Assembly: GCF_035046485.1 (NCBI RefSeq)
Contig: NC_085136.1
Location: forward strand, 220,476,853 to 220,540,852
Length of the DNA: 64,000 nt
Origin: Aedes albopictus
Taxonomy: Eukaryota > Arthropoda > Insecta > Diptera > Culicidae
Direction of reading: 5' to 3'
Under the pieces are notes generated by a model. It was not told the origin of the DNA, searched no databases, and saw only the letters and a list, made by a program, of their open reading frames with translations. Positions 1 to 64,000 of the stretch are shown in pieces (the stretch's first letter is position 1; each line of letters starts with the position of its first letter). A program made the position numbers and the translations under genes.

Positions 1-1440
1 AGAAGGTCAAATGGAGACTCTTCATCTGACACATGCCAATCAGTCAAGTCATGAGTTGGGTTAGGTGCAATTCCATGTTAAGTTATTCATGAACTGTACT
101 ACCTAAGTAATTCATCCAACTGAAGCATCTCAAATTAATGTTTGAGCTACTTCAGATGATGTAATCATCGTAGCAATACTGCCAAATACCAGCGAAAAGA
201 TGCTGAATACAAGAGCTTGCTTGAAGGCATCCATAAGGAAATGTTGAATCATACTGTTAACGTTATTCTAAGATATAGCATGCTCGAGGCACGACACTTC
301 ATTTATAATGAAACAAGCAAACTGGGTTCACAAGGTAACCTATACAGAAGTTACCCTACGAAAATGAACTTTTCGAAGTAGAGCCACTTGGGCTAGGCAC
401 GCTTCTTACGCTAAAAATTGATCTGAGGTTTCCTAGCCGTAGCCACTACCCAAACTAGACAGGATTACACTCTTCACAATCACAGCACAAAAAGGAAACA
501 TCAACGACAAACCAAATCGGTGTCAATTGAAAAACGCCAATGGCGAAAACGCATTAAGCGAAACCATGAAGGTAGTAATGTAAGCTAATTTACAACATTT
601 GAATAATCCCGCCCTTATTTAGTCTCAAATTTGAGACTTAAGAAGGACAACTGATTATCTCGGAGAAACGCAAGGTCCACTGCACTATTGCTCCGGTTAG
701 TGCAGCAAGGGCGTAATACTGTGGAGGACGCCCTAATTCTCCACAGGCTCCGTTTGTGGTTAGGTTTTTATTAGACCCCCCTAACCATTCATTCCTTGGC
801 ACGGTAAGCATAAAGCCGCATAACACCATGAATTAGGGGTCAAAAGCAGCATCCGCCCGTAGGACCCCCAGCGTCCACCACCCGGCCGAAGCGCCATTCC
901 CCGGACCGTAGTGTCACCATTGGACCATCAGCGTCAACCTCCCAGGCCGTAGCGCCAAAGATTTGGACCCGAGTGTCATTCCCGTTGGACCCAAGCGTCA
1001 TCAATCAAGCACTCCGTCGTCGCAAATCATCGTTCCACGTGCGCATCAATCAACTCGTATACCACAAAGTTAGCCAGACCAGAGCAAGCAAAATTGAAGC
1101 AAATCAAATCATCCCCAAGCCACACCACCAGCAGCGAGTGCATTAACGCAGGTAGTTTAGCATGTGTGTTTCTACCTACAGTGCCCGATCGATCGACGAC
1201 CGCCGCAGTCCGCTCGGCGCAGAAGCAAATTGGAAAACAGTCGTTTTCGGGCGGGAGTATGTTTGATCTCGCACTGTCGCCGGCGTCGTCGTTGGCTGCT
1301 TCTAGCATGCAGAGCGTGTGCAGAAGCAGCCCATTGAAGAGCCACCGCTTTGACACCGCAGTAGCCTGATTGTGCGTTGGGCTCCATACACACAGCAGAG
1401 CAGCGCACCGCTGCTATTCACTTTTATTTTATTTCAATTA
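1..1440. other. Intergenic sequence, no gene recognised
   Basis: I see no convincing coding region, RNA gene or complete transposon. Around 770-840 there is a C-rich phrase with 'aaccattcatt' and a 'gaattaggggt' tail that reappears in altered form at 6417-6475, so it is probably a fragment of a dispersed repeat. The part at 840-1000 is GC-richer, with recurring 'gcgtca/gcgcca' phrases. Short open frames around 1027-1408 overlap on both strands and have no recognisable domain. Confidence 0.5.
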
Positions 1441-1640
1441 CCTACATTGTCCGTACTATCGCTGCCGCCTATAAAAGCGGCAGCTGAATTCGTGTATCTT
1501 TAGTTGTAAGCAATAGAAACACCACAGAGCAGGAGCACTGCCTCTCTGTGGTGCGCCAATAAATAGTACCTGAAGTAGTGAAGAAGTAGTTCGTTATTCC
1601 CCGTGTCCCCCGGGAGAAATATAACACAACGTGGGGCCTT
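1441..1640 (+). promoter_or_regulatory. Possible solo LTR or LTR remnant (TATA, R-region hairpin, poly(A) signal)
   Basis: A TATA box (TATAAAAG, 1470-1477) is followed by a 9-bp hairpin (ACCACAGAG at 1521-1529 with CTCTGTGGT at 1544-1552), an AATAAA signal (1558-1563) and an end-like sequence 'ataacacaacgtggggcc' (1617-1635). This order resembles the U3-R-U5 boundary of an LTR, but I could not find the 5' end or a second LTR, so it may be a remnant or a cryptic promoter. Confidence 0.35.
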
Positions 1641-1737
1641 AATCAACCGCTAGACGAAACATGTTCTTCTGATACTCTGCACATTTAATAAATAACACTG
1701 CTCGACAAAATTTCAAAAAAAAAAAAAAATCGTGCTA

Positions 1738-2120
1738 AGGGATGCAAAAAAAGAAAAGGGGTTTGGAACCCTGCAAGTGTTATAGAGAAGGATTTTTTGA
1801 AAAATATTGGAACGGGACTTCCCAGTTCATGAGTATGACCGAAGTTTGTATGGAGAACTTAGACTGTGTTCAATTGATATATGTACGCAATAGAACGTGT
1901 CGTGCATATATTAAGGCGTTTTTGGTATTTAGGTTTGTTTGGTTATTTCCTAACGCATAAATAATTGCAGAACGTGCTAATGCGCAAATCAATTGAACAC
2001 CTTAAGTTCTCCATACAAACTTCGGTCATAAACTATGAAGTCCCTTCAATATTTTTCAAACATTCTTTCACTATGACATTTCTAGGATCCCAAACCCCTG
2101 TTATTTTTTTTTCTCATCAT
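1738..2120. mobile_element. Fold-back (long hairpin) MITE, copy 1
   Basis: The left arm (about 1740-1880) is the imperfect reverse complement of the right arm (about 1985-2120); for example 'atgaccgaagtttgtatgg' at 1837 pairs with 'ccatacaaacttcggtcat' near 2011. The loop of about 100 bp contains 'gcatatattaaggcgtt', a relative of the 20-nt box found in other elements here. A second copy is split at 39240-39477 and 44755-44890 by the Harbinger-like insertion. It has no coding capacity; its transcripts could fold into a long duplex. Confidence 0.75.
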
Positions 2121-2199
2121 AACTAGTGATGAATGGTGTAATCATTCAAAGAAAAGTTACTCACCTGGTTACTCACTGGTTTTAGAGTTTTAGCAGGTA

Positions 2200-2980
2200 C
2201 CGTAAACCGGGGTCACATTGATCGGCGGGGCGAAATTGATCATTTGGGAACTACATTGTAATTGCATACCAGGAACTTCTAAGCATCGCAATGATCTTAA
2301 ACTTCTTACTCCATCTAGTTCACAAATGTCTAGAGATGAGTTTAGACTTTTAATTGTTTAGAAAAAAGTTAGTTTTGCCTTTTTTTTTAGGAATTTGCAA
2401 TGCATTTCTCACTTAGCTGAAATCATTGCCTCTAAACAATCGATTGCCACAAGGACTTCCCGTAATTTTTTTGCTCTAACATTTTTGTGGAGCCTTGGTT
2501 TGAAAGTTATGAAGCTATTCTGAATTTGAATAAGTTAAAAAAAGTTCTTTTTTTGACGAAAACGTCATTTATTGTAACAAAAAACACTTATTTCAAAGGA
2601 AATTGTCTACCTTTAGGCGTTAAGATGGAAATTTCAAAATTTAATTTTGCATTTTAAGTGTCAAATTCACTAGTTGTAAGAGTTTTGACGCGTCATTCGG
2701 GTTTAGAAGAGCAAAATTAAGTGGATAAGGATTTTTATCTTTTTAACCGATGCTTAATTGTATACTGATCAATTTCGCCCCAAAGTGGCATCCTCAATTT
2801 TTTGGTTTTTGAATTAATTTAACTAAAAGTTTAAACTTGTTGATCAAAATTCTGTTACATGGTTTCATAGAGATCCACTGGGTACTGATTTTACAGAAAT
2901 TCTTTTGACAATATTTGAATTGTCACTCATGTTATCCGCAAAAGTTGTTTTAAAGTGATCAATTTGACCCCGGATTACGG
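2200..2980. mobile_element. TA-target MITE, CCGTAAWCCGGGGT family (781 bp)
   Basis: The left end (CCGTAAACCGGGGT) and the inverted right end (CCGTAATCCGGGGT) are terminal inverted repeats flanked by TA on both sides (2198-2199 and 2981-2982). The duplicated segment at 44967-44975 has the uninterrupted site with a single TA, which confirms both insertion and target duplication. Just inside each end are phrases of the 'ggggtnanattgatc' type, and a diverged central box 'ctttaggcgtt' lies at 2611-2621. There is no open frame of note, so it is non-autonomous; the target suggests Tc1/mariner-like mobilisation. Confidence 0.85.
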
Positions 2981-3010
2981 TAGTATTTTTCTTTTTACGG
3001 TGAGGTTTAA

Positions 3011-3104
3011 ACCCTTATGTGGCCGGCAGGGTACCCGGGTACCCAGCATACATTTTAAATACACGGTGTAGAAAAAAGCAAAAAGTTTGCCGGCCACATA
3101 ACGG
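3011..3104. mobile_element. 94-bp mini-element inserted at TTAA
   Basis: Inverted ends 'acccttatgtggccggca' and (reverse complement of the right end) 'ccgttatgtggccggca' flank a short core with the palindrome 'gggtacccgggtaccc'. TTAA lies on both sides (3007-3010, 3105-3108), while the other segment copy reads straight through 'gaggttttaaatacg' at about 44992-45007. A TTAA target is the piggyBac signature; the tiny size makes it a MITE. Confidence 0.7.
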
Positions 3105-4479
3105 TTAAATACGATACTCGGAATACACGCTTATAATATACAGTTTCTTTGCAACTCCACAATTTATCTTATGGCTAGGTCCATTGGTCAGTTATTGCAC
3201 TTTTTCTGTGAACGAAAGCATTGCTTCTTCCAAAGAGCATTGCGGAGTACGCTCTGGATGTCGTAAAATTTTGTAGTGAGCATCATCAGTACTATCATGG
3301 GTTGTTCATTTCGAAAAGATCACAGATTTGAAAGAAATTTCTTGGCAAACAGGTATCATGAGACGATCACTTTTTTTTTGCCAAATACTACATAAGACCG
3401 ACTGAAAAAAGGGTCTGATCGGAATGTATATGCTGAAGATGCCACTAAGCTAATTATGGTCACAACTATGAGAAAAACCCTAATTAATCCACCTAGCGGT
3501 GATGGTGCCTTTCTCGTGCTTTGAAATATTCTTTGAACAAAACTCGAGCGACATGTTGATAACATTGACATAAATACAAAATGAAAACTGCTTGCTAAAT
3601 CTACTCAATATGGATACATTTTATATTAGCATAACATCCAATATTCAGAAAATATAACACAACGATCCAAAACTCAAACCAAACAAGTGTCATGAAGCCG
3701 CAAAATTTTGAAACGTCATTTTAGATTTCCCGGTCATCATTTTATGACTCCGGATATCTACCCCAACTAAACTAACCGCCATCTTGAACATTGAAACACC
3801 ACCTTGTATGTTCTGGTATTCATTTTTGGATTCTGCACCTAAAATTACATAAAATAGTCGCCGTATTGAATTTTGGCATGTCTGGTTACCAGTTTTGGAC
3901 GAAGACCGGCATTCTTCCCCATTCAAACTATAGTCATATTGCAGACCTTGTGAAACAGAGCACAGCTTGAGTTTTCTGATTACAAATTTTGAATTCTGGA
4001 CATATTTTCATACAAAATATGCCCATAATGCAAGAATTTAAAATCCTATAAATTAGGCACTAACTTGAATACTGGACCATTATCTTGGACTTTGGACCGC
4101 TATTTTGGATACTCTGGTGGACTCCAAACAAATTTCCCATACCAAACACACTTATTTTACATAGTTTTAGAGCTCAAAATTCCTTAAAACAGCCACCATC
4201 TTCTGTTGACGCGATCAAATTCTTATTTTTCCATTCAACGTTGACCAATCCTGCTATAACTTTACACCTTAGGAATCTGAAACGGTACGATTTGATAAGA
4301 TCGCTTTAGTTTTGTCTATATTTTGTTCTCATATATGAGAACTTAGACCTATTCGTCACTGTTGTTCATACCTAATGTTTATCAGGCCATTAAACAAAGT
4401 CACGATTTAATTTTTCACATGAATGTTGGTTCTGCTACACAACAACTAGTCTCTAATGTGCTCTAAGGTTATTTTCTTG

Positions 4480-7400
4480 CTAACCGTTCATTAGATTATC
4501 AAAAAATCTGCGATCTGATGTGTCGTATGTATGGGTTTGGTTCATTTTTATACTTGATAATTTCCGGTGGGATAGCCGGATCTGATTCCATGAGTCATGG
4601 ACCATGACACTACCGGTTGTCCCAATTATGGTCTGAGAATATTTTATTGCTCTTTATTCACCTTTACCTAATCACCGCGATTTGATATATCGCATGAATG
4701 GGTTTGCTTCACTTTTACTCCTAACCACTTTCGAAGCCATTGCTGAACTCGCAACACTACCGGGAATCTAATGTGGTCTGACCCTATTTTTCCATCAGGT
4801 TGTCGATAAGTCGTGATCAGCCTTGTTAGAGATCACAGTCATTTGAACCTTTTCGTCGATATTCGGCCTCCTTTGTCTCCGACATTCGCAACACAAGCAA
4901 TCAAACTACTGTTCGAAACAAAAATGTCAAACGAATGCACTTCACCACGATAGCGGCTTCGGGAGACGGTTCGGCATTTGTTATTCCTGTCTTCTTCCAT
5001 TATAAGAGCTATGTTGCCCATCTGTGTGTCGTATTCAATGCAACATGCAATAATAAACTAATATTAACATTCATAATCGGAATTGGCTGAAAATCTATGC
5101 GTAAAGCTAGAATTCGACACATGTCATCGTGACAGATGACATTGATTTGACCCTTTCTATGTTAATTGATCTTCGTGCTACCGCTCGTGTTGTGTGTAGG
5201 TAAGAGGTAACGATAGCGCACGAATGTAACAAAGCCGACACCCGACTGCGGCAACGAAATGAAGGTAGTAAAAAGTGTCGAATGTTTACAAGACTGGTCG
5301 TGATTTGATGTACCGCATCCATGGGTTTGATTAAATTTTACATTTTACAACCCGGATCTGATTCCGGGTAACTACCGGCTGAACCAAATATGGTCTAACA
5401 TTATTGTCTTGTTAACTGCTCATCGGTTAACCAAAAACGCTGCAAATTGAAGGTGTCACATGCAGGGTTTGACAATTTCGACGGGACTCTCGGAACCAAT
5501 TCCGGAACACTACCAGTTGTCTTTAGTGTGACGTAAGGCTATTTTCTAGCTAACTGTTCATCAGGTTATCGCAAAAGCCACGATTTGATGTGTCACATGC
5601 CTGAATTTGGTTAACTTTTACATTTGGCCTCTTCCGGCCACTCAAATGCGATTCCAAAACACTTTTTTTTCTGTTCGGGTGAGCCACTGCGACCAGTATT
5701 TAGATCTTTTGTGGCATTACCCGTATCCTTAGTATTTAGTGCATGTCGTACTACTCCATTGCCATTGAGAGGCAATGAAGCATCGATTTCTGTACAGTTT
5801 CTGTTTTGTTATCCCAGAGGTGCAAGAAATCGATTGCGATGAAAAGGTACCGTTATCATAGAGATTTGAATCCCAGTGAAAGAGCGCCCCTAATCAAACA
5901 CAATCTATTTGAATTCTGAGAAAACCAAAACGGTGGAACTGACATTTATCCATGCATCGGAACTCTAGCCCCATCCATGTCTTGCTTCTAGTTTAGTCCC
6001 AGGACAACAAAGAAAAACCCGGGACTTTAGGCTAGTTGCAAAACTCTGTCAAATTAGAGAATGTGTTCTACAATAAGAGCGCACGTGAGTCCTAGAATTA
6101 CCAGAACTTAACAGTCCTTGATATGTTAGTACGCAGTTAGATACGTAAAGCATGTTTGTTTTCCTAACATCAAGTGTAGTCTCGGGTGGGCAAAGTCCGA
6201 TTCTTTAACTATCAGTAAGGCAGAATAAATGCAATTTTAGAAACTGTCACCAGTAACAAGGACTTTGTACCATGAATCCTTATTACCAAAGCACATTACC
6301 CCAACTTGACAAACTGGATGTCACTAGGGTTCGGTTTGGTAGATCTTGAACCGTAACGCAACACATAAAGGCGATCTACCTACGTTACGGGCTCCGTTAA
6401 AGATCGAGCATATTTTAAACCCCCTCAACCATTCATCCATCAGCACGGGTCGCCTGACACCTTGGATTGGGGTTCCCTGTTTGGTGGACTTTTACCCCCG
6501 GAACAGGTGGTCCGTAGTGTTATTCTTAGCCAATTGAGACAACCGCTACCGACACTACACAGCTATCTAGGCTGATCGGGAAAAGAAGTTAACATTGATG
6601 GTTAACTTCTAAACGAGCCCGTTCAGCCAACAGTTCCAAAAAACTTGCTGGCCGTTCATTAGGTAATCTAAAAAGCCGCTATTTGATGTGACGCATGTAC
6701 GGGTTTGTTTCTCTTTCAGATTTAATTACTTCGGTGGGAACCCCGGAACGGGTTCTGGAACACTACTGGTTCAGATATGGTTTGAGATGATTTTCCTGCT
6801 CATTATCCATCAGGTCATCGAAAATTCCGTGGTTTGATGTGCCGCATGCATGAGTTTGGTTCAATTGTATATTTGGCAACTTCCAGCGGGACGCCTAGAA
6901 CCGGTTTCGGAACACTACCGGTTCAGATATGATCTGAGACTATTTTCCTGCTTACCGCTCATCAGGTTATCGAAAATGCCGTGGTTTGATGTGTCTTATG
7001 CATGGGTTTGGTTTACTTGTATATTTGGCCACTTCCAGCGGGACGACTAGAACCGGTTCCGGAACACTACCGGTTCAGATATGGTCTGAGATGGTTTTCC
7101 TGCTCATTGTCCATCAGGTCATCGAAAATGCCGTGGTTTGATGTGTCGCATGCATGGGTTTTGTTCAATTGTATATTTGGCCACTTACAGCGGGACGCCC
7201 AGAACCGGTTCCGGAACACTACCGGTTCAGATATGATCTGAGACTATTTTCCTGCTTATCGCTCATCAGGTTATCGAAAAGGCCGTGGTTTGATGTGTCT
7301 CATGCATGGGTTTGGTTCACTTTGATATTTGCCACTTCCGGCGGGACACCCGGAACCGGTTCCGGAACACTACCGGTTCAGAAATGGTCTTCGACTATTT

Positions 7401-7560
7401 TTCTGCTTACCGCTCATCAGGTTATCGAAAATGCCGTGGTTTGATGTGTCGCATGCATAGGTTTGATGCATTTTCATATCTGGTCCCTTCCTGGCGTACC
7501 GTTCCGGAACACCTAAATGGCCATATCTCCGGAACGGCTAAACCGATCCGAACCATTTTC
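4480..7560 (+). repeat. Tandem satellite, ~152-bp period, decaying leftwards
   Basis: The phrase 'ccgtggtttgatgtgtcgcatgcatggg' recurs near 6830, 6979, 7131, 7283 and 7435 at ~152-bp spacing, each followed by a ~60-bp 'ggttccggaacactaccggttcagatatggtctgag' block (given here only in part by pattern). Increasingly diverged units occur back to about 4505, 4680, 5295 and 5590. The overlapping open frames across 6850-7647 are products of the repeat, not genes. Confidence 0.85.
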
Positions 7561-7655
7561 AATAGGAAACAATGGGACCAGAATCCGCGTCGAATGAACC
7601 GTCGGTCATTGAAATCGGATGAAGTTTACTGCCAAAAAGTGATGTGAGTTTTTTT

Positions 7656-7726
7656 GTACACACACATACAGACACACACACACACGCACACACATACACA
7701 CACACATACACACACACAGACATCAC
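7656..7726 (+). repeat. CA/ACAT microsatellite
   Basis: A run of (CA)n interrupted by 'cata' and 'caga' units lies just after the satellite, inside the same inserted block. Confidence 0.9.
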
Positions 7727-7846
7727 CTCAATTCGTCGAGCTCAGTCGATTGGTATATGTGATTTGACCCTCCGGGCCATCTATCAAAAAGTCATTTTTG
7801 GAGTGAACATATAGCCTTTCCAGTACACTTTGTGTACGAGAAAGGC

Positions 7847-8546
7847 AAAAAGCAATATGTATCCTACATCATGATAAATACGGTAGTCTTTGCACCAGAA
7901 TCAAACAACCTTTTCTTCTTCGGTATAAAACAAGCCGTTCCCAATATCCAAGAAAAAAACTTACTTGTTATTAAAAGGAGGTATGTATTAGGTACGAAGG
8001 AAGAAAACATCGAAGCTTTAACTGATCGTACGCCGTTGACCGTCACACGTGGACAGCAACAAGGAGTTTCTTTTCATAAAGCACGCAATACCGTTGATGA
8101 ACTAAGTTGCGATCATGGAATCTGTAGACATCTATAAAATCTGCAAGGTATGTTCAGATTTTAATTTTTTCAAACCATTTACAGACTTAACTTCACTAAA
8201 GAAAAACATAACGAAAGTACTGACCGAACAAGATGGATGCAGAATAACGACCGATTTGGTTCTGAACAAATTGTGCTTGTGGAGGTGGAAAAGATGTGGG
8301 TACCCGTCGAAATTTTTAAAGGCCTGACTACTTTTACAGCTATGATCCCTTATTAAACTAAAACTAATAAAAATTTTATTCCTTAATCGATGTTTGCAAA
8401 AAAAAACATGGAATATTGGCTACATTAAGTCATAATGCCATTTTATATCAGCATTCTTGTACTGAAACCAAATTAGATTTCCCTATCAATGTTTGACAAC
8501 ATCTTTGCGAAGAAACGTAAAACAACCCAATTTTGGATAATAGGTG
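7847..8546. other. Shared segment sequence, no gene recognised
   Basis: This part is present in both segment copies (matching 46857-47607), apart from a ~55-bp stretch found only in copy 2 near 47130-47190. Short frames at 7832-8327 are partly kept in the other copy but differ by indels and show no domain, so I do not call them genes. Confidence 0.55.
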
Positions 8547-8995
8547 CCGTAATTTCTGGTGAAATTGATCACTTTTCGCAGTTTTTTGCATCTAATTTTT
8601 AAATGTTTGTTGATATGGTTAAATTCAATGCTTTAAAACAAGCACGACCATGGTTTTCATCAGTCAACGAGATTGAAACTTGTACAGCAAATCATTTTAT
8701 TATAATAAATATCATTTCAAATAAAAAATCAAAAACTTTACTTTCGGGGTGAAATTGATCAGTCAGTGAAATGTCTTTGTAAATGCTGAAAATTTTTTTT
8801 CCATCACCCTAGAATGCGAAAAGCTATGCAAAACTGTTACAAGTTTACTAAATTTTTAATTATTTGAGTTTAAAGTTTGATAAATCGAAAGAAAACGCCT
8901 TAAAGTATGCAATTAGCTCACTAATTATGTGTATCAATATTGTACTTCCGAAAAAGTGCAATTTTATGCATAAATTACAATATTTCTAGAACTTA
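8547..8995. mobile_element. TA-target MITE, truncated copy
   Basis: It matches the left part of the complete element at 47608-48394, starting 'ccgtaatttctggtgaaattgatcac', with the 20-nt box at 8894-8913. The right end is missing: the sequence jumps to the LINE-like block that follows, whereas copy 2 continues for about 600 bp more. The insertion therefore predates the segment duplication and a deletion followed in copy 1. Confidence 0.75.
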
Positions 8996-8999
8996 TAGC

Positions 9000-9834
9000 A
9001 TTTAAAAGGGCAGGAATTAACAAGCAATTAACAAAACATTTGGAACTAAAAACAAAACATTTTAAAACCTAATTCAATTTAAAGTTTTGAGTAAGAAATT
9101 TTTTTCGGGTTTTAATTCCGGTGCCCAGTGGGTTGGGGTATCTCGTTTGGAAGCAGTTTGACAGGCGGGTAAGAACCTGACATTTGTTTTGCTTCCTGCT
9201 TTGCCTGTCAGAGTCCGCAGTAGCAGCAACCTGCCAGTTTTTTGCATCTTCCGTAGCGGCTGGACGACAACGACGACGCCGGTGGCGATTTATCGTTTGA
9301 ACCGAGGGCCATCCGGGAGGGCAAAATTGTGGGTGGATGGGTTTTTTTTTTGGGGAGTTTTGTTGTTCGGGGCCCGATCCGTCCCGTTTTTGTTGCTTGT
9401 ACCGCTGCATATCCCACCCCTGGCACCCTGGGGACGGGTCCGCCACGCGGGGGATGTGTTTGACTGTCGCTTTTGCCGCCGCAGAAACCAGCAACTGCGG
9501 AAGATAAAAGATACGGTCTCGAAATGGACTGACCTGCAGTCCCTCCGGGACCAGAAGAAGATTTCCCGTCTCAGGACTGGACATGCCCGATTCGCCTACA
9601 ATTTCGGACATAACCCTTTCCGGATCAACTGCGACATCTGCGGCGTCCAGAACTCCGTCGAGCACGTCATCTGTAACTGTCCCCAATACAACTATCCTCG
9701 GGAAACCTACGGAATCTCTACCAGCATCCAAAACGCTCTTGGAGATGATGCTGCTACGATTGGGGCACTGCTGGTGTTCCTCAAGGAAGCCGGCCTATAT
9801 CACCAGATTTAGGCAAAATCCACCGAATCCTGAC
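9000..9834 (+). pseudogene. Non-LTR retrotransposon 3' fragment (C-terminal zinc-finger region)
   Basis: Plus-strand frame ending at 9812 encodes, from about 9430, 'RTGHARFAYNFGH' followed by a CDIC...H...C pattern (C-x2-C then EHVICNC) and ends 'LVFLKEAGLYHQI'. This is the typical tail downstream of reverse transcriptase/RNase H in I/LOA/Jockey-type LINEs. There is no reverse transcriptase in front of it, so it is a truncated remnant. Copy 2 of the segment (48671-48960) shares only the left part. The exact clade is uncertain. Confidence 0.55.
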
Positions 9835-10315
9835 TTGGGACCACCGGGGGGCATCCCTGAAGGGGAAGTCTAGGGAGTAAGGCCCACCGACATCGCTATC
9901 GCAAACCAAGTCAACGGAACTACCAGTGAACCGAAACCATCCAAATACCGGAGGAGCGGATTCTGCTCTGCAGCAATTTACAACCAACCTCTTCTAGACC
10001 GCCGAAACCAGGGCCCAGGTGGGCACCCCCGAAGGGGAAGACCGGGGGGTTAGACCCACCCTATAAATCAAAAGCAAGCTCCCTATCCACCAAAACACCC
10101 TTGCAAAACCAAGGACGTTTTTATAAAGATTCACCCGATTGATTAAAAGCGAAAGGCCACCCGATCAACGGAGCTCTATCCGTCATCCGTGCCAAACTGA
10201 TCGTCCATCCTCTTCTCGTCCATCAACGGGGAGCCTGCACCTCAATCCTGCCGACATCCAGTGCCTAAAACAAGGAGCAAAGAAATCACCAGCACAAACA
10301 GAGCTATTTCACCAA

Positions 10316-10372
10316 GATGACAGTAGGGGCTGTAACTCACCCGTGACCGCCGTTACAGCCCCTACTGTCATC
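10316..10372. other. Perfect 21-bp hairpin with 15-nt loop
   Basis: GATGACAGTAGGGGCTGTAA(C) at 10316-10336 is exactly complementary to the 21 nt at 10352-10372; the loop is 10337-10351. The pairing does not extend beyond the 21 bp. It is absent from segment copy 2, where the surrounding block is shorter. It could be a small-RNA precursor, a recombination scar or a recent fold-back; sequence alone does not decide. Confidence 0.8.
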
Positions 10373-10857
10373 TGACAGGGACTGGCGGCCTCCGTGACGC
10401 AGAAAGATACAGGTTTCTGGGCCAAAACTACCAGCACTCTGGAATCGCCAACCGAAAGCAGGCTCTGGTGGATCCGTCCCCAGGGTACCAGTAGCCGAAA
10501 AACTAACAAATCGTAACTCGATGCAGTCCAATTAGGCTGGGATTCTGTACAGCTTCTTCCCACGGAAGCGCTCCGGAAACGTCAATCGAAAGAAGCCTCT
10601 TTTGGAACCGTCGCAGGGTACCAGTGGCCAAATAAGCTGGCAAATCGCAACACAATGAAGATTGTCACAGCTTCTCATCGCCGAACATCGCCGTTTTGCC
10701 CTCCTTTCCCCTCGTAGTAGGCTGCCTATCCAGGTGGCTCGGGTTTGGAACACCTCCAGAAACCGAACCGAAGCGTTGCACACCTGAAACAGGAAAACAA
10801 ATTATCGTGATCAGTCCTATGGCTGAAATACTTTTTATGAGCAAGCAAATCAACTCA

Positions 10858-10976
10858 CCTCCTCCTCTGCGTGGCGGACCCGTCTCCAGGGTGCCAAGGG
10901 TGGGAGCAACTTCTGTTTCCAGTCACCTCCCCCGCGTGGCGGACCCGATCCAGGGTGCCAGGGGTGGAAGCAGCGG
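10858..10976 (+). repeat. Two-unit tandem repeat (~62 bp)
   Basis: 'cctcctcctctgcgtggcgg...gggtgggagcaactt' is followed by a diverged second unit 'cctcccccgcgtggcgg...ggggtggaagcagc'. The other segment copy (50043-50098) has only one unit, so this is a local gain or loss. Confidence 0.75.
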
Positions 10977-11119
10977 CAAGTCTATGTAAGACATTGACGA
11001 AAGCGGGTAACATATTGATAGTAGTTTACACAACAAGGTGCAGAATCAAGATTTTTACAGCACGAGTCATACATTTAACCAACGAGGCTTGCCGAGTAGG
11101 ACAATTACGACGAGTGCTG

Positions 11120-11922
11120 TAAAATATATGTTCTACACCGAGTTACGCTCAACGTTTTTTGCTATTTCATAAATTACCACTAGATGGGTAGTACGCTGAT
11201 CGCAAGAAATTTCTTGGCCTATCTCGATGCGTGGAAAATGCAGGCAAGGAATCGCTCAAGAAATAATAAAGCGTCACTTTATTCCGGATCCTAGTACGGA
11301 GCTGAAACGAAACGTTAAATCAAATGGGGCTTGCTGTGTTAAATTTCTTGACCATTCCGGTCACAGAAAAATAATGCACTGAACGAAAATTACTTGAGCG
11401 ATTTCGTTTGAAGTGCATACCTCGCATGAGGAAAGTTTTTAGGAAAACTTTCTCATCAAACACATGAAACTGCTCCATAGAGAGCAATTGAATATTTTGC
11501 AAAGTTACTACACCTGTCCTTTTTTACGTCCATGCATGACTTAGCGACAAAAAATTCTGCCGCCAAAAAAATGAGCAAACTCAACATTTTTATATTTTTT
11601 AAAACATCTCCGTGATTAGGAGAAGTGTACAAAAATATAAAAATGTCTATTATAATTATTATTTTGGCAGTAGAATTTTATTTCGCTAAGTCAATAGTGG
11701 ATGTAAAATGAGGTTTAGGTGTAATACGCTAATAATATGATTATGACTGTACGTTGCGTTTCTGGTGACAAAATCCTTAACGCAATCAGTTCAAGTTGAG
11801 AAAATCATGATTTTCAATTGCTCCTAACAAATGCAATTTGGACACCGAATGTATGTTTTGGACACCCTCAGGTATATATAATTTGGACAGGGCCATTATC
11901 TCAATGTTAAACCATGAATACT
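11120..11922. other. Shared segment sequence with 'tttggacacc' phrases
   Basis: This part matches 50210-50595 and, after an insertion in copy 2, 56968-57388. The phrase 'tttggacacc' or 'tttggaca' repeats at 11829, 11855 and 11882, like the repeated sub-terminal phrases of the TA-target elements, and its counterpart lies at 21640 beyond the BEL element. I see no coding region. Confidence 0.6.
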
Positions 11923-12777
11923 GTTGGGCGATAAACGAACCGGTGTAGATTTTATGAACTTTATTCCAGATAGGGTAGGAAAACGGGTTACAAAATTCCT
12001 GTGGATTGATTATTATAGGTATTACTACTACTCAAATTATTACAAATGTTTATAGAAACTCACTTTTGGTGATTCGTTACCGCAAGTTGGTAAGTTTTTG
12101 GGTCGGAGTACAACTATTTCTCTGGATGAGTGCCTACACAATATAGTTATTATAAGAACTCAAGTTTGAATATCACTGAGAAAAAATAGTCTCACCACAG
12201 TTATTCTAGAGATGATAAAAGGAAAGTTTCCTCTAATTTTTCCAGTCACAGAATTCGAGCGGATACCTACTGGATTTATATGTTTGTTTAGTCTACTAAT
12301 CATAAGTATTTAATCGATCTCACCTTAGCATAAGTAGATATTAAGAATAACTACTTTAGTTCAGTACCCTGTTATGCCAAATACCGCCGGACTTCACTGT
12401 AAGGTAGTATAACATGGGTTAAACTTTGCATCTTCTATTTGCATGTTAAATTGTGGCGCAATCTTTAATTCAACGGTATTACTATACCTGCTTTGAATAG
12501 TATTTAGATTTAGATTTGTAGATACAATCTGATCAATAATAGGATAAGTTTAACTTCGCAATTTAGCTAAGGGTCAATATATGCACATATGATCTTCACA
12601 ATGGCTAAGTTGTTATGATTGATCGCTGTTTTCGTAGATCAATTCTCCGGCCCACGACCTTACACGCTATCGGCGATCCTCTTTGTATGGCTCGGGTGTG
12701 GACACGTTTATTTGTTCACGTTCATAAGAGTGGGGACATTGGGGCTCGTCGGATCTCTGTACGTAGCGAAATCAACA
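11923..12777 (-). repeat. BEL/Pao 3' LTR
   Basis: On the minus strand it begins TGTTGATTTCGC and ends TCGCCCAACA, the canonical TG...CA limits, and matches the other LTR throughout. It is the 3' LTR because the polypurine tract abuts it. Confidence 0.92.
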
Positions 12778-12790
12778 CTCCCCCCCGGGA
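12778..12790 (-). promoter_or_regulatory. Polypurine tract of the BEL/Pao element
   Basis: Read on the minus strand this is a G-rich run ending GGGGGGAG directly before the 3' LTR TGTTG, the expected plus-strand DNA primer. The C-terminal open frame runs through it into the LTR. Confidence 0.7.
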
Positions 12791-15038
12791 TGCACCGGTG
12801 GCTATCCTGAGGTGTATCCTTACAGACGCCTACGTCTAGAACGGCGAGCTTCACGGCTGGACGCTCATAGATCCCGCTTGTAGTCTGGACGGTGGCCCAC
12901 CTTACTTGATCGTCGGCTCCAGGTTTCGTAGATATTACACGTCCTTTCGGCCAACAGTTGCGCGGAAAGCTTGGGTCCACAATTACAACTATGTCGCCGA
13001 CTTCAATGGGCTTTGTTGGGTTAAGCCATTTGGTTCGACGAGTGATCGACGGCAGGTAATCTCGCAACCATTGGGTCCAGAATTGGTTGGCCAAGCTCTG
13101 AGAGAGGTGCCAACAGTGTTTGAGTGCCGGGGGCTACTGTCAAGAGGTACCCACGATCTCAAACCATTGGACGATCCAAGTAGGAAGTGGTTTGGGGTCA
13201 GTACAGGGAATTCATCATCTTCCACCGGGATACTGGTTAGCGGCCGGGAGTTGACCACATTTTCAACTTCGATGAGAAGATTCTCAAGAACTTCGTAGGA
13301 CAATGTACGATTTGGTAGCAGCTTATTGAGGTTTTGCTTGACTGTGCGAACGAGACGCTCCCAAGCTCCGCCCATGTGCGGAGAGGCTGGTGGGTTGAAA
13401 ATCCAAGTCGTGTGGGTAGTCGTGAACTCGGCCTTCAGCCGTTCACGGTCAAGATTGTCCATAGCATTCTTTAGCTCCTTGCTAGCACCCCGGAAGTTGG
13501 TACCTTGGTCACTATAGATGACTGCCGGCGTGCCCCTCCTACCAATGACGTTTCGAAGAGCCATACTGCAGGAATCGGTACTGAGAGTGTGTGCGACTTG
13601 CAAGTGGATGGCGCGGATGATCAGGCAGGTGGCTAGTAAAACCCAGCGTTTCTCAGTTTTACGGTTGGCTGTGACTAAGACCGGGCCGAAGTAATCCACC
13701 CCCATGTGAGTGAACGGACGAGAAAAGGCAGCAAGACGGGCTGCCGGAAGGTCACTCATGGCTGGAGGCTGTGGCGTTGCCCTAGCATTCATGCATTCCT
13801 GGCACTGCTTCCGGATTGTGTTGTATGTAGACTTCAGGCGTGGGATCCTGTATCGTTGACGAATCTCGTTGAGAACAGTGTTGTGGTTTTGGTGGTGATA
13901 TTTGCGGTGATATTGCAGAAGAATCAAATGTGTGACCCGATGGGCACGAGGCAGAATGATGGGGTTAACTGCATCGTAGTCGATCAACGGGCAGGCACCG
14001 GTTCGGCCCCGAACCCTTAACACGTCGGATTCATCGAGAAAGGGGCAGAAATAAGCAATAGAACAGCTCTTGGGTATAGATTGCTTATCCGTTTCACACA
14101 AGCGGTTATTAAAAAGGATAGCCATTTCTTCTGCGTACTCGTCACTCTGGGCAAGGCGATACAGAAAGTTCTCTGCTCTTTCTAACTCCTGCTGCGTCAA
14201 CGGTCCTCCGGTTCGTTGCTTCATCATCGGCCTAGAGTTGTTTATATACCGGAACACGAACGCCGTTGTACGTAGTATCGTAGTCCACTTCGAGTAGTTT
14301 TGAGGATTAATGATGGATTCCACCGTAGAAACGTGCGTCAACAGATGCGCTCTAATCTCCGTGTCCGTCGCTCCATGATGGGAGGGAACTGGCCACTCTT
14401 CTTGAGATTTTCGTAGGAATTCCGGTCCTTGAAACCAAAGGCTGGAGGCACTGAGATCAGGTTGGCGCGTCCATTTGGTTCCTTCGTCCGCCACGTTTAG
14501 TTTGGTTGGAACCCAACGCCATTCTTTCGCATCTGTCGTCTCCAGGATTTCGCTTACCCGGAATGCCACGAACTGACTGTACCTTCGATGATCGGAGTTC
14601 AACCAGCAAAGGACATCCCGTGAGTCGGTCCAAAAGTAGTGCTTCCTTACCGTAACAGACAATGACCGGGAAACGCTGTTTGCTAGCCGGACACCAAGAA
14701 TACTGGCTTGCAGTTCTGAGCGGGGGATGGAGAGAAATTTGAGTGGAGCAACTCTGGTTTTTGCACTGACGAAAGCGGTTTCTGTAACGTCTCCTTGTTC
14801 GAACCTTAGATACACAACCGCCGCGAATCCGCTCTCACTCGCGTCCACGAACGTGTGCATCTGAATGTTGCAACTGCTATCCATTGACACTGAAAGTCTG
14901 TAACATCGTGGAAGCTGGACATTTTCTACTTCTGGTAGAACTTTGAGCCAAATCAGCCACTTCTGAAACTGCGGTTCCTCAATAGGGGTATCCCAGTCAA
15001 TCGACGACCTCCAGATCTCCTGCATCAATACTTTCAGG
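12789..15038 (-). pseudogene. BEL/Pao pol, 3' part: RNase H and integrase, frameshifted
   Basis: The main frame (15028 to 12989) carries an RNase H-like region ('MHTFVDASESGFAAVVYL', 'YFWTDSRDVLCWL', 'WRWVPTKLNVADEGT'), an integrase zinc-binding HHCC region ('HRVTHLILLQYH...CQECMNARA') and a DDE core ('HMGVDYFGPV', 'YSDQGTNFRGA', 'SPHMGGAWERLV'). Near 13100 the frame shifts and the C-terminal domain ('WLNPTKPIEVGDIVVIVD') continues in another frame to a stop at 12708 inside the LTR. The upstream end at 15038 is a MITE insertion point; the displaced upstream part of pol is at 15825-16026 and beyond. These parts would process and integrate the element's cDNA. Confidence 0.93.
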
Positions 15039-15040
15039 TA

Positions 15041-15822
15041 CCGTAATCCGGGGTATCATTGATCAGCGGGGTAACATTGATCGGCCTGACCGACCTCATT
15101 AAATGTTCAAACTAGCATTTTACATTGAACTAGCTTCTGCTATCGAATGGTATATCGTAATCTGCTATCATTTAGCTATTAAATGACATGTAATTCATGA
15201 AAATTGAATTTCATAAACATTGAAATAAATCGATTTTTCATAACTGTGTTTTGTAACGCAATGAGATACATTCTCAAACATTCATGCATGGCATGAATAC
15301 TAGATACACTATGAGGTTAGAAATCATTGTATTACTTCAATATGATATCCTAGAGTTGGATTCAATAAACGAAACTTTTATGTAAATACTCTTTTTTAGT
15401 AAAATATACGCTTTTATAACAGTAAGCTATCAATTCCTTCAGCTATTGCATACCTTTAGGCGTTATTCGCGGTTTGGAGGATTTTAATCCTCAAATAACT
15501 CAAAAAGTACATAACTTGTAAGAATTTGGACAACAAATTCGAAATCAGCGACCCCCAATTTAGTAAGTAAGGGTATTTTCAACAAAAACGAACATTGATC
15601 ACTAACATGATCAATGTTACCCCAAATCAACAAAATCAAAAATTAGATCAAAAAACCTATTTAAACATGTTTTAAAGTTTTGTGATACTTTTTCGAGTAG
15701 CTTAAAACAAACTCAGAGGGCCAGTACTTGTTTTAAAAATATAAAACATGTAACGTTTGCTAAAACAAGAGAATTATTCAAGAAATATCGAAAATTCTGA
15801 TCAATGTTACCCCGGATTACGG
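15041..15822 (+). mobile_element. TA-target MITE A inside BEL pol (782 bp)
   Basis: Ends CCGTAATCCGGGGT and its inverse, with TA on both sides (15039-15040, 15823-15824). It contains the repeated phrase 'ggggtatcattgatcagc ggggtaacattgatcgg' near the left end and the 20-nt box at 15445-15464. It splits pol between RT and RNase H. It is nearly identical to MITE B but inverted. Confidence 0.92.
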
Positions 15823-15824
15823 TA

Positions 15825-16026
15825 CATGAGAAAATGCGAGATGAAACCTAGTGGGTCAAACATCATCATTAGCGTTCGAAGCACCTCGCGTTTGGTAGGT
15901 CGACGGAATCCGGAGAGCAGGTCCTGGTCGTATCGATGAGATACCTTGAACGTGAAACAGTCGGTAGTTGTGTTCCACCAAAGACCTAATACTTTTTCGG
16001 TAAAGTTTTCTTCTTCGGCCCCAAGG
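15825..16026 (-). pseudogene. BEL/Pao pol fragment between the two MITEs
   Basis: The 202 bp encode, on the minus strand, 'LGAEEENFTEKVLGLWWNTT' and 'KREVLRTLMMMFDPLGFIS', the segment that follows the reverse transcriptase in BEL/Pao. It keeps the frame of its neighbours once the MITEs are discounted, so both insertions are simple and no other damage lies here. Confidence 0.9.
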
Positions 16027-16028
16027 TA

Positions 16029-16810
16029 CCGTAATCCGGGGTAACATTGATCAGAATTTTCGATATTTCTTGAATAATTCTCTTGTTTTAGCAAACGTTA
16101 CATGTTTTATATTTTTAAAACAAGTACTGGCCCTCTGAGTTTGTTTTAAGCTACTCGAAAAAGTATTACAAAACTTTAAAACATGTTTAAATAGGTTTTT
16201 TGATCTAATTTTTGATTTTGTTGATTTGGGGTAACATTGATCATGTTAGTGATCAATGTTCGTTTTTGTTGAAAATACCCTTACTTACTAAATTGGGGGT
16301 CGCTGATTTCGAATTTGTTGTCCAAATTCTTACAAGTTATGTACTTTTTGAGTTATTTGAGGATTAAAATCCTCCAAACCGCGCATAACGCCTAAAGGTA
16401 TGCAATAGCTGAAGGAATTGATAGCTTACTGTTATAAAAGCGTATATTTTACTAAAAAAGAGTATTTACATAAAAGTTTCGTTTATTGAATCCAACTCTA
16501 GGATATCATATTGAAGTAATACAATGATTTCTAACCTCATAGTGTATCTAGTATTCATGCCATGCATGAATGTTTGAGAATGTATCTCATTGCGTTACAA
16601 AACACAGTTATGAAAAATCGATTTATTTCAATGTTTATGAAATTCAATTTTCATGAATTACATGTCATTTAATAGCTAAATGATAGCAGATTACGATATA
16701 CCATTCGATAGCAGAAGCTAGTTCAATGTAAAATGCTAGTTTGAACATTTAATGAGGTCGGTCAGGCCGATCAATGTTACCCCGCTGATCAATGATACCC
16801 CGGATTACGG
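16029..16810 (-). mobile_element. TA-target MITE B inside BEL pol (782 bp), inverted to A
   Basis: It is the reverse complement of MITE A with only a few differences noticed (for example at 16384 and 16168). The left TA is at 16027-16028; the right copy reads CA (16811-16812), one substitution. The 20-nt box is at 16387-16406. The reading frame of pol ends inside it. Confidence 0.92.
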
Positions 16811-16812
16811 CA

Positions 16813-19800
16813 CTTCTCTGTAGTAGTGTCTTCCTGTAGGGATTCTCGGACAATCGACGAATTGGATAACCAGTTCCGCATTTCAAACCCTCCTGCGGCG
16901 TGAATGCGTTTTACATCCTGTGCTAACTTCACCGCTTCCTCCTCAGTTTCTACGCTGGCAAGCATGTCGTCGACGTAATGCTTTTTCACAATGGCTTCGA
17001 CAGCTTGCGGGTACTCGGCTTCGAATCGCTTTGCATTAATGTTTTTGACGTATTGAGCTGTCGTGGGTGAGCAGCACGCACCAAACGTCATCACTGTCAT
17101 AGCATACACAGTCGGTGCGCTACCTTGAGTATCTCCTTCCCAGTAGAACCTCAGACAATGTTGATCTTCCTTCCTCATCAGAACCTGGTGAAACATGTCC
17201 CGAATGTCTCCGCATACCGCAACTCGGAACTCCCGGAACTGAATCAATACAGTCAGCAGGGACGTTAGCTGGTCCGGTCCCTTCAATAAAACCGAATTTA
17301 AAGAGATTCCATGAGCTGTTGCTGCTGCATCCCAAACCAAACGCAATTTTCCTGGTTTGTTAGGATTATAAACCGGAAACACTGGCAAGTACCACTCGCG
17401 CGGCTGTCGGACCTTCAGCTCTTCACTGGTCAATTTACGGACATACCCCTTCTGGACATAATCAGTCATTTTTGTGCGTAAAGCCCCCGCTAGTTCATCG
17501 TCTTTCTTCAAGCGTCGCTCCAGGCACTCCCATCTTCTCAAGGCCATCGCCTTACTGTCAGGAAGTCGCACAGCGTCGTACTTCCAGAGAAGACCGGATT
17601 CATAATGGCCGTCTTTACGCTGTGTTACTGCTTCTAAAATCTCCATCGCACGCTGGTCGTCTACGGAGAGTAATGCCTTTTCAGGTTTGGAGATTCCCAT
17701 ACTGTCAAGCGTGAAATAGTTTTTCATCGCTGTGTGGAGACTTTCATCGGAAGCCTCATTGCACTCACACACTTGTACGGCATGGTAGTTGATGTGACTT
17801 TCAGGATGTTGAATTGATGAACAACTTCCGTACACGATCCACCCTAGACGTGTTTTGACGGCGATCGGTTCAGATGGCTTGCCTTCTCGACTTTTGAACG
17901 CATGTCCCAGCTGTGCGTTGTCTAGTCCGATCAGTATCCGTGGGCTCACATCAATGTAGGAATCGAAGGGTATCCCAGCGAGATGCCTGTACCGACTTTG
18001 CATTTCGGAAGCAATCAAGGTCTGTGGCCTAAGTTTAAGCTCCTTTATAGTGCGAACATCTGCAAGTTTATGCCTCTGGGATGTATTTCTTGCAGGGGAG
18101 ACAGTCACCTCCACCTTTTGAGAATCGTTCTCCATTCTGCTGGTATCTCCTGTCCATTTCAAGCAGAGGGCCGTCTGAGATCCTTGCAGTCCAAGCTCCT
18201 GCGCAAGAGAGCGCTCCATGAGTGAGAGTTCGGATCCGTCGTCGATGAAAGCGTACGTGCGAACCGTCTTCGCTGGACCGTGGAGGACTACTGGAGCAAT
18301 CCGGAACAAGACATCGCTTGTCTGAGTTTGGTGGATGTTGCAACTGGAATTCGTTGCCGCTACTGCTCCGGGGTCGCTTCTAGTTTTCTCGCTATACAGC
18401 AAAGGGTGGTGCAAATAAGTGCACCCGTTGATTCCGCATTTGTTTTGTTGCCGACATGTGCCGTTATGTTTACGAAGGCATTTACGGCACAGCTTCGCTT
18501 CCCGTATTACCGACCATTTCGACTCGTAGCTCAGTTCGCTGAACCGTTTGCACTTTACGATTGTCGGACAAGAACCTTTGCATACGAAGCATTCCTTGAA
18601 TGGTTCTCGCGTTCGGTCTCGCGTATCTTTGGTAGACTCGGAGTGGACGTTGATAAACGCGTCTTTCTTGTTACTGCGACTCCGTGGAGCAGTGGAGCAA
18701 GTCTGCATGACTGCGCTCGCGTCTTCCGCCATGGAGTATAGCCAGGAACTGAAGTCCAAGAGATTTGGGGCCGGATTCCCTCGAGTATACTGTGCCCAGT
18801 CCAATCTTAGCGTCGGCGGTAATCTTTCAACCAGTTCGAATTTGAGCGAAGCGTTATACACGAAGTCACGTACACCGCATACTTCAATTGTTGCCACAAG
18901 GTTTTCGACGGTGAGCGCAAAGTTGACCAGACTCTCTAGCCGATCTATTTCCGGGGATGGAAGTGACCGAATTTTCCTGATAGCTGCTTGGACGATCGCT
19001 TCTGGCCTGCCGTACAGCATATTAAGCGTTGAGAGAACTCCAGACACATTAGAAGGATGCAGCAAGCGGCTTTTCACGGCATCTAGTGCCTTTCCTTTCA
19101 AACACTTGCGTAAACGCAGCATGTTTTCCTCATTCGAGAAACCGCACATCTGCGTTGATGAAGTGTACATGGAAAAGAACAGAGGCCAATCCTCAGGGTT
19201 ACCTGCGAACTCCGGAAGGTCTTTAGAGACCGCTTGTCTTGCGGCCAGCTGGCTCCGTTTGAGAATACAAATGGTCTCTTCCGTAGGGATCGGTTCTGGT
19301 TCCATTGCCGGACCGGTCAACCGTGGACGCGTGAGAGACTGCGGTCTCGCTGGAGGAATAGGGAAACATTGCGCTGCTGGGTTGATTGAACGAATCGCCG
19401 GCCGCGTCTGTGGCGTGGAGCGTTGCTCGGGAGCGAAATCGGGAATATGAAATGTATTTCGCTGCCCTCCCTGCGAAAAATGTAGCTGGCCTGGCTGTCG
19501 TTGGTCGACTGGTACTCGCTGTTCAGTAGGTACAGCTGGAAGTCCATACTCGTCTTGCAGATCCTCCTCGACGACGCCGGAATCTTGGGCTGCTTCTTCG
19601 CGTTCCGTGTCTCTGATCCATTGCGAAATGTTAGACATTTTCTCGAGATCCTCGTCGGCGAAATCTGTCTCGCTGTCGCCTTCGCACTCCTCTAAGATTT
19701 TGAACTTCTCCTCCAAGAACTTCTGCTCCAACTTCTTCTGCTCCTCAAGTTTCTGCAACCGCAAATCCAGCTTCCGTTTTTCGCTTCGTTTGCTGCTCTT

Positions 19801-20529
19801 CTTTCCGCATGATTTTGTTTCGCCGCTGTCCATTGGGGGTGGATTATCTGCCTGTACCACAACTCGGACGTCTTTGGGAGGGACTAACTGCTCCGTCTCG
19901 TACGGTGCGGCCGAGCACACTGGACAGACCCAACTGATTTCGGCTGTCCCTTCGGTAATTTCCACACACGTAAAGTGGAACCATCTCTCGCAACCATCAC
20001 ATTGCACCATTCTACTATTGTCACTATCTGCACACAACTCACAACTTCTGTACCGATTAGGACGCGCGCGACGGAACGGATTACGCCTGACAACGACCTT
20101 TCCGCGTAGATTTGACAGAGATGCCCTTCTCGCCTGCTCGGCAATCGAAGCCGTTTGCTTCGGAATTGCTCCTTTAGAATTAAGTTTATTGGCTACGTCA
20201 ACATTTACCTGCGTGGTAGGAGGGGGGTTTCCTGCCTTTACCAGATCCGTTGAACTGTTGACCGCTTCCGCTGCAGTGCGCAGTGCACCGACTCCCTTGT
20301 TCGATATGTCCACTGCTTCGCTCGTCGCGACTGCTGCTGCATTTGATGCACTTGCAGCGACAATGGAGATGTTTCCTGGAGTACTTACTGCGGTCACGGG
20401 TATGGTCACCCTAGTTGGGATTACCGCTGCCGCGCCTGTGGCGCTTGTTCCTCCTTCCCGGTGATTGTTGGACGTTCCGGCAGAACCGATCCTACTAGAT
20501 CCAGTCTTCGAGCCCTTTCCAGACATCAT
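16813..20529 (-). CDS. BEL/Pao Gag-protease-reverse transcriptase (interrupted at 3' end)
   Basis: The frame starts at ATG 20529, only 28 nt after the 5' LTR, and is open for about 1240 codons until MITE B. In order: Ala/Thr/Ser-rich N-terminus; a PHD finger at about residues 161-205 (CELCADSDNSRMVQC, CDGCERWFH, WVCPVC); a Lys/Glu coiled coil at ~245-290; the Gag core with 'LPEFAGNPEDWPLFF' at ~440; zinc knuckles (CFVCKGS, CRKCLRKHNGTC); an aspartic protease with 'FIDDGSELSLM'; and the reverse transcriptase with 'GDIRDMFHQV' and the catalytic 'HYVDDML' near 1190. Family knowledge: this polyprotein is cleaved to give capsid and enzymes. A PHD finger in Gag is unusual for the family as I know it. 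The frame is intact here, but pol is cut by the MITE. Confidence 0.95.
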
Positions 20530-20557
20530 ACAAGTGCCACAAAAGAATTTTGTAAGA
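20530..20557 (-). promoter_or_regulatory. Leader with candidate primer-binding site
   Basis: Only 28 nt separate the 5' LTR from the Gag start. The minus-strand motif TGGCACTTGTATG begins with TGG as a tRNA 3' CCA complement should, but I could not match it to a specific tRNA. Confidence 0.35.
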
Positions 20558-21413
20558 TGTTGGGCGATAAACGAACCGGTGTAGATTTTGTGAACTTTAT
20601 TTTAGATAGGGTAGGAAAACGGGTTACAAAATTCCTGTGGATTGATTATTATAGGTATTTCTACTACTCAAATTATTACAAATGTTTATAGAAACTCACT
20701 TTGGGTGATTCGTTACCGCAAGTTGGTAAGTTTTTGGGTCGGAGTACAACTATTTCTCTGGATGACTGCCTACACAATATAGTTATTATAAGAACTCAAG
20801 TTTGAATATCACTGAGAAAAAATAGTCTCACCACAGTTATTCTAGAGATGATAAAAGGAAAGTTTCCTCTAATTTTTCCAGTCACAGAATTCGAGCGGAT
20901 ACCTACTGGATTTATATGTTTGTTTAGTCTACTAATCATAAGTATTTAATCGATCTCACCTTAGCATAAGTAGATATTAAGAATAACTACTTTAGTTCAG
21001 TACCCTGTTATGCCAAATACCGCCGGACTTCACTGTAAGGTAGTATAACATGGGTTAAACTTTGCATCTTCTATTTGCATGTTAAATTGTGGCGCAATCT
21101 TTAATTCAACGGTATTACTATACCTGCTTTGGATAGTATGTAGATTTAGATTTGTAGATACAATCTGATCAATAATAGGATAAGTTTAACTTCGCAATTT
21201 AGCTAAGGGTCAATATATGCACATATGATCTTCACAATGGCTAATTTGTTATGATTGATCGCTGTTTTCGTAGATCAATTCTCCGGTCCACGACCTTACA
21301 CGCTATCGGCGATCCTCTTTGTATGGCTCGGGTGTGGACACGTTTATTTGTTCACGTTCATAAGAGTGGGGACATTGGGGCTCGTCGGATCTCTGTACGT
21401 AGCGAAATCAACA
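20558..21413 (-). repeat. BEL/Pao 5' LTR
   Basis: It matches the 3' LTR over its full length, with scattered substitutions (for example near 20588, 20702, 20765, 21130). Transcription would start here on the minus strand. Confidence 0.92.
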
Positions 21414-21738
21414 TACTGTTAAATCATGGAAGTAGTATAAATTAACAAATATCTTCTTGCAAATAATGAAATTTCTTCGTTTAACAGGCATCTATTTTGG
21501 TAACTAATACAGTTTTTGTTAAAATCGAGGAAATATCGCCAGGTCATACATAATACGCCTCCAAGTATGCAATCGCACAGCATTCCCATGGAGCTTATCA
21601 AATGGCCTTACTAAATTAACAGTAGCAAACTTGAATATATTTTGGACACCACCTATTTTAAGCGTTCCAGATGAATGTTAAGAGATTGACTGCCTAAGGT
21701 TTCTCTATTGTGTATTTCTCATTGCAATGAGGCTTTCT
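21414..21738. other. Shared segment sequence between BEL and Helitron2
   Basis: It matches 60652-60966 closely. It contains a variant of the 20-nt box (TACGCCTCCAAGTATGCAAT, 21554-21573) and a 'ttttggacacc' phrase at 21640. No gene is seen. Confidence 0.65.
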
Positions 21739-21742
21739 AATT

Positions 21743-21760
21743 TTGACGTAGGACTACGTC
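21743..21760 (+). promoter_or_regulatory. Helitron2 5' terminus (hairpin and ATIR half)
   Basis: GACGTAGGACTACGTC can fold as a 7-bp stem with a 2-nt loop. TTGACGTAGGAC is the left half of the asymmetrical inverted repeat. By family knowledge this end is where the Rep domain would act. Confidence 0.75.
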
Positions 21761-21993
21761 TCTGTTTTCTATACCTGGTGTCATTTCAAAATTTATGATA
21801 CCGAGAGCGTTACGTTTGAGTGAAAGATTTCAAACGCTCACAGTATCGTCCCTACTTAACGAAATGATAAAAGTATCCCGTTATACGAAAGATGAAACTC
21901 CCGCGTTCCATTTGGAACATTCGGTGAACCTGAAAATCATTGATAAATAGTTGAAAAATTGTTTTAAAGTTTGACATTGCAAACGCTGAAATC

Positions 21994-22030
21994 TATAAAT
22001 ATGGGTAGCGGACAAAATTTCTCGTTCAGT
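21994..22030 (+). promoter_or_regulatory. Core promoter of array unit 1
   Basis: TATAAATA at 21994-22001 and TTCAGTCC at 22026, 34 nt from the TATA start to the A of TCAGT, a good TATA-initiator distance. The next stem-loop is at 22303. Confidence 0.55.
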
Positions 22031-22302
22031 CCACCAACGCTCTCTGATTGGTGCGCATCGTGATGGGCAACTTTAGTGCAGGAAGGAATGCGATCATGCG
22101 GTAGCTGTTCGTCAGTTCCATTTCGACCAGCATCGGAGAAAGAGCTGGCGAGTGCCTCGGCTTTGGACTGCCAGTGCCAAAGGCGAGTGGCATTGGAAAT
22201 CCGTTCACGGCAGCAAGCGGCAATGTTTCGGTGGCGGAGAAAACCCACTCGCATTGTATTGCGTGGAGAAACAATTTGAATTAATTGCCCAACATTCGTC
22301 CC

Positions 22303-22318
22303 GGTCCTTTTCAGGACC
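22303..22318 (+). terminator. Histone-type 3' stem-loop, array unit 1
   Basis: GGTCCTTTTCAGGACC: 6-bp stem, TTTC loop, flanked by 'accaccgaaa'-type sequence and by a purine-rich 'caagagtta' about 15 nt downstream. It fits the metazoan histone mRNA consensus. Confidence 0.8.
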
Positions 22319-22707
22319 ACCGAAACTAATTCCACAAGAGTTACGAATCAAAAAATGTTTCTTCATCGATCGAGAAAACTGCAGTGCAACCAAAAAGTGA
22401 AAAAAATTGAATGCCATTAATCAGCAACATTGATGAAGCCAGTCACTAATGATTCCACCTGGAATTTTGCAACGCTTTTTCCTATTAAGGCCATTTTGTG
22501 TGAAACATTGTTTAATTCTAACATTTTTCGAATTACAATGATCTACACAATTCAATATTTTGGTTACTTTATCCGTTCATTGACAATTTACTCATTTCTG
22601 GGTTGGTTATTCGTTTGAAGCGTTGGGGTACATGCGGGCGGGGCATGCAAATGAAATAAACTGGAAAGCTACCCAAATGGGAGGAGCTTCGCCTGCTAAT
22701 CTAGGGG

Positions 22708-22757
22708 TATAAAAGCTTTGTCCTCGGTTTTCTTTCGTCATTTTCGTTGGATCAGTC
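22708..22757 (+). promoter_or_regulatory. Core promoter of array unit 2
   Basis: TATAAAAG at 22708-22715, TCATTTTCG at 22738 (A at +32 from the TATA start) and TCAGTC at 22752. The same arrangement occurs in the other units and in front of the RepHel gene. Confidence 0.65.
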
Positions 22758-22948
22758 AAGGAGGTTAGTGGCACCTCCAGTACGACAGCAGCACACACCA
22801 ACCCAGCGACGGCTCGGCTCGGCTGGAAATTTCATCCAAGGCAGCAAGCGGCGGGCCACTATACGACGGCTTCCAGCATTCAGCATGGAGAAAACCAACA
22901 CGTATTGCGCGGCATGGTGAATTCATCAAAATCGTCCAGAATATAAAC

Positions 22949-22964
22949 GGTCCTTTTCAGGACC
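22949..22964 (+). terminator. Histone-type 3' stem-loop, array unit 2
   Basis: GGTCCTTTTCAGGACC preceded by 'ataaac', followed by 'acataaaatcttcccttaag' and 'agttgg'. With the promoter at 22708 it delimits a predicted RNA of about 225 nt. Confidence 0.8.
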
Positions 22965-23176
22965 ACATAAAATCTTCCCTTAAGAGTTGGACCGCCATCG
23001 ATCGAGAAAAGCTTAGTGCAATCCAAAGTGAAAGACAGCTCGGCTTCTCAGAAGAAGTGAAGCCCACCATTAATTTTATCCACGGCAGCAAGCAGTGGGT
23101 CAGTTTTCGGTGGTCCAGTATTTAGCGCAGAGAAAACCAACACACATCGCGTGACATGGTGAATTCATGAACAAAC

Positions 23177-23192
23177 GGTCCTTATCAGGGCC
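23177..23192 (+). terminator. Histone-type 3' stem-loop, variant
   Basis: GGTCCTTATCAGGGCC: two changes from the others, but the stem still pairs (one G-T wobble). This suggests either constraint or simply little divergence. 'caagagttag' follows. Confidence 0.7.
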
Positions 23193-23728
23193 ACCGAAAA
23201 TGATTCATCAAGAGTTAGAAATCGGATTATTTTCATCCATCAGTCGAGAAAAGTGTTGTGGAACCAAACAGTAAAAGAGTGAATACTCGTTGCTTGGCAA
23301 CAGCGGAGACGGTCACTCAATCTTATCCACGGAAGCAAGCTACGAGGCAATTTTCGATGGTATCCAGCATTCACTGCGGAGAAACCCAACACGCATGCGT
23401 GAAATGGTGAATTCATGTAATTTTCTTTCTTAAATCGTCCAGATTCCTTGAAGGTTTAATCCCATCGATCTGGAAAAGCGTTGTGCAACAGAAAAGTGAA
23501 ATATTGAATGCTTGATGGCTCAGCAACAATGATAAAGCCGGCCACTAATGATTCCACCTGGAATTCTACATCGAATTTTCCAAATTAGAAACATTGCTCA
23601 ATGAAAATTGGCTCATTTCTCGGTTGCTTAATGGTTTGAAGCGTCTGGGTGCAAGCGGGCGGAGCATGCAAACGAAATAAACTGGAAAGCCAGCCAAATG
23701 GGAGGAGCTTGACCTGCTAATCTGGGGG

Positions 23729-23779
23729 TATAAATGCTTTGTCCCCGGTTTTCTTTCGTCATTTTCGTTGGATCAGTCA
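23729..23779 (+). promoter_or_regulatory. Core promoter of array unit 3
   Basis: TATAAATG at 23729, then 'tcgtcattttcgttggatcagtc', as in unit 2. Confidence 0.6.
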
Positions 23780-23963
23780 AAGAGGTTGGTGGCGCCTCCA
23801 GTACGACAGCAGCACAGACCAACCCAGCGACGGCTCGGCTCGGCTGGAAATTTCATCCAAGGCAGCAAGCGGCGGGCCAGTTTACGACTGCTTCCAGCAT
23901 TCAGCATGGAGAAAACCAACACGCATTGCGTGGCATGGTGAATTCATCTAAATCGTCCAGAAC

Positions 23964-23979
23964 GGTCCTTTTCAGGACC
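23964..23979 (+). terminator. Histone-type 3' stem-loop, array unit 3
   Basis: GGTCCTTTTCAGGACC followed by 'accgaaaatctttcc' and the purine run 'aaaagagaa'. Confidence 0.8.
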
Positions 23980-24575
23980 ACCGAAAATCTTTCCAAAAGA
24001 GAATTGGATTCGATCGAGAATAGTGTTGCACCCAAAAAGTAAAAGACATCGTCGTTTTTCAGCAAGAGTGAGGTCGGCTATTAATTTTATTCACGGCAGC
24101 AAACAGTGGATCAGTCTTCGGTGGCCCAGCATTTGACGCGGAGAAAACCAACATGCATTGTGCAAAATTGTGAATTCATGTAATTTTCTTTCTTAAATCA
24201 TCCTGATTCCTCAAAGGTTTCATTCCATAGATCGGCAAAAACGTGGTGCAATCGAAAGCTGAAAATATGCTTGGTGAAATAGCAAAATGGCTCTGACACA
24301 GTGATGAAGCTGGCTGCTAATGGTATACAGAGTTCATCAACGCATTATCCTATCCGGGCCGTTTTGTGTGAAGCATGGTTTAATTCTAACATTTTTCGAA
24401 TTACAATGATCCAAACCATTTAATATTTTGATAATTTAATCCTTTCAATGGAAATTTACTCATTTCTCGGTTGCTTAATGGTTTGAAGCGTCTGGGTACA
24501 AGCGGGCGGGGCATGCAAACGAAATAAACTGGAAAGCCAGCCAAATGGGAGGAGCTTGACCTGCTAATCTGGGGG

Positions 24576-24626
24576 TATAAATGCTTTGTCCCCGGTTTTC
24601 TTTCGTCATTTTCGTTGGATCAGTCA
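24576..24626 (+). promoter_or_regulatory. Core promoter of array unit 4
   Basis: TATAAATG at 24576 with the same downstream 'tcattttcg' and 'tcagtc' motifs. Confidence 0.6.
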
Positions 24627-24816
24627 AAGAGGTTGGTGGCGCCTCCAGTACGACAGCAGCACAGACCAACCCAGCGACGGCTCGGCTCGGCGGGACATTT
24701 CATCCAAGGCAGCAAGCGGCGGGCCAGTTTACGACGGCTTCCAGCATTCAGCATGGAGAAAACCAACACGCATTGCGTGGCGTGGTGAATTCATCAAAAT
24801 CATCCATAATATAAAC

Positions 24817-24832
24817 GGTCCTTTTCAGGACC
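24817..24832 (+). terminator. Histone-type 3' stem-loop, array unit 4
   Basis: GGTCCTTTTCAGGACC with 'ataaac' upstream and 'aaaagagaa' downstream, as in unit 3. Confidence 0.8.
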
Positions 24833-25450
24833 ACCGAAAATCTTTCCAAAAGAGAATTGGATTCGATCGAGAATAGTGTTGCACCCAAAAAGTAAAAGAC
24901 ATCGTCGTTTTTCAGCAAGAGTGAGGTCGGCTATTAATTTTATTCACGGCAGCAAACAGTGGATCAGTCTTCGGTGGCCCAGCATTTGACGCGGAGAAAA
25001 CCAACATGCATTGTGCAAAATTGTGAATTCATGTAATTTTCTTTCTTAAATCATCCTGATTCCTCAAAGGTTTCATTCCATAGATCGGCAAAAACGTGGT
25101 GCAATCGAAAGCTGAAAATATGCCTGGTGAAATGGCTCTGACACAGTGATCAAGCTGGCCGCTAATGGTATAAGGAAGTCATCGATACATTATCATATCT
25201 AGACCGTTTTGTGTGAAACATGGTTGTAATTCTAACATTCTTGCGTCATTTTCGTTGGATCAGACAAGGAGGTTCGTGGCGCCTCCAGCCCGGCAGCAGC
25301 ACACACTAACACAGCGACAAATCTCTGCTCGGCCAGGAATCTCACCAGGCAAGAAGTAAATCTACGGCAGCAATCAGTTTCCGACGGCGGGGAGAACCAA
25401 CACGGCATGGTGAATTCATGTCGTTTCCTTCCTAAAATCGTCCATTAAAC

Positions 25451-25466
25451 GGTCCTTTTCAGGACC
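25451..25466 (+). terminator. Histone-type 3' stem-loop, last array unit
   Basis: GGTCCTTTTCAGGACC with 'attaaac' upstream and 'caagagttgcg' downstream. It lies about 200 bp before the RepHel promoter. Confidence 0.8.
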
Positions 25467-25660
25467 ACCGAAACTAATTGCTCAAGAGTTGCGAATCGGA
25501 TAATTTTCCTTCATCGATTTAGAAATCATGGTAGCTTGCGACTTTGACTAGAATAACTTATGAATACGCTCAGCGAAATGGTTTACATTACAACTTTACT
25601 CCATGCATAGCTCCGCCCATTCCAAATTTGCCAACGTATCGTGGTTATGTATGTTGAGGA

Positions 25661-25712
25661 TATAAAAGTCGGAATCTCGCATGGACTTTTGTCCATTTTG
25701 ACTCTTCAGTCG
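25661..25712 (+). promoter_or_regulatory. Predicted core promoter of the RepHel gene
   Basis: TATAAAAG (25661-25668), 'tccattttg' (A at +34) and 'cttcagtcg' (25705-25713) repeat the TATA / TCATTTT / TCAGTC spacing of the array units. The gene and the small units therefore seem to share one promoter type. Confidence 0.6.
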
Positions 25713-25801
25713 CCGAAGGTGGTTCTTCCGAGGAAGTGTTTCGTTGTGCCGGTTGTTGTGTGACAGGTGATAGTGAGTACATTCCGTTCGTTGCTGAAAG
25801 G

Positions 25802-28800
25802 ATGCCGCGCCGTTTGGAAGCAAAATATCTTGCGAACTTCCGCAAGCGGAAGCGTGAAGAGCAGGAAATCGAAGGAGTCTCGCCGAGGCCTGCTGTGACG
25901 AATGCGGAACGCATGAGGCAGTACAGGCAGCGGAGGAAAAATGCGCGGGAAACTATCGGCGTTGGTGTCGGGCCCGGTGTCAATGCCGGTACGACTGCGG
26001 CTGCCAATCTTGAGCCGGTGCTCAATTTTGTGCTGGAACCTCTTCCGGGCAGGAGCACTGATCCGGTGAGATTTGTAGCAGTCCCAGTCAACGGTACATT
26101 GCCAAATGGTGCGGTTTCATATAGCGGTGAGTAAAATTATCATTTTCAAAGTGCATTCGCGGTCATGCAACTTGTATCACGCAAGCATTAAGTCGTTAGC
26201 ATAGTATGATCCCGGTGCAGCTGTCAGGAAAAGTTTTCTGCTGTGCATTACTGCTGCAAGCTAGTTTGTTATCTAGTGTCGTACTTTCGAAAATAGCAGA
26301 TAGCTGACTGAAAGCATTAAAAGTGCATGTATCTAATCTTTTTAAGTGAGCAAGTGTTGTTAAATAATACCATTCTTCAATTCATAATACTTAGTTGGTT
26401 TTATTTTTCCATTGAAACTCGGCTTGTTTCTTCGGTTACGTGCTTTTTTTTACTTACTGACTTTTTACGATTCGGTACAATGTACAGGGTTTGATATGAA
26501 ATATATCGATTTGAATAGCTTATCGTGGGAAAGCTTTCACGTATTGATGTTTATGCTAATGATTAAAGCACTCCAATTCCACTACTTTTTACTTTTGTGC
26601 TTAATGTGGTAGAGTTTAGCGACAAATTCGTAAATTGAAAATCTGTAGCACTCATGGGGGACTCGACGGTTGACGTTAACACGTTGAGCTCGAAATGTGA
26701 ACGTTGTATAATCTTTGTAATCCAAACATTATTCAATGGCAAGTGTATAGTAAGTTAAAGATTTTCCTCATTTTTCCTAGGAATCGCTCCATCTATTCAT
26801 GTAGATGGGGAAGCCCATGTTGAACAATTTCGATCCCAAGGTAAGTGCTTATTGACTGTTGTATGCATATTATTGTTGTGAAGATTTTCAAGTTTACCTG
26901 TCACCACATTAATTCCACAACGAAACCTATGTTTATTGATTGACGATACTTAATATACACTACTTTAGGAATACCCCTATAAAACTAAGATCATATTTGT
27001 CAACAGAAAGCATTTTTTGACGTATACAATATTTTGTGTATTTTTCTTCTCAAGAATATTTCAAATAATTTATGCCAGACACCAAGCCAGACACATTTTA
27101 CCAAAAGCATTAATGATTTGGCAAACATTTAATCATTATTTTCAATCTCATTTTACAGAACTTGTTCCATTTCGTTCTGAGCAGAACGAGTCTGTTCTAA
27201 TTCCTGATCACTTTGGTCAGGGTGAGTAAACTATTGGTATTATCATTACTAAATGGTGCGCATAATGAATCAATTAATGTTTACAGGAATTGACATATCT
27301 ATACCAATTCAAGAAGAACCAAAATTCGATAAAGCTGATCGAGAGTTCCACAAACGGTTCACTGAAAATGAATTTGGTATACCGTGCAGCGTATGTGATA
27401 GGCTGTGGTTCATCAATGATCTAAAGTCAATCACCGAAGCTGCAGGGAGAGTGTTGATAGAGGGAAATCATTTTGAATCGGTCAATGAATTCAAAGTATG
27501 CCAGACTTGTCGCAGCAGTTTGCAACGTGGTGCTGTACCCAATTTGTCAACATCGAATGGGTTCAAATATCCACCTTATCCTTTGGGCCTTCCACCGCTG
27601 GACCCAATTAGTGAAAGGCTTATTTCACCACGACTGCCATTTATGCAGATTCGTCGCCTGCGCCAAGCGCAAGGTATGATTGACATATACATTTTCTCAT
27701 TTTATTCGATTATATAAAATGTTATCCGAAATTTTAGGCAGTTACACGATCATTGGTCAGGTGATCAATGTTCCAGTAGATGTAGATGAGATGGTTAGGG
27801 CACTTCCACGCGAGCTTGAAGATGATTATGCTTTTAACGTGTGCATTAAAAAGCACCTTATTCATAAATCAAATTACTTGTCTGGATTCGTCAAAAAGTC
27901 TGTGGTGAAAGCTTGGTTGGAATATCTTGTTACCACTCCTTTGTATAGACGGGAGGGGGTAAGTTTTAACCAGGAACGATTGAGCGCTATTGCTTCTGAG
28001 CCTCAACCTGGTTCATCGCGGGATGGAGACGCGATCCAGCTGGATATCATCGAGGAAACCAATGATGTGGAGATGTTTGCTGGTCAACAACAGACACTTA
28101 TGTGGAATGAGGATAAGTGTTTGGAAATCGCCCCAGCTCAAAACAGGAGACCAGTTTCCATCGTTTACGATGATGATGCCGAGGAGCTTTCCTTTCCGGA
28201 TATTTATCTTGGACACCCCAGAAAATTCAAGGCTGGGACTCACGTCACGCCTTTCATGAAGGCTACCAGTGAGCTGAGACGGAGTGATAGGCGAGGAGCC
28301 AAGCCCAACCATTTGCTGTACATGGCTATGAAGATTCTGCGTCTTCGAGTTACCGAAGGGTTACAGCATGTCTTCAAAAGCGTGGGAACCGCGAACATAA
28401 CGCGAGGACAGCTCAACGACCGAGCTTTCGTGGAAGGTCTTATGGAACGGAACCTGTCGTTTATGAAGTCGATACCAAATTCAGTGCAATATTGGTATCA
28501 AAGGAAACAGGAGCTTTTCGCCATGATACGACAGTTGGGGAAGCCAACAATGTTCCTGACTCTGAGCGCCAGTGAAACTCAATGGCCTCTTTTGTTGAAG
28601 CAGCTACACAAACTCTCCAGTGAGTATAACGGCATTGCTTTAACGGACCCGCTGCAGGAGCTGAGTGCTCTACAGCGAGCAACGCTGGTCAATGACGATG
28701 CCGTCACGTGCTGCTTGTACTTCAACAAGCTTGTCGATGTTCTCATGACGATCCTTTCTTCACCAAGGTTCAGCCCGTTGGGAAAGCATTACGTCGTGGA

Positions 28801-31800
28801 CTCCTTCAAGCGCATCGAGTTTCAGCATCGCGGCAGCCCACATGCACATATCATGCTTTGGCTCGCAAACGATCCTAACGAAACTGTTTCTGAAGATATG
28901 CCTGCTACAATGGAACTTATTAGGAAAGTTAGTTCCATCAGCGCTGTGCATTTGCCGGAAACGATCAAGAAGCAGATTCATGACCACACGCGTACTTGCT
29001 ACAAACGTAATGAAAAGCGTTGCAGGTTTAACATACCGTACTGGCCAATGAACGAAGAGCGAACACTGATTCCTCTCACCGCTGATGATAGTCGCCGTGA
29101 TCGATTGAGGAAGCGTGCCTCGGAAATGAGACAAATTTTGGAAACCAAGGCATTTGACACGTTAGAGGAGTTTCTAGACGACTGTAAATGTACATACGAG
29201 TACTACCTTGATGTTCTGCGTTCTTCGATTAAGCGACCAACGATCTTCCTGAAGCGAGTGATGAATGAGCTATGGACGAATCCTTTCAACCCATGGATTG
29301 CTCAAAAGCTTCGTTCTAACATGGATTTGCAGTTCATCCTCGACGTGTACTCATGTGCGTGTTACTTGGTTGACTATGTCAACAAGTCCAACCGCGGTAT
29401 AAGTGGATTGCATCGAGAGCTTATCGCTCTGCAAGAGCAGTATCCGGACCAAGATTACACGGCTTTGCTGAAGAAGATTAGTTTGAAAATGCTGAACTCT
29501 GTGGAGATGTGTGCCCAGGAAGCTGCATGGGTACTTCTGCGATTGCCTATGTCTGAAGCCAGCAGGAAAGTTCAATTCTTGCCAACGATGTGGCCTCATG
29601 AAAGGATAAGATCTAGGAAACAGTACAGGCAGATGGATGAAGAGGAAATCGATGAGGATTCGACTGATGTGTGGACCAAGAACATTATCCAGAAATACGA
29701 AGAGCGCGATGGCTTAGAAGATGTGTGTTTAGCTGACTTCGCAGCACGGTACACTCAAAGAAGAGGTACTAACACCTACACTATCCGGAATGTTCCACGA
29801 ATATTGAGATGGCGTGGCTACAGCATGAACGAGTTGGCTGAGTACAAGCGTGAATCGGTACTTTTGTTTTGGCCATTCAGAAGCGAAGTCTGCGACATTC
29901 TGGATGGCAACAAGTTTCTTCAGCTTTATGATATGAACGAGGCAGATCTCTTGAGAAAACGAAGGGAATATGACTGCGAGCTGAACTTGGAACAGACTGT
30001 AGAGGAATACCTTCGTACTTGTGAGAACGAAGAGGTTGGTGAGCAGGAGAATGCCGCTACAGAGAAGAATAATGAATTTGTGCGAACGATCATCATGGAG
30101 CCCAACAACGACGATATTGAACATTTGCCCACAGGAGCACTGAATGCTGTCATCAGGCAACGTACTAATGTCATGTCGAAAGAAGATTACTGTGCAATGG
30201 TGCGGACAACCAATTCTGAGCAGCGCGACCTCATCCTGCAAATGATCCACAGTTTGCACAGTTACGATGAAAGTAGCAAGCCGATGCAGATTTTCTTTAC
30301 TGGACCTGCTGGGTGCGGTAAAACATTCACTCTGCGCATTTTAATGGAGACGATAAATCGCTACAGTCAAGCCCACAACGCGCAGAAGAACGCCTATGTG
30401 GCGTGTGCTTCCACCGGAAAAGCAGCCGTTGCTATAGGAGGAACAACCGTTCATTCAGCGTTTCGGATCACTATGTCAAGGCGAGCCAATTCGAAACTCA
30501 GCTTTGAGATGCTGCAGTTGTACCGCAATGCTTTTGCAAACATTAAGGCGGTCATAATCGATGAAGTTAGTATGATTGGTGCGGATATTCTCAACACCAT
30601 TCATGCGCGTCTTCAGGACATTAGTGGCAATTATGATGATCCATTTGGCGGAATTAACATCGTATTCTGTGGAGACTTGCGACAATTGCCACCCGTCAAT
30701 GCAAGGCCTGTTTACAAGCCTACAGGTAATTCCTTTCACGGTGCTGTTCTTTGGCAAGCATTGGATTTCTTACCGCTTGTTAAGGTGATGCGGCAGACAG
30801 ATGTAGAGTTCTCCAGTATACTCACTAAGATTGGTAATGGCCAGCAAATGACTGCTGAGGAGACCAAACTGATTGAAAGTCGGTTCCGTACTGTAGAGTG
30901 GTGTAAACAAAACGCACCAGGAGCAATAAGGCTTTATCATCGGAATGCGGATGTTGAAGCATACAACAACGAAGTACTGCATAATCAGGATGCTCTGGAC
31001 TGTATAGCGGATGACGTTTTCGCGGGATACAAGGACGCTGGTCAACTGGCAAGCTCTCGCATCAAGCTCTACAAGATGAGCGTCGTGGAAACCGGTGGGT
31101 TACCGTATTTGCTACGCCTTTCCGTTGGTATGCCATACATGATTACAACCAACGTCGATGTAGAAGATGGCGTAGTGAATGGTGCAATAGGTGAGCTGAA
31201 ATATATTGAAAAGGATGAAGACGGCTCAGTTGTGAAACTATGGTTCAAGTACGACAACGAGACGATAGGTGCTGCGTTGAGGATCAAATCGCGACCAGCT
31301 GTCTATTCAAGGCCAGGAATTCTGCAACCCGATTGGACTCCTATTGCAAAACGTTCAGGTAACATAAAGCTAAGCGGCATCATTAAATGCAAACGCATAC
31401 AGTTTCCGGTGGTTAGTGCCTGTGCGTTAACAGTTCATAAGTCGCAAGGTGGCACTTTCTCCGAGGTCGTGTATGATTATGACAAGACTCAAGATCAGCA
31501 ATTGGTGTACGTTGGCTTGTCACGTGTTACGATGCTTCAAGGCCTTTACTTGACGAACTCCACAAACTCGTTTAAATTTCATCATGCTAAGGGTAGCAAC
31601 TCACCAAAGATGGTGGATTTAAGGAACGAGTTGTTGCGTTTGGGTAATCACCGACTGCGTACACTAGGAGATGAACTGAGTGAAGTAGTTGAAAACAGCG
31701 GCTCTGCATGCACATTGATGAGCCTCAATGTACAGAGTTTGAACGCTCACGCGCAGGACATAGCGACTGATCGAATCCTTTCAAGCGTAGAATTTCTCGC

Positions 31801-32404
31801 TCTGAATGAAACCTGGATGGATGCTACCTCTCCAATAGAGATTGATGGATATAAGCGCATCACCCAGTGCAAGCGAATGGGTATGAGAGCGGCTGGAGTC
31901 GCGATCTATCAGAAGGAAACGGCATCAACCCTGGCTGTTCCGCATCCCATCAAGCAACTCGGTGAGGATCGAGACGAGACGTTTGCCGAAGTGATCAACT
32001 ATGGAGACATATGTGCAGCAAAGGTTAATGTTATGGGAACCGAAGTACTTCTAATGTCGGTTTACATTTCACCAGGAACAACCATAAGAAATACAAAGTT
32101 GTTCATGACGCGGAAATTGTTCAGATATGTTAGACTGGACACGCCAATGGTTGTCACTGGAGACTTTAATATTGACGTTTCCAAACAAGAAAATTTTGAT
32201 TTCCTTAACTTCATGAAGAAGCATTTAAATTTAACATTAGCTAATCCTCATAACGAAGCAACCACACTAGGTGGTTCGTGTATTGATTTAACCTTCATCA
32301 AAAACATTAGCGCAGAGTGTAGACGCTATTGCTCTTATTTTTCATATCACCGTCCAATTTTATCTGTGCTCGCAGTAGAAGTGCCCGAACCATCAAACAT
32401 CTAA
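25802..32404 (+). CDS. Helitron2 RepHel-endonuclease protein (5 exons)
   Basis: Predicted exons 25802-26126, 26781-26840, 27159-27221, 27287-27673 and 27738-32404. Every intron is GT...AG and phase 1, and the joined length is 5502 nt (1833 aa plus stop). Start: ATG 25802, about 100 nt after the predicted promoter; an upstream GTG in frame is unlikely to be used. Seen in order: a basic N-terminus with 'TNAERMRQYRQRRK'; 'CSVCDRLWF' in exon 4; the Helitron N-domain ('FLTLSASETQWPLL'); the HUH Rep motif 'HRGSPHAHIMLW' near residue 641 with 'CYLVDYVNKSNRG' as the tyrosine region; PIF1-like helicase motifs from ~1134 (GPAGCGKT, IIDEVSMIG, FCGDLRQLPP, LTVHKSQGGTF, YVGLSRV); and a LINE-like endonuclease/phosphatase domain from ~1605 ('LMSLNVQSLN', 'VVTGDFNID'). 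Family role: nick, unwind and copy the transposon by rolling circle. No disabling change was noticed. Confidence 0.9.
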
Positions 32405-32567
32405 TCTACAGGAAATACATCGCTACGCTCAAGAAACCGGAGCCCGGAATGCAACGTTATTCGATACGATACACAGCAAATGCTCACCACAAACAACACC
32501 TGGTCGCTAACAATCATCGGCAGCACAAGAACCTTCCCAGGAACATCAGAACCACCAAACACCAAAC

Positions 32568-32583
32568 GGTCCTTTTCAGGACC
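32568..32583 (+). terminator. Histone-type 3' stem-loop after the RepHel stop codon
   Basis: GGTCCTTTTCAGGACC lies 163 nt after the TAA, with 'caccaaac' before and 'acca' after it, then 'ccacaagagttattgg' about 13 nt later, like a U7-pairing histone downstream element. I find no AATAAA or ATTAAA from the stop codon to the element end at 32990. Histone-type cleavage is therefore a plausible way to end this mRNA; this is inference. Confidence 0.8.
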
Positions 32584-32942
32584 ACCAAAAATAGTCCACA
32601 AGAGTTATTGGAGAATTCCAGATCTAAATATTTTCATTCCTGTTCTTGACACTTCTTCTATTTCTTCTCTACTTCTTTTTCTACTTCTTTTTGTTCTTCT
32701 TGGCAGAAATCCAAACTGAAACGGAGCATGTCTCTCAGCTCAGCGTTTAATCATCACTTAAACAACTATTAACAACTGAGAATTTTCTTTTCAAATCTGC
32801 CATGTTCGTACGCACAAACACGGAAGTCAAGATCCTCGACCGTAACGGAAATGACGTCCAGACACCCTTGCTGTTGCTAGATTCCTGCGCATTCACCAGA
32901 TAGGGTAGAAGCTTCAAAAAAGTTTATTACACGCTAAAGATT

Positions 32943-32990
32943 GTCCTACGTCAAGCTTGCGGTTATGTCTCAGACATTACCCACCCCTAG
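32943..32990 (+). promoter_or_regulatory. Helitron2 3' terminus (ATIR half and hairpin)
   Basis: GTCCTACGTCAA mirrors the 5' end; TGTCTCAGACA is a 5-bp hairpin; the element ends ACCCACCCCTAG before a T run. The sub-terminal, not terminal, position of the inverted repeat is characteristic of Helitron2. Confidence 0.75.
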
Positions 32991-33737
32991 TTTTTTACAA
33001 TTATTATTTCATCGATTTTGAGGTGCATATTGTATGTGACGGTGAAGTGTACGGGGGGTGGGGGTAAGACGGACCGGGTGGGTAAGACGGACCACAGACT
33101 AGCTCTGTCACTTAAGAGCTGAAATTTGACTTTCTTTTACGATTAACTCTATCTTCTTATCAGTTGATGATTATTGAACCACTCCATGAGAGAATACATA
33201 TGTCAAAAGTGCAAAAAATAATCAATCATTTACCAGGCTACACGCCTTTGTGCTGGGATCTAATTTTGAGGCAGCAATAAATAAGCTTTTTAACATTGAA
33301 TTGCTAAGTTTTTGCATTTTATTTTGAGTTTCCCAGTAAATTTAAACTGTTCCGTCCTATACACAACGAAATTCAGGTAAATTTCATGGATTATGAATAA
33401 CGGTGGTGGAATGAATATTTTGCGTTGTGTGGGGGTAAGACGGTCCGCCTTGAGGGTGGGTAAGACGGACAGTGTTGGGGTTACTTTGATAGTGCCATGA
33501 GAAACACATTAAAACCCACACATTGTTCACAGATTGAAATCTATGGAGTACAAAAATGATTGTTTAAGCCGTATAAAGCATTTCATATTGATTTTTTGTT
33601 CAAAAATTCATTATATTAGAATTTTTGTTATTGGAACAGTTTAAACTTTGTAAAATTACCAGTGCATTGCATACTGTTAGGCGTTTATCAGTCTATGGAG
33701 GTTTCCAATTTACAAAATAGATTTTAATTTGCAAAAA
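32991..33737. other. Spacer between tail-to-tail Helitron2 copies, with TA-target element
   Basis: 32991-33049 is ancestral segment sequence matching 60967-61024. At the TA at 33050-33051 a different element begins with 'cggggggtgggggtaagacgg', a repeated 'gggtaagacggac' phrase (33061, 33079, 33427, 33457) and the 20-nt box (ATTGCATACTGTTAGGCGTT, 33666-33685). The second Helitron2 is inserted in it, so its far end is not seen. There is no coding region. Confidence 0.65.
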
Positions 33738-34144
33738 CTAGGGGTGGGTAATGTCTGAGACATAACCGCAAGCTTGACGTAGGACAATCTTTAGCGTGTA
33801 ATAAACTTTTTTGAAGCTTCTACCCTATCTGGTGAATGCGCAGGAATCTAGCAACAGCAAGGGTGTCTGGACGTCATTTCCGTTACGGTCGAGGATCTTG
33901 ACTTCCGTGTTTGTGCGTACGAACATGGCAGATTTGAAAAGAAAATTCTCAGTTGTTAATAGTTGTTTAAGTGATGATTAAACGCTGAGCTGAGAGACAT
34001 GCTCCGTTTCAGTTTGGATTTCTGCCAAGAAGAACAAAAAGAAGTAGAAAAAGAAGTAGAGAAGAAATAGAAGAAGTGTCAAGAACAGGAATGAAAATAT
34101 TTAGATCTGGAATTCTCCAATAACTCTTGTGGACTATTTTTGGT

Positions 34145-34160
34145 GGTCCTGAAAAGGACC
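34145..34160 (-). terminator. Histone-type 3' stem-loop in the inverted Helitron2 copy
   Basis: Mirror of 32568-32583; same stem, loop and downstream purine block. Confidence 0.8.
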
Positions 34161-34323
34161 GTTTGGTGTTTGGTGGTTCTGATGTTCCTGGGAAGGTTCT
34201 TGTGCTGCCGATGATTGTTAGCGACCAGGTGTTGTTTGTGGTGAGCATTTGCTGTGTATCGTATCGAATAACGTTGCATTCCGGGCTCCGGTTTCTTGAG
34301 CGTAGCGATGTATTTCCTGTAGA

Positions 34324-36652
34324 TTAGATGTTTGATGGTTCGGGCACTTCTACTGCGAGCACAGATAAAATTGGACGGTGATATGAAAAATAAGAGCAAT
34401 AGCGTCTACACTCTGCGCTAATGTTTTTGATGAAGGTTAAATCAATACACGAACCACCTAGTGTGGTTGCTTCGTTATGAGGATTAGCTAATGTTAAATT
34501 TAAATGCTTCTTCATGAAGTTAAGGAAATCAAAATTTTCTTGTTTGGAAACGTCAATATTAAAGTCTCCAGTGACAACCATTGGCGTGTCCAGTCTAACA
34601 TATCTGAACAATTTCCGCGTCATGAACAACTTTGTATTTCTTATGGTTGTTCCTGGTGAAATGTAAACCGACATTAGAAGTACTTCGGTTCCCATAACAT
34701 TAACCTTTGCTGCACATATGTCTCCATAGTTGATCACTTCGGCAAACGTCTCGTCTCGATCCTCACCGAGTTGCTTGATGGGATGCGGAACAGCCAGGGT
34801 TGATGCCGTTTCCTTCTGATAGATCGCGACTCCAGCCGCTCTCATACCCATTCGCTTGCACTGGGTGATGCGCTTATATCCATCAATCTCTATTGGAGAG
34901 GTAGCATCCATCCAGGTTTCATTCAGAGCGAGAAATTCTACGCTTGAAAGGATTCGATCAGTCGCTATGTCCTGCGCGTGAGCGTTCAAACTCTGTACAT
35001 TGAGGCTCATCAATGTGCATGCAGAGCCGCTGTTTTCAACTACTTCACTCAGTTCATCTCCTAGTGTACGCAGTCGGTGATTACCCAAACGCAACAACTC
35101 GTTCCTTAAATCCACCATCTTTGGTGAGTTGCTACCCTTAGCATGATGAAATTTAAACGAGTTTGTGGAGTTCGTCAAGTAAAGGCCTTGAAGCATCGTA
35201 ACACGTGACAAGCCAACGTACACCAATTGCTGATCTTGAGTCTTGTCATAATCATACACGACCTCGGAGAAAGTGCCACCTTGCGACTTATGAACTGTTA
35301 ACGCACAGGCACTAACCACCGGAAACTGTATGCGTTTGCATTTAATGATGCCGCTTAGCTTTATGTTACCTGAACGTTTTGCAATAGGAGTCCAATCGGG
35401 TTGCAGAATTCCTGGCCTTGAATAGACAGCTGGTCGCGATTTGATCCTCAACGCAGCACCTATCGTCTCGTTGTCGTACTTGAACCATAGTTTCACAACT
35501 GAGCCGTCTTCATCCTTTTCAATATATTTCAGCTCACCTATTGCACCATTCACTACGCCATCTTCTACATCGACGTTGGTTGTAATCATGTATGGCATAC
35601 CAACGGAAAGGCGTAGCAAATACGGTAACCCACCGGTTTCCACGACGCTCATCTTGTAGAGCTTGATGCGAGAGCTTGCCAGTTGACCAGCGTCCTTGTA
35701 TCCCGCGAAAACGTCATCCGCTATACAGTCCAGAGCATCCTGATTATGCAGTACTTCGTTGTTGTATGCTTCAACATCCGCATTCCGATGATAAAGCCTT
35801 ATTGCTCCTGGTGCGTTTTGTTTACACCACTCTACAGTACGGAACCGACTTTCAATCAGTTTGGTCTCCTCAGCAGTCATTTGCTGGCCATTACCAATCT
35901 TAGTGAGTATACTGGAGAACTCTACATCTGTCTGCCGCATCACCTTAACAAGCGGTAAGAAATCCAATGCTTGCCAAAGAACAGCACCGTGAAAGGAATT
36001 ACCTGTAGGCTTGTAAACAGGCCTTGCATTGACGGGTGGCAATTGTCGCAAGTCTCCACAGAATACGATGTTAATTCCGCCAAATGGATCATCATAATTG
36101 CCACTAATGTCCTGAAGACGCGCATGAATGGTGTTGAGAATATCCGCACCAATCATACTAACTTCATCGATTATGACCGCCTTAATGTTTGCAAAAGCAT
36201 TGCGGTACAACTGCAGCATCTCAAAGCTGAGTTTCGAATTGGCTCGCCTTGACATAGTGATCCGAAACGCTGAATGAACGGTTGTTCCTCCTATAGCAAC
36301 GGCTGCTTTTCCGGTGGAAGCACACGCCACATAGGCGTTCTTCTGCGCGTTGTGGGCTTGACTGTAGCGATTTATCGTCTCCATTAAAATGCGCAGAGTG
36401 AATGTTTTACCGCACCCAGCAGGTCCAGTAAAGAAAATCTGCATCGGCTTGCTACTTTCATCGTAACTGTGCAAACTGTGGATCATTTGCAGGATGAGGT
36501 CGCGCTGCTCAGAATTGGTTGTCCGCACCATTGCACAGTAATCTTCTTTCGACATGACATTAGTACGTTGCCTGATGACAGCATTCAGTGCTCCTGTGGG
36601 CAAATGTTCAATATCGTCGTTGTTGGGCTCCATGATGATCGTTCGCACAAAT
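34324..36652 (-). pseudogene. RepHel C-terminal part (helicase and endonuclease), truncated by gap
   Basis: The frame encodes the last ~776 residues of the RepHel protein, from just before the helicase to the stop, identical to the first copy as far as compared. It is incomplete because of the gap at 36653, so whether the full gene exists here is unknown. Confidence 0.85.
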
Positions 36653-37152
36653 NNNNNNNNNNNNNNNNNNNNNNNNNNNNNNNNNNNNNNNNNNNNNNNN
36701 NNNNNNNNNNNNNNNNNNNNNNNNNNNNNNNNNNNNNNNNNNNNNNNNNNNNNNNNNNNNNNNNNNNNNNNNNNNNNNNNNNNNNNNNNNNNNNNNNNNN
36801 NNNNNNNNNNNNNNNNNNNNNNNNNNNNNNNNNNNNNNNNNNNNNNNNNNNNNNNNNNNNNNNNNNNNNNNNNNNNNNNNNNNNNNNNNNNNNNNNNNNN
36901 NNNNNNNNNNNNNNNNNNNNNNNNNNNNNNNNNNNNNNNNNNNNNNNNNNNNNNNNNNNNNNNNNNNNNNNNNNNNNNNNNNNNNNNNNNNNNNNNNNNN
37001 NNNNNNNNNNNNNNNNNNNNNNNNNNNNNNNNNNNNNNNNNNNNNNNNNNNNNNNNNNNNNNNNNNNNNNNNNNNNNNNNNNNNNNNNNNNNNNNNNNNN
37101 NNNNNNNNNNNNNNNNNNNNNNNNNNNNNNNNNNNNNNNNNNNNNNNNNNNN
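36653..37152. other. Assembly gap (500 N)
   Basis: Exactly 500 unknown bases, a conventional placeholder size, directly inside the second Helitron2 copy. Frames that cross it are meaningless. Confidence 0.99.
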
Positions 37153-38619
37153 TAAGCTGAAAACCTCGTTCAAACCTGGTCCTGACGGCATTCCTGCTGT
37201 TGTTTACAAAAAGTGTATAAACTCGCTCCTTGCTCCACTACACACTGTATTCAACCTTTCACTGAGTCAACAAAAATTTCCTGAGGTCTGGAAGAACTCT
37301 GTAATGTTCCCAGTGTTCAAAAAAGGATCAAAACGTGACATTGCAAATTACCGTGGGATAACATCTCTCAGTGCTGGATCAAAACTCTTCGAGATCATCG
37401 TGAACGACTTACTGTTCTTTCATACGAAGAATTATATCTCAGCCGATCAACATGGTTTCTTTCCCGGTAGATCAGTAACTACTAACTTAGTTGACTTCAC
37501 CACGACATGTCTCTCGAGCATCGAAAAAGGTTTGCAGATGGATACCATCTATACTGACCTGACCGCGGCCTTCGACCGTATCAGTCACAACTTTCTAGTG
37601 GAAAAAATCAAGAAAATTTGAGCATCTGATCGTTTGGTTAACTGGTTGAGAAGCTATCTCACGGGTCGGAAATTACGAGTCAAAATTGGAGCAAATTATT
37701 CTCGCGAGTTTGAATGCAAGTCTGGCGTTCCCCAAGGGAGCAACCTTGGACCTTTGTTGTTCTCTATGTTTTTTAACGATGTCACCAACATCCTTCCTAA
37801 GGGTGGCAGATTATTATACGCAGACGACCTCAAAATCTATTTCATCGTTCGGGATGAGGAAGATTACATACTGTTACAATCCGCAATCAATGATTTTTCA
37901 GACTGGTGTTCACGGAATCATATGACCTTGAGCATCTCAAAGTGTTGTGTGATTTCATTCAACAGAAAATCGACGCCTATCATTTTTGACTACAACATCA
38001 ATGGAACATCACTTGAAAGAGTATCCGTCGTTAAAGATTTGGGCGTTATATTGGACAGCAGCCTTACGTTTAACGAACATACTAGCTCCGTTATCGATAA
38101 GGCCAACCGTCAACTCGGCTTTATAACCAAGATTTCGCGTGAGTTCGCCGACCCGTATTGCTTAAAAGCATTATACTGCTCTCTCGTACGTTCGATGCTA
38201 GAATCAGCGGATGTTGTGTGGGCACCATACCAGGCCATATGGATCGAAAGAATCGAACGAGTTCAGAAACGATTTCTTCGCTTTGCGCTTGCAAACTTAG
38301 CAATCTACCGCCATATCAGGATCGCTGCCGACTGCTGAACATGGACACACTTGAACACCGAAGACGGGTGAATAAGGCTGTATTCGTTGCGAAGCTTTTA
38401 AAAGGCGAAATCGACTCTCCTTCTCTACTTTCTCAACTACCTTTCCACATTCCTTTGAGAATTTTACGCAATCAAACACTTCTGCGTGTCGGGCTTCATA
38501 GAACAAACTACGGTATTAATGCTCCTATTCCAGCTATGATTACCGAGTTCTGTCGTGTTCAGCAGTTCTTTAATTTTAACGCTTCGACGACTAGTTTTAA
38601 GAACAAGATAATGGCCTAA
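37153..38619 (+). pseudogene. Non-LTR retrotransposon reverse transcriptase, 5' cut by gap
   Basis: Motifs: 'FKPGPDGIPAVVYKKC', 'PVFKKGSKRDIANYRGI', 'DLTAAFDRISH', 'SGVPQGSNLGPLLF', 'LLYADDLKIY' and the C-terminal 'LPPYQDRCRLL...LEHRR'. It is probably Jockey/CR1-group, but the clade is not certain. Two defects are visible: an in-frame TGA at 37619-37621 and a frameshift near 38300, after which the frame continues to a stop at 38619. A TA microsatellite follows about 100 bp downstream. Confidence 0.85.
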
Positions 38620-38715
38620 CATACACGTTAGTCCTTTTTTGTCCTCATGTTGCATATAGTTTTAGAAATATTCACTAGGACAATTAGTCCGATGAATGTA
38701 CACTTTATCTATATA

Positions 38716-39187
<472 letters not shown>

Positions 39188-39239
39188 CATTGAATAAATA
39201 ACACTGCTCCACAAAATTTAAAAAAAAGGTTCGTATTAA

Positions 39240-39477
39240 GGGATGCAAAGAACAGGGGTTTGGAACCATGCAAGTGTTATAGAGAAGGATTTTTTTAAAA
39301 ATATGGGAACGGGACTTCTTAGCTCATGAGTATGACCGAAGTTTGTATGGAGAACTTAGACTGTGTTCAATTTATATATGTACGCAATAGAACGTGTCGT
39401 GCATATATTTAGGCGTTTTTGGTATTTAGGTTTGTTTGGTTATTTTCTAACGCCTAAATAATTGCAGAACGTGCTAA
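39240..39477. mobile_element. Fold-back MITE copy 2, left part
   Basis: It matches 1738-1980. The loop holds 'gcatatatttaggcgtt' (39401-39417) and, inverted, 'aacgcctaaataattgc' (39449-39465). The right arm is at 44755-44890, beyond the Harbinger-like insertion. Confidence 0.75.
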
Positions 39478-39626
39478 GGGAACGTTCAAAAATTACGTCC
39501 AACATTTAGGGGAGGGGGGGGGGTCTAGAAAAGTGTGACAGTACGTGTATTGGGTATAGGGAAATTGCGTGACAGAGGGGGGAGGGGGGGGGTCTAGAAA
39601 TCCCGAAAAACGATGGACATATACAT

Positions 39627-40400
39627 TAGCGTGGTTCAAAAAATCGTTTTTGCTCCACACCGCTTATTCGATTCCTAACCAGATTACATGCCTTCTCCCA
39701 AAATTTGAGCTCATTTGGTTGAAAATTGAGAGTGCACAAGCCCTTCAAAGTTTGTATGGGAATTAATATGGGAAACCGATGTTTTTCATTCAATCCACCG
39801 TAGCATTTCCCCAAGTGCCCTAGTGGGTTAGTCGACCCTTGGTAATCCCAGGCTACTCTGTCAGCTACAACTTTGCCGAAGACCGCATTCAAATCGGACG
39901 CCTCATTAATTAGTTATTGATTTGTATCCAACTGGACAAACTTTAACTGTGATCATCCAGCTTCCCAGCTGGCAACATTGCTGCATATTTTGGCGCCATA
40001 TACACATATAGCACACTGAAATCATGGCTACTATGTTTCACTGCAAAATGCAGTGATGCCCACCGAATAGTTTAACAATCATGAGCAAAGATTTGGATTC
40101 TGGATAACAATCGGTAACTAATTAATGAGGCCTTCGATTTGAATGCGGTCTTCGGTAAAGTTGTAGCTGATAGAGTAGCCTAGGATTATCAAGGTTCAAC
40201 TAACCCACTAGGGCACTTGGGGAAAAGCTACGGTGGATTGAATGAAAAATATCGTTTTCCCATAGTAATTCCCATACTTTGAAGGGCTTGTGCACTCTCA
40301 ATTTTCAGCCAAATGAGCTCAAATTTTGGGAGAAGGCATATAATCTGGTTAGGAATCGAATAAGCGGTGTGGAGCAAAAACGATTTTTTGAACCACGCTA
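39627..40400. mobile_element. Fold-back element 1 (~300-bp arms)
   Basis: Ends TAGCGTGGTTCAAAAAATCG and its inverse; arms 39627-39925 and 40110-40400 are near-complements over their length, with a ~185-bp loop. No coding capacity. Confidence 0.85.
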
Positions 40401-40402
40401 AA

Positions 40403-41324
40403 GGGGATGGCCAAAATGTTTGGGATAGGCTACTTTTTTTCTCTCACAAAAAAGTTCGACATGGTGTAACTTTTCATAGAGTGCATCGAATATTCTTAAA
40501 TTTTGACTGTTTATTAACCTATTATATGTACATCAGTGGTACAAATTTGAGCTCGATTGGTTAATCTTTCGCGAAGTTATAACCGATCTGGTAAAACACT
40601 ATTTTTTAGGCTATCAATTTTTGAACTGTTATATCTCGGAGACCAGTGAACCGAATTAAATGAAATTTTGAGCGATTATCAACAATATAATAGTGCTTTA
40701 AAGTTCATCAGAACATAGATACTTTTCAAACTTTGAAAAAAGTTATGATGGTTTGACATTTTCACCCATTTAGAGGAAAATGGGTCAAATTTACTATACT
40801 GCACAAAAAATACTAAATGTGTTCTTCCTTTAATCCAAATAGGCTTTAATATATCTTTTTGTAGATATCTTATGAACAGAACTAGAAAATCTTTGAATAT
40901 CAAAAATAAAATTTTATGATATTGATTAAAAAAAATGCATTTTTTCGAAAAATATCCAAAAAGTGTCAATCCATCATAACTTTTTTCAACGTTTAAAAAG
41001 TACCCATGTTTTAAATGATTTTCAAGCATTAATATATTGTGGATAAAAGTTCAAAATTTCATTCAATTCGGTTCACTGGTCTCCGAGATATGACAGCTCA
41101 TTAATTAGTAGTCTAAAACATAGTGTTTTACCAGAACGGTTATAACTTCGCGAAAGATTAACCAATCGAGCTCAAATTTGTACCAATGATGCACGCACAT
41201 ATAATAGGTTGACAAGCAGTCAAAATTTGAGAATATTTGATGCACTCTATGAAAAGTTACAGCATGTTGAACTTTTTTGTGAGAGAAAAAAAAGTTGCCT
41301 ATCCCAAACATTTTGGCCATCCCC
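40403..41324. mobile_element. Fold-back element 2 (~390-bp arms)
   Basis: Ends GGGGATGGCCAAAATGTTTG and its inverse; arms about 40403-40790 and 40930-41324. It lies 2 bp after fold-back 1 and directly before the 3' end of the RTE element. Non-coding. Confidence 0.85.
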
Positions 41325-41396
41325 TGTACATACATGCATACATTTATTTGTTCAACATCATTAAGACAAGACATAATCAACAATAGTACGCTACAA

Positions 41397-43690
41397 TACT
41401 CGGTTTGTGGCTGCCGCTCTCCATCCTCGCTCGCGCCCAATGCTCGCCAAGTCACGCTCCACCTGGTCCGCCCATCGTGCTCTCTACGCTCCACGCCTTC
41501 TTGTGCCAACCGGATCCGTTGCAAACACCAGCTTTGCAGGGTTGTTGTCCGGCATTCTTGCAACATGCCCTGCCCAACGTATCCTTCCGGCTTCGACCAC
41601 CTTCTGGATGCTGGGTTCGCCGTAAAGTGCAGCGAGCTCGTGGTTCATTCTTCTCCGCCACACACCGTTCTCCTGCACACCGCCGAAGATCGTTCTTAGC
41701 ACGCGTCGCTCGAAAACTCCGAGTGCTTGCAGGTCCTCCTCGAGCATGGTCCATGTCTCGTGCCCGTAGAGGATCACCGGTCTTATCTGCGTTTTGTACA
41801 TGGTGCATTTGGTGCGTGGGTGAATCTTTTTCGACCGCAGTTTCTTCTGGAGCCCGTAGTAGGCCCGACTTCCGCTGATGATGCGCCTCCGAATTTCTCG
41901 GCTCACGTTGTTGTCAGCCGTCAGTAAGGATCCGAGGTAGACGAATTCCTCCACCACCTCGAAAGTATCCCCGTCTATCGTAACATTACTACCCAGATGT
42001 ATCCGGTCGTATTCAGTTTCGTCTACCAGCATGTTATTTATTTTTGACGCATTCACAACCAGTGCGACCTTTGCTGCTTCGCGTTTCAGGCGAGTGTACA
42101 GTTCTGCCACCGTTCCAAATGTTCTAGCGATAATGTCCATGTCGTCCGCAAAGCACACAAATTGACCGGATTTTGTGAAAATCGTTCCCCGGCTGTTGAG
42201 CCCGGCTCGTCGCATCACACCTTCCAGCGCGATGTTGAAGAGTAGACATGAGAGCCCGTCACCTTGTCGCAGTCCCCGGCGAGATACGAATGAACTGGAT
42301 AGTTCACCCGAAACCCTTACGCAGTTTTGCACACCGTCCATCGTTGCTTTAATCAGTCTAGTAAGCTTCCCAGGAAAGCCGTTTTCGTCCATGATTCTCC
42401 ATAGCTCTGCGCGGTCGATACTATCGTATGCCGCTTTGAAGTCGATGAACAGGTGGTGCGTTGGGACCTGGTATTCACGGCATTTCTGGAGGATTTGCCG
42501 TACGGTAAAGATCTGGTCCGTTGTCGACCGGCCGTTGATAAAGCCGGCTTGATAACTTCCCACGAACTCATTTGTTTTAGGTGACAGACGACGGAAGATG
42601 ATCTGGGATAGCACTTTGTAGGCAGCATTCAAAATAGTGATCGCCCTGAAGTTCTCGCATTCCAAATGGTCGCCTTTCTTGTGAATGGGGTAGATGACCC
42701 CTTCCTTCCACTCCTCCGGTAGCTGTGCGGTTTCCCAGATCCTGACTATCAGCCGATGCAGACAGGTGGCCAACTTTTCTGGGCCCATCTTGATGAGTTC
42801 AGCTGCGATACCGTCCTTACCAGCTGCTTTGTTGGTTTTGAGCTGGTGAATGGCATCCTTAACTTCCCTCAGCGTGGGAGTTGGTTCATTTCCGTCCTCC
42901 GCTGCACTGGCGTCGTCGTTCCTTCCGTTGCCGTGGGCTCCCGTGCCTACGTTCTCCACGCCGTTCAGGTGCTGATCGAAGTGCTGCTTCCACCTTTCGA
43001 TCACCTCACGTCCGTCCGTCAAGAGGCCTCCGTCTTTATCCCTGCATATTTCGGCTCGCGGCACGAAGCCGTTGCGGGATGCGTTGAGCTTCCGATAGAA
43101 CTTCCGTGTTTCTTGGGAACGGCACAGCAGTTCCATTTCTTCACACTCCGCTTCTTCCAGGCGGCGCTTTTTCTCCCGAAAGAGGCGGGTCTGCTGTTTT
43201 TGCTTATGTTTGTAACGTTCCACGTTCTGTCGAGTCCCTTGCTGCAGCATTATCGCCCTCGCTGCGTTCTTCTCCTCCAAAAGCGTTCTGCACTCTTCGT
43301 CGAACCATTCGTTACGTCGATTCCGTTCCACGTACCCGATGGTGCTCTCGGCTGCGTCGTTGATGGCTGCTTTCACTGTACTCCAGCAGTCCTCTAAAGG
43401 GGTCTCATCGAGCTCGCCCTCGTCTGGCAACGCGGCTTCGAGATTCCGCGCGTATGCTGAGGCGACTTCCGGTTGCTTCAGTCGCTCTAGGTTGTACCGT
43501 GGCGGTCGCCGGTACCGTACATTGTTGATGACGGAGAGTTTTGGGCGCAGTTTGACCATCACCAGATAGTGGTCGGAGTCGATGTTGGCGCCACGATAGG
43601 TCCTGACGTCGATAATGTCGGGGAAGTGCCGTCCGTCAATCAGAACGTGGTCGATTTGAGATTCCGTCTGCTGTGGTGATCTCCAGGTGT
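41397..43690 (-). pseudogene. RTE reverse transcriptase
   Basis: Motifs on the minus strand: 'KTNKAAGKDGIAAELIKMG', 'NFRAITILNAAYKVLSQII', 'GFINGRSTTDQIF', 'FIDFKAAYDSIDR', 'RGLRQGDGLSCLLF', 'CFADDMDIIART' and the tail 'YLGSLLTADNNVSREI', 'GRIRWAGHVARM'. A TAG at about 41484 truncates the frame roughly 30 codons before the expected end at 41397. The upstream link to the endonuclease is broken by a frameshift near 43690. Confidence 0.88.
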
Positions 43691-44330
43691 AACGATAAGG
43701 GAGGATGTGTTGGAAAAGGTGCTACGTATGGCCATATTTTTGGAGGCGGCGAAATCAATGAGTCGTAGGCCGTTTTCGTTCGTCTGCTGGTGGGCGCTGA
43801 ACTTACCAATCGTCGGTCTGAATTCCTCTTCCTGGCCTACCTGAGCGTTCAAATCTCCTATGATGATCTTGACGTCGTTGCTTGGGCAGCGATCGTACTC
43901 GCGTTCGAGCTGCGCGTAAAACGCGTCCTTGTCATCATCAGTACTTCCGAAGTGTGGGCTGTGCACGTTTATTATGCTGAAGTTGAAGAATCGGCCTTTG
44001 ATCCTCAACCTGCACATTCTTTCGTCAATCGGCCACCAACCGATCACGCGCCTCTGCATATCACCCATCACTATGAAAGCTGTTCCCAGCTCGCGTGTGT
44101 TGCCGCAGCTCTGGTAGATGGTATGATTACCTCTAAACGTTCGCACCATGGATCCTGTCCAACACACCTCCTGCAGCGCTACGATGCCGAACCCGCGGTC
44201 CTTCAGTAGATCGGCGAGTATGCGGGTGCTCCCAATGAAGCTGAGAGATCGGCAGTTCCACGTACCGAGTTTCCAATCGCAAGTCCTTTTTGTTCGCTGG
44301 GGTCGTTGCCGTTGGTCTCGGTTCGTATTA
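43640..44330 (-). pseudogene. RTE AP-like endonuclease domain
   Basis: Motifs 'LGTWNCRSLSF', 'ALQEVCWTG', 'IIIGDLNAQVG', 'GLRLIDFAASKNM', with the final 'SDHYLVMVKLR' already in the RT frame past the frameshift near 43690. By family knowledge it nicks target DNA to prime reverse transcription. Confidence 0.85.
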
Positions 44331-44754
44331 TTCTGTTGCTGATTTTCCGTTACAATGGTTTTTTACGGCTGGCTCGTAGGGCCTGACATCAACCCCCTAC
44401 TTGCCGGAGGATCATAGTGCACAGTTGAGCTTAGAGTCCTTCCCTGGCACTCGGACGTAGATCAGCCGCCCCTAACATGGGGATCAGACGCTGTTGTGAG
44501 CCGCTCCTCCTGGAGAACAGACGCTCAGGTTTGCCGAAGCAAACCCCCCCTTCCCTGTCAGCCTACGACCAAAGTTCCCACCGGGGTTGGTTACCCGATC
44601 TTCCCTAAGGTTGCTCATAGTTTCCGGCCGGTACCGCGTGGAGGTAGGGATAGGAGTTGCTGGGCAGAGGCTAGTGGATCACAATGAGATCTGAATTGCG
44701 CAGCATACCCAGCCTTTACTGTGCCGATGGACGTAATTTTTGAATCTTCCCTAA

Positions 44755-45191
44755 TGCGCAAATCAATTGAACACCTTAAGTTCTCCATACAAACTTCGGT
44801 CATAAACTATTAAGTCCCTTCAATATTTTTCAAACATTCTTTCACTATGACACTTCTAGGATCCCAAACCCCCGTTATTTTTTTTCTCATCCTATAACTA
44901 GTGATGAATGGTGCAATCATTAAAAGAAAAGTTACTCACCTGGTTACTCACTGGTTTTAGAGTTTTAGCAGGTAGTGTTTTTCTTTTTACGGTGAGGTTT
45001 TAAATACGATACTCGGAATACACGCTTATAATGTACAGTTTCTTTGCAACTTCACAACTAATCTTATGGCTAGGCCCATTGGTCAGTTATTGCACTTTTT
45101 TTCTGTGAACGCAGAATTGTTTCTTTCAAAGAGCATTGCGGAGTACGCTCTGGATGTCGTAAAATTTTGTAGTGAGCATCATCAGTACTAT
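44755..45191. other. Segment copy 2: fold-back right arm and flank
   Basis: It matches 1981-3296 minus the two MITEs there, so it provides their empty sites (TA site near 44968; TTAA site near 45000). No gene. Confidence 0.75.
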
Positions 45192-46669
45192 CAGTGCCGG
45201 ATTTGGGCCTTGGGGGGCCCGGGGCAAACTCTATAAAGTGGGCCCCCAGAATCAAAGTTTCGAAAAAAAATGAACCATACAATTACGTCTATTTTCTTAA
45301 TCTTATGTATTATTATATTTTTAATGTTTATTGTTTTAGGCCTAATATTGAAAACTTCTGATTTCTGAACTTCTCTAAAATTTCGACAAATTGAAAATTG
45401 TACGAACATTCAATTTGTTATTTGGCTCAAATGTCAAAATGCTAGCGTAAATGATATCTTGTTCAGATAGTACATATATTTTTGTTTAAAAACTTAGCGT
45501 TCACTTAAAAATCTACTAAAACATGGAGCAACTTTATTTGAGATTGCACGAGATCGACGAGTATATCAAGATTCAGATTATACAAAAAAAAGTCTCTTGG
45601 GAGCAACTGTAGCAATAAATCTTAATATCTCCAGAAAAAACTCAACATAAAGATATGGAAAGCTACTGTTTCGAGGACACTTGGTTTTTAAAACTAGCCT
45701 TAACACCCAAATATCTCCAGAATTCATTATCTTCTCTTTCCCATGATAGCAACGGACTGATGCAAATGATTATTAGGCATTTGTTTTCAGAGTATAATCA
45801 TAATCAACAGACGTTTGTATAATCATTGTGAAATAATAGATAAATTTGTGAAACTATTGAAATTTATATAGGGTGACTATGGGTATTATCGGCAGGTTTG
45901 TTCTCTTCGTCATGGGGGGTTTTTGTCAGCCGAATTGCCTGAAACTTGGCCATATAATTCAGCTTAGTTGGGAAGGATTTGAGACCAACTCTGAGTTCAA
46001 TAGGTTTCAAAAAACCCCCAAAGACGAAGAGAACAAAACGGCCGAGAATAGGTAATTTCCCCTATATGTACAATTACTCTCAAAAGCTTAATCTTTCATG
46101 CACTCTGCTTAGAGACACTTTTTGTAGCAACTTTTTTGGTAGTGTTGTTGCAAGGTTTTTTGGTAGTGTTGTACTTTTTACAACGGCGCGCGCGCTGAAG
46201 GGTTAAGAGAAAATCCAGATAAATGGTCAGAAATAATTTAGATACATTTAGGAACCCAATTATAGGTTCTTTTTTTGTTGGTGTGACGTCCTCACTGGGA
46301 CACTGCTTCTCACCTTAGTGTTTCATGAGCAACAAAGAGTTTCCTTTATCAATGACTATTTCGTATGTGTAAATCGTGTGGCAGGCACAAAGACACTCTT
46401 TACCTGAGGAAGTCAAGGATTTTCCCTATACGAAAAGTTCCTGGACCGACCGGGAACTGAACGCGCCACCCTTAGAATGGTCATGCTGAATATCCACGCC
46501 TTAACAGCTGTGGCTATAGGGGCCCTGTTTAAAATATGAACGCCTATTGACGTGAGTTTTATATGGTTTCGTTGAAAAATATAAATTGTATTTCGTATTC
46601 TTGGGGGGCCCCCTTCATCGGGGGGCCCGGGGCACTTGCCCCCTTTGCCCCCCCTTAAATCCGGGCCTG
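45192..46669. mobile_element. Non-autonomous hAT-like element (1478 bp)
   Basis: Ends CAGTGCCGGATTTGGGC and (inverse) CAGGCCCGGATTTAAGG, flanked by the 8-bp duplication AGTACTAT (45184-45191, 46670-46677). Copy 1 has a single AGTACTAT near 3289-3296. An 8-bp target duplication and CAG ends are hAT traits. No transposase was seen; G/C-rich 'ggggggcccgggg' blocks lie inside both ends. Confidence 0.85.
46262..46530 (-). mobile_element. Degenerate tRNA-derived SINE-like fragment
   Basis: 'ttggtgtgacgtcctcactggga', 'cgtgtggcaggca', 'gggaactgaacgcgccaccctt' and 'catgctgaat' in this order resemble the common mosquito tRNA-related SINE pattern, with a decayed B-box-like region on the minus strand near 46460. 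It lies inside the hAT-like element. Recognised from memory of the pattern only. Confidence 0.4.
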
Positions 46670-47607
46670 AGTACTATCATGGGTTGCTCAATTCGAAAAG
46701 ATTACAGATTCGAAAGAAATTTCTTGGCAAACAGGTATTATGAGACGATCACTTTTTTGCCAAATACTACATCAGACCGACTGAAAAAAGGGTCTGATCG
46801 GAATGTATATGCTGAAGATGCCACTAAGCTAATTATGGTCACGACTATGAGAAAAAAGCAATATGTATCCTACATCATGATAAATACGGTAGTCTTTGCA
46901 CCAGAATCGAACAACCTTTTCTTCTTCGGTATAAAACAAGCCGTTCCCAATATCCAAGAAAAAAACTTACTTGTTATTAGGTTAGGTATGAAGGAAGAGA
47001 ACATCGAAGCTTTAACTGATCGTACGCCGTTGACGTCACACGTGGACAGCAGCAAGGAGTATCTTTTCATAAAACACGCAATACCGTTGATGAACTAAGT
47101 TGCGATCATGGAATCTGTAGACATCTATAGAATCTGCGATTCGACCCCCTAACGGAAATTCGTCATACCGGCATTTGGCACCCAGGCTAGTTTACTGGAG
47201 CAAGGTATGTTCAGATTTTAATTTTTTCAAACCATTTACAGACTTAACTTCACTAAAGAAAAACATAACGAAAGTACTGACCGAACAAGATGGATGCAGA
47301 ATAACGACCGATTTGGTTCTGAACGTGTGCTTGTGGAGGTGGAAAAGATGTGGGTACCCGTCGAAATTTTTAAAGGCCTGACTACTTTTACAGCTATGAT
47401 CCCTTATTAAATTAGAAGAAAAAAAACTAATAACAATTTTATTCCTTAATCGATGTTTGCAAAAAAACATGGAATATTGGCTACATTAAGTCATAATGCC
47501 ATTTCATATCAGCATTCTTGGACTGAAACCAAATTAGATTTCCCTATCAATGTTTGACAACATCTTTGCGAAGAAACGTAAAACAACCCAATTTTGGATA
47601 GTAGGTA
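46670..47607. other. Segment copy 2 sequence, no gene recognised
   Basis: It matches 3297-3477 and 7847-8546 of copy 1, and so spans the empty site of the 4.4-kb insertion near 46856. A ~55-bp stretch at 47130-47190 is private to this copy. Confidence 0.6.
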
Positions 47608-48394
47608 CCGTGATTTCGGGTGAAATTGATCACTTTTCGTAGTTTTTTGCATCTAATTTTTAAATGTTTGTTGATAGTTAAAATCAATGCTTTAAAACAA
47701 GCACGACCATGGTTTTCATCAGTCAACGAGATTGAAACTTGTACAGCAAATCATTTTATTATAATAAATATCATTTTAAATAAAAAATCAAAAACTTTAC
47801 TTTCGGGGTGAAATTGATCAGTCAGTGAAATGTCTTTGTAAATGCTGAATTTTTTTTTTCCATATAAATTAACCACCCTAGAATACGAAAAGCTATGCAA
47901 AACTGTTACAAGTTTACTAAATTTTTAATTATTTGAGTTTAAAGTTTAATAAATCGAAAGAAAACGCCTTAAAGTATGCAATTAGCTCACTAATTATGTG
48001 TATCAATATTGTACTTCCGAAAAAGTGCAATTTTATGCATAAATTACAATATTCATAGAACTTTTGATGACGAAATCGGGTTTAGCGAATACTTGGCAGC
48101 TAAAAACATTCATTCGAATATTCACTACATGTGTGATACAACTACTGTAACAAAAGTTTGGAAGTGTCTATGAAGATCGCCTAACACGCAGTTTCGAAAA
48201 ATATTGACTTTAATACCGAAATATGTAACTAATTGGCTGTAAAACATGTAAACTCATCATTCAATAACCCTTGAGCAAGGTGATGGCCATTTTCCACAAA
48301 CTGTTTAAAGTTTAAAGCGTTATTTTTAACAAATAAAAATTGACCTCTCGTCGATCAATTTCACCCTTCTGATCAATTACACCCGAAATCACGG
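47608..48394. mobile_element. TA-target MITE, complete copy (787 bp)
   Basis: Ends CCGTGATTTCGGGTG and inverse, TA on both sides (47606-47607, 48395-48396). 'gggtgaaattgatca' phrases occur at both ends and inside; the 20-nt box is at 47963-47982. The truncated counterpart at 8547 shows it predates the duplication. Confidence 0.85.
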
Positions 48395-48396
48395 TA

Positions 48397-49580
48397 TCTA
48401 AGTTATAACTCGACTTTTGGGTTTGATGAACCTAAAACAGAAGTCTATGTAAGTTTTTTTTAGTTTTTTTTGTATTTGTGAATTTTAACTTAATGCTAAT
48501 TCTTCACACGTCAAGTAGGGAAAGGCCCAGAGGAGGCCTTTCTTAAATTGATGCTAGGGAGGGTAGCCCGGAAGGGGCCCCCTTCGAGCCCAACCTGAGG
48601 GATCTCGCCATGTTACTCTTAATGCTAACAGTAGTGCTTTTTACAAAACAAAATTACTAACAATACTTGCATTTAAAAGGACAGGAATTAACAAGCAAAT
48701 AACAAAACATTTGGAACTAAAACAAAACATTTTAAAACCTAATTCAATTTAAACTTTTGAATGAGAAAATCTTTCCGTGTTTTAATTCCGGTGCCCAGTG
48801 GGTTGGGGTATTTCGTTTGGAAGCAGTTTGACAGGCGGGCAAGAACCTGACATTTGTTTTGCTTCCTGCTTTGCCTGTCAGAGTCCGCAGTAGCAGCAAC
48901 CTTCCAGTTTATTTCATCTTCCGTAGCGGCTGGATGACAACGACGACGGTGGTGGCGCTTTATCGTCATCGGCTGAAAAACTCGTGGTTGGATGATTTGG
49001 CGGCCGACTAATGTCCCTTCGGCACCTGTAACAGGGTAACCGAGCGTGGAGAAAAGCGGTCTCTGGTCGTTAACCACCGCAGCATTAGGGGCGGATCGGG
49101 TTTTCGGGCCACCAATAGTGGGTAGGGTGGGGAAAAATCCACAAGCGTAGTTCCGTAGTGTCCCCCGGGGGAACGAAGATTAACAGGTGCAAATTGTGGA
49201 AGTTTAGAGTGATTTGGCACACAAGCGAGTTCCGTAGTGTCCCCCGGGGGAACGAAAAAGGCTGCCGGCCATCCGGACTCTAGGCCTTAACGGGGTGTTT
49301 ACGCTTTTCCGGCTGTTTAAAGCCTTCGCGGGTGGAAGCATGGCTTCCGCCATTCGGGTCTCAGTTTTTCGTGCGAAAAGAGCCATAGAGCGCCCCGGGG
49401 CGAGGAAAAACTTCCGGCGGAGCAGGGTTGATGTGGTGAGTGTTCGATTGCGTCATAGTGCCCCCCGGGGGGACGAAAAAGGCTTCCGGCCAACCGGGCT
49501 CTAGGTCTTTACGGAGTTTCGAGATGCGTAGTGCCCCTCGGGGGGACGAAGAGACCCTGTTCGTCGGGAGAAAGTGTTCA
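48397..49580. repeat. LINE-associated sequence with GC-hairpin repeats
   Basis: 48671-48960 matches 8999-9290. Then 'gtagtgtcccccgggggaac' or close variants recur near 49155, 49235, 49458 and 49532, each followed by 'gaaaaaggct' or similar; CCCCCGGGGG is self-complementary. Copy 1 has unrelated sequence at this place. No intact gene was seen. Confidence 0.5.
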
Positions 49581-50594
49581 GGGGGGCATCCCTGAAGGAG
49601 AAGTCCAGGGAGTAAGGCCCACCCACATCGCTATCGCAAACCAAATCAACGGAACTACCAGTGAACCGAAACCATCCAAATACCGGAGGAGTGGATTCTG
49701 CTCTGCAGCAATTTACAACCAACCTCTTCTAGACCGCCGAAACCAGGGCCCAGGTGGGCACCCCCGAAGGGGAAGACCGGGGGGTTAGACCCACCCTATA
49801 AATCAAAAGCAAGCTCTCTATGGCAAATCGCAACACAATGAAGATTGTCACAGCTTCTCATCGCCGAACATTGAGGCCGTTTTGCCCTCCTTCCCCCTCG
49901 TAGTAGGCTGCCTATCCAGGTGGCTCGGGTTTGGAACACCTCCAGAAACCGAACCGAAGCGTTGCACACCTGAAACAGGGAAACAAATTATCGTGATCAG
50001 TCCTATGGCTGAAATACTTTTTATGAGCAAGCAAATCAACTCACCTCCTCCTCTGCGTGGCGGACCCGTCTCCAGGGTGCCAAGGGTGGGAGCAGCGGCA
50101 AGTCTATGTAAGGCATTGACGAAAGCGGGTAACATATTGATAGTAGTTTACACAACAAGGTGCAGAATCAAGATTTTTACAGCACGAGTCATACATTTAA
50201 TGAACGAGGCTTGCCGAGTATAGGACTATTACGACGAGTGCTGTAAAATATATGTTCTACACCGAGTTACGCTCAACGTTTCTTGCTATTTCATAAATTA
50301 CCACTAGATGGGTAGTACGCTGATCACAAGAAATTTCTTGGCCTATCTCGATGCGTGGAAAATTCAGGCAAGGAATCGCTCAAGAAATAGTAAAGCGTCG
50401 CTTTATTCCGGATCCTAGTACGGAGCTGAAACGAAACGTTAAATCAAATGGGGCTAGCTGTGTTAAATTTCTTGACCATTCCGGTCACGGAGAAATAATG
50501 CACTGAACGAAAATTACTTGAGCGATTTGGTTTGAAGTGCATACCTCGCATGAGGAAAGTTCCTAGGAAAACTTTCTCATCAAACACATGAAAC
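49581..50594. other. Segment copy 2, repeat block and unique part
   Basis: It matches 9845-10080 and 10640-11470. Non-coding as far as I can tell. Confidence 0.6.
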
Positions 50595-50894
50595 TGCACA
50601 CTGAAATTCATAGCCATGTTTAAGAAAGTCATAGCAGGTTTTACTGTGCAGTTGTCACAATTTTTCAAACCTGCGTCCAGGGAGCATCAAGAAATTGATT
50701 AAAACTGAAAACAGTGATCTAAGCAGTTACTGCTCAACTTCCGAGCCAAGCGCACGCGTCTTTTCACTCGTCCGCTCGTTTACGGGAGTCGATAAAGTCT
50801 TTTTTCTAAGCATTTATTCGGTCGCTACTTAATATCTATCAATCGTCGATGCTGTTTCGTTTCGACGTTCCGACGTCACGTCATCGGTGCAGAA

Positions 50895-51875
50895 ATGCAA
50901 CGTCGCGAAAATACGTTTCGCATCGATTATTCGAAGATACCCAAAAAACCCTCATATGAGGAACTGCATCGCTTCATTGGTGAAGTGCTCGGCATGAAGC
51001 ACGAGGAAGTGATACGTCTACAGTGTAGCAAATTTTTCGGCTGTGCTTTCGTAAAGGCCAGCAGTCTCGCCGTTGCAGAGCGCATCGTGCGAGATCATGA
51101 CGGGAAACACTTCATGGAGGTGGACAAAAAGAAGTATTATCTTCGTCTGTGGATGGAGGATGGTGGTGTCGACGTAAAACTACACGACCTGTCCGAAGAT
51201 GTGCAAAACGACTCCATCATGGACGTCATGAGAGAGTATGGCGACATTCTCTCAATCCGAGAGTTATTCTGGGACTCCAAATTTCAGTTTGGGGCCATCT
51301 CGACCGGAGTTCGGGTGATACGTATGGTTGTGAAAAAGAACATACCGAGCACCATCACAATTGACTCTGAGACTACGTGCGTCTCTTACAGTGGGCAGCT
51401 ACAAACGTGCAAACACTGTAATGAGTTCGCTCATAACGGGATCTCATGCATCCAAAACAAAAAACTTCTGTTACAGAAGTTACACGCGGACAAGAACTCG
51501 TACGTGAGCGTAGTCAAGCAATCAACCGGCCAAAAGGCGGGCGAGAGAACAGCCAATACACACAAACCTACCACGGCTGTAGGCCAACCATCGCAAAAAC
51601 CAGGCCCATCGTCCGCGTCCCATACACCCAACACAAATCCGAAAGGAAGAATGCCGCCACCGCCTCCCAAAACAGCACCAGCAATTCAATCTGAATCCGA
51701 ATTCCCCGCTTTGAAGCCACATCAACAACCAACGTGCAACGACCACTCCCGTCGCACCGACGGACACGATACCGACAGCTCAACTACATCTACCAGTAGT
51801 AGACGACTTCGGAACCGGCCTCCCGGTAAGAAAATGCGCCCCAACGACGAAGACAACTCACATGATGAAAACTAG
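50895..51875 (+). CDS. ORF1 protein (Gag-like) of the L1-like element
   Basis: 326 codons from ATG 50895. The N-terminal half has an RRM-like feel ('FFGCAFVKASSLAVAERIV') and there is one CCHC-like zinc knuckle at ~175-190 (CKHCNEFAHNGISC, spacing C-x2-C-x4-H-x4-C). The C-terminus is low-complexity, rich in Pro/Ser/Thr/Asp. Family role: RNA-binding partner of the element RNA. It is separated from ORF2 by 5 nt. No defect seen. Confidence 0.85.
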   Translation: MQRRENTFRIDYSKIPKKPSYEELHRFIGEVLGMKHEEVIRLQCSKFFGCAFVKASSLAVAERIVRDHDGKHFMEVDKKKYYLRLWMEDGGVDVKLHDLSEDVQNDSIMDVMREYGDILSIRELFWDSKFQFGAISTGVRVIRMVVKKNIPSTITIDSETTCVSYSGQLQTCKHCNEFAHNGISCIQNKKLLLQKLHADKNSYVSVVKQSTGQKAGERTANTHKPTTAVGQPSQKPGPSSASHTPNTNPKGRMPPPPPKTAPAIQSESEFPALKPHQQPTCNDHSRRTDGHDTDSSTTSTSSRRLRNRPPGKKMRPNDEDNSHDEN

Positions 51876-51880
51876 GTACA

Positions 51881-54800
51881 ATGGATTCGTTAAGTTACAA
51901 CATTGCTACTCTCAACATCAATACCATCACCAGCGAGACGAAGCTGGACGCGCTAAGATCCTTCATACGCACACAAGAACTAGACATCGTATTTCTACAA
52001 GAAGTGGCTAACGAACAGCTGACTATCCCTGGATTCAACGTTGTCTGCAATGTGGATCACGCCAGGAGGGGCACAGCAATAGCAATCAAACAGCACATAA
52101 AGTTTTCACACGTCGAGAAAAGCCTCGACGGTCGCCTGATCACGATGCGAGTCAACAACACGACACTATGTAGTTGCTACGCACACAGCGGCACCATCCA
52201 CAGGGCAGACAGGGAACAACTCTTCAACCAAACTATCGCATACTATCTCCGCCATAACACTCCCCACACAATACTGGCCGGTGACTTCAATTGTGTGATA
52301 CGTCAATGCGATGCAACCGGTAACAACCATAGCCCAGCACTGCATCGTACCGTGCAGCAACTCCGATTGGTCGATGCTTGGGAAAAACTTCGGGGAAACA
52401 CTCCAGGGCCCACCTACATCACCCACAACTCCACCTCTCGGCTCGATCGCATTTACATCAGCACCAGCCTTCGAGGTCAATTGCGAACAACGGACACGCA
52501 TGTTTGTTGTTTCTCCGACCACAAAGCAGTCACGCTGCGCTTGTGTCTACCATCCTTGGGAAGGGAACCCGGCCGCGGTTTCTGGACACTTCGACCTCAT
52601 CTCTTGACTAATGAAAACATCGAGGAATTCCAAATCCGCTGGCAAAGCTGGACTCGCCAAAAACGTAACTTTCCGTCGTGGATGGCCTGGTGGCTTACAT
52701 TTGCCAAACCAAAAACTATGGCTTTCTATCGGTGGAAGTCTAAAATCGCCAACGACAACTACAAACGTGAATACCAACGCCTGTACGGTGAACTCCAACG
52801 GGCTTACGACAATTACTACCGCGATCCCACCGTGCTTCCTGTAATCAACAAAGTCAAAGGTCGAATGCTAGCCATGCAACGAGAACACACTCAGGCTTTC
52901 CTCCGAATAAACGAAACATACGTCGCCGGTGAGGCCCTGTCGGTTTTCCAGCTCGGCGAACGGAAAAGAAAGAGAACGATAATCACACATCTGCAGGGAG
53001 AGCAAGACGAAGCCTATGACACATCCGAAGCGATAGAGCAACACCTGTACGGATATTTTCAACAGCTTTACTCGAAGAACGAAGACCACAGCCCGATCAA
53101 CGATGATTTCCGAGTCGAACTAGTAATACCAGAGAACGATGAAACGAATGCCGCAACCATGGAAGAAATTACCACCACAGAAATCCTCTCGTCAATCCGT
53201 AATGCCGCACGTCGTAAATCACCAGGGAGTGATGGTATACCAACCGAATTCTACAGACGCACTTTCGATGTCATACACAGTGGTGGAAAGCATCATGCGC
53301 TTGACGTGTTTTTTGGTTCGCATCAAACACAATCTTTGCTCACGCGCTCGCGAACCAAAAAAGAGAGAACGGTTCACGATTTCCCGGATCGACGAACCAA
53401 CACAAAACAAATGTCGAACGAGCAGAATCGCAGTTGGTTCGCCAGAAGGATCACAATGTAGAACACTTGGTTTGTTGCCATTTTTTGTACACTTAAAGGT
53501 AATTAGTTGGGTGTTTTTGATTATACTGGTCAGGTATCATTCCAATAAATGATATCGACGAAAAATATTACCAAAATTTGATTTCATTACAGAAATATCG
53601 GCCGCGAACCTCTAAAATAAAAAAGCATCGCGCTTGCGAAAGATGCGATGCACTCATTGGCGTTCGTGTCGTACGATCGTGTGCCGCAGACGTACGAACA
53701 CCATCGCACATCAAAGGTTTGCGATGCGATGGCATTTTTTTGTAGCGCGTAAGCACACGTTCGCGATCAATTTCCACCACTGGTCATACATCGAGAGCTT
53801 AACCTAGTTCTCAACGAAGCCCTCTCACAACAATTCCCGTCACAGTTTGTGGATGGTGTTATTGTTCTTGTTAAGAAGCGAAATAGTGACAACACGGCTC
53901 GATCCTATAGACCGATCTCACTATTGAACACCGACTTCAAAATCTTCTCTCGCATCCTGAAGTCCAGGCTCGAAAAGCTAAACCAAACGCACCATATAAT
54001 CAGCAATGCACAGAAATGTGCAAACTCGCCTAACAATATCTTCCAGGCTACACTCTCTCTAAAAGACCGTATAGCACAGCTGATTCGTCAAAAGCAGAGA
54101 GCGAAACTGATCAGCTTTGATTTCGACCACGCTTTTGATCGTGTTCGACACACATTTCTGCATCGGACCATGTGCTCACTCGGCATCAATCGTGACTTCG
54201 TGGGACTGATTGCTCGTATATCTAGACTGTCGTCGTCTCGCCTCTTGGTAAATGGTCACCTATCAAGAGCCTTTCCAATTCAACGCTCGGTTCGTCAGGG
54301 CGACCCGATGTCCAGCTTGTTATTCGTTCTCTACCTAGATCCTCTCATCCGAAAACTGGAACAAGTCCAAGGGAATCATCTCGTTGTCGCATATGCGGAC
54401 GACGTAAGCATCATATCAACAAGCGCCCATGCTATCCACGAATCGAAATCCTACTTCTCTCGGTTCGAGTTCGCTTCGGGAGCAAAACTTAACCTACGGT
54501 AAACTCTCTCGGTAGACATTGGGGAAATCAACGGTCCGAACACACTCAACGCACCATGGTTTCAGACGACGAACACAGTGAGAATTCTAGGAATTATTTT
54601 CGCAAACAGTATTCGTCTAATGATGAAACTCAACTGGGACGCAATGGTCAACAACTTCTCCCAGATCACATGGCTCCACTCTGCACGCTCACTCTCTCTC
54701 CATCAAAAAGTCACTCTCTTAAATGTGTTCGCCACCTCCAAAATATGGTACCTTTCCTCAGTTCTCCCACCGTCCGCTGTTCATACAGCAAAAATAACTA

Positions 54801-55582
54801 AAACGATTGGAACCTTTTTGTGGCGTGGAATACCAACCCGAATCCCCATGCTACAGCTAACACGTCCAAAACATAAGGGTGGTCTAAATTTGCACCTCCC
54901 GAGCTTCAAATGCAAATCGCTACTGCTCAACCGCACCCTGAGGGAACTCGATAGCATGCCATACTACAGATCCTTACTCGAACCGGCGAACAACGTTGTG
55001 ATTGTCTGCCCTGCGGACCTACCTGATGTAAAACTAATGCTGCAACTACGTGATCAAATACCACCATTAGTTTTGGAAAACCCAACAGCTGAAACAATCC
55101 ATCGATTCTTCGTAGAACAGACGGACGAACCAAAAATACAAAGGACCCACCCTAACACCCGATGGAACAAAATCTGGAGAAACATCGCAGCTAAACAGTT
55201 GACCCCGCATCAAAGGAGCACTCTGTTCATGATCGTGAACGAAAAAACCAGCTATCGCAAGCTATACCATACAATTGGCAGGGCTGACAGCGAAGAATGC
55301 CCGGATTGCAATGGAATAGTGGAAACTATGCAGCATAAATTCAACGATTGCCCCCGTGTTACGCATGCGTGGGCACATCTGCAACGTAGAATGACTTCAA
55401 TCGCCCCAGGAAGACGACGTCTTACTTTCTCAGAACTACTACGACCAACTCTAGACAGCATTCCGCCCACACAGAGAGCAAGGCTCCTGAAGCTCTTCAT
55501 CGCTTACATCACCTACATTAACAACGTTAACGGCAGAGTTGATGTGCAATCATTAGATTTCTATTTGGAATGTGAAATTTAA
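51881..55582 (+). pseudogene. ORF2 (endonuclease and reverse transcriptase) of the L1-like element
   Basis: An AP-type endonuclease ('IVFLQEVANEQ', 'ILAGDFNCVI', 'SRLDRIYIS', 'CCFSDHKAVTLRL') fills the first ~225 residues. After a linker, the reverse transcriptase runs 'SYRPISLLNTDFKIFSRIL', 'FDFDHAFDRV', 'SVRQGDPMSSLLFVLYLDPL', 'VVAYADDVSII', and the C-terminus has 'GTFLWRGIPTRIP', 'GGLNLHLPSF' and a CPDC...H...C finger. It is about 1063 codons without the insert. Defects: a hAT MITE (53278-53782) and an in-frame TAA at 54500-54502. The MITE plus its 8-bp duplication is 513 bp, so the frame resumes unchanged beyond it. Confidence 0.88.
53278..53782. mobile_element. hAT-like MITE in ORF2 (505 bp)
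   Basis: Ends CAGTGGTGGAAAGCAT and (inverse) CAGTGGTGGAAATTGA, flanked by the 8-bp duplication GTCATACA (53270-53277, 53783-53790). No transposase. It introduces a stop at 53459 in the ORF2 frame. Confidence 0.9.
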
Positions 55583-55650
55583 ATTATAATCCTATAATTA
55601 TACTTTTAGAATTGTCACGACCAATAAATGTTTTAACAAAAAAAAATGAA

Positions 55651-55762
55651 GAAAAAATGAATCATTACAGCACTATTAATTATGTGTGGAAAAGTTGGCC
55701 TTTTCCTGTCGGATGGCAAAACTGCCTATTACAATGAGAAATTGCAAAAATTATTTTAAGTA
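55651..55762. other. Flank between L1-like element and MITE
   Basis: Short AT-rich non-coding stretch absent from segment copy 1. Confidence 0.5.
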
Positions 55763-56749
55763 CCGTAAAACGGGGTATCTTTGATAATGCGGGTAACTTT
55801 GATAGTTCGGCTGGCATTGTGTAATTTATCTTATAACTATGATTCCTTCAACTAGTTAAGAAAAAGGTAAATGTAAATCAATTCTATACATATGAAAGTT
55901 CATCTTAGACGTATTTTCATTAAAATCTAGTTTATAAACAACTTTTTGGACAAAAAATAAAAATTGTTGATATTTTTGTCATTTACCAACCCCTTCAAAC
56001 AATCTGCTAAACGACTTCGTTACAACTATTTTTTCAATGAATGGACTCTTATTCTCGATAGATGCATCATAGAAGATTCCAAAGCTGGCCTTGAATCTCT
56101 TAACGAAGTGTGTTTTTACGAATTGGAAGCATTTTTGTAAATTGGGATAATTATCTCCATACATTGATAAACGCCTAAAAGTATGCAATGCCCTTGTAAT
56201 TTCATGTAGATAAATCTGTGTTGTTCAAAATTTGTTAATAAAACATTGACAAACTACCCAAAAAGAGAAAACTAACCATGGATAGCAAGTAATCATATGT
56301 TGATGTACCGTTAAGCATTTATTATTACAAAGATAATGATTTTTGGTAGCTAAATTTATTGTGTTTTGCACTCAATACTCCACATACTCATTTTTATATG
56401 TAGAATTTAGTAAAATTCAATGTTTTGACATAAAAATTCTATCTAATATATTCCTCAAGCCTTCTTTCATCATGTTCATACTCCTAAGATTTGAATCTGT
56501 GATTACTTTTTGAGATTTGATGTGTTTTTAGGGCATTATCAAAGTTACCCCAAAATGAAAATCTGATTTTCGGTTCTTTGAAAAACTAAAAGTTATCCAA
56601 AATATTTGGATTGTCGAATCTTTTAATTGAAATTGATAACTGATACCCCAGTACTTGTTTTAAAAATATAAAACTCGGGGAAATACTGTTACATGTAAAA
56701 ATATTGAGAAAATTCGCTGAAAAACTATCAAAGTTACCCCATTTTACGG
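55763..56749. mobile_element. TA-target MITE, 'ggggtatctttgata' subfamily (987 bp)
   Basis: Ends CCGTAAAACGGGGT and (inverse) CCGTAAAATGGGGT with TA on both sides (55761-55762, 56750-56751). The left end has the doubled phrase 'ggggtatctttgata...gggtaactttgatag', and 'gatttgatg'-type AT-rich filler follows. The 20-nt box is at 56170-56189. Only the ends, the doubled phrase and the box are shared with the 782-bp group. Confidence 0.85.
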
Positions 56750-56751
56750 TA

Positions 56752-57390
56752 ATGTTTAAAAATATACCACTAGTCTTTTCAGTTTTTATTTAGATTAATA
56801 TTGTTACTACAAATGAACATAATAAACATAATTCAAATCATTGATTTGTTATCATACCTTCTCTGGCGCTCGGGCTTACCCATAGAGCTTCGCAATATGA
56901 ACAGTAGGGTAATCCATGTATTTTAGAAAGGCTGAGGACAACGTTGGAAAAATCGTTGCCAAATTTCCGTAGAGAGCAATTGAATGTTTTGCAAAGTTAC
57001 TACACCTTGTCCTTTTTTTGCGTCCATGCATGACTTAGCGACAAAAAATTCTGCCGCCAAGAAAATGAGCAAACTCAACATTTTTATATTTTTTAAAACA
57101 TCTCCGTGATTAGGAGAAGTGTACAAAAATATAAAAATGTCTATTATAATTATTATTTTGGCAGCAGAATTTTATTTCGCTAAGCCAATAGTGGACGTAA
57201 AATGAGGTTTTGGTGTAATACGCTTATAATATGATTATGACTGTACGTTGCGTTTCTGGTGACAAAATCCTTAACGCAATCAGTTCAAGTTGAGAAAATC
57301 ATGATTTTCAATTGCCCGTAACAAATGCAATTTGGACACCGAATATATGTTTTGGACACCCTCAGGTATATAGCATTTGGACAGGGCCAT
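56752..57390. other. Flank, then segment copy 2 resumes
   Basis: 56752-56967 is private to this copy. 56968-57388 matches 11473-11895, including the 'tttggacacc' phrases. No gene. Confidence 0.6.
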
Positions 57391-57661
57391 TTTTGACGTA
57401 AACTACGTCTAAGGGGAAGGTACGGTACTGTACCACGGCACTGGGTGTAAAATGAAAATCTAAAATTTTGCGACCGTCACGAAAAAATGATAGGTTTTGA
57501 GCGCTAATAACTCAGCCGTTTCACGACAGATTTTCAAAATTTTTGCAAAGATACGTCGGAAATTTATCTACGCATTGAATGAACTATTGGTAACTATTGA
57601 TTTTCAACAGTAAACTATTGAAAATTTGGAAATAGTGAACCCATGTTTTCATTTAATTCAG

Positions 57662-57740
57662 CCAATCACGTGCGAGCACATTTTTTTGGGTTGCTGCTTA
57701 GTATATAAGTTATTGTCTTCTTCTCATCTTCCATCATTCT
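57662..57740 (+). promoter_or_regulatory. CCAAT / CACGTG / TATA promoter, unit 1
   Basis: CCAATCACGTG at 57662-57672, TATATAAG at about 57703, TCATT start-like motif with its A 33 nt after the TATA start. Confidence 0.6.
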
Positions 57741-58048
57741 TCCGCGACACCTCGAGGGGAGCGCATCGGAGGACTGCTAGCCAGTTTCTCTCCGTTTGCT
57801 TCTCCCTTCAGTATGCTTTGGCTAGCCGAGCGTGGTGGTCGTCGGCTGCTGCCACTTGCCAGTCGTCGTCGCATCGCCGTGCGCGGTACCAGTGGGCCGC
57901 CACTCCAACCAGTTCACACCGGATCAGCTGCGAAAATTTTCTTCATTCATTCTTTATTCATCGGGCGTCCGGGCAGCGCAAGCCAACGTTGGAATTAACA
58001 AAATTACACCTGGACGCGCTTGCAGTAATACTGCAAATAAATTAAAAT

Positions 58049-58064
58049 AGCCCTTGTAAGGGCT
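58049..58064 (+). terminator. Stem-loop similar in shape to histone 3' hairpins
   Basis: AGCCCTTGTAAGGGCT: 6-bp stem with 4-nt loop (TGTA). The shape fits but the loop and first pair differ from the histone consensus. Related, weaker versions are at 58345-58357 (deleted) and 59188-59203 (one mismatch). Confidence 0.45.
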
Positions 58065-58790
58065 ACGAAAATGTCCCACGGGAGTGAACCGAACAATATT
58101 CTCAGGAGGAAAGCCTCCTTCATTATGTTTTGCCTAGGCGGGCGCGGTGGTCGTCGGCTGATGCTAGTCGTCATGGCAACGCCGTGCGCGGTACCATTGG
58201 GCCCGCCAACCAGTTCACCGGATCAGATCTCTGCGAAAACTTTCTTCATTTTGACTTCATCGGGCGTCCGGACAGCACAAGCCAACATCGGCATTAACAA
58301 AGTTATGGAACGCGCTTGCAGTAATACTGCAAGTAAATTAAAACAGCCCTTGGGGCTACGAAAATGTCCCACGGTAGTGAACCGAATAATTCACTCAGGA
58401 GGAAAGCCCGGGACACATAAGTGTAAAAATTGAACAGCGCTTTGTCGCAACAATGAGACATTCACTTCAAATTTGTTAAAAGTATGCTAGTTGATTGGTA
58501 ATTGGAAAACATTTTCTTCAATTCAGATGATGAAGAAAATTTCATTTTGTTGAAATGTATTACTCAGTGTTGCGATATTTCAATGTTTGTAAGACTTCGC
58601 AAAATTCTTAAATATTCTTTACAATTTCGCCGATAAATTAGCATAATTTATGTAAACTATTTGTTAAACATTATAATTGTGCTGATCGATTTGCAAAAGT
58701 TCAATGAGATAATTATTATTCGAAATCATTTGGTGTGCATTGTGCAAACATCTGTACAGCATCACTTATTTTCAACCCTCTTTTATCTAA

Positions 58791-58900
58791 CCAATCACGT
58801 GCGAGAGGGGAATTTGAACTTCTTTGCCGTACAGCACAGCCGTCTAGTATATAAGTTATTGTCTTCTTCTCATCTTCCACCATTCTTTCGTGACACCTCT
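58791..58900 (+). promoter_or_regulatory. CCAAT / CACGTG / TATA promoter, unit 2
   Basis: CCAATCACGTG at 58791-58801, TATATAAG at 58860-58867, the same downstream 'cttctcatcttccaccatt'. Confidence 0.6.
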
Positions 58901-60043
58901 AGGGGAACGCATCGGAGGACCGCTAGCCAGTTGCTCCGTTTGCTTCTCCCTTCAGTATGCTTTGGCTAGCCGAGCTTTGTGGTCGTCGGCTGCTGCCACT
59001 TGCCAGTCGTTGTCGCATAGCCGTGCGCGGTACCAGTGGGCCGCCACTCCAACCATTTCACACCGGATCAGCTCTGCGAAAATTTTCTTCATTCTGGCTT
59101 CATCGGGCATCCGGGCAGCACAAGCCAACATCGGAATTAACAAAGTTATTGAATGCGCTTGCAGTAATATTGCAAGTAAATTTAAACAGCACTTGTAAGG
59201 GCTACGAAAATGTCCCACAGGAGTGAAAGAATAATTTTCTTAGGAGGAAAGCCCGGGACACAAGTGTCAATAACTACAAGAGCTGTGTGAAAATTGAATA
59301 GCGCTCCGTCGCAACCATGAGACATTCAATTCAAATTTGTGAAAACAGTGCTAGTTGATTGACAATTTGGAAAACATTTTCTTCTTCTCAGATGATGAAG
59401 AAAATTTCATTTTGATGAAATGTATTATTCAGTGTTTCCATATTTCAATGTGTCAGTCTTCGCAAAATTAGTAAATTTTTACAATTTTGCCGAAAAATTT
59501 GCATGATTTATCGAAATTATTTGTTAAACATTATAGTTATGCTGAATCATACCTATCGATCTGCAAATGCTCAATGAGGTAATTATTCGAAAGCATTTGG
59601 TGTGCATTGAGAAAGTGTTAAAACCACCGAGAATTTAAAATCAACTACATCAAAAGCACGGTGCGGATATTTAACCTTGGTTTGTCACATGAGAGCTCAA
59701 TTTTCTGTAAAATTGGTTCGAACAGTTCTTTAGAGGGTCAACAATTTTCTGAAAGAGGTTAGGGTGAATTTTCCTAGAAAGTTGCTACCGCCAAGAATTT
59801 GAAACCAAGTACATCAAAAGCACTCTGTGGAAATCAAACCGCATCTTGTCGCAGAAAAGGCAACATTTCTCTAGTGCGCCGAACTATTCCATTTCTTTTC
59901 ATGATAACAAGTGTTTGAAAATTGAGACTATCAAACCAATTATTCTTACAAAGCCTATCATCGTCGCTGTTCTGACATTTGCTACCAGAACAACGAAATT
60001 ATTGAACATACGTGCAATATTTTGAACAAATTCTGGTTCAAAC

Positions 60044-60059
60044 AGCCCTTTTGAGGGCT
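60044..60059 (+). terminator. Stem-loop close to histone type
   Basis: AGCCCTTTTGAGGGCT preceded by 'ttcaaac': 6-bp stem with TTTG loop. Only the first base pair and the last loop base depart from the usual histone form. Confidence 0.45.
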
Positions 60060-60220
60060 TCATCAGTAGTTTTCAGAAAGAGTAAACGGCACTAACGGCA
60101 GATTTTCTGACATAGTGACACTGGTCACATAAGTGTCAAAACCGCCGAATTTTGAAATCTACTCCTAAACTAAAGGCAACAGCTTATCTTATCACCTGGC
60201 CGTGTCACCGAATCTGGCAA

Positions 60221-60349
60221 GTACATTGACCCCACAATTTATGAATAGGCAAAAATGACCACAGTTTATGGATCACTCATTTGATCAACACGGTGACTCA
60301 TAAATAGTGTACATAATTAAGGTGATTCATCGGTGTGGGGTCACTGTAC
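60221..60349. mobile_element. Small TA-target palindromic MITE (~129 bp)
   Basis: Ends 'gtacattgaccccaca' and (inverse) 'gtacagtgaccccaca', TA at both borders, imperfect fold-back interior. It is inserted in the non-autonomous Helitron2. Confidence 0.65.
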
Positions 60350-60617
60350 GCTTCCTTCTTGCATGTACAGTGTACCGTTATAAAGGAATTTCTTCAGGCT
60401 TTGCTTATGTTACAAACTTTGTTATAAATATTTCCAACACAAATCCACCAGAATCTTGCAGAATTTAACTTGTTAAAATTAACGATTTTCAAAACTATTA
60501 GCCACTACAAATTGTAATATTGATCCAAAGAAATTGCATAGTAGTCAGTTGTCGTTCATAACAAACTGCTTTACGTAGTTTACGTCATGCGGTTGTGTCT
60601 TGTACACACCCCTCTGA

Positions 60618-62936
60618 TTTTTTTTCAATATTAAACCATGAATACTGATAAATCATGGAAGTAGTATAAATTAACAAATATCTTCTTGCAAATTATGAAA
60701 TTTCCTTGTTTAACAAGCATCTATTTTGGTAACCAATACAGTTTTTGTTGAAATCGAGGAAATATCGCCAGACCCACAGAATACGCCTCCAAGTATGCAA
60801 TCGCACAGCATTCCCATGGAGCTTATCAAATGACCTTACTAAATTAACAGTAGCAAACTTGAATATATTTTGGACACCACCTATTTTAAGCGTTCCAGAT
60901 AAATGTTAAGAGATTGGCTGCCTAATGTTTCTCTATTGTGTATTTCTCATTGCAATAAGGCTTTCTATTTTTTTTACAATTGTTTTTTCATCGAGTTTGA
61001 GGTGCATATTGTATGTGACGCTAAAGTGTATGTCCTCTTGCATACTTGCGCATTTGAGGGGTTTTGGTGACGCAGTTTACATTTTCGATAATTTTGAAGT
61101 AAATTCTTAGTAGTTGGGTCTGATTGATCCAATAATCGATATTGAGAAGTATCTACTTGTATTAGCTCTTCGGGACAAGACATACATCACTGTGCCTGTC
61201 CATATTTCATACATGTCCAAATTATATTTTTCACCCTCGCGGAGATGAACCAGCCATCGGCTGAAAGTCTCAACAATAAAGATAATAATAATAATTTTTC
61301 ACCCTATGTTCCTGTTAAGCCTGGTCACAATTTTGTTTTGCATGTTATGGCACATTGTAAAAAGTGTTGCTTCCATACACCACGTACAGTTTCTTACTGA
61401 TATCTTTTTGGGGTGTTTTCAGTTTGTCAATAATTTTGGAATACCTATATTTTCCCTAGATTTACAAATGAGGTATAAATGGCCGCAATTAACGTAAATC
61501 AGCGCGTGTCCAGTATAATACTTTAATGCAGTGAAGATTGCCAAGTCAACTGTGCTTCCATTATTATAGAGCACCTTTCTGTTTTAGCCCGCACAAGATA
61601 ACCCCAGCGATTTAGTATATCGCTTGTTCCTCGCTGCCTTGAAATTTTGATTCGTACTAATATTCGAGTTGTTCGATATTCTCATTTGGTTCAGACGTTT
61701 TGATTTTATTCAGTTAATATGGTTTCATTTCATGCTGTAAAATTTCTCGAAAAATCTAATAGCTTAAAAGTGTGGACGGTTTTCGTACGACGAACTCGGA
61801 ACTTCTTCCATAACTTGCCTGATCGATGAAAATTTTAAATCGTTTTTGACGTGTAGTGCCCTAGATGTTTTCGATTTTAAACTATTCTTGAACTTCGGTT
61901 TAACGTTGTTCCAAAATTATGACTCTCAAACTTGGATCCGTGGTTGTAGAGAGAATAAAATGTTCCTATAAAGTGAGTTCAAAGATGCCACTTTCCACAA
62001 ACTAGGAAATATGTACGCCGCTCGACAAAGAACGATTGAAAATAATCAAAACAGGAAGCGCCAGCACATTGTTTAATAGACAATGGCGAGACGCTGGCTG
62101 TTAGGACCCGGGGCCTTTTGCATAGTCAAGATCGGAGAATAACTTCTTGGGACTTCATCAACTGTTACTTTGAATGGCCGCAAATGCAGATCATGTGTAG
62201 CGACCCCATCAAGTGCCATTTGTGAGATTAGCGTCGGAGTAATTATTGACAACACTTCTGAAAAAGTCGGCAATGGATTTGCTGACTCTGCTGCGGAGCT
62301 GGCTTGGATGTTCTGATACCGAATTTCATATGGAAAACCGTTGGATTTGCGCTGACTTTTGACAAATGACTAGAATAAGACAGGGTTGATATTAGCATTA
62401 ATTTCCAATCCGCTCATAAACTCGAGTTCAATACTTTAAAGTCAATAACGGCGCCGGCCACATCCTTACGGTCATCGGGAAAGGGGAAGGAATGTTACAC
62501 AGATCGAAAAAAAGAGTGTAAAATTTTCTGACATATGATGCACATGCACATGCACATGGGTGGGATATCACAGTAGTTTACATGACATATCATGAAAAGT
62601 TCGTGAAATATCATGTAAACTTCCATTATACACTACCCGCCATAAATATGGAATCGCATCGCTTAGTATTGCAACACCCCAATTGAATATTGCAGCACCC
62701 CCAGAAAGTTTGGCATCACCTGAAGACTTCATCATTTTCTAAACTGTATCGCAGAAACCGTATCCCCTGCATAGCTTAGACCTTCAGCAAAGTTGATCAG
62801 AAGGTCTATGGCTATCAAATGGTGGTAAGTTTAGTGCGTGATTCCGCCGCTATGTGGCACCAGTGTGCATTTAAAACGAAGTACTTTGACATGAGTCATC
62901 TCTGATCACTTAGGCCATACGCCGCAGTTTGTCACG
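60618..62936. other. Segment copy 2 end and unique sequence, no gene recognised
   Basis: 60630-61024 matches 21400-21738 and 32991-33049, with the 20-nt box variant at 60782-60801. From 61025 on the sequence is single-copy in this window. 'cactacccgccataaatatgg' at 62632 resembles a Tc1-type end but I found no partner. The open frame at 62073-62273 (minus) has no recognisable domain. Confidence 0.5.
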
Positions 62937-64000
62937 CCACCGGTTTGAAATTCTTTCGGGGATATCTCCTGATATACTGTCGTGGATTTCTCTTGGTATT
63001 TCGTCGATGATTTCTTTTAGAATTCCTACGGAGATTCCTCCTCGATTTCCTCCAGGGATTCCTCATGAAATTCCTCCAGGAGTCCTCCTGGAATTTATTA
63101 GGGGATTTCTCCTGGAGTTTCTTCGGAGATTTCTTCTGAACTTCCCATGGGGTTTCCTCTTCCCCCCGGGATTCCTGCAGGGAATTCTCCTATAATTTCT
63201 TCGGGGATTTCTCTTGAAATTTCTTCAGGAAATCCTCCTGGAATTCCGTCGCGTATTCCTTCTGGACTTGCTTCAGGGATTCCTTCGGAGATTTCTCCTT
63301 GAATTCTTTCGGAGATTACTTTTGGAATTCCTTCGGGGATTCCTCCTAGACTTCCTTTTGAGATTTCTCCTGGAATTTTTTCGGGGATTGATCTTCGAGT
63401 TCTTTCGGAAATTCCTGCTGAACTTCCTTCAAGGATTCCTCCTGGAATTTCTACGGAAACTTCGCCTACAATTATTTCGGAGGTTCTTCCTGGATTTCCT
63501 TCGGAATTTCATCTTGGAATTTCTGTTGTGATTCCTCTTCAAATTTCTTCGAATATTCCTCCAGAAATTTCTCATGGAATTCCTCCGGGGATTCCACCTA
63601 GAATTCCTTCTGGGTCCTTGTGGAATTTCTTCTAGAATTCATTCGGGGATTCCTCTTGGAATTCCTTCGGTGATTCCTCCTAGATTTCTCTCACGAATAT
63701 CTCCTGGAACTCTTTCAGAGATACTCTCTGGATATTTATCGTTGATTCATTATAGAAATCCTTTGGAGATTCTTCCTCGAATTCCCTTGAAAGTTCCCAC
63801 TGGAGTCCTGCTGGAATTTCTTTGTGAATAATTGCTGGAATTCCTTTGGGATTCACGCAGGATTATTTTCTGAATTTGCTCTTGGAATCCCTGTAAGGAT
63901 TCATCCTAAAATGCCTTTGGGGATTTCCCCTAAAATTCCTTCGAAGATTCCTTTTCAATTTCATCCACGCGTGCCTCGTGAAATTTTTTCGAGGATTCCT
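62937..64000 (+). repeat. Short-period minisatellite (15/30-bp, GGAATTCCTYC type)
   Basis: Degenerate repeats of the form 'ggaatttcttcggggattcct' continue to the window end. Open frames across it (rich in Phe, Leu, Arg, Glu) follow from the period being a multiple of three and are not gene evidence. Confidence 0.92.

Follow-up and report, generated by a model that had tools for sequence, protein, structure and literature searches.

In replication-dependent histone mRNAs, a downstream element lies about 15–20 nt past the stem of the 3′ stem-loop, and U7 carries the complementary CUCUU; rolling-circle transposons, for their part, depend on host DNA polymerase. The available parts of the literature describe replication-dependent histone genes and their pre-mRNAs as free of introns (PMC5636114) and report that an added intron blocks processing at the stem-loop (PMC3661734). 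Among rolling-circle transposons, Helentrons bear a 3′ palindrome and a 3′ subterminal repeat 38–60 bp from the end, and Helitron2 elements are without an endonuclease, according to the sections of PMC4067079 consulted. Here, we report an Aedes albopictus Helentron that carries seven histone-type 3′ end signals, one behind its transposase gene, RepHel, and six in an upstream array. Judged by its sequence, the histone stem-loop signal is real and conserved. We give about an even chance to the reading that, through its seven signals, the Helentron has its RNAs cleaved by the histone machinery of the host and so dispenses with polyadenylation.

The analysed stretch of DNA, hereafter the window, comprises 64,000 nucleotides. 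Within it, a paralogous empty site at 60642–61030 (+) joins both flanks of the element, matching the left flank (21413–21744) at 94.6% and the right flank (32991–33051) at 91.8%; because the two flanks adjoin each other there, the limits of the element are set (Table 1). T runs lie on both sides of the insertion, and the empty site shows no target duplication, although the number of T is ambiguous. The 3′ subterminal repeat stands 38 nt from position 32990, within the Helentron range, and the terminal hairpin has 5 bp and lies 13 nt from the end, as in Helentron palindromes (5–10 bp, about 8–35 bp from the 3′ end). Some Helentrons additionally contain an RPA-type ORF. RepHel combines a Helitron-like Rep (Pfam Helitron_like_N, 76.9 bits) and a PIF1 helicase (Pfam PIF1, 130.5 bits) in a single protein, followed by a C-terminal endonuclease domain (Exo_endo_phos, residues 1347–1544, E = 5.1e-9). 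Because of this endonuclease, the element is a rolling-circle Helentron in the usage and description of PMC4067079, as far as that source was available, and the name Helitron2 given in an earlier note on this DNA had to be replaced. A second insertion of the same element has the same end, with CCCCTAG before the T run, in a different flank. It is the one further genomic copy in which we compared the hairpin; being identical to the first over the compared part (30076–32990), after which it enters a 500-N gap, it is uninformative on hairpin conservation.

Beside the empty site, 60541–60625 looks, as judged by eye, like the 3′ end of a further element of Helentron type, with TTTACGTCATGCGGTTGTGTC...CACCCCTCTG ahead of a T run. 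Two 856-bp direct repeats, 98.8% identical (11922–12777 and 20558–21413), enclose open reading frames with a Pao peptidase domain and are likely to belong to a young BEL/Pao LTR retrotransposon adjoining the left flank of the Helentron. An HDV-like ribozyme, drz-agam-1, at 44549–44666 (−) (Rfam RF01787, 58.1 bits, gathering threshold 37) lies near reverse-transcriptase open reading frames and probably represents the 5′ terminus of a non-LTR retrotransposon. The window also holds a large inverted (fold-back) repeat at 39626–40401, about 84% self-complementary over 794 columns, and a tandem array of about five copies of a 152-bp unit at 6652–7465.

Table 1. Features of the Helentron, its RepHel gene and its histone-type 3′ ends (window coordinates)
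Feature	Position	Strand	Basis
Whole Helentron, 11,246 bp without flanking T runs	21745–32990	+	Empty site; 3′ end common with second insertion
5′ palindromic subterminal repeat GACGTAGGACTACGTC	21745–21760	+	Sequence; its first 10 bases inverted at 32943–32952
Array unit 1: TATA 21994, stem-loop 22303–22318, AAGAG 22336	21994–22340	+	
Array unit 2: GC box 22636, ATGCAAA 22645, TATA 22708, stem-loop 22949–22964, AAGAG 22982	22636–22986	+	
Additional 3′ end without own TATA box: variant stem-loop GGTCCTTATCAGGGCC 23177–23192, AAGAG 23210	23177–23214	+	
Array unit 3: GC box 23657, ATGCAAA 23666, TATA 23729, stem-loop 23964–23979, AAGAG 23997	23657–24001	+	
Array unit 4: GC box 24504, ATGCAAA 24513, TATA 24576, stem-loop 24817–24832, AAGAG 24850	24504–24854	+	
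Array unit 5: likeness to other units begins at leader (no TATA); stem-loop 25451–25466, AAGAG 25484	25238–25488	+	
Predicted RepHel TATA box	25661–25667	+	Position only
RepHel exon 1 (MPRRLEAKY...), donor GGTGAGT	25802–26128	+	P0002 residues 1–109 match at 100%
RepHel middle exons, about 26782–26840, 27158–27221, 27287–27672	26782–27687	+	P0001 matches 26805–26840, 27182–27223, 27286–27687; splice-site letters
RepHel last exon: Rep, PIF1 helicase, endonuclease	27736–32404	+	Pfam matches on ORF 27680–32404; stop 32402–32404 (TAA)
Histone-type 3′ end of RepHel: stem-loop 32568–32583, AAGAG 32600–32604	32563–32609	+	Rfam RF00032, fold, spacing
Pyrimidine-rich tract ending in CAG, possible 3′ splice site	32640–32706	+	84% pyrimidine
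3′ subterminal repeat 32943–32952 and terminal hairpin ATGTC-TCA-GACAT 32965–32977	32943–32977	+	Sequence; fold −7.3 kcal/mol
Second insertion of the same element, tail to tail; stem-loop 34145–34160	33738–36652	−	Interrupted by 500-N gap 36653–37152

RepHel matches A. albopictus proteins at 98–99% (P0001 over 92% and P0002 over 63% of the query). Both map to 25802–26128 and to the middle-exon segments, and then from 27716/27737 onward. These gene models, together with a DUF6570 domain that is divided by the last RepHel intron (Pfam), indicate about four introns, where histone-type genes have none; the break that divides the domain is also crossed when a Toxorhynchites protein (P0010) is mapped. 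Relatives occur in Toxorhynchites, Topomyia, Armigeres and Culex (proteins P0010, P0011, P0020 and P0021). In the predicted proteins P0001 and P0004, a splice inside the endonuclease removes part of it, and both end at 32520, before the stem-loop. Their common alternative last exon, 32377–32520, is 100% identical to the window and is read in a frame different from that of the endonuclease.

The earlier note had placed a hairpin, GGTCCTTTTCAGGACC, 163 nt past the RepHel stop and followed by ACCACCAAAAATAGTCCACAAGAGTTATTGG, and both are as it described. Rfam RF00032 (Histone3) matches this region with 36.7 bits (gathering threshold 34, E = 4.6e-7), with the same score in the second insertion. 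The hairpin folds with 6 bp and a TTTC loop at −9.3 kcal/mol, and none of 200 shuffled sequences folds as well. Together with AAGAG at +17 it makes up a full bipartite 3′ end, in agreement with the histone-type signal that the note had recognized behind RepHel. Its further point, the missing poly(A) signal, stands as an observation, as neither AATAAA nor ATTAAA occurs in 32405–32990 and the nearest AATAAA, at 33276, is outside the element; however, 60% of random 586-nt plus-strand stretches of the window likewise lack both motifs, and we rejected this absence as evidence.

The signal recurs within the element. Six more histone stem-loops on the plus strand, starting at 22303, 22949, 23177, 23964, 24817 and 25451, occupy its 5′ third, and an eighth lies in the second insertion; the earlier note had overlooked these further copies. 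The stem-loop consensus GGYYYTHHTHARRRCC has eight full matches in the window, seven of them in the element, against 0.02 expected in 64 kb (100 first-order simulations), and with up to two mismatches to GGYYYTTTTYARRRCC there are ten matches in the window, compared with a mean of 3.4 and a maximum of 7 in shuffled sequences (n = 100). All seven copies in the element fit the histone consensus GGYYYUHHUHARRRCC with its flanks. The six Histone3 matches of the array (22298–25491) score below the gathering threshold, at 24.7–33.5 bits (E = 7.2e-6 to 0.014), and the Rfam search up to E = 10 returned none in the window besides the eight. In the first element, all seven stems are followed by AAGAG, at +17 (RepHel) or +18 (array), about at the distance of the purine-rich downstream element; the chance of finding it at either offset in one copy is about 0.0036. 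All seven stem-loops point in the direction of RepHel.

Recent as well as old duplications have shaped the array, a tandem family in which units 3 and 4 are 94.7% alike and the remaining long pairs 69–85%; its copies are therefore not independent. We compared five diverged lineages (22303, 23177, 24817, 25451 and 32568), omitting 22949 and 23964 as closer kin of 24817. Flank identity among the five ranges from 0.38 to 0.70, whereas the 16-nt stem-loop shows no difference in six of the ten pairs and two differences in four, all of which involve the 23177 copy; its changes (loop T to A, and an A to G that gives a G–U pair) still fit the consensus. Across these lineages, 14 of the 16 stem-loop columns are invariant, against 8 in the best non-overlapping window and a median of 2. 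Mean stem-loop identity for all seven copies is 0.964, against a median of 0.521. Apart from the signal, the RepHel flanks have nothing detectable in common with the array (p of 0.10 or more in 12 of 12 comparisons); one and the same bipartite signal, in one orientation, is thus found in two unrelated contexts of the element.

The distance from TATA box to stem-loop is 235–241 nt in units 2–4 and 309 nt in unit 1, two of the seven stem-loops (23177 and 25451) lack their own TATA box, and each of the five TATA boxes named in Table 1, that of RepHel included, precedes a stem-loop of the same orientation. When leaders were compared with that of RepHel in a fixed register, units 2–4, which are one family, were the three best of 40 TATA leaders (p = 0.008–0.027 by shuffling); the unit 1 leader shows no resemblance in that register (p = 0.43), and free local alignment of the RepHel and unit leaders gave no significant match (p = 0.13–0.66). 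The octamer ATGCAAAT is a mark of H2B promoters. From their sequence, the array units look like short histone-type genes minus the coding part. For an open reading frame that crosses unit 4, a search of the protein collection gave no homologue.

These features make histone-type processing of RepHel RNA likely. Host SLBP would bind the loop of the stem-loop and the U7 snRNP would pair with the AAGAG stretch, the 5′ end of U7 snRNA being the candidate pairing partner for CAAGAGTT. The histone cleavage complex would then cut RepHel RNA 4–5 nt past the stem, leaving a poly(A)-minus mRNA. As both the synthesis and the retention of histone-type mRNAs belong to S phase, an mRNA of this kind would be produced and retained mainly at that time, and the replication protein would be made during host DNA copying. 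Such timing would suit a rolling-circle element, and the dependence of these transposons on host DNA polymerase would make it a reasonable advantage. Capture of histone genes, of which promoter and 3′ end would have been kept and the coding parts lost, is the likely source of the signals. In a more far-reaching version, which we regard as possible but doubtful, the element would mimic a histone cluster: its promoter and histone-3′-end modules would enlist the histone locus body, the U7 snRNP and SLBP, and both array and transposase RNAs would be made in S phase and without poly(A). The interpretation offered in the earlier note thus holds in that the signal is full, occurs seven times, always in the RepHel direction, and is kept; its simple version is opposed by the intron-split RepHel, as the introns count against histone-type processing given the reported block by an added intron (PMC3661734, in the part available).

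The same introns fit ordinary polyadenylation, and the strongest competing explanation, although unlikely in our judgement, is that pieces of a histone cluster were captured and multiplied as passengers, their 3′ ends being true histone 3′ ends of no use to the element and RepHel mRNA being polyadenylated downstream, where the AATAAA beyond the element lies. A precedent is the Culex Helentron-Cq-32A, which bears fragments of H4 and H15 interrupted by stops and frameshifts (PMC4067079, in the portion consulted). A passenger would, however, be expected to decay evenly, and here the stem-loop and AAGAG are kept amid drifted surroundings. Moreover, decayed histone coding in the array was looked for and not found with Pfam, which gave no histone match in the three plus-strand frames of each of two stretches, or with tblastn, whose best match (E = 0.054) lies inside RepHel.

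A weak H4 likeness at 32368–32493, before the RepHel stem-loop, would also fit passengers. At the protein level it reaches p = 0.005, which is the floor of 200 shuffles, and is tied with an unrelated place; at the DNA level 45 of 506 control tiles are as good. An H4 origin of the RepHel 3′ end is therefore suggestive in protein and not in DNA. The lowest other p values were 0.005 for H1 before 23177, and 0.020 and 0.045 for H2B before 25451 and 22949, respectively. As the test covered seven places and five histones (35 tests, 200 shuffles each) and H1 is lysine-rich, these values do not decide the matter. The top H1 and H2B tiles over the 500-N gap were discarded as artefacts, N having been read as A.

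Still less probable is a 3′ end used in two ways, in which unspliced or S-phase transcripts would end at the stem-loop and spliced ones would join an exon past about 32706 and be polyadenylated outside the element, like those of some human H2B genes. The pyrimidine-rich tract ending in CAG behind the stem-loop could serve such splicing, the available part of PMC3661734 describes histone transcripts that include a downstream exon and are spliced and polyadenylated, and models P0001 and P0004 do splice inside the endonuclease part. Yet no GTRAG-type donor was found between 32000 and 32700, and those two models are gene predictions that end ahead of the stem-loop. That the palindrome is instead a DNA signal for Helentron transposition or replication is very improbable, even though Helentrons have a 3′ palindrome (PMC4067079, as far as available), because the terminal hairpin of this element is a different one, the RepHel stem-loop lies about 400 nt further in with six more in the 5′ third, and a DNA hairpin would need neither a fixed loop, nor ACC, nor AAGAG at +17/+18; we rejected a terminator role for 32568–32583.

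Beyond the window, we scanned viral contigs with RepHel, an alignment (A1) and a further protein (P0048), which gave 0, 1 and 0 loci; the single viral locus and eight genome-contig loci share only the helicase part, at 24–30% identity. The 18-mer GGTCCTTTTCAGGACCAC is absent from the viral contigs, and a looser stem-loop pattern found six stretches there, none with an Rfam match at the gathering threshold.

If RepHel RNA is indeed processed by the histone machinery, the one type of mRNA 3′ end kept for histones in animals has been seized by a selfish element, which thereby times its replication protein to host DNA synthesis; histone processing would then act on a long non-histone mRNA that perhaps bears introns, something it should not tolerate under current models. 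If the whole element mimics a histone cluster, it would be the first known transposon with histone 3′ processing, and RepHel the first known case among non-histone protein-coding genes of animals. Among the matches listed from open-licence PMC literature (titles and abstract openings), none describes a transposon using a histone 3′ end. Even as passengers, the signals would indicate that histone gene 3′ ends, and perhaps promoters, can outlive the coding sequence inside a mobile element.

RepHel shares with replication-dependent histone mRNAs, whose 3′ ends involve SLBP and the U7 snRNP, the stem-loop consensus, the ACC tail and AAGAG at 17–18 nt; it differs in being a long transposase gene with introns. 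Helentron-Cq-32A of Culex quinquefasciatus (Thomas et al. 2014, PMC4067079) is likewise an endonuclease-bearing mosquito Helentron that has acquired material from histone genes. In contrast to its broken H4/H15 coding fragments, for which a 3′ signal is not discussed in the parts of the paper seen, the present element holds promoter-like blocks and 3′ ends with no clear histone coding. HINE and DINE-1 elements also combine Helentron ends with internal tandem repeats (PMC4067079, available sections), but here the repeats bear TATA boxes and histone-type 3′ ends, within an element that looks autonomous.
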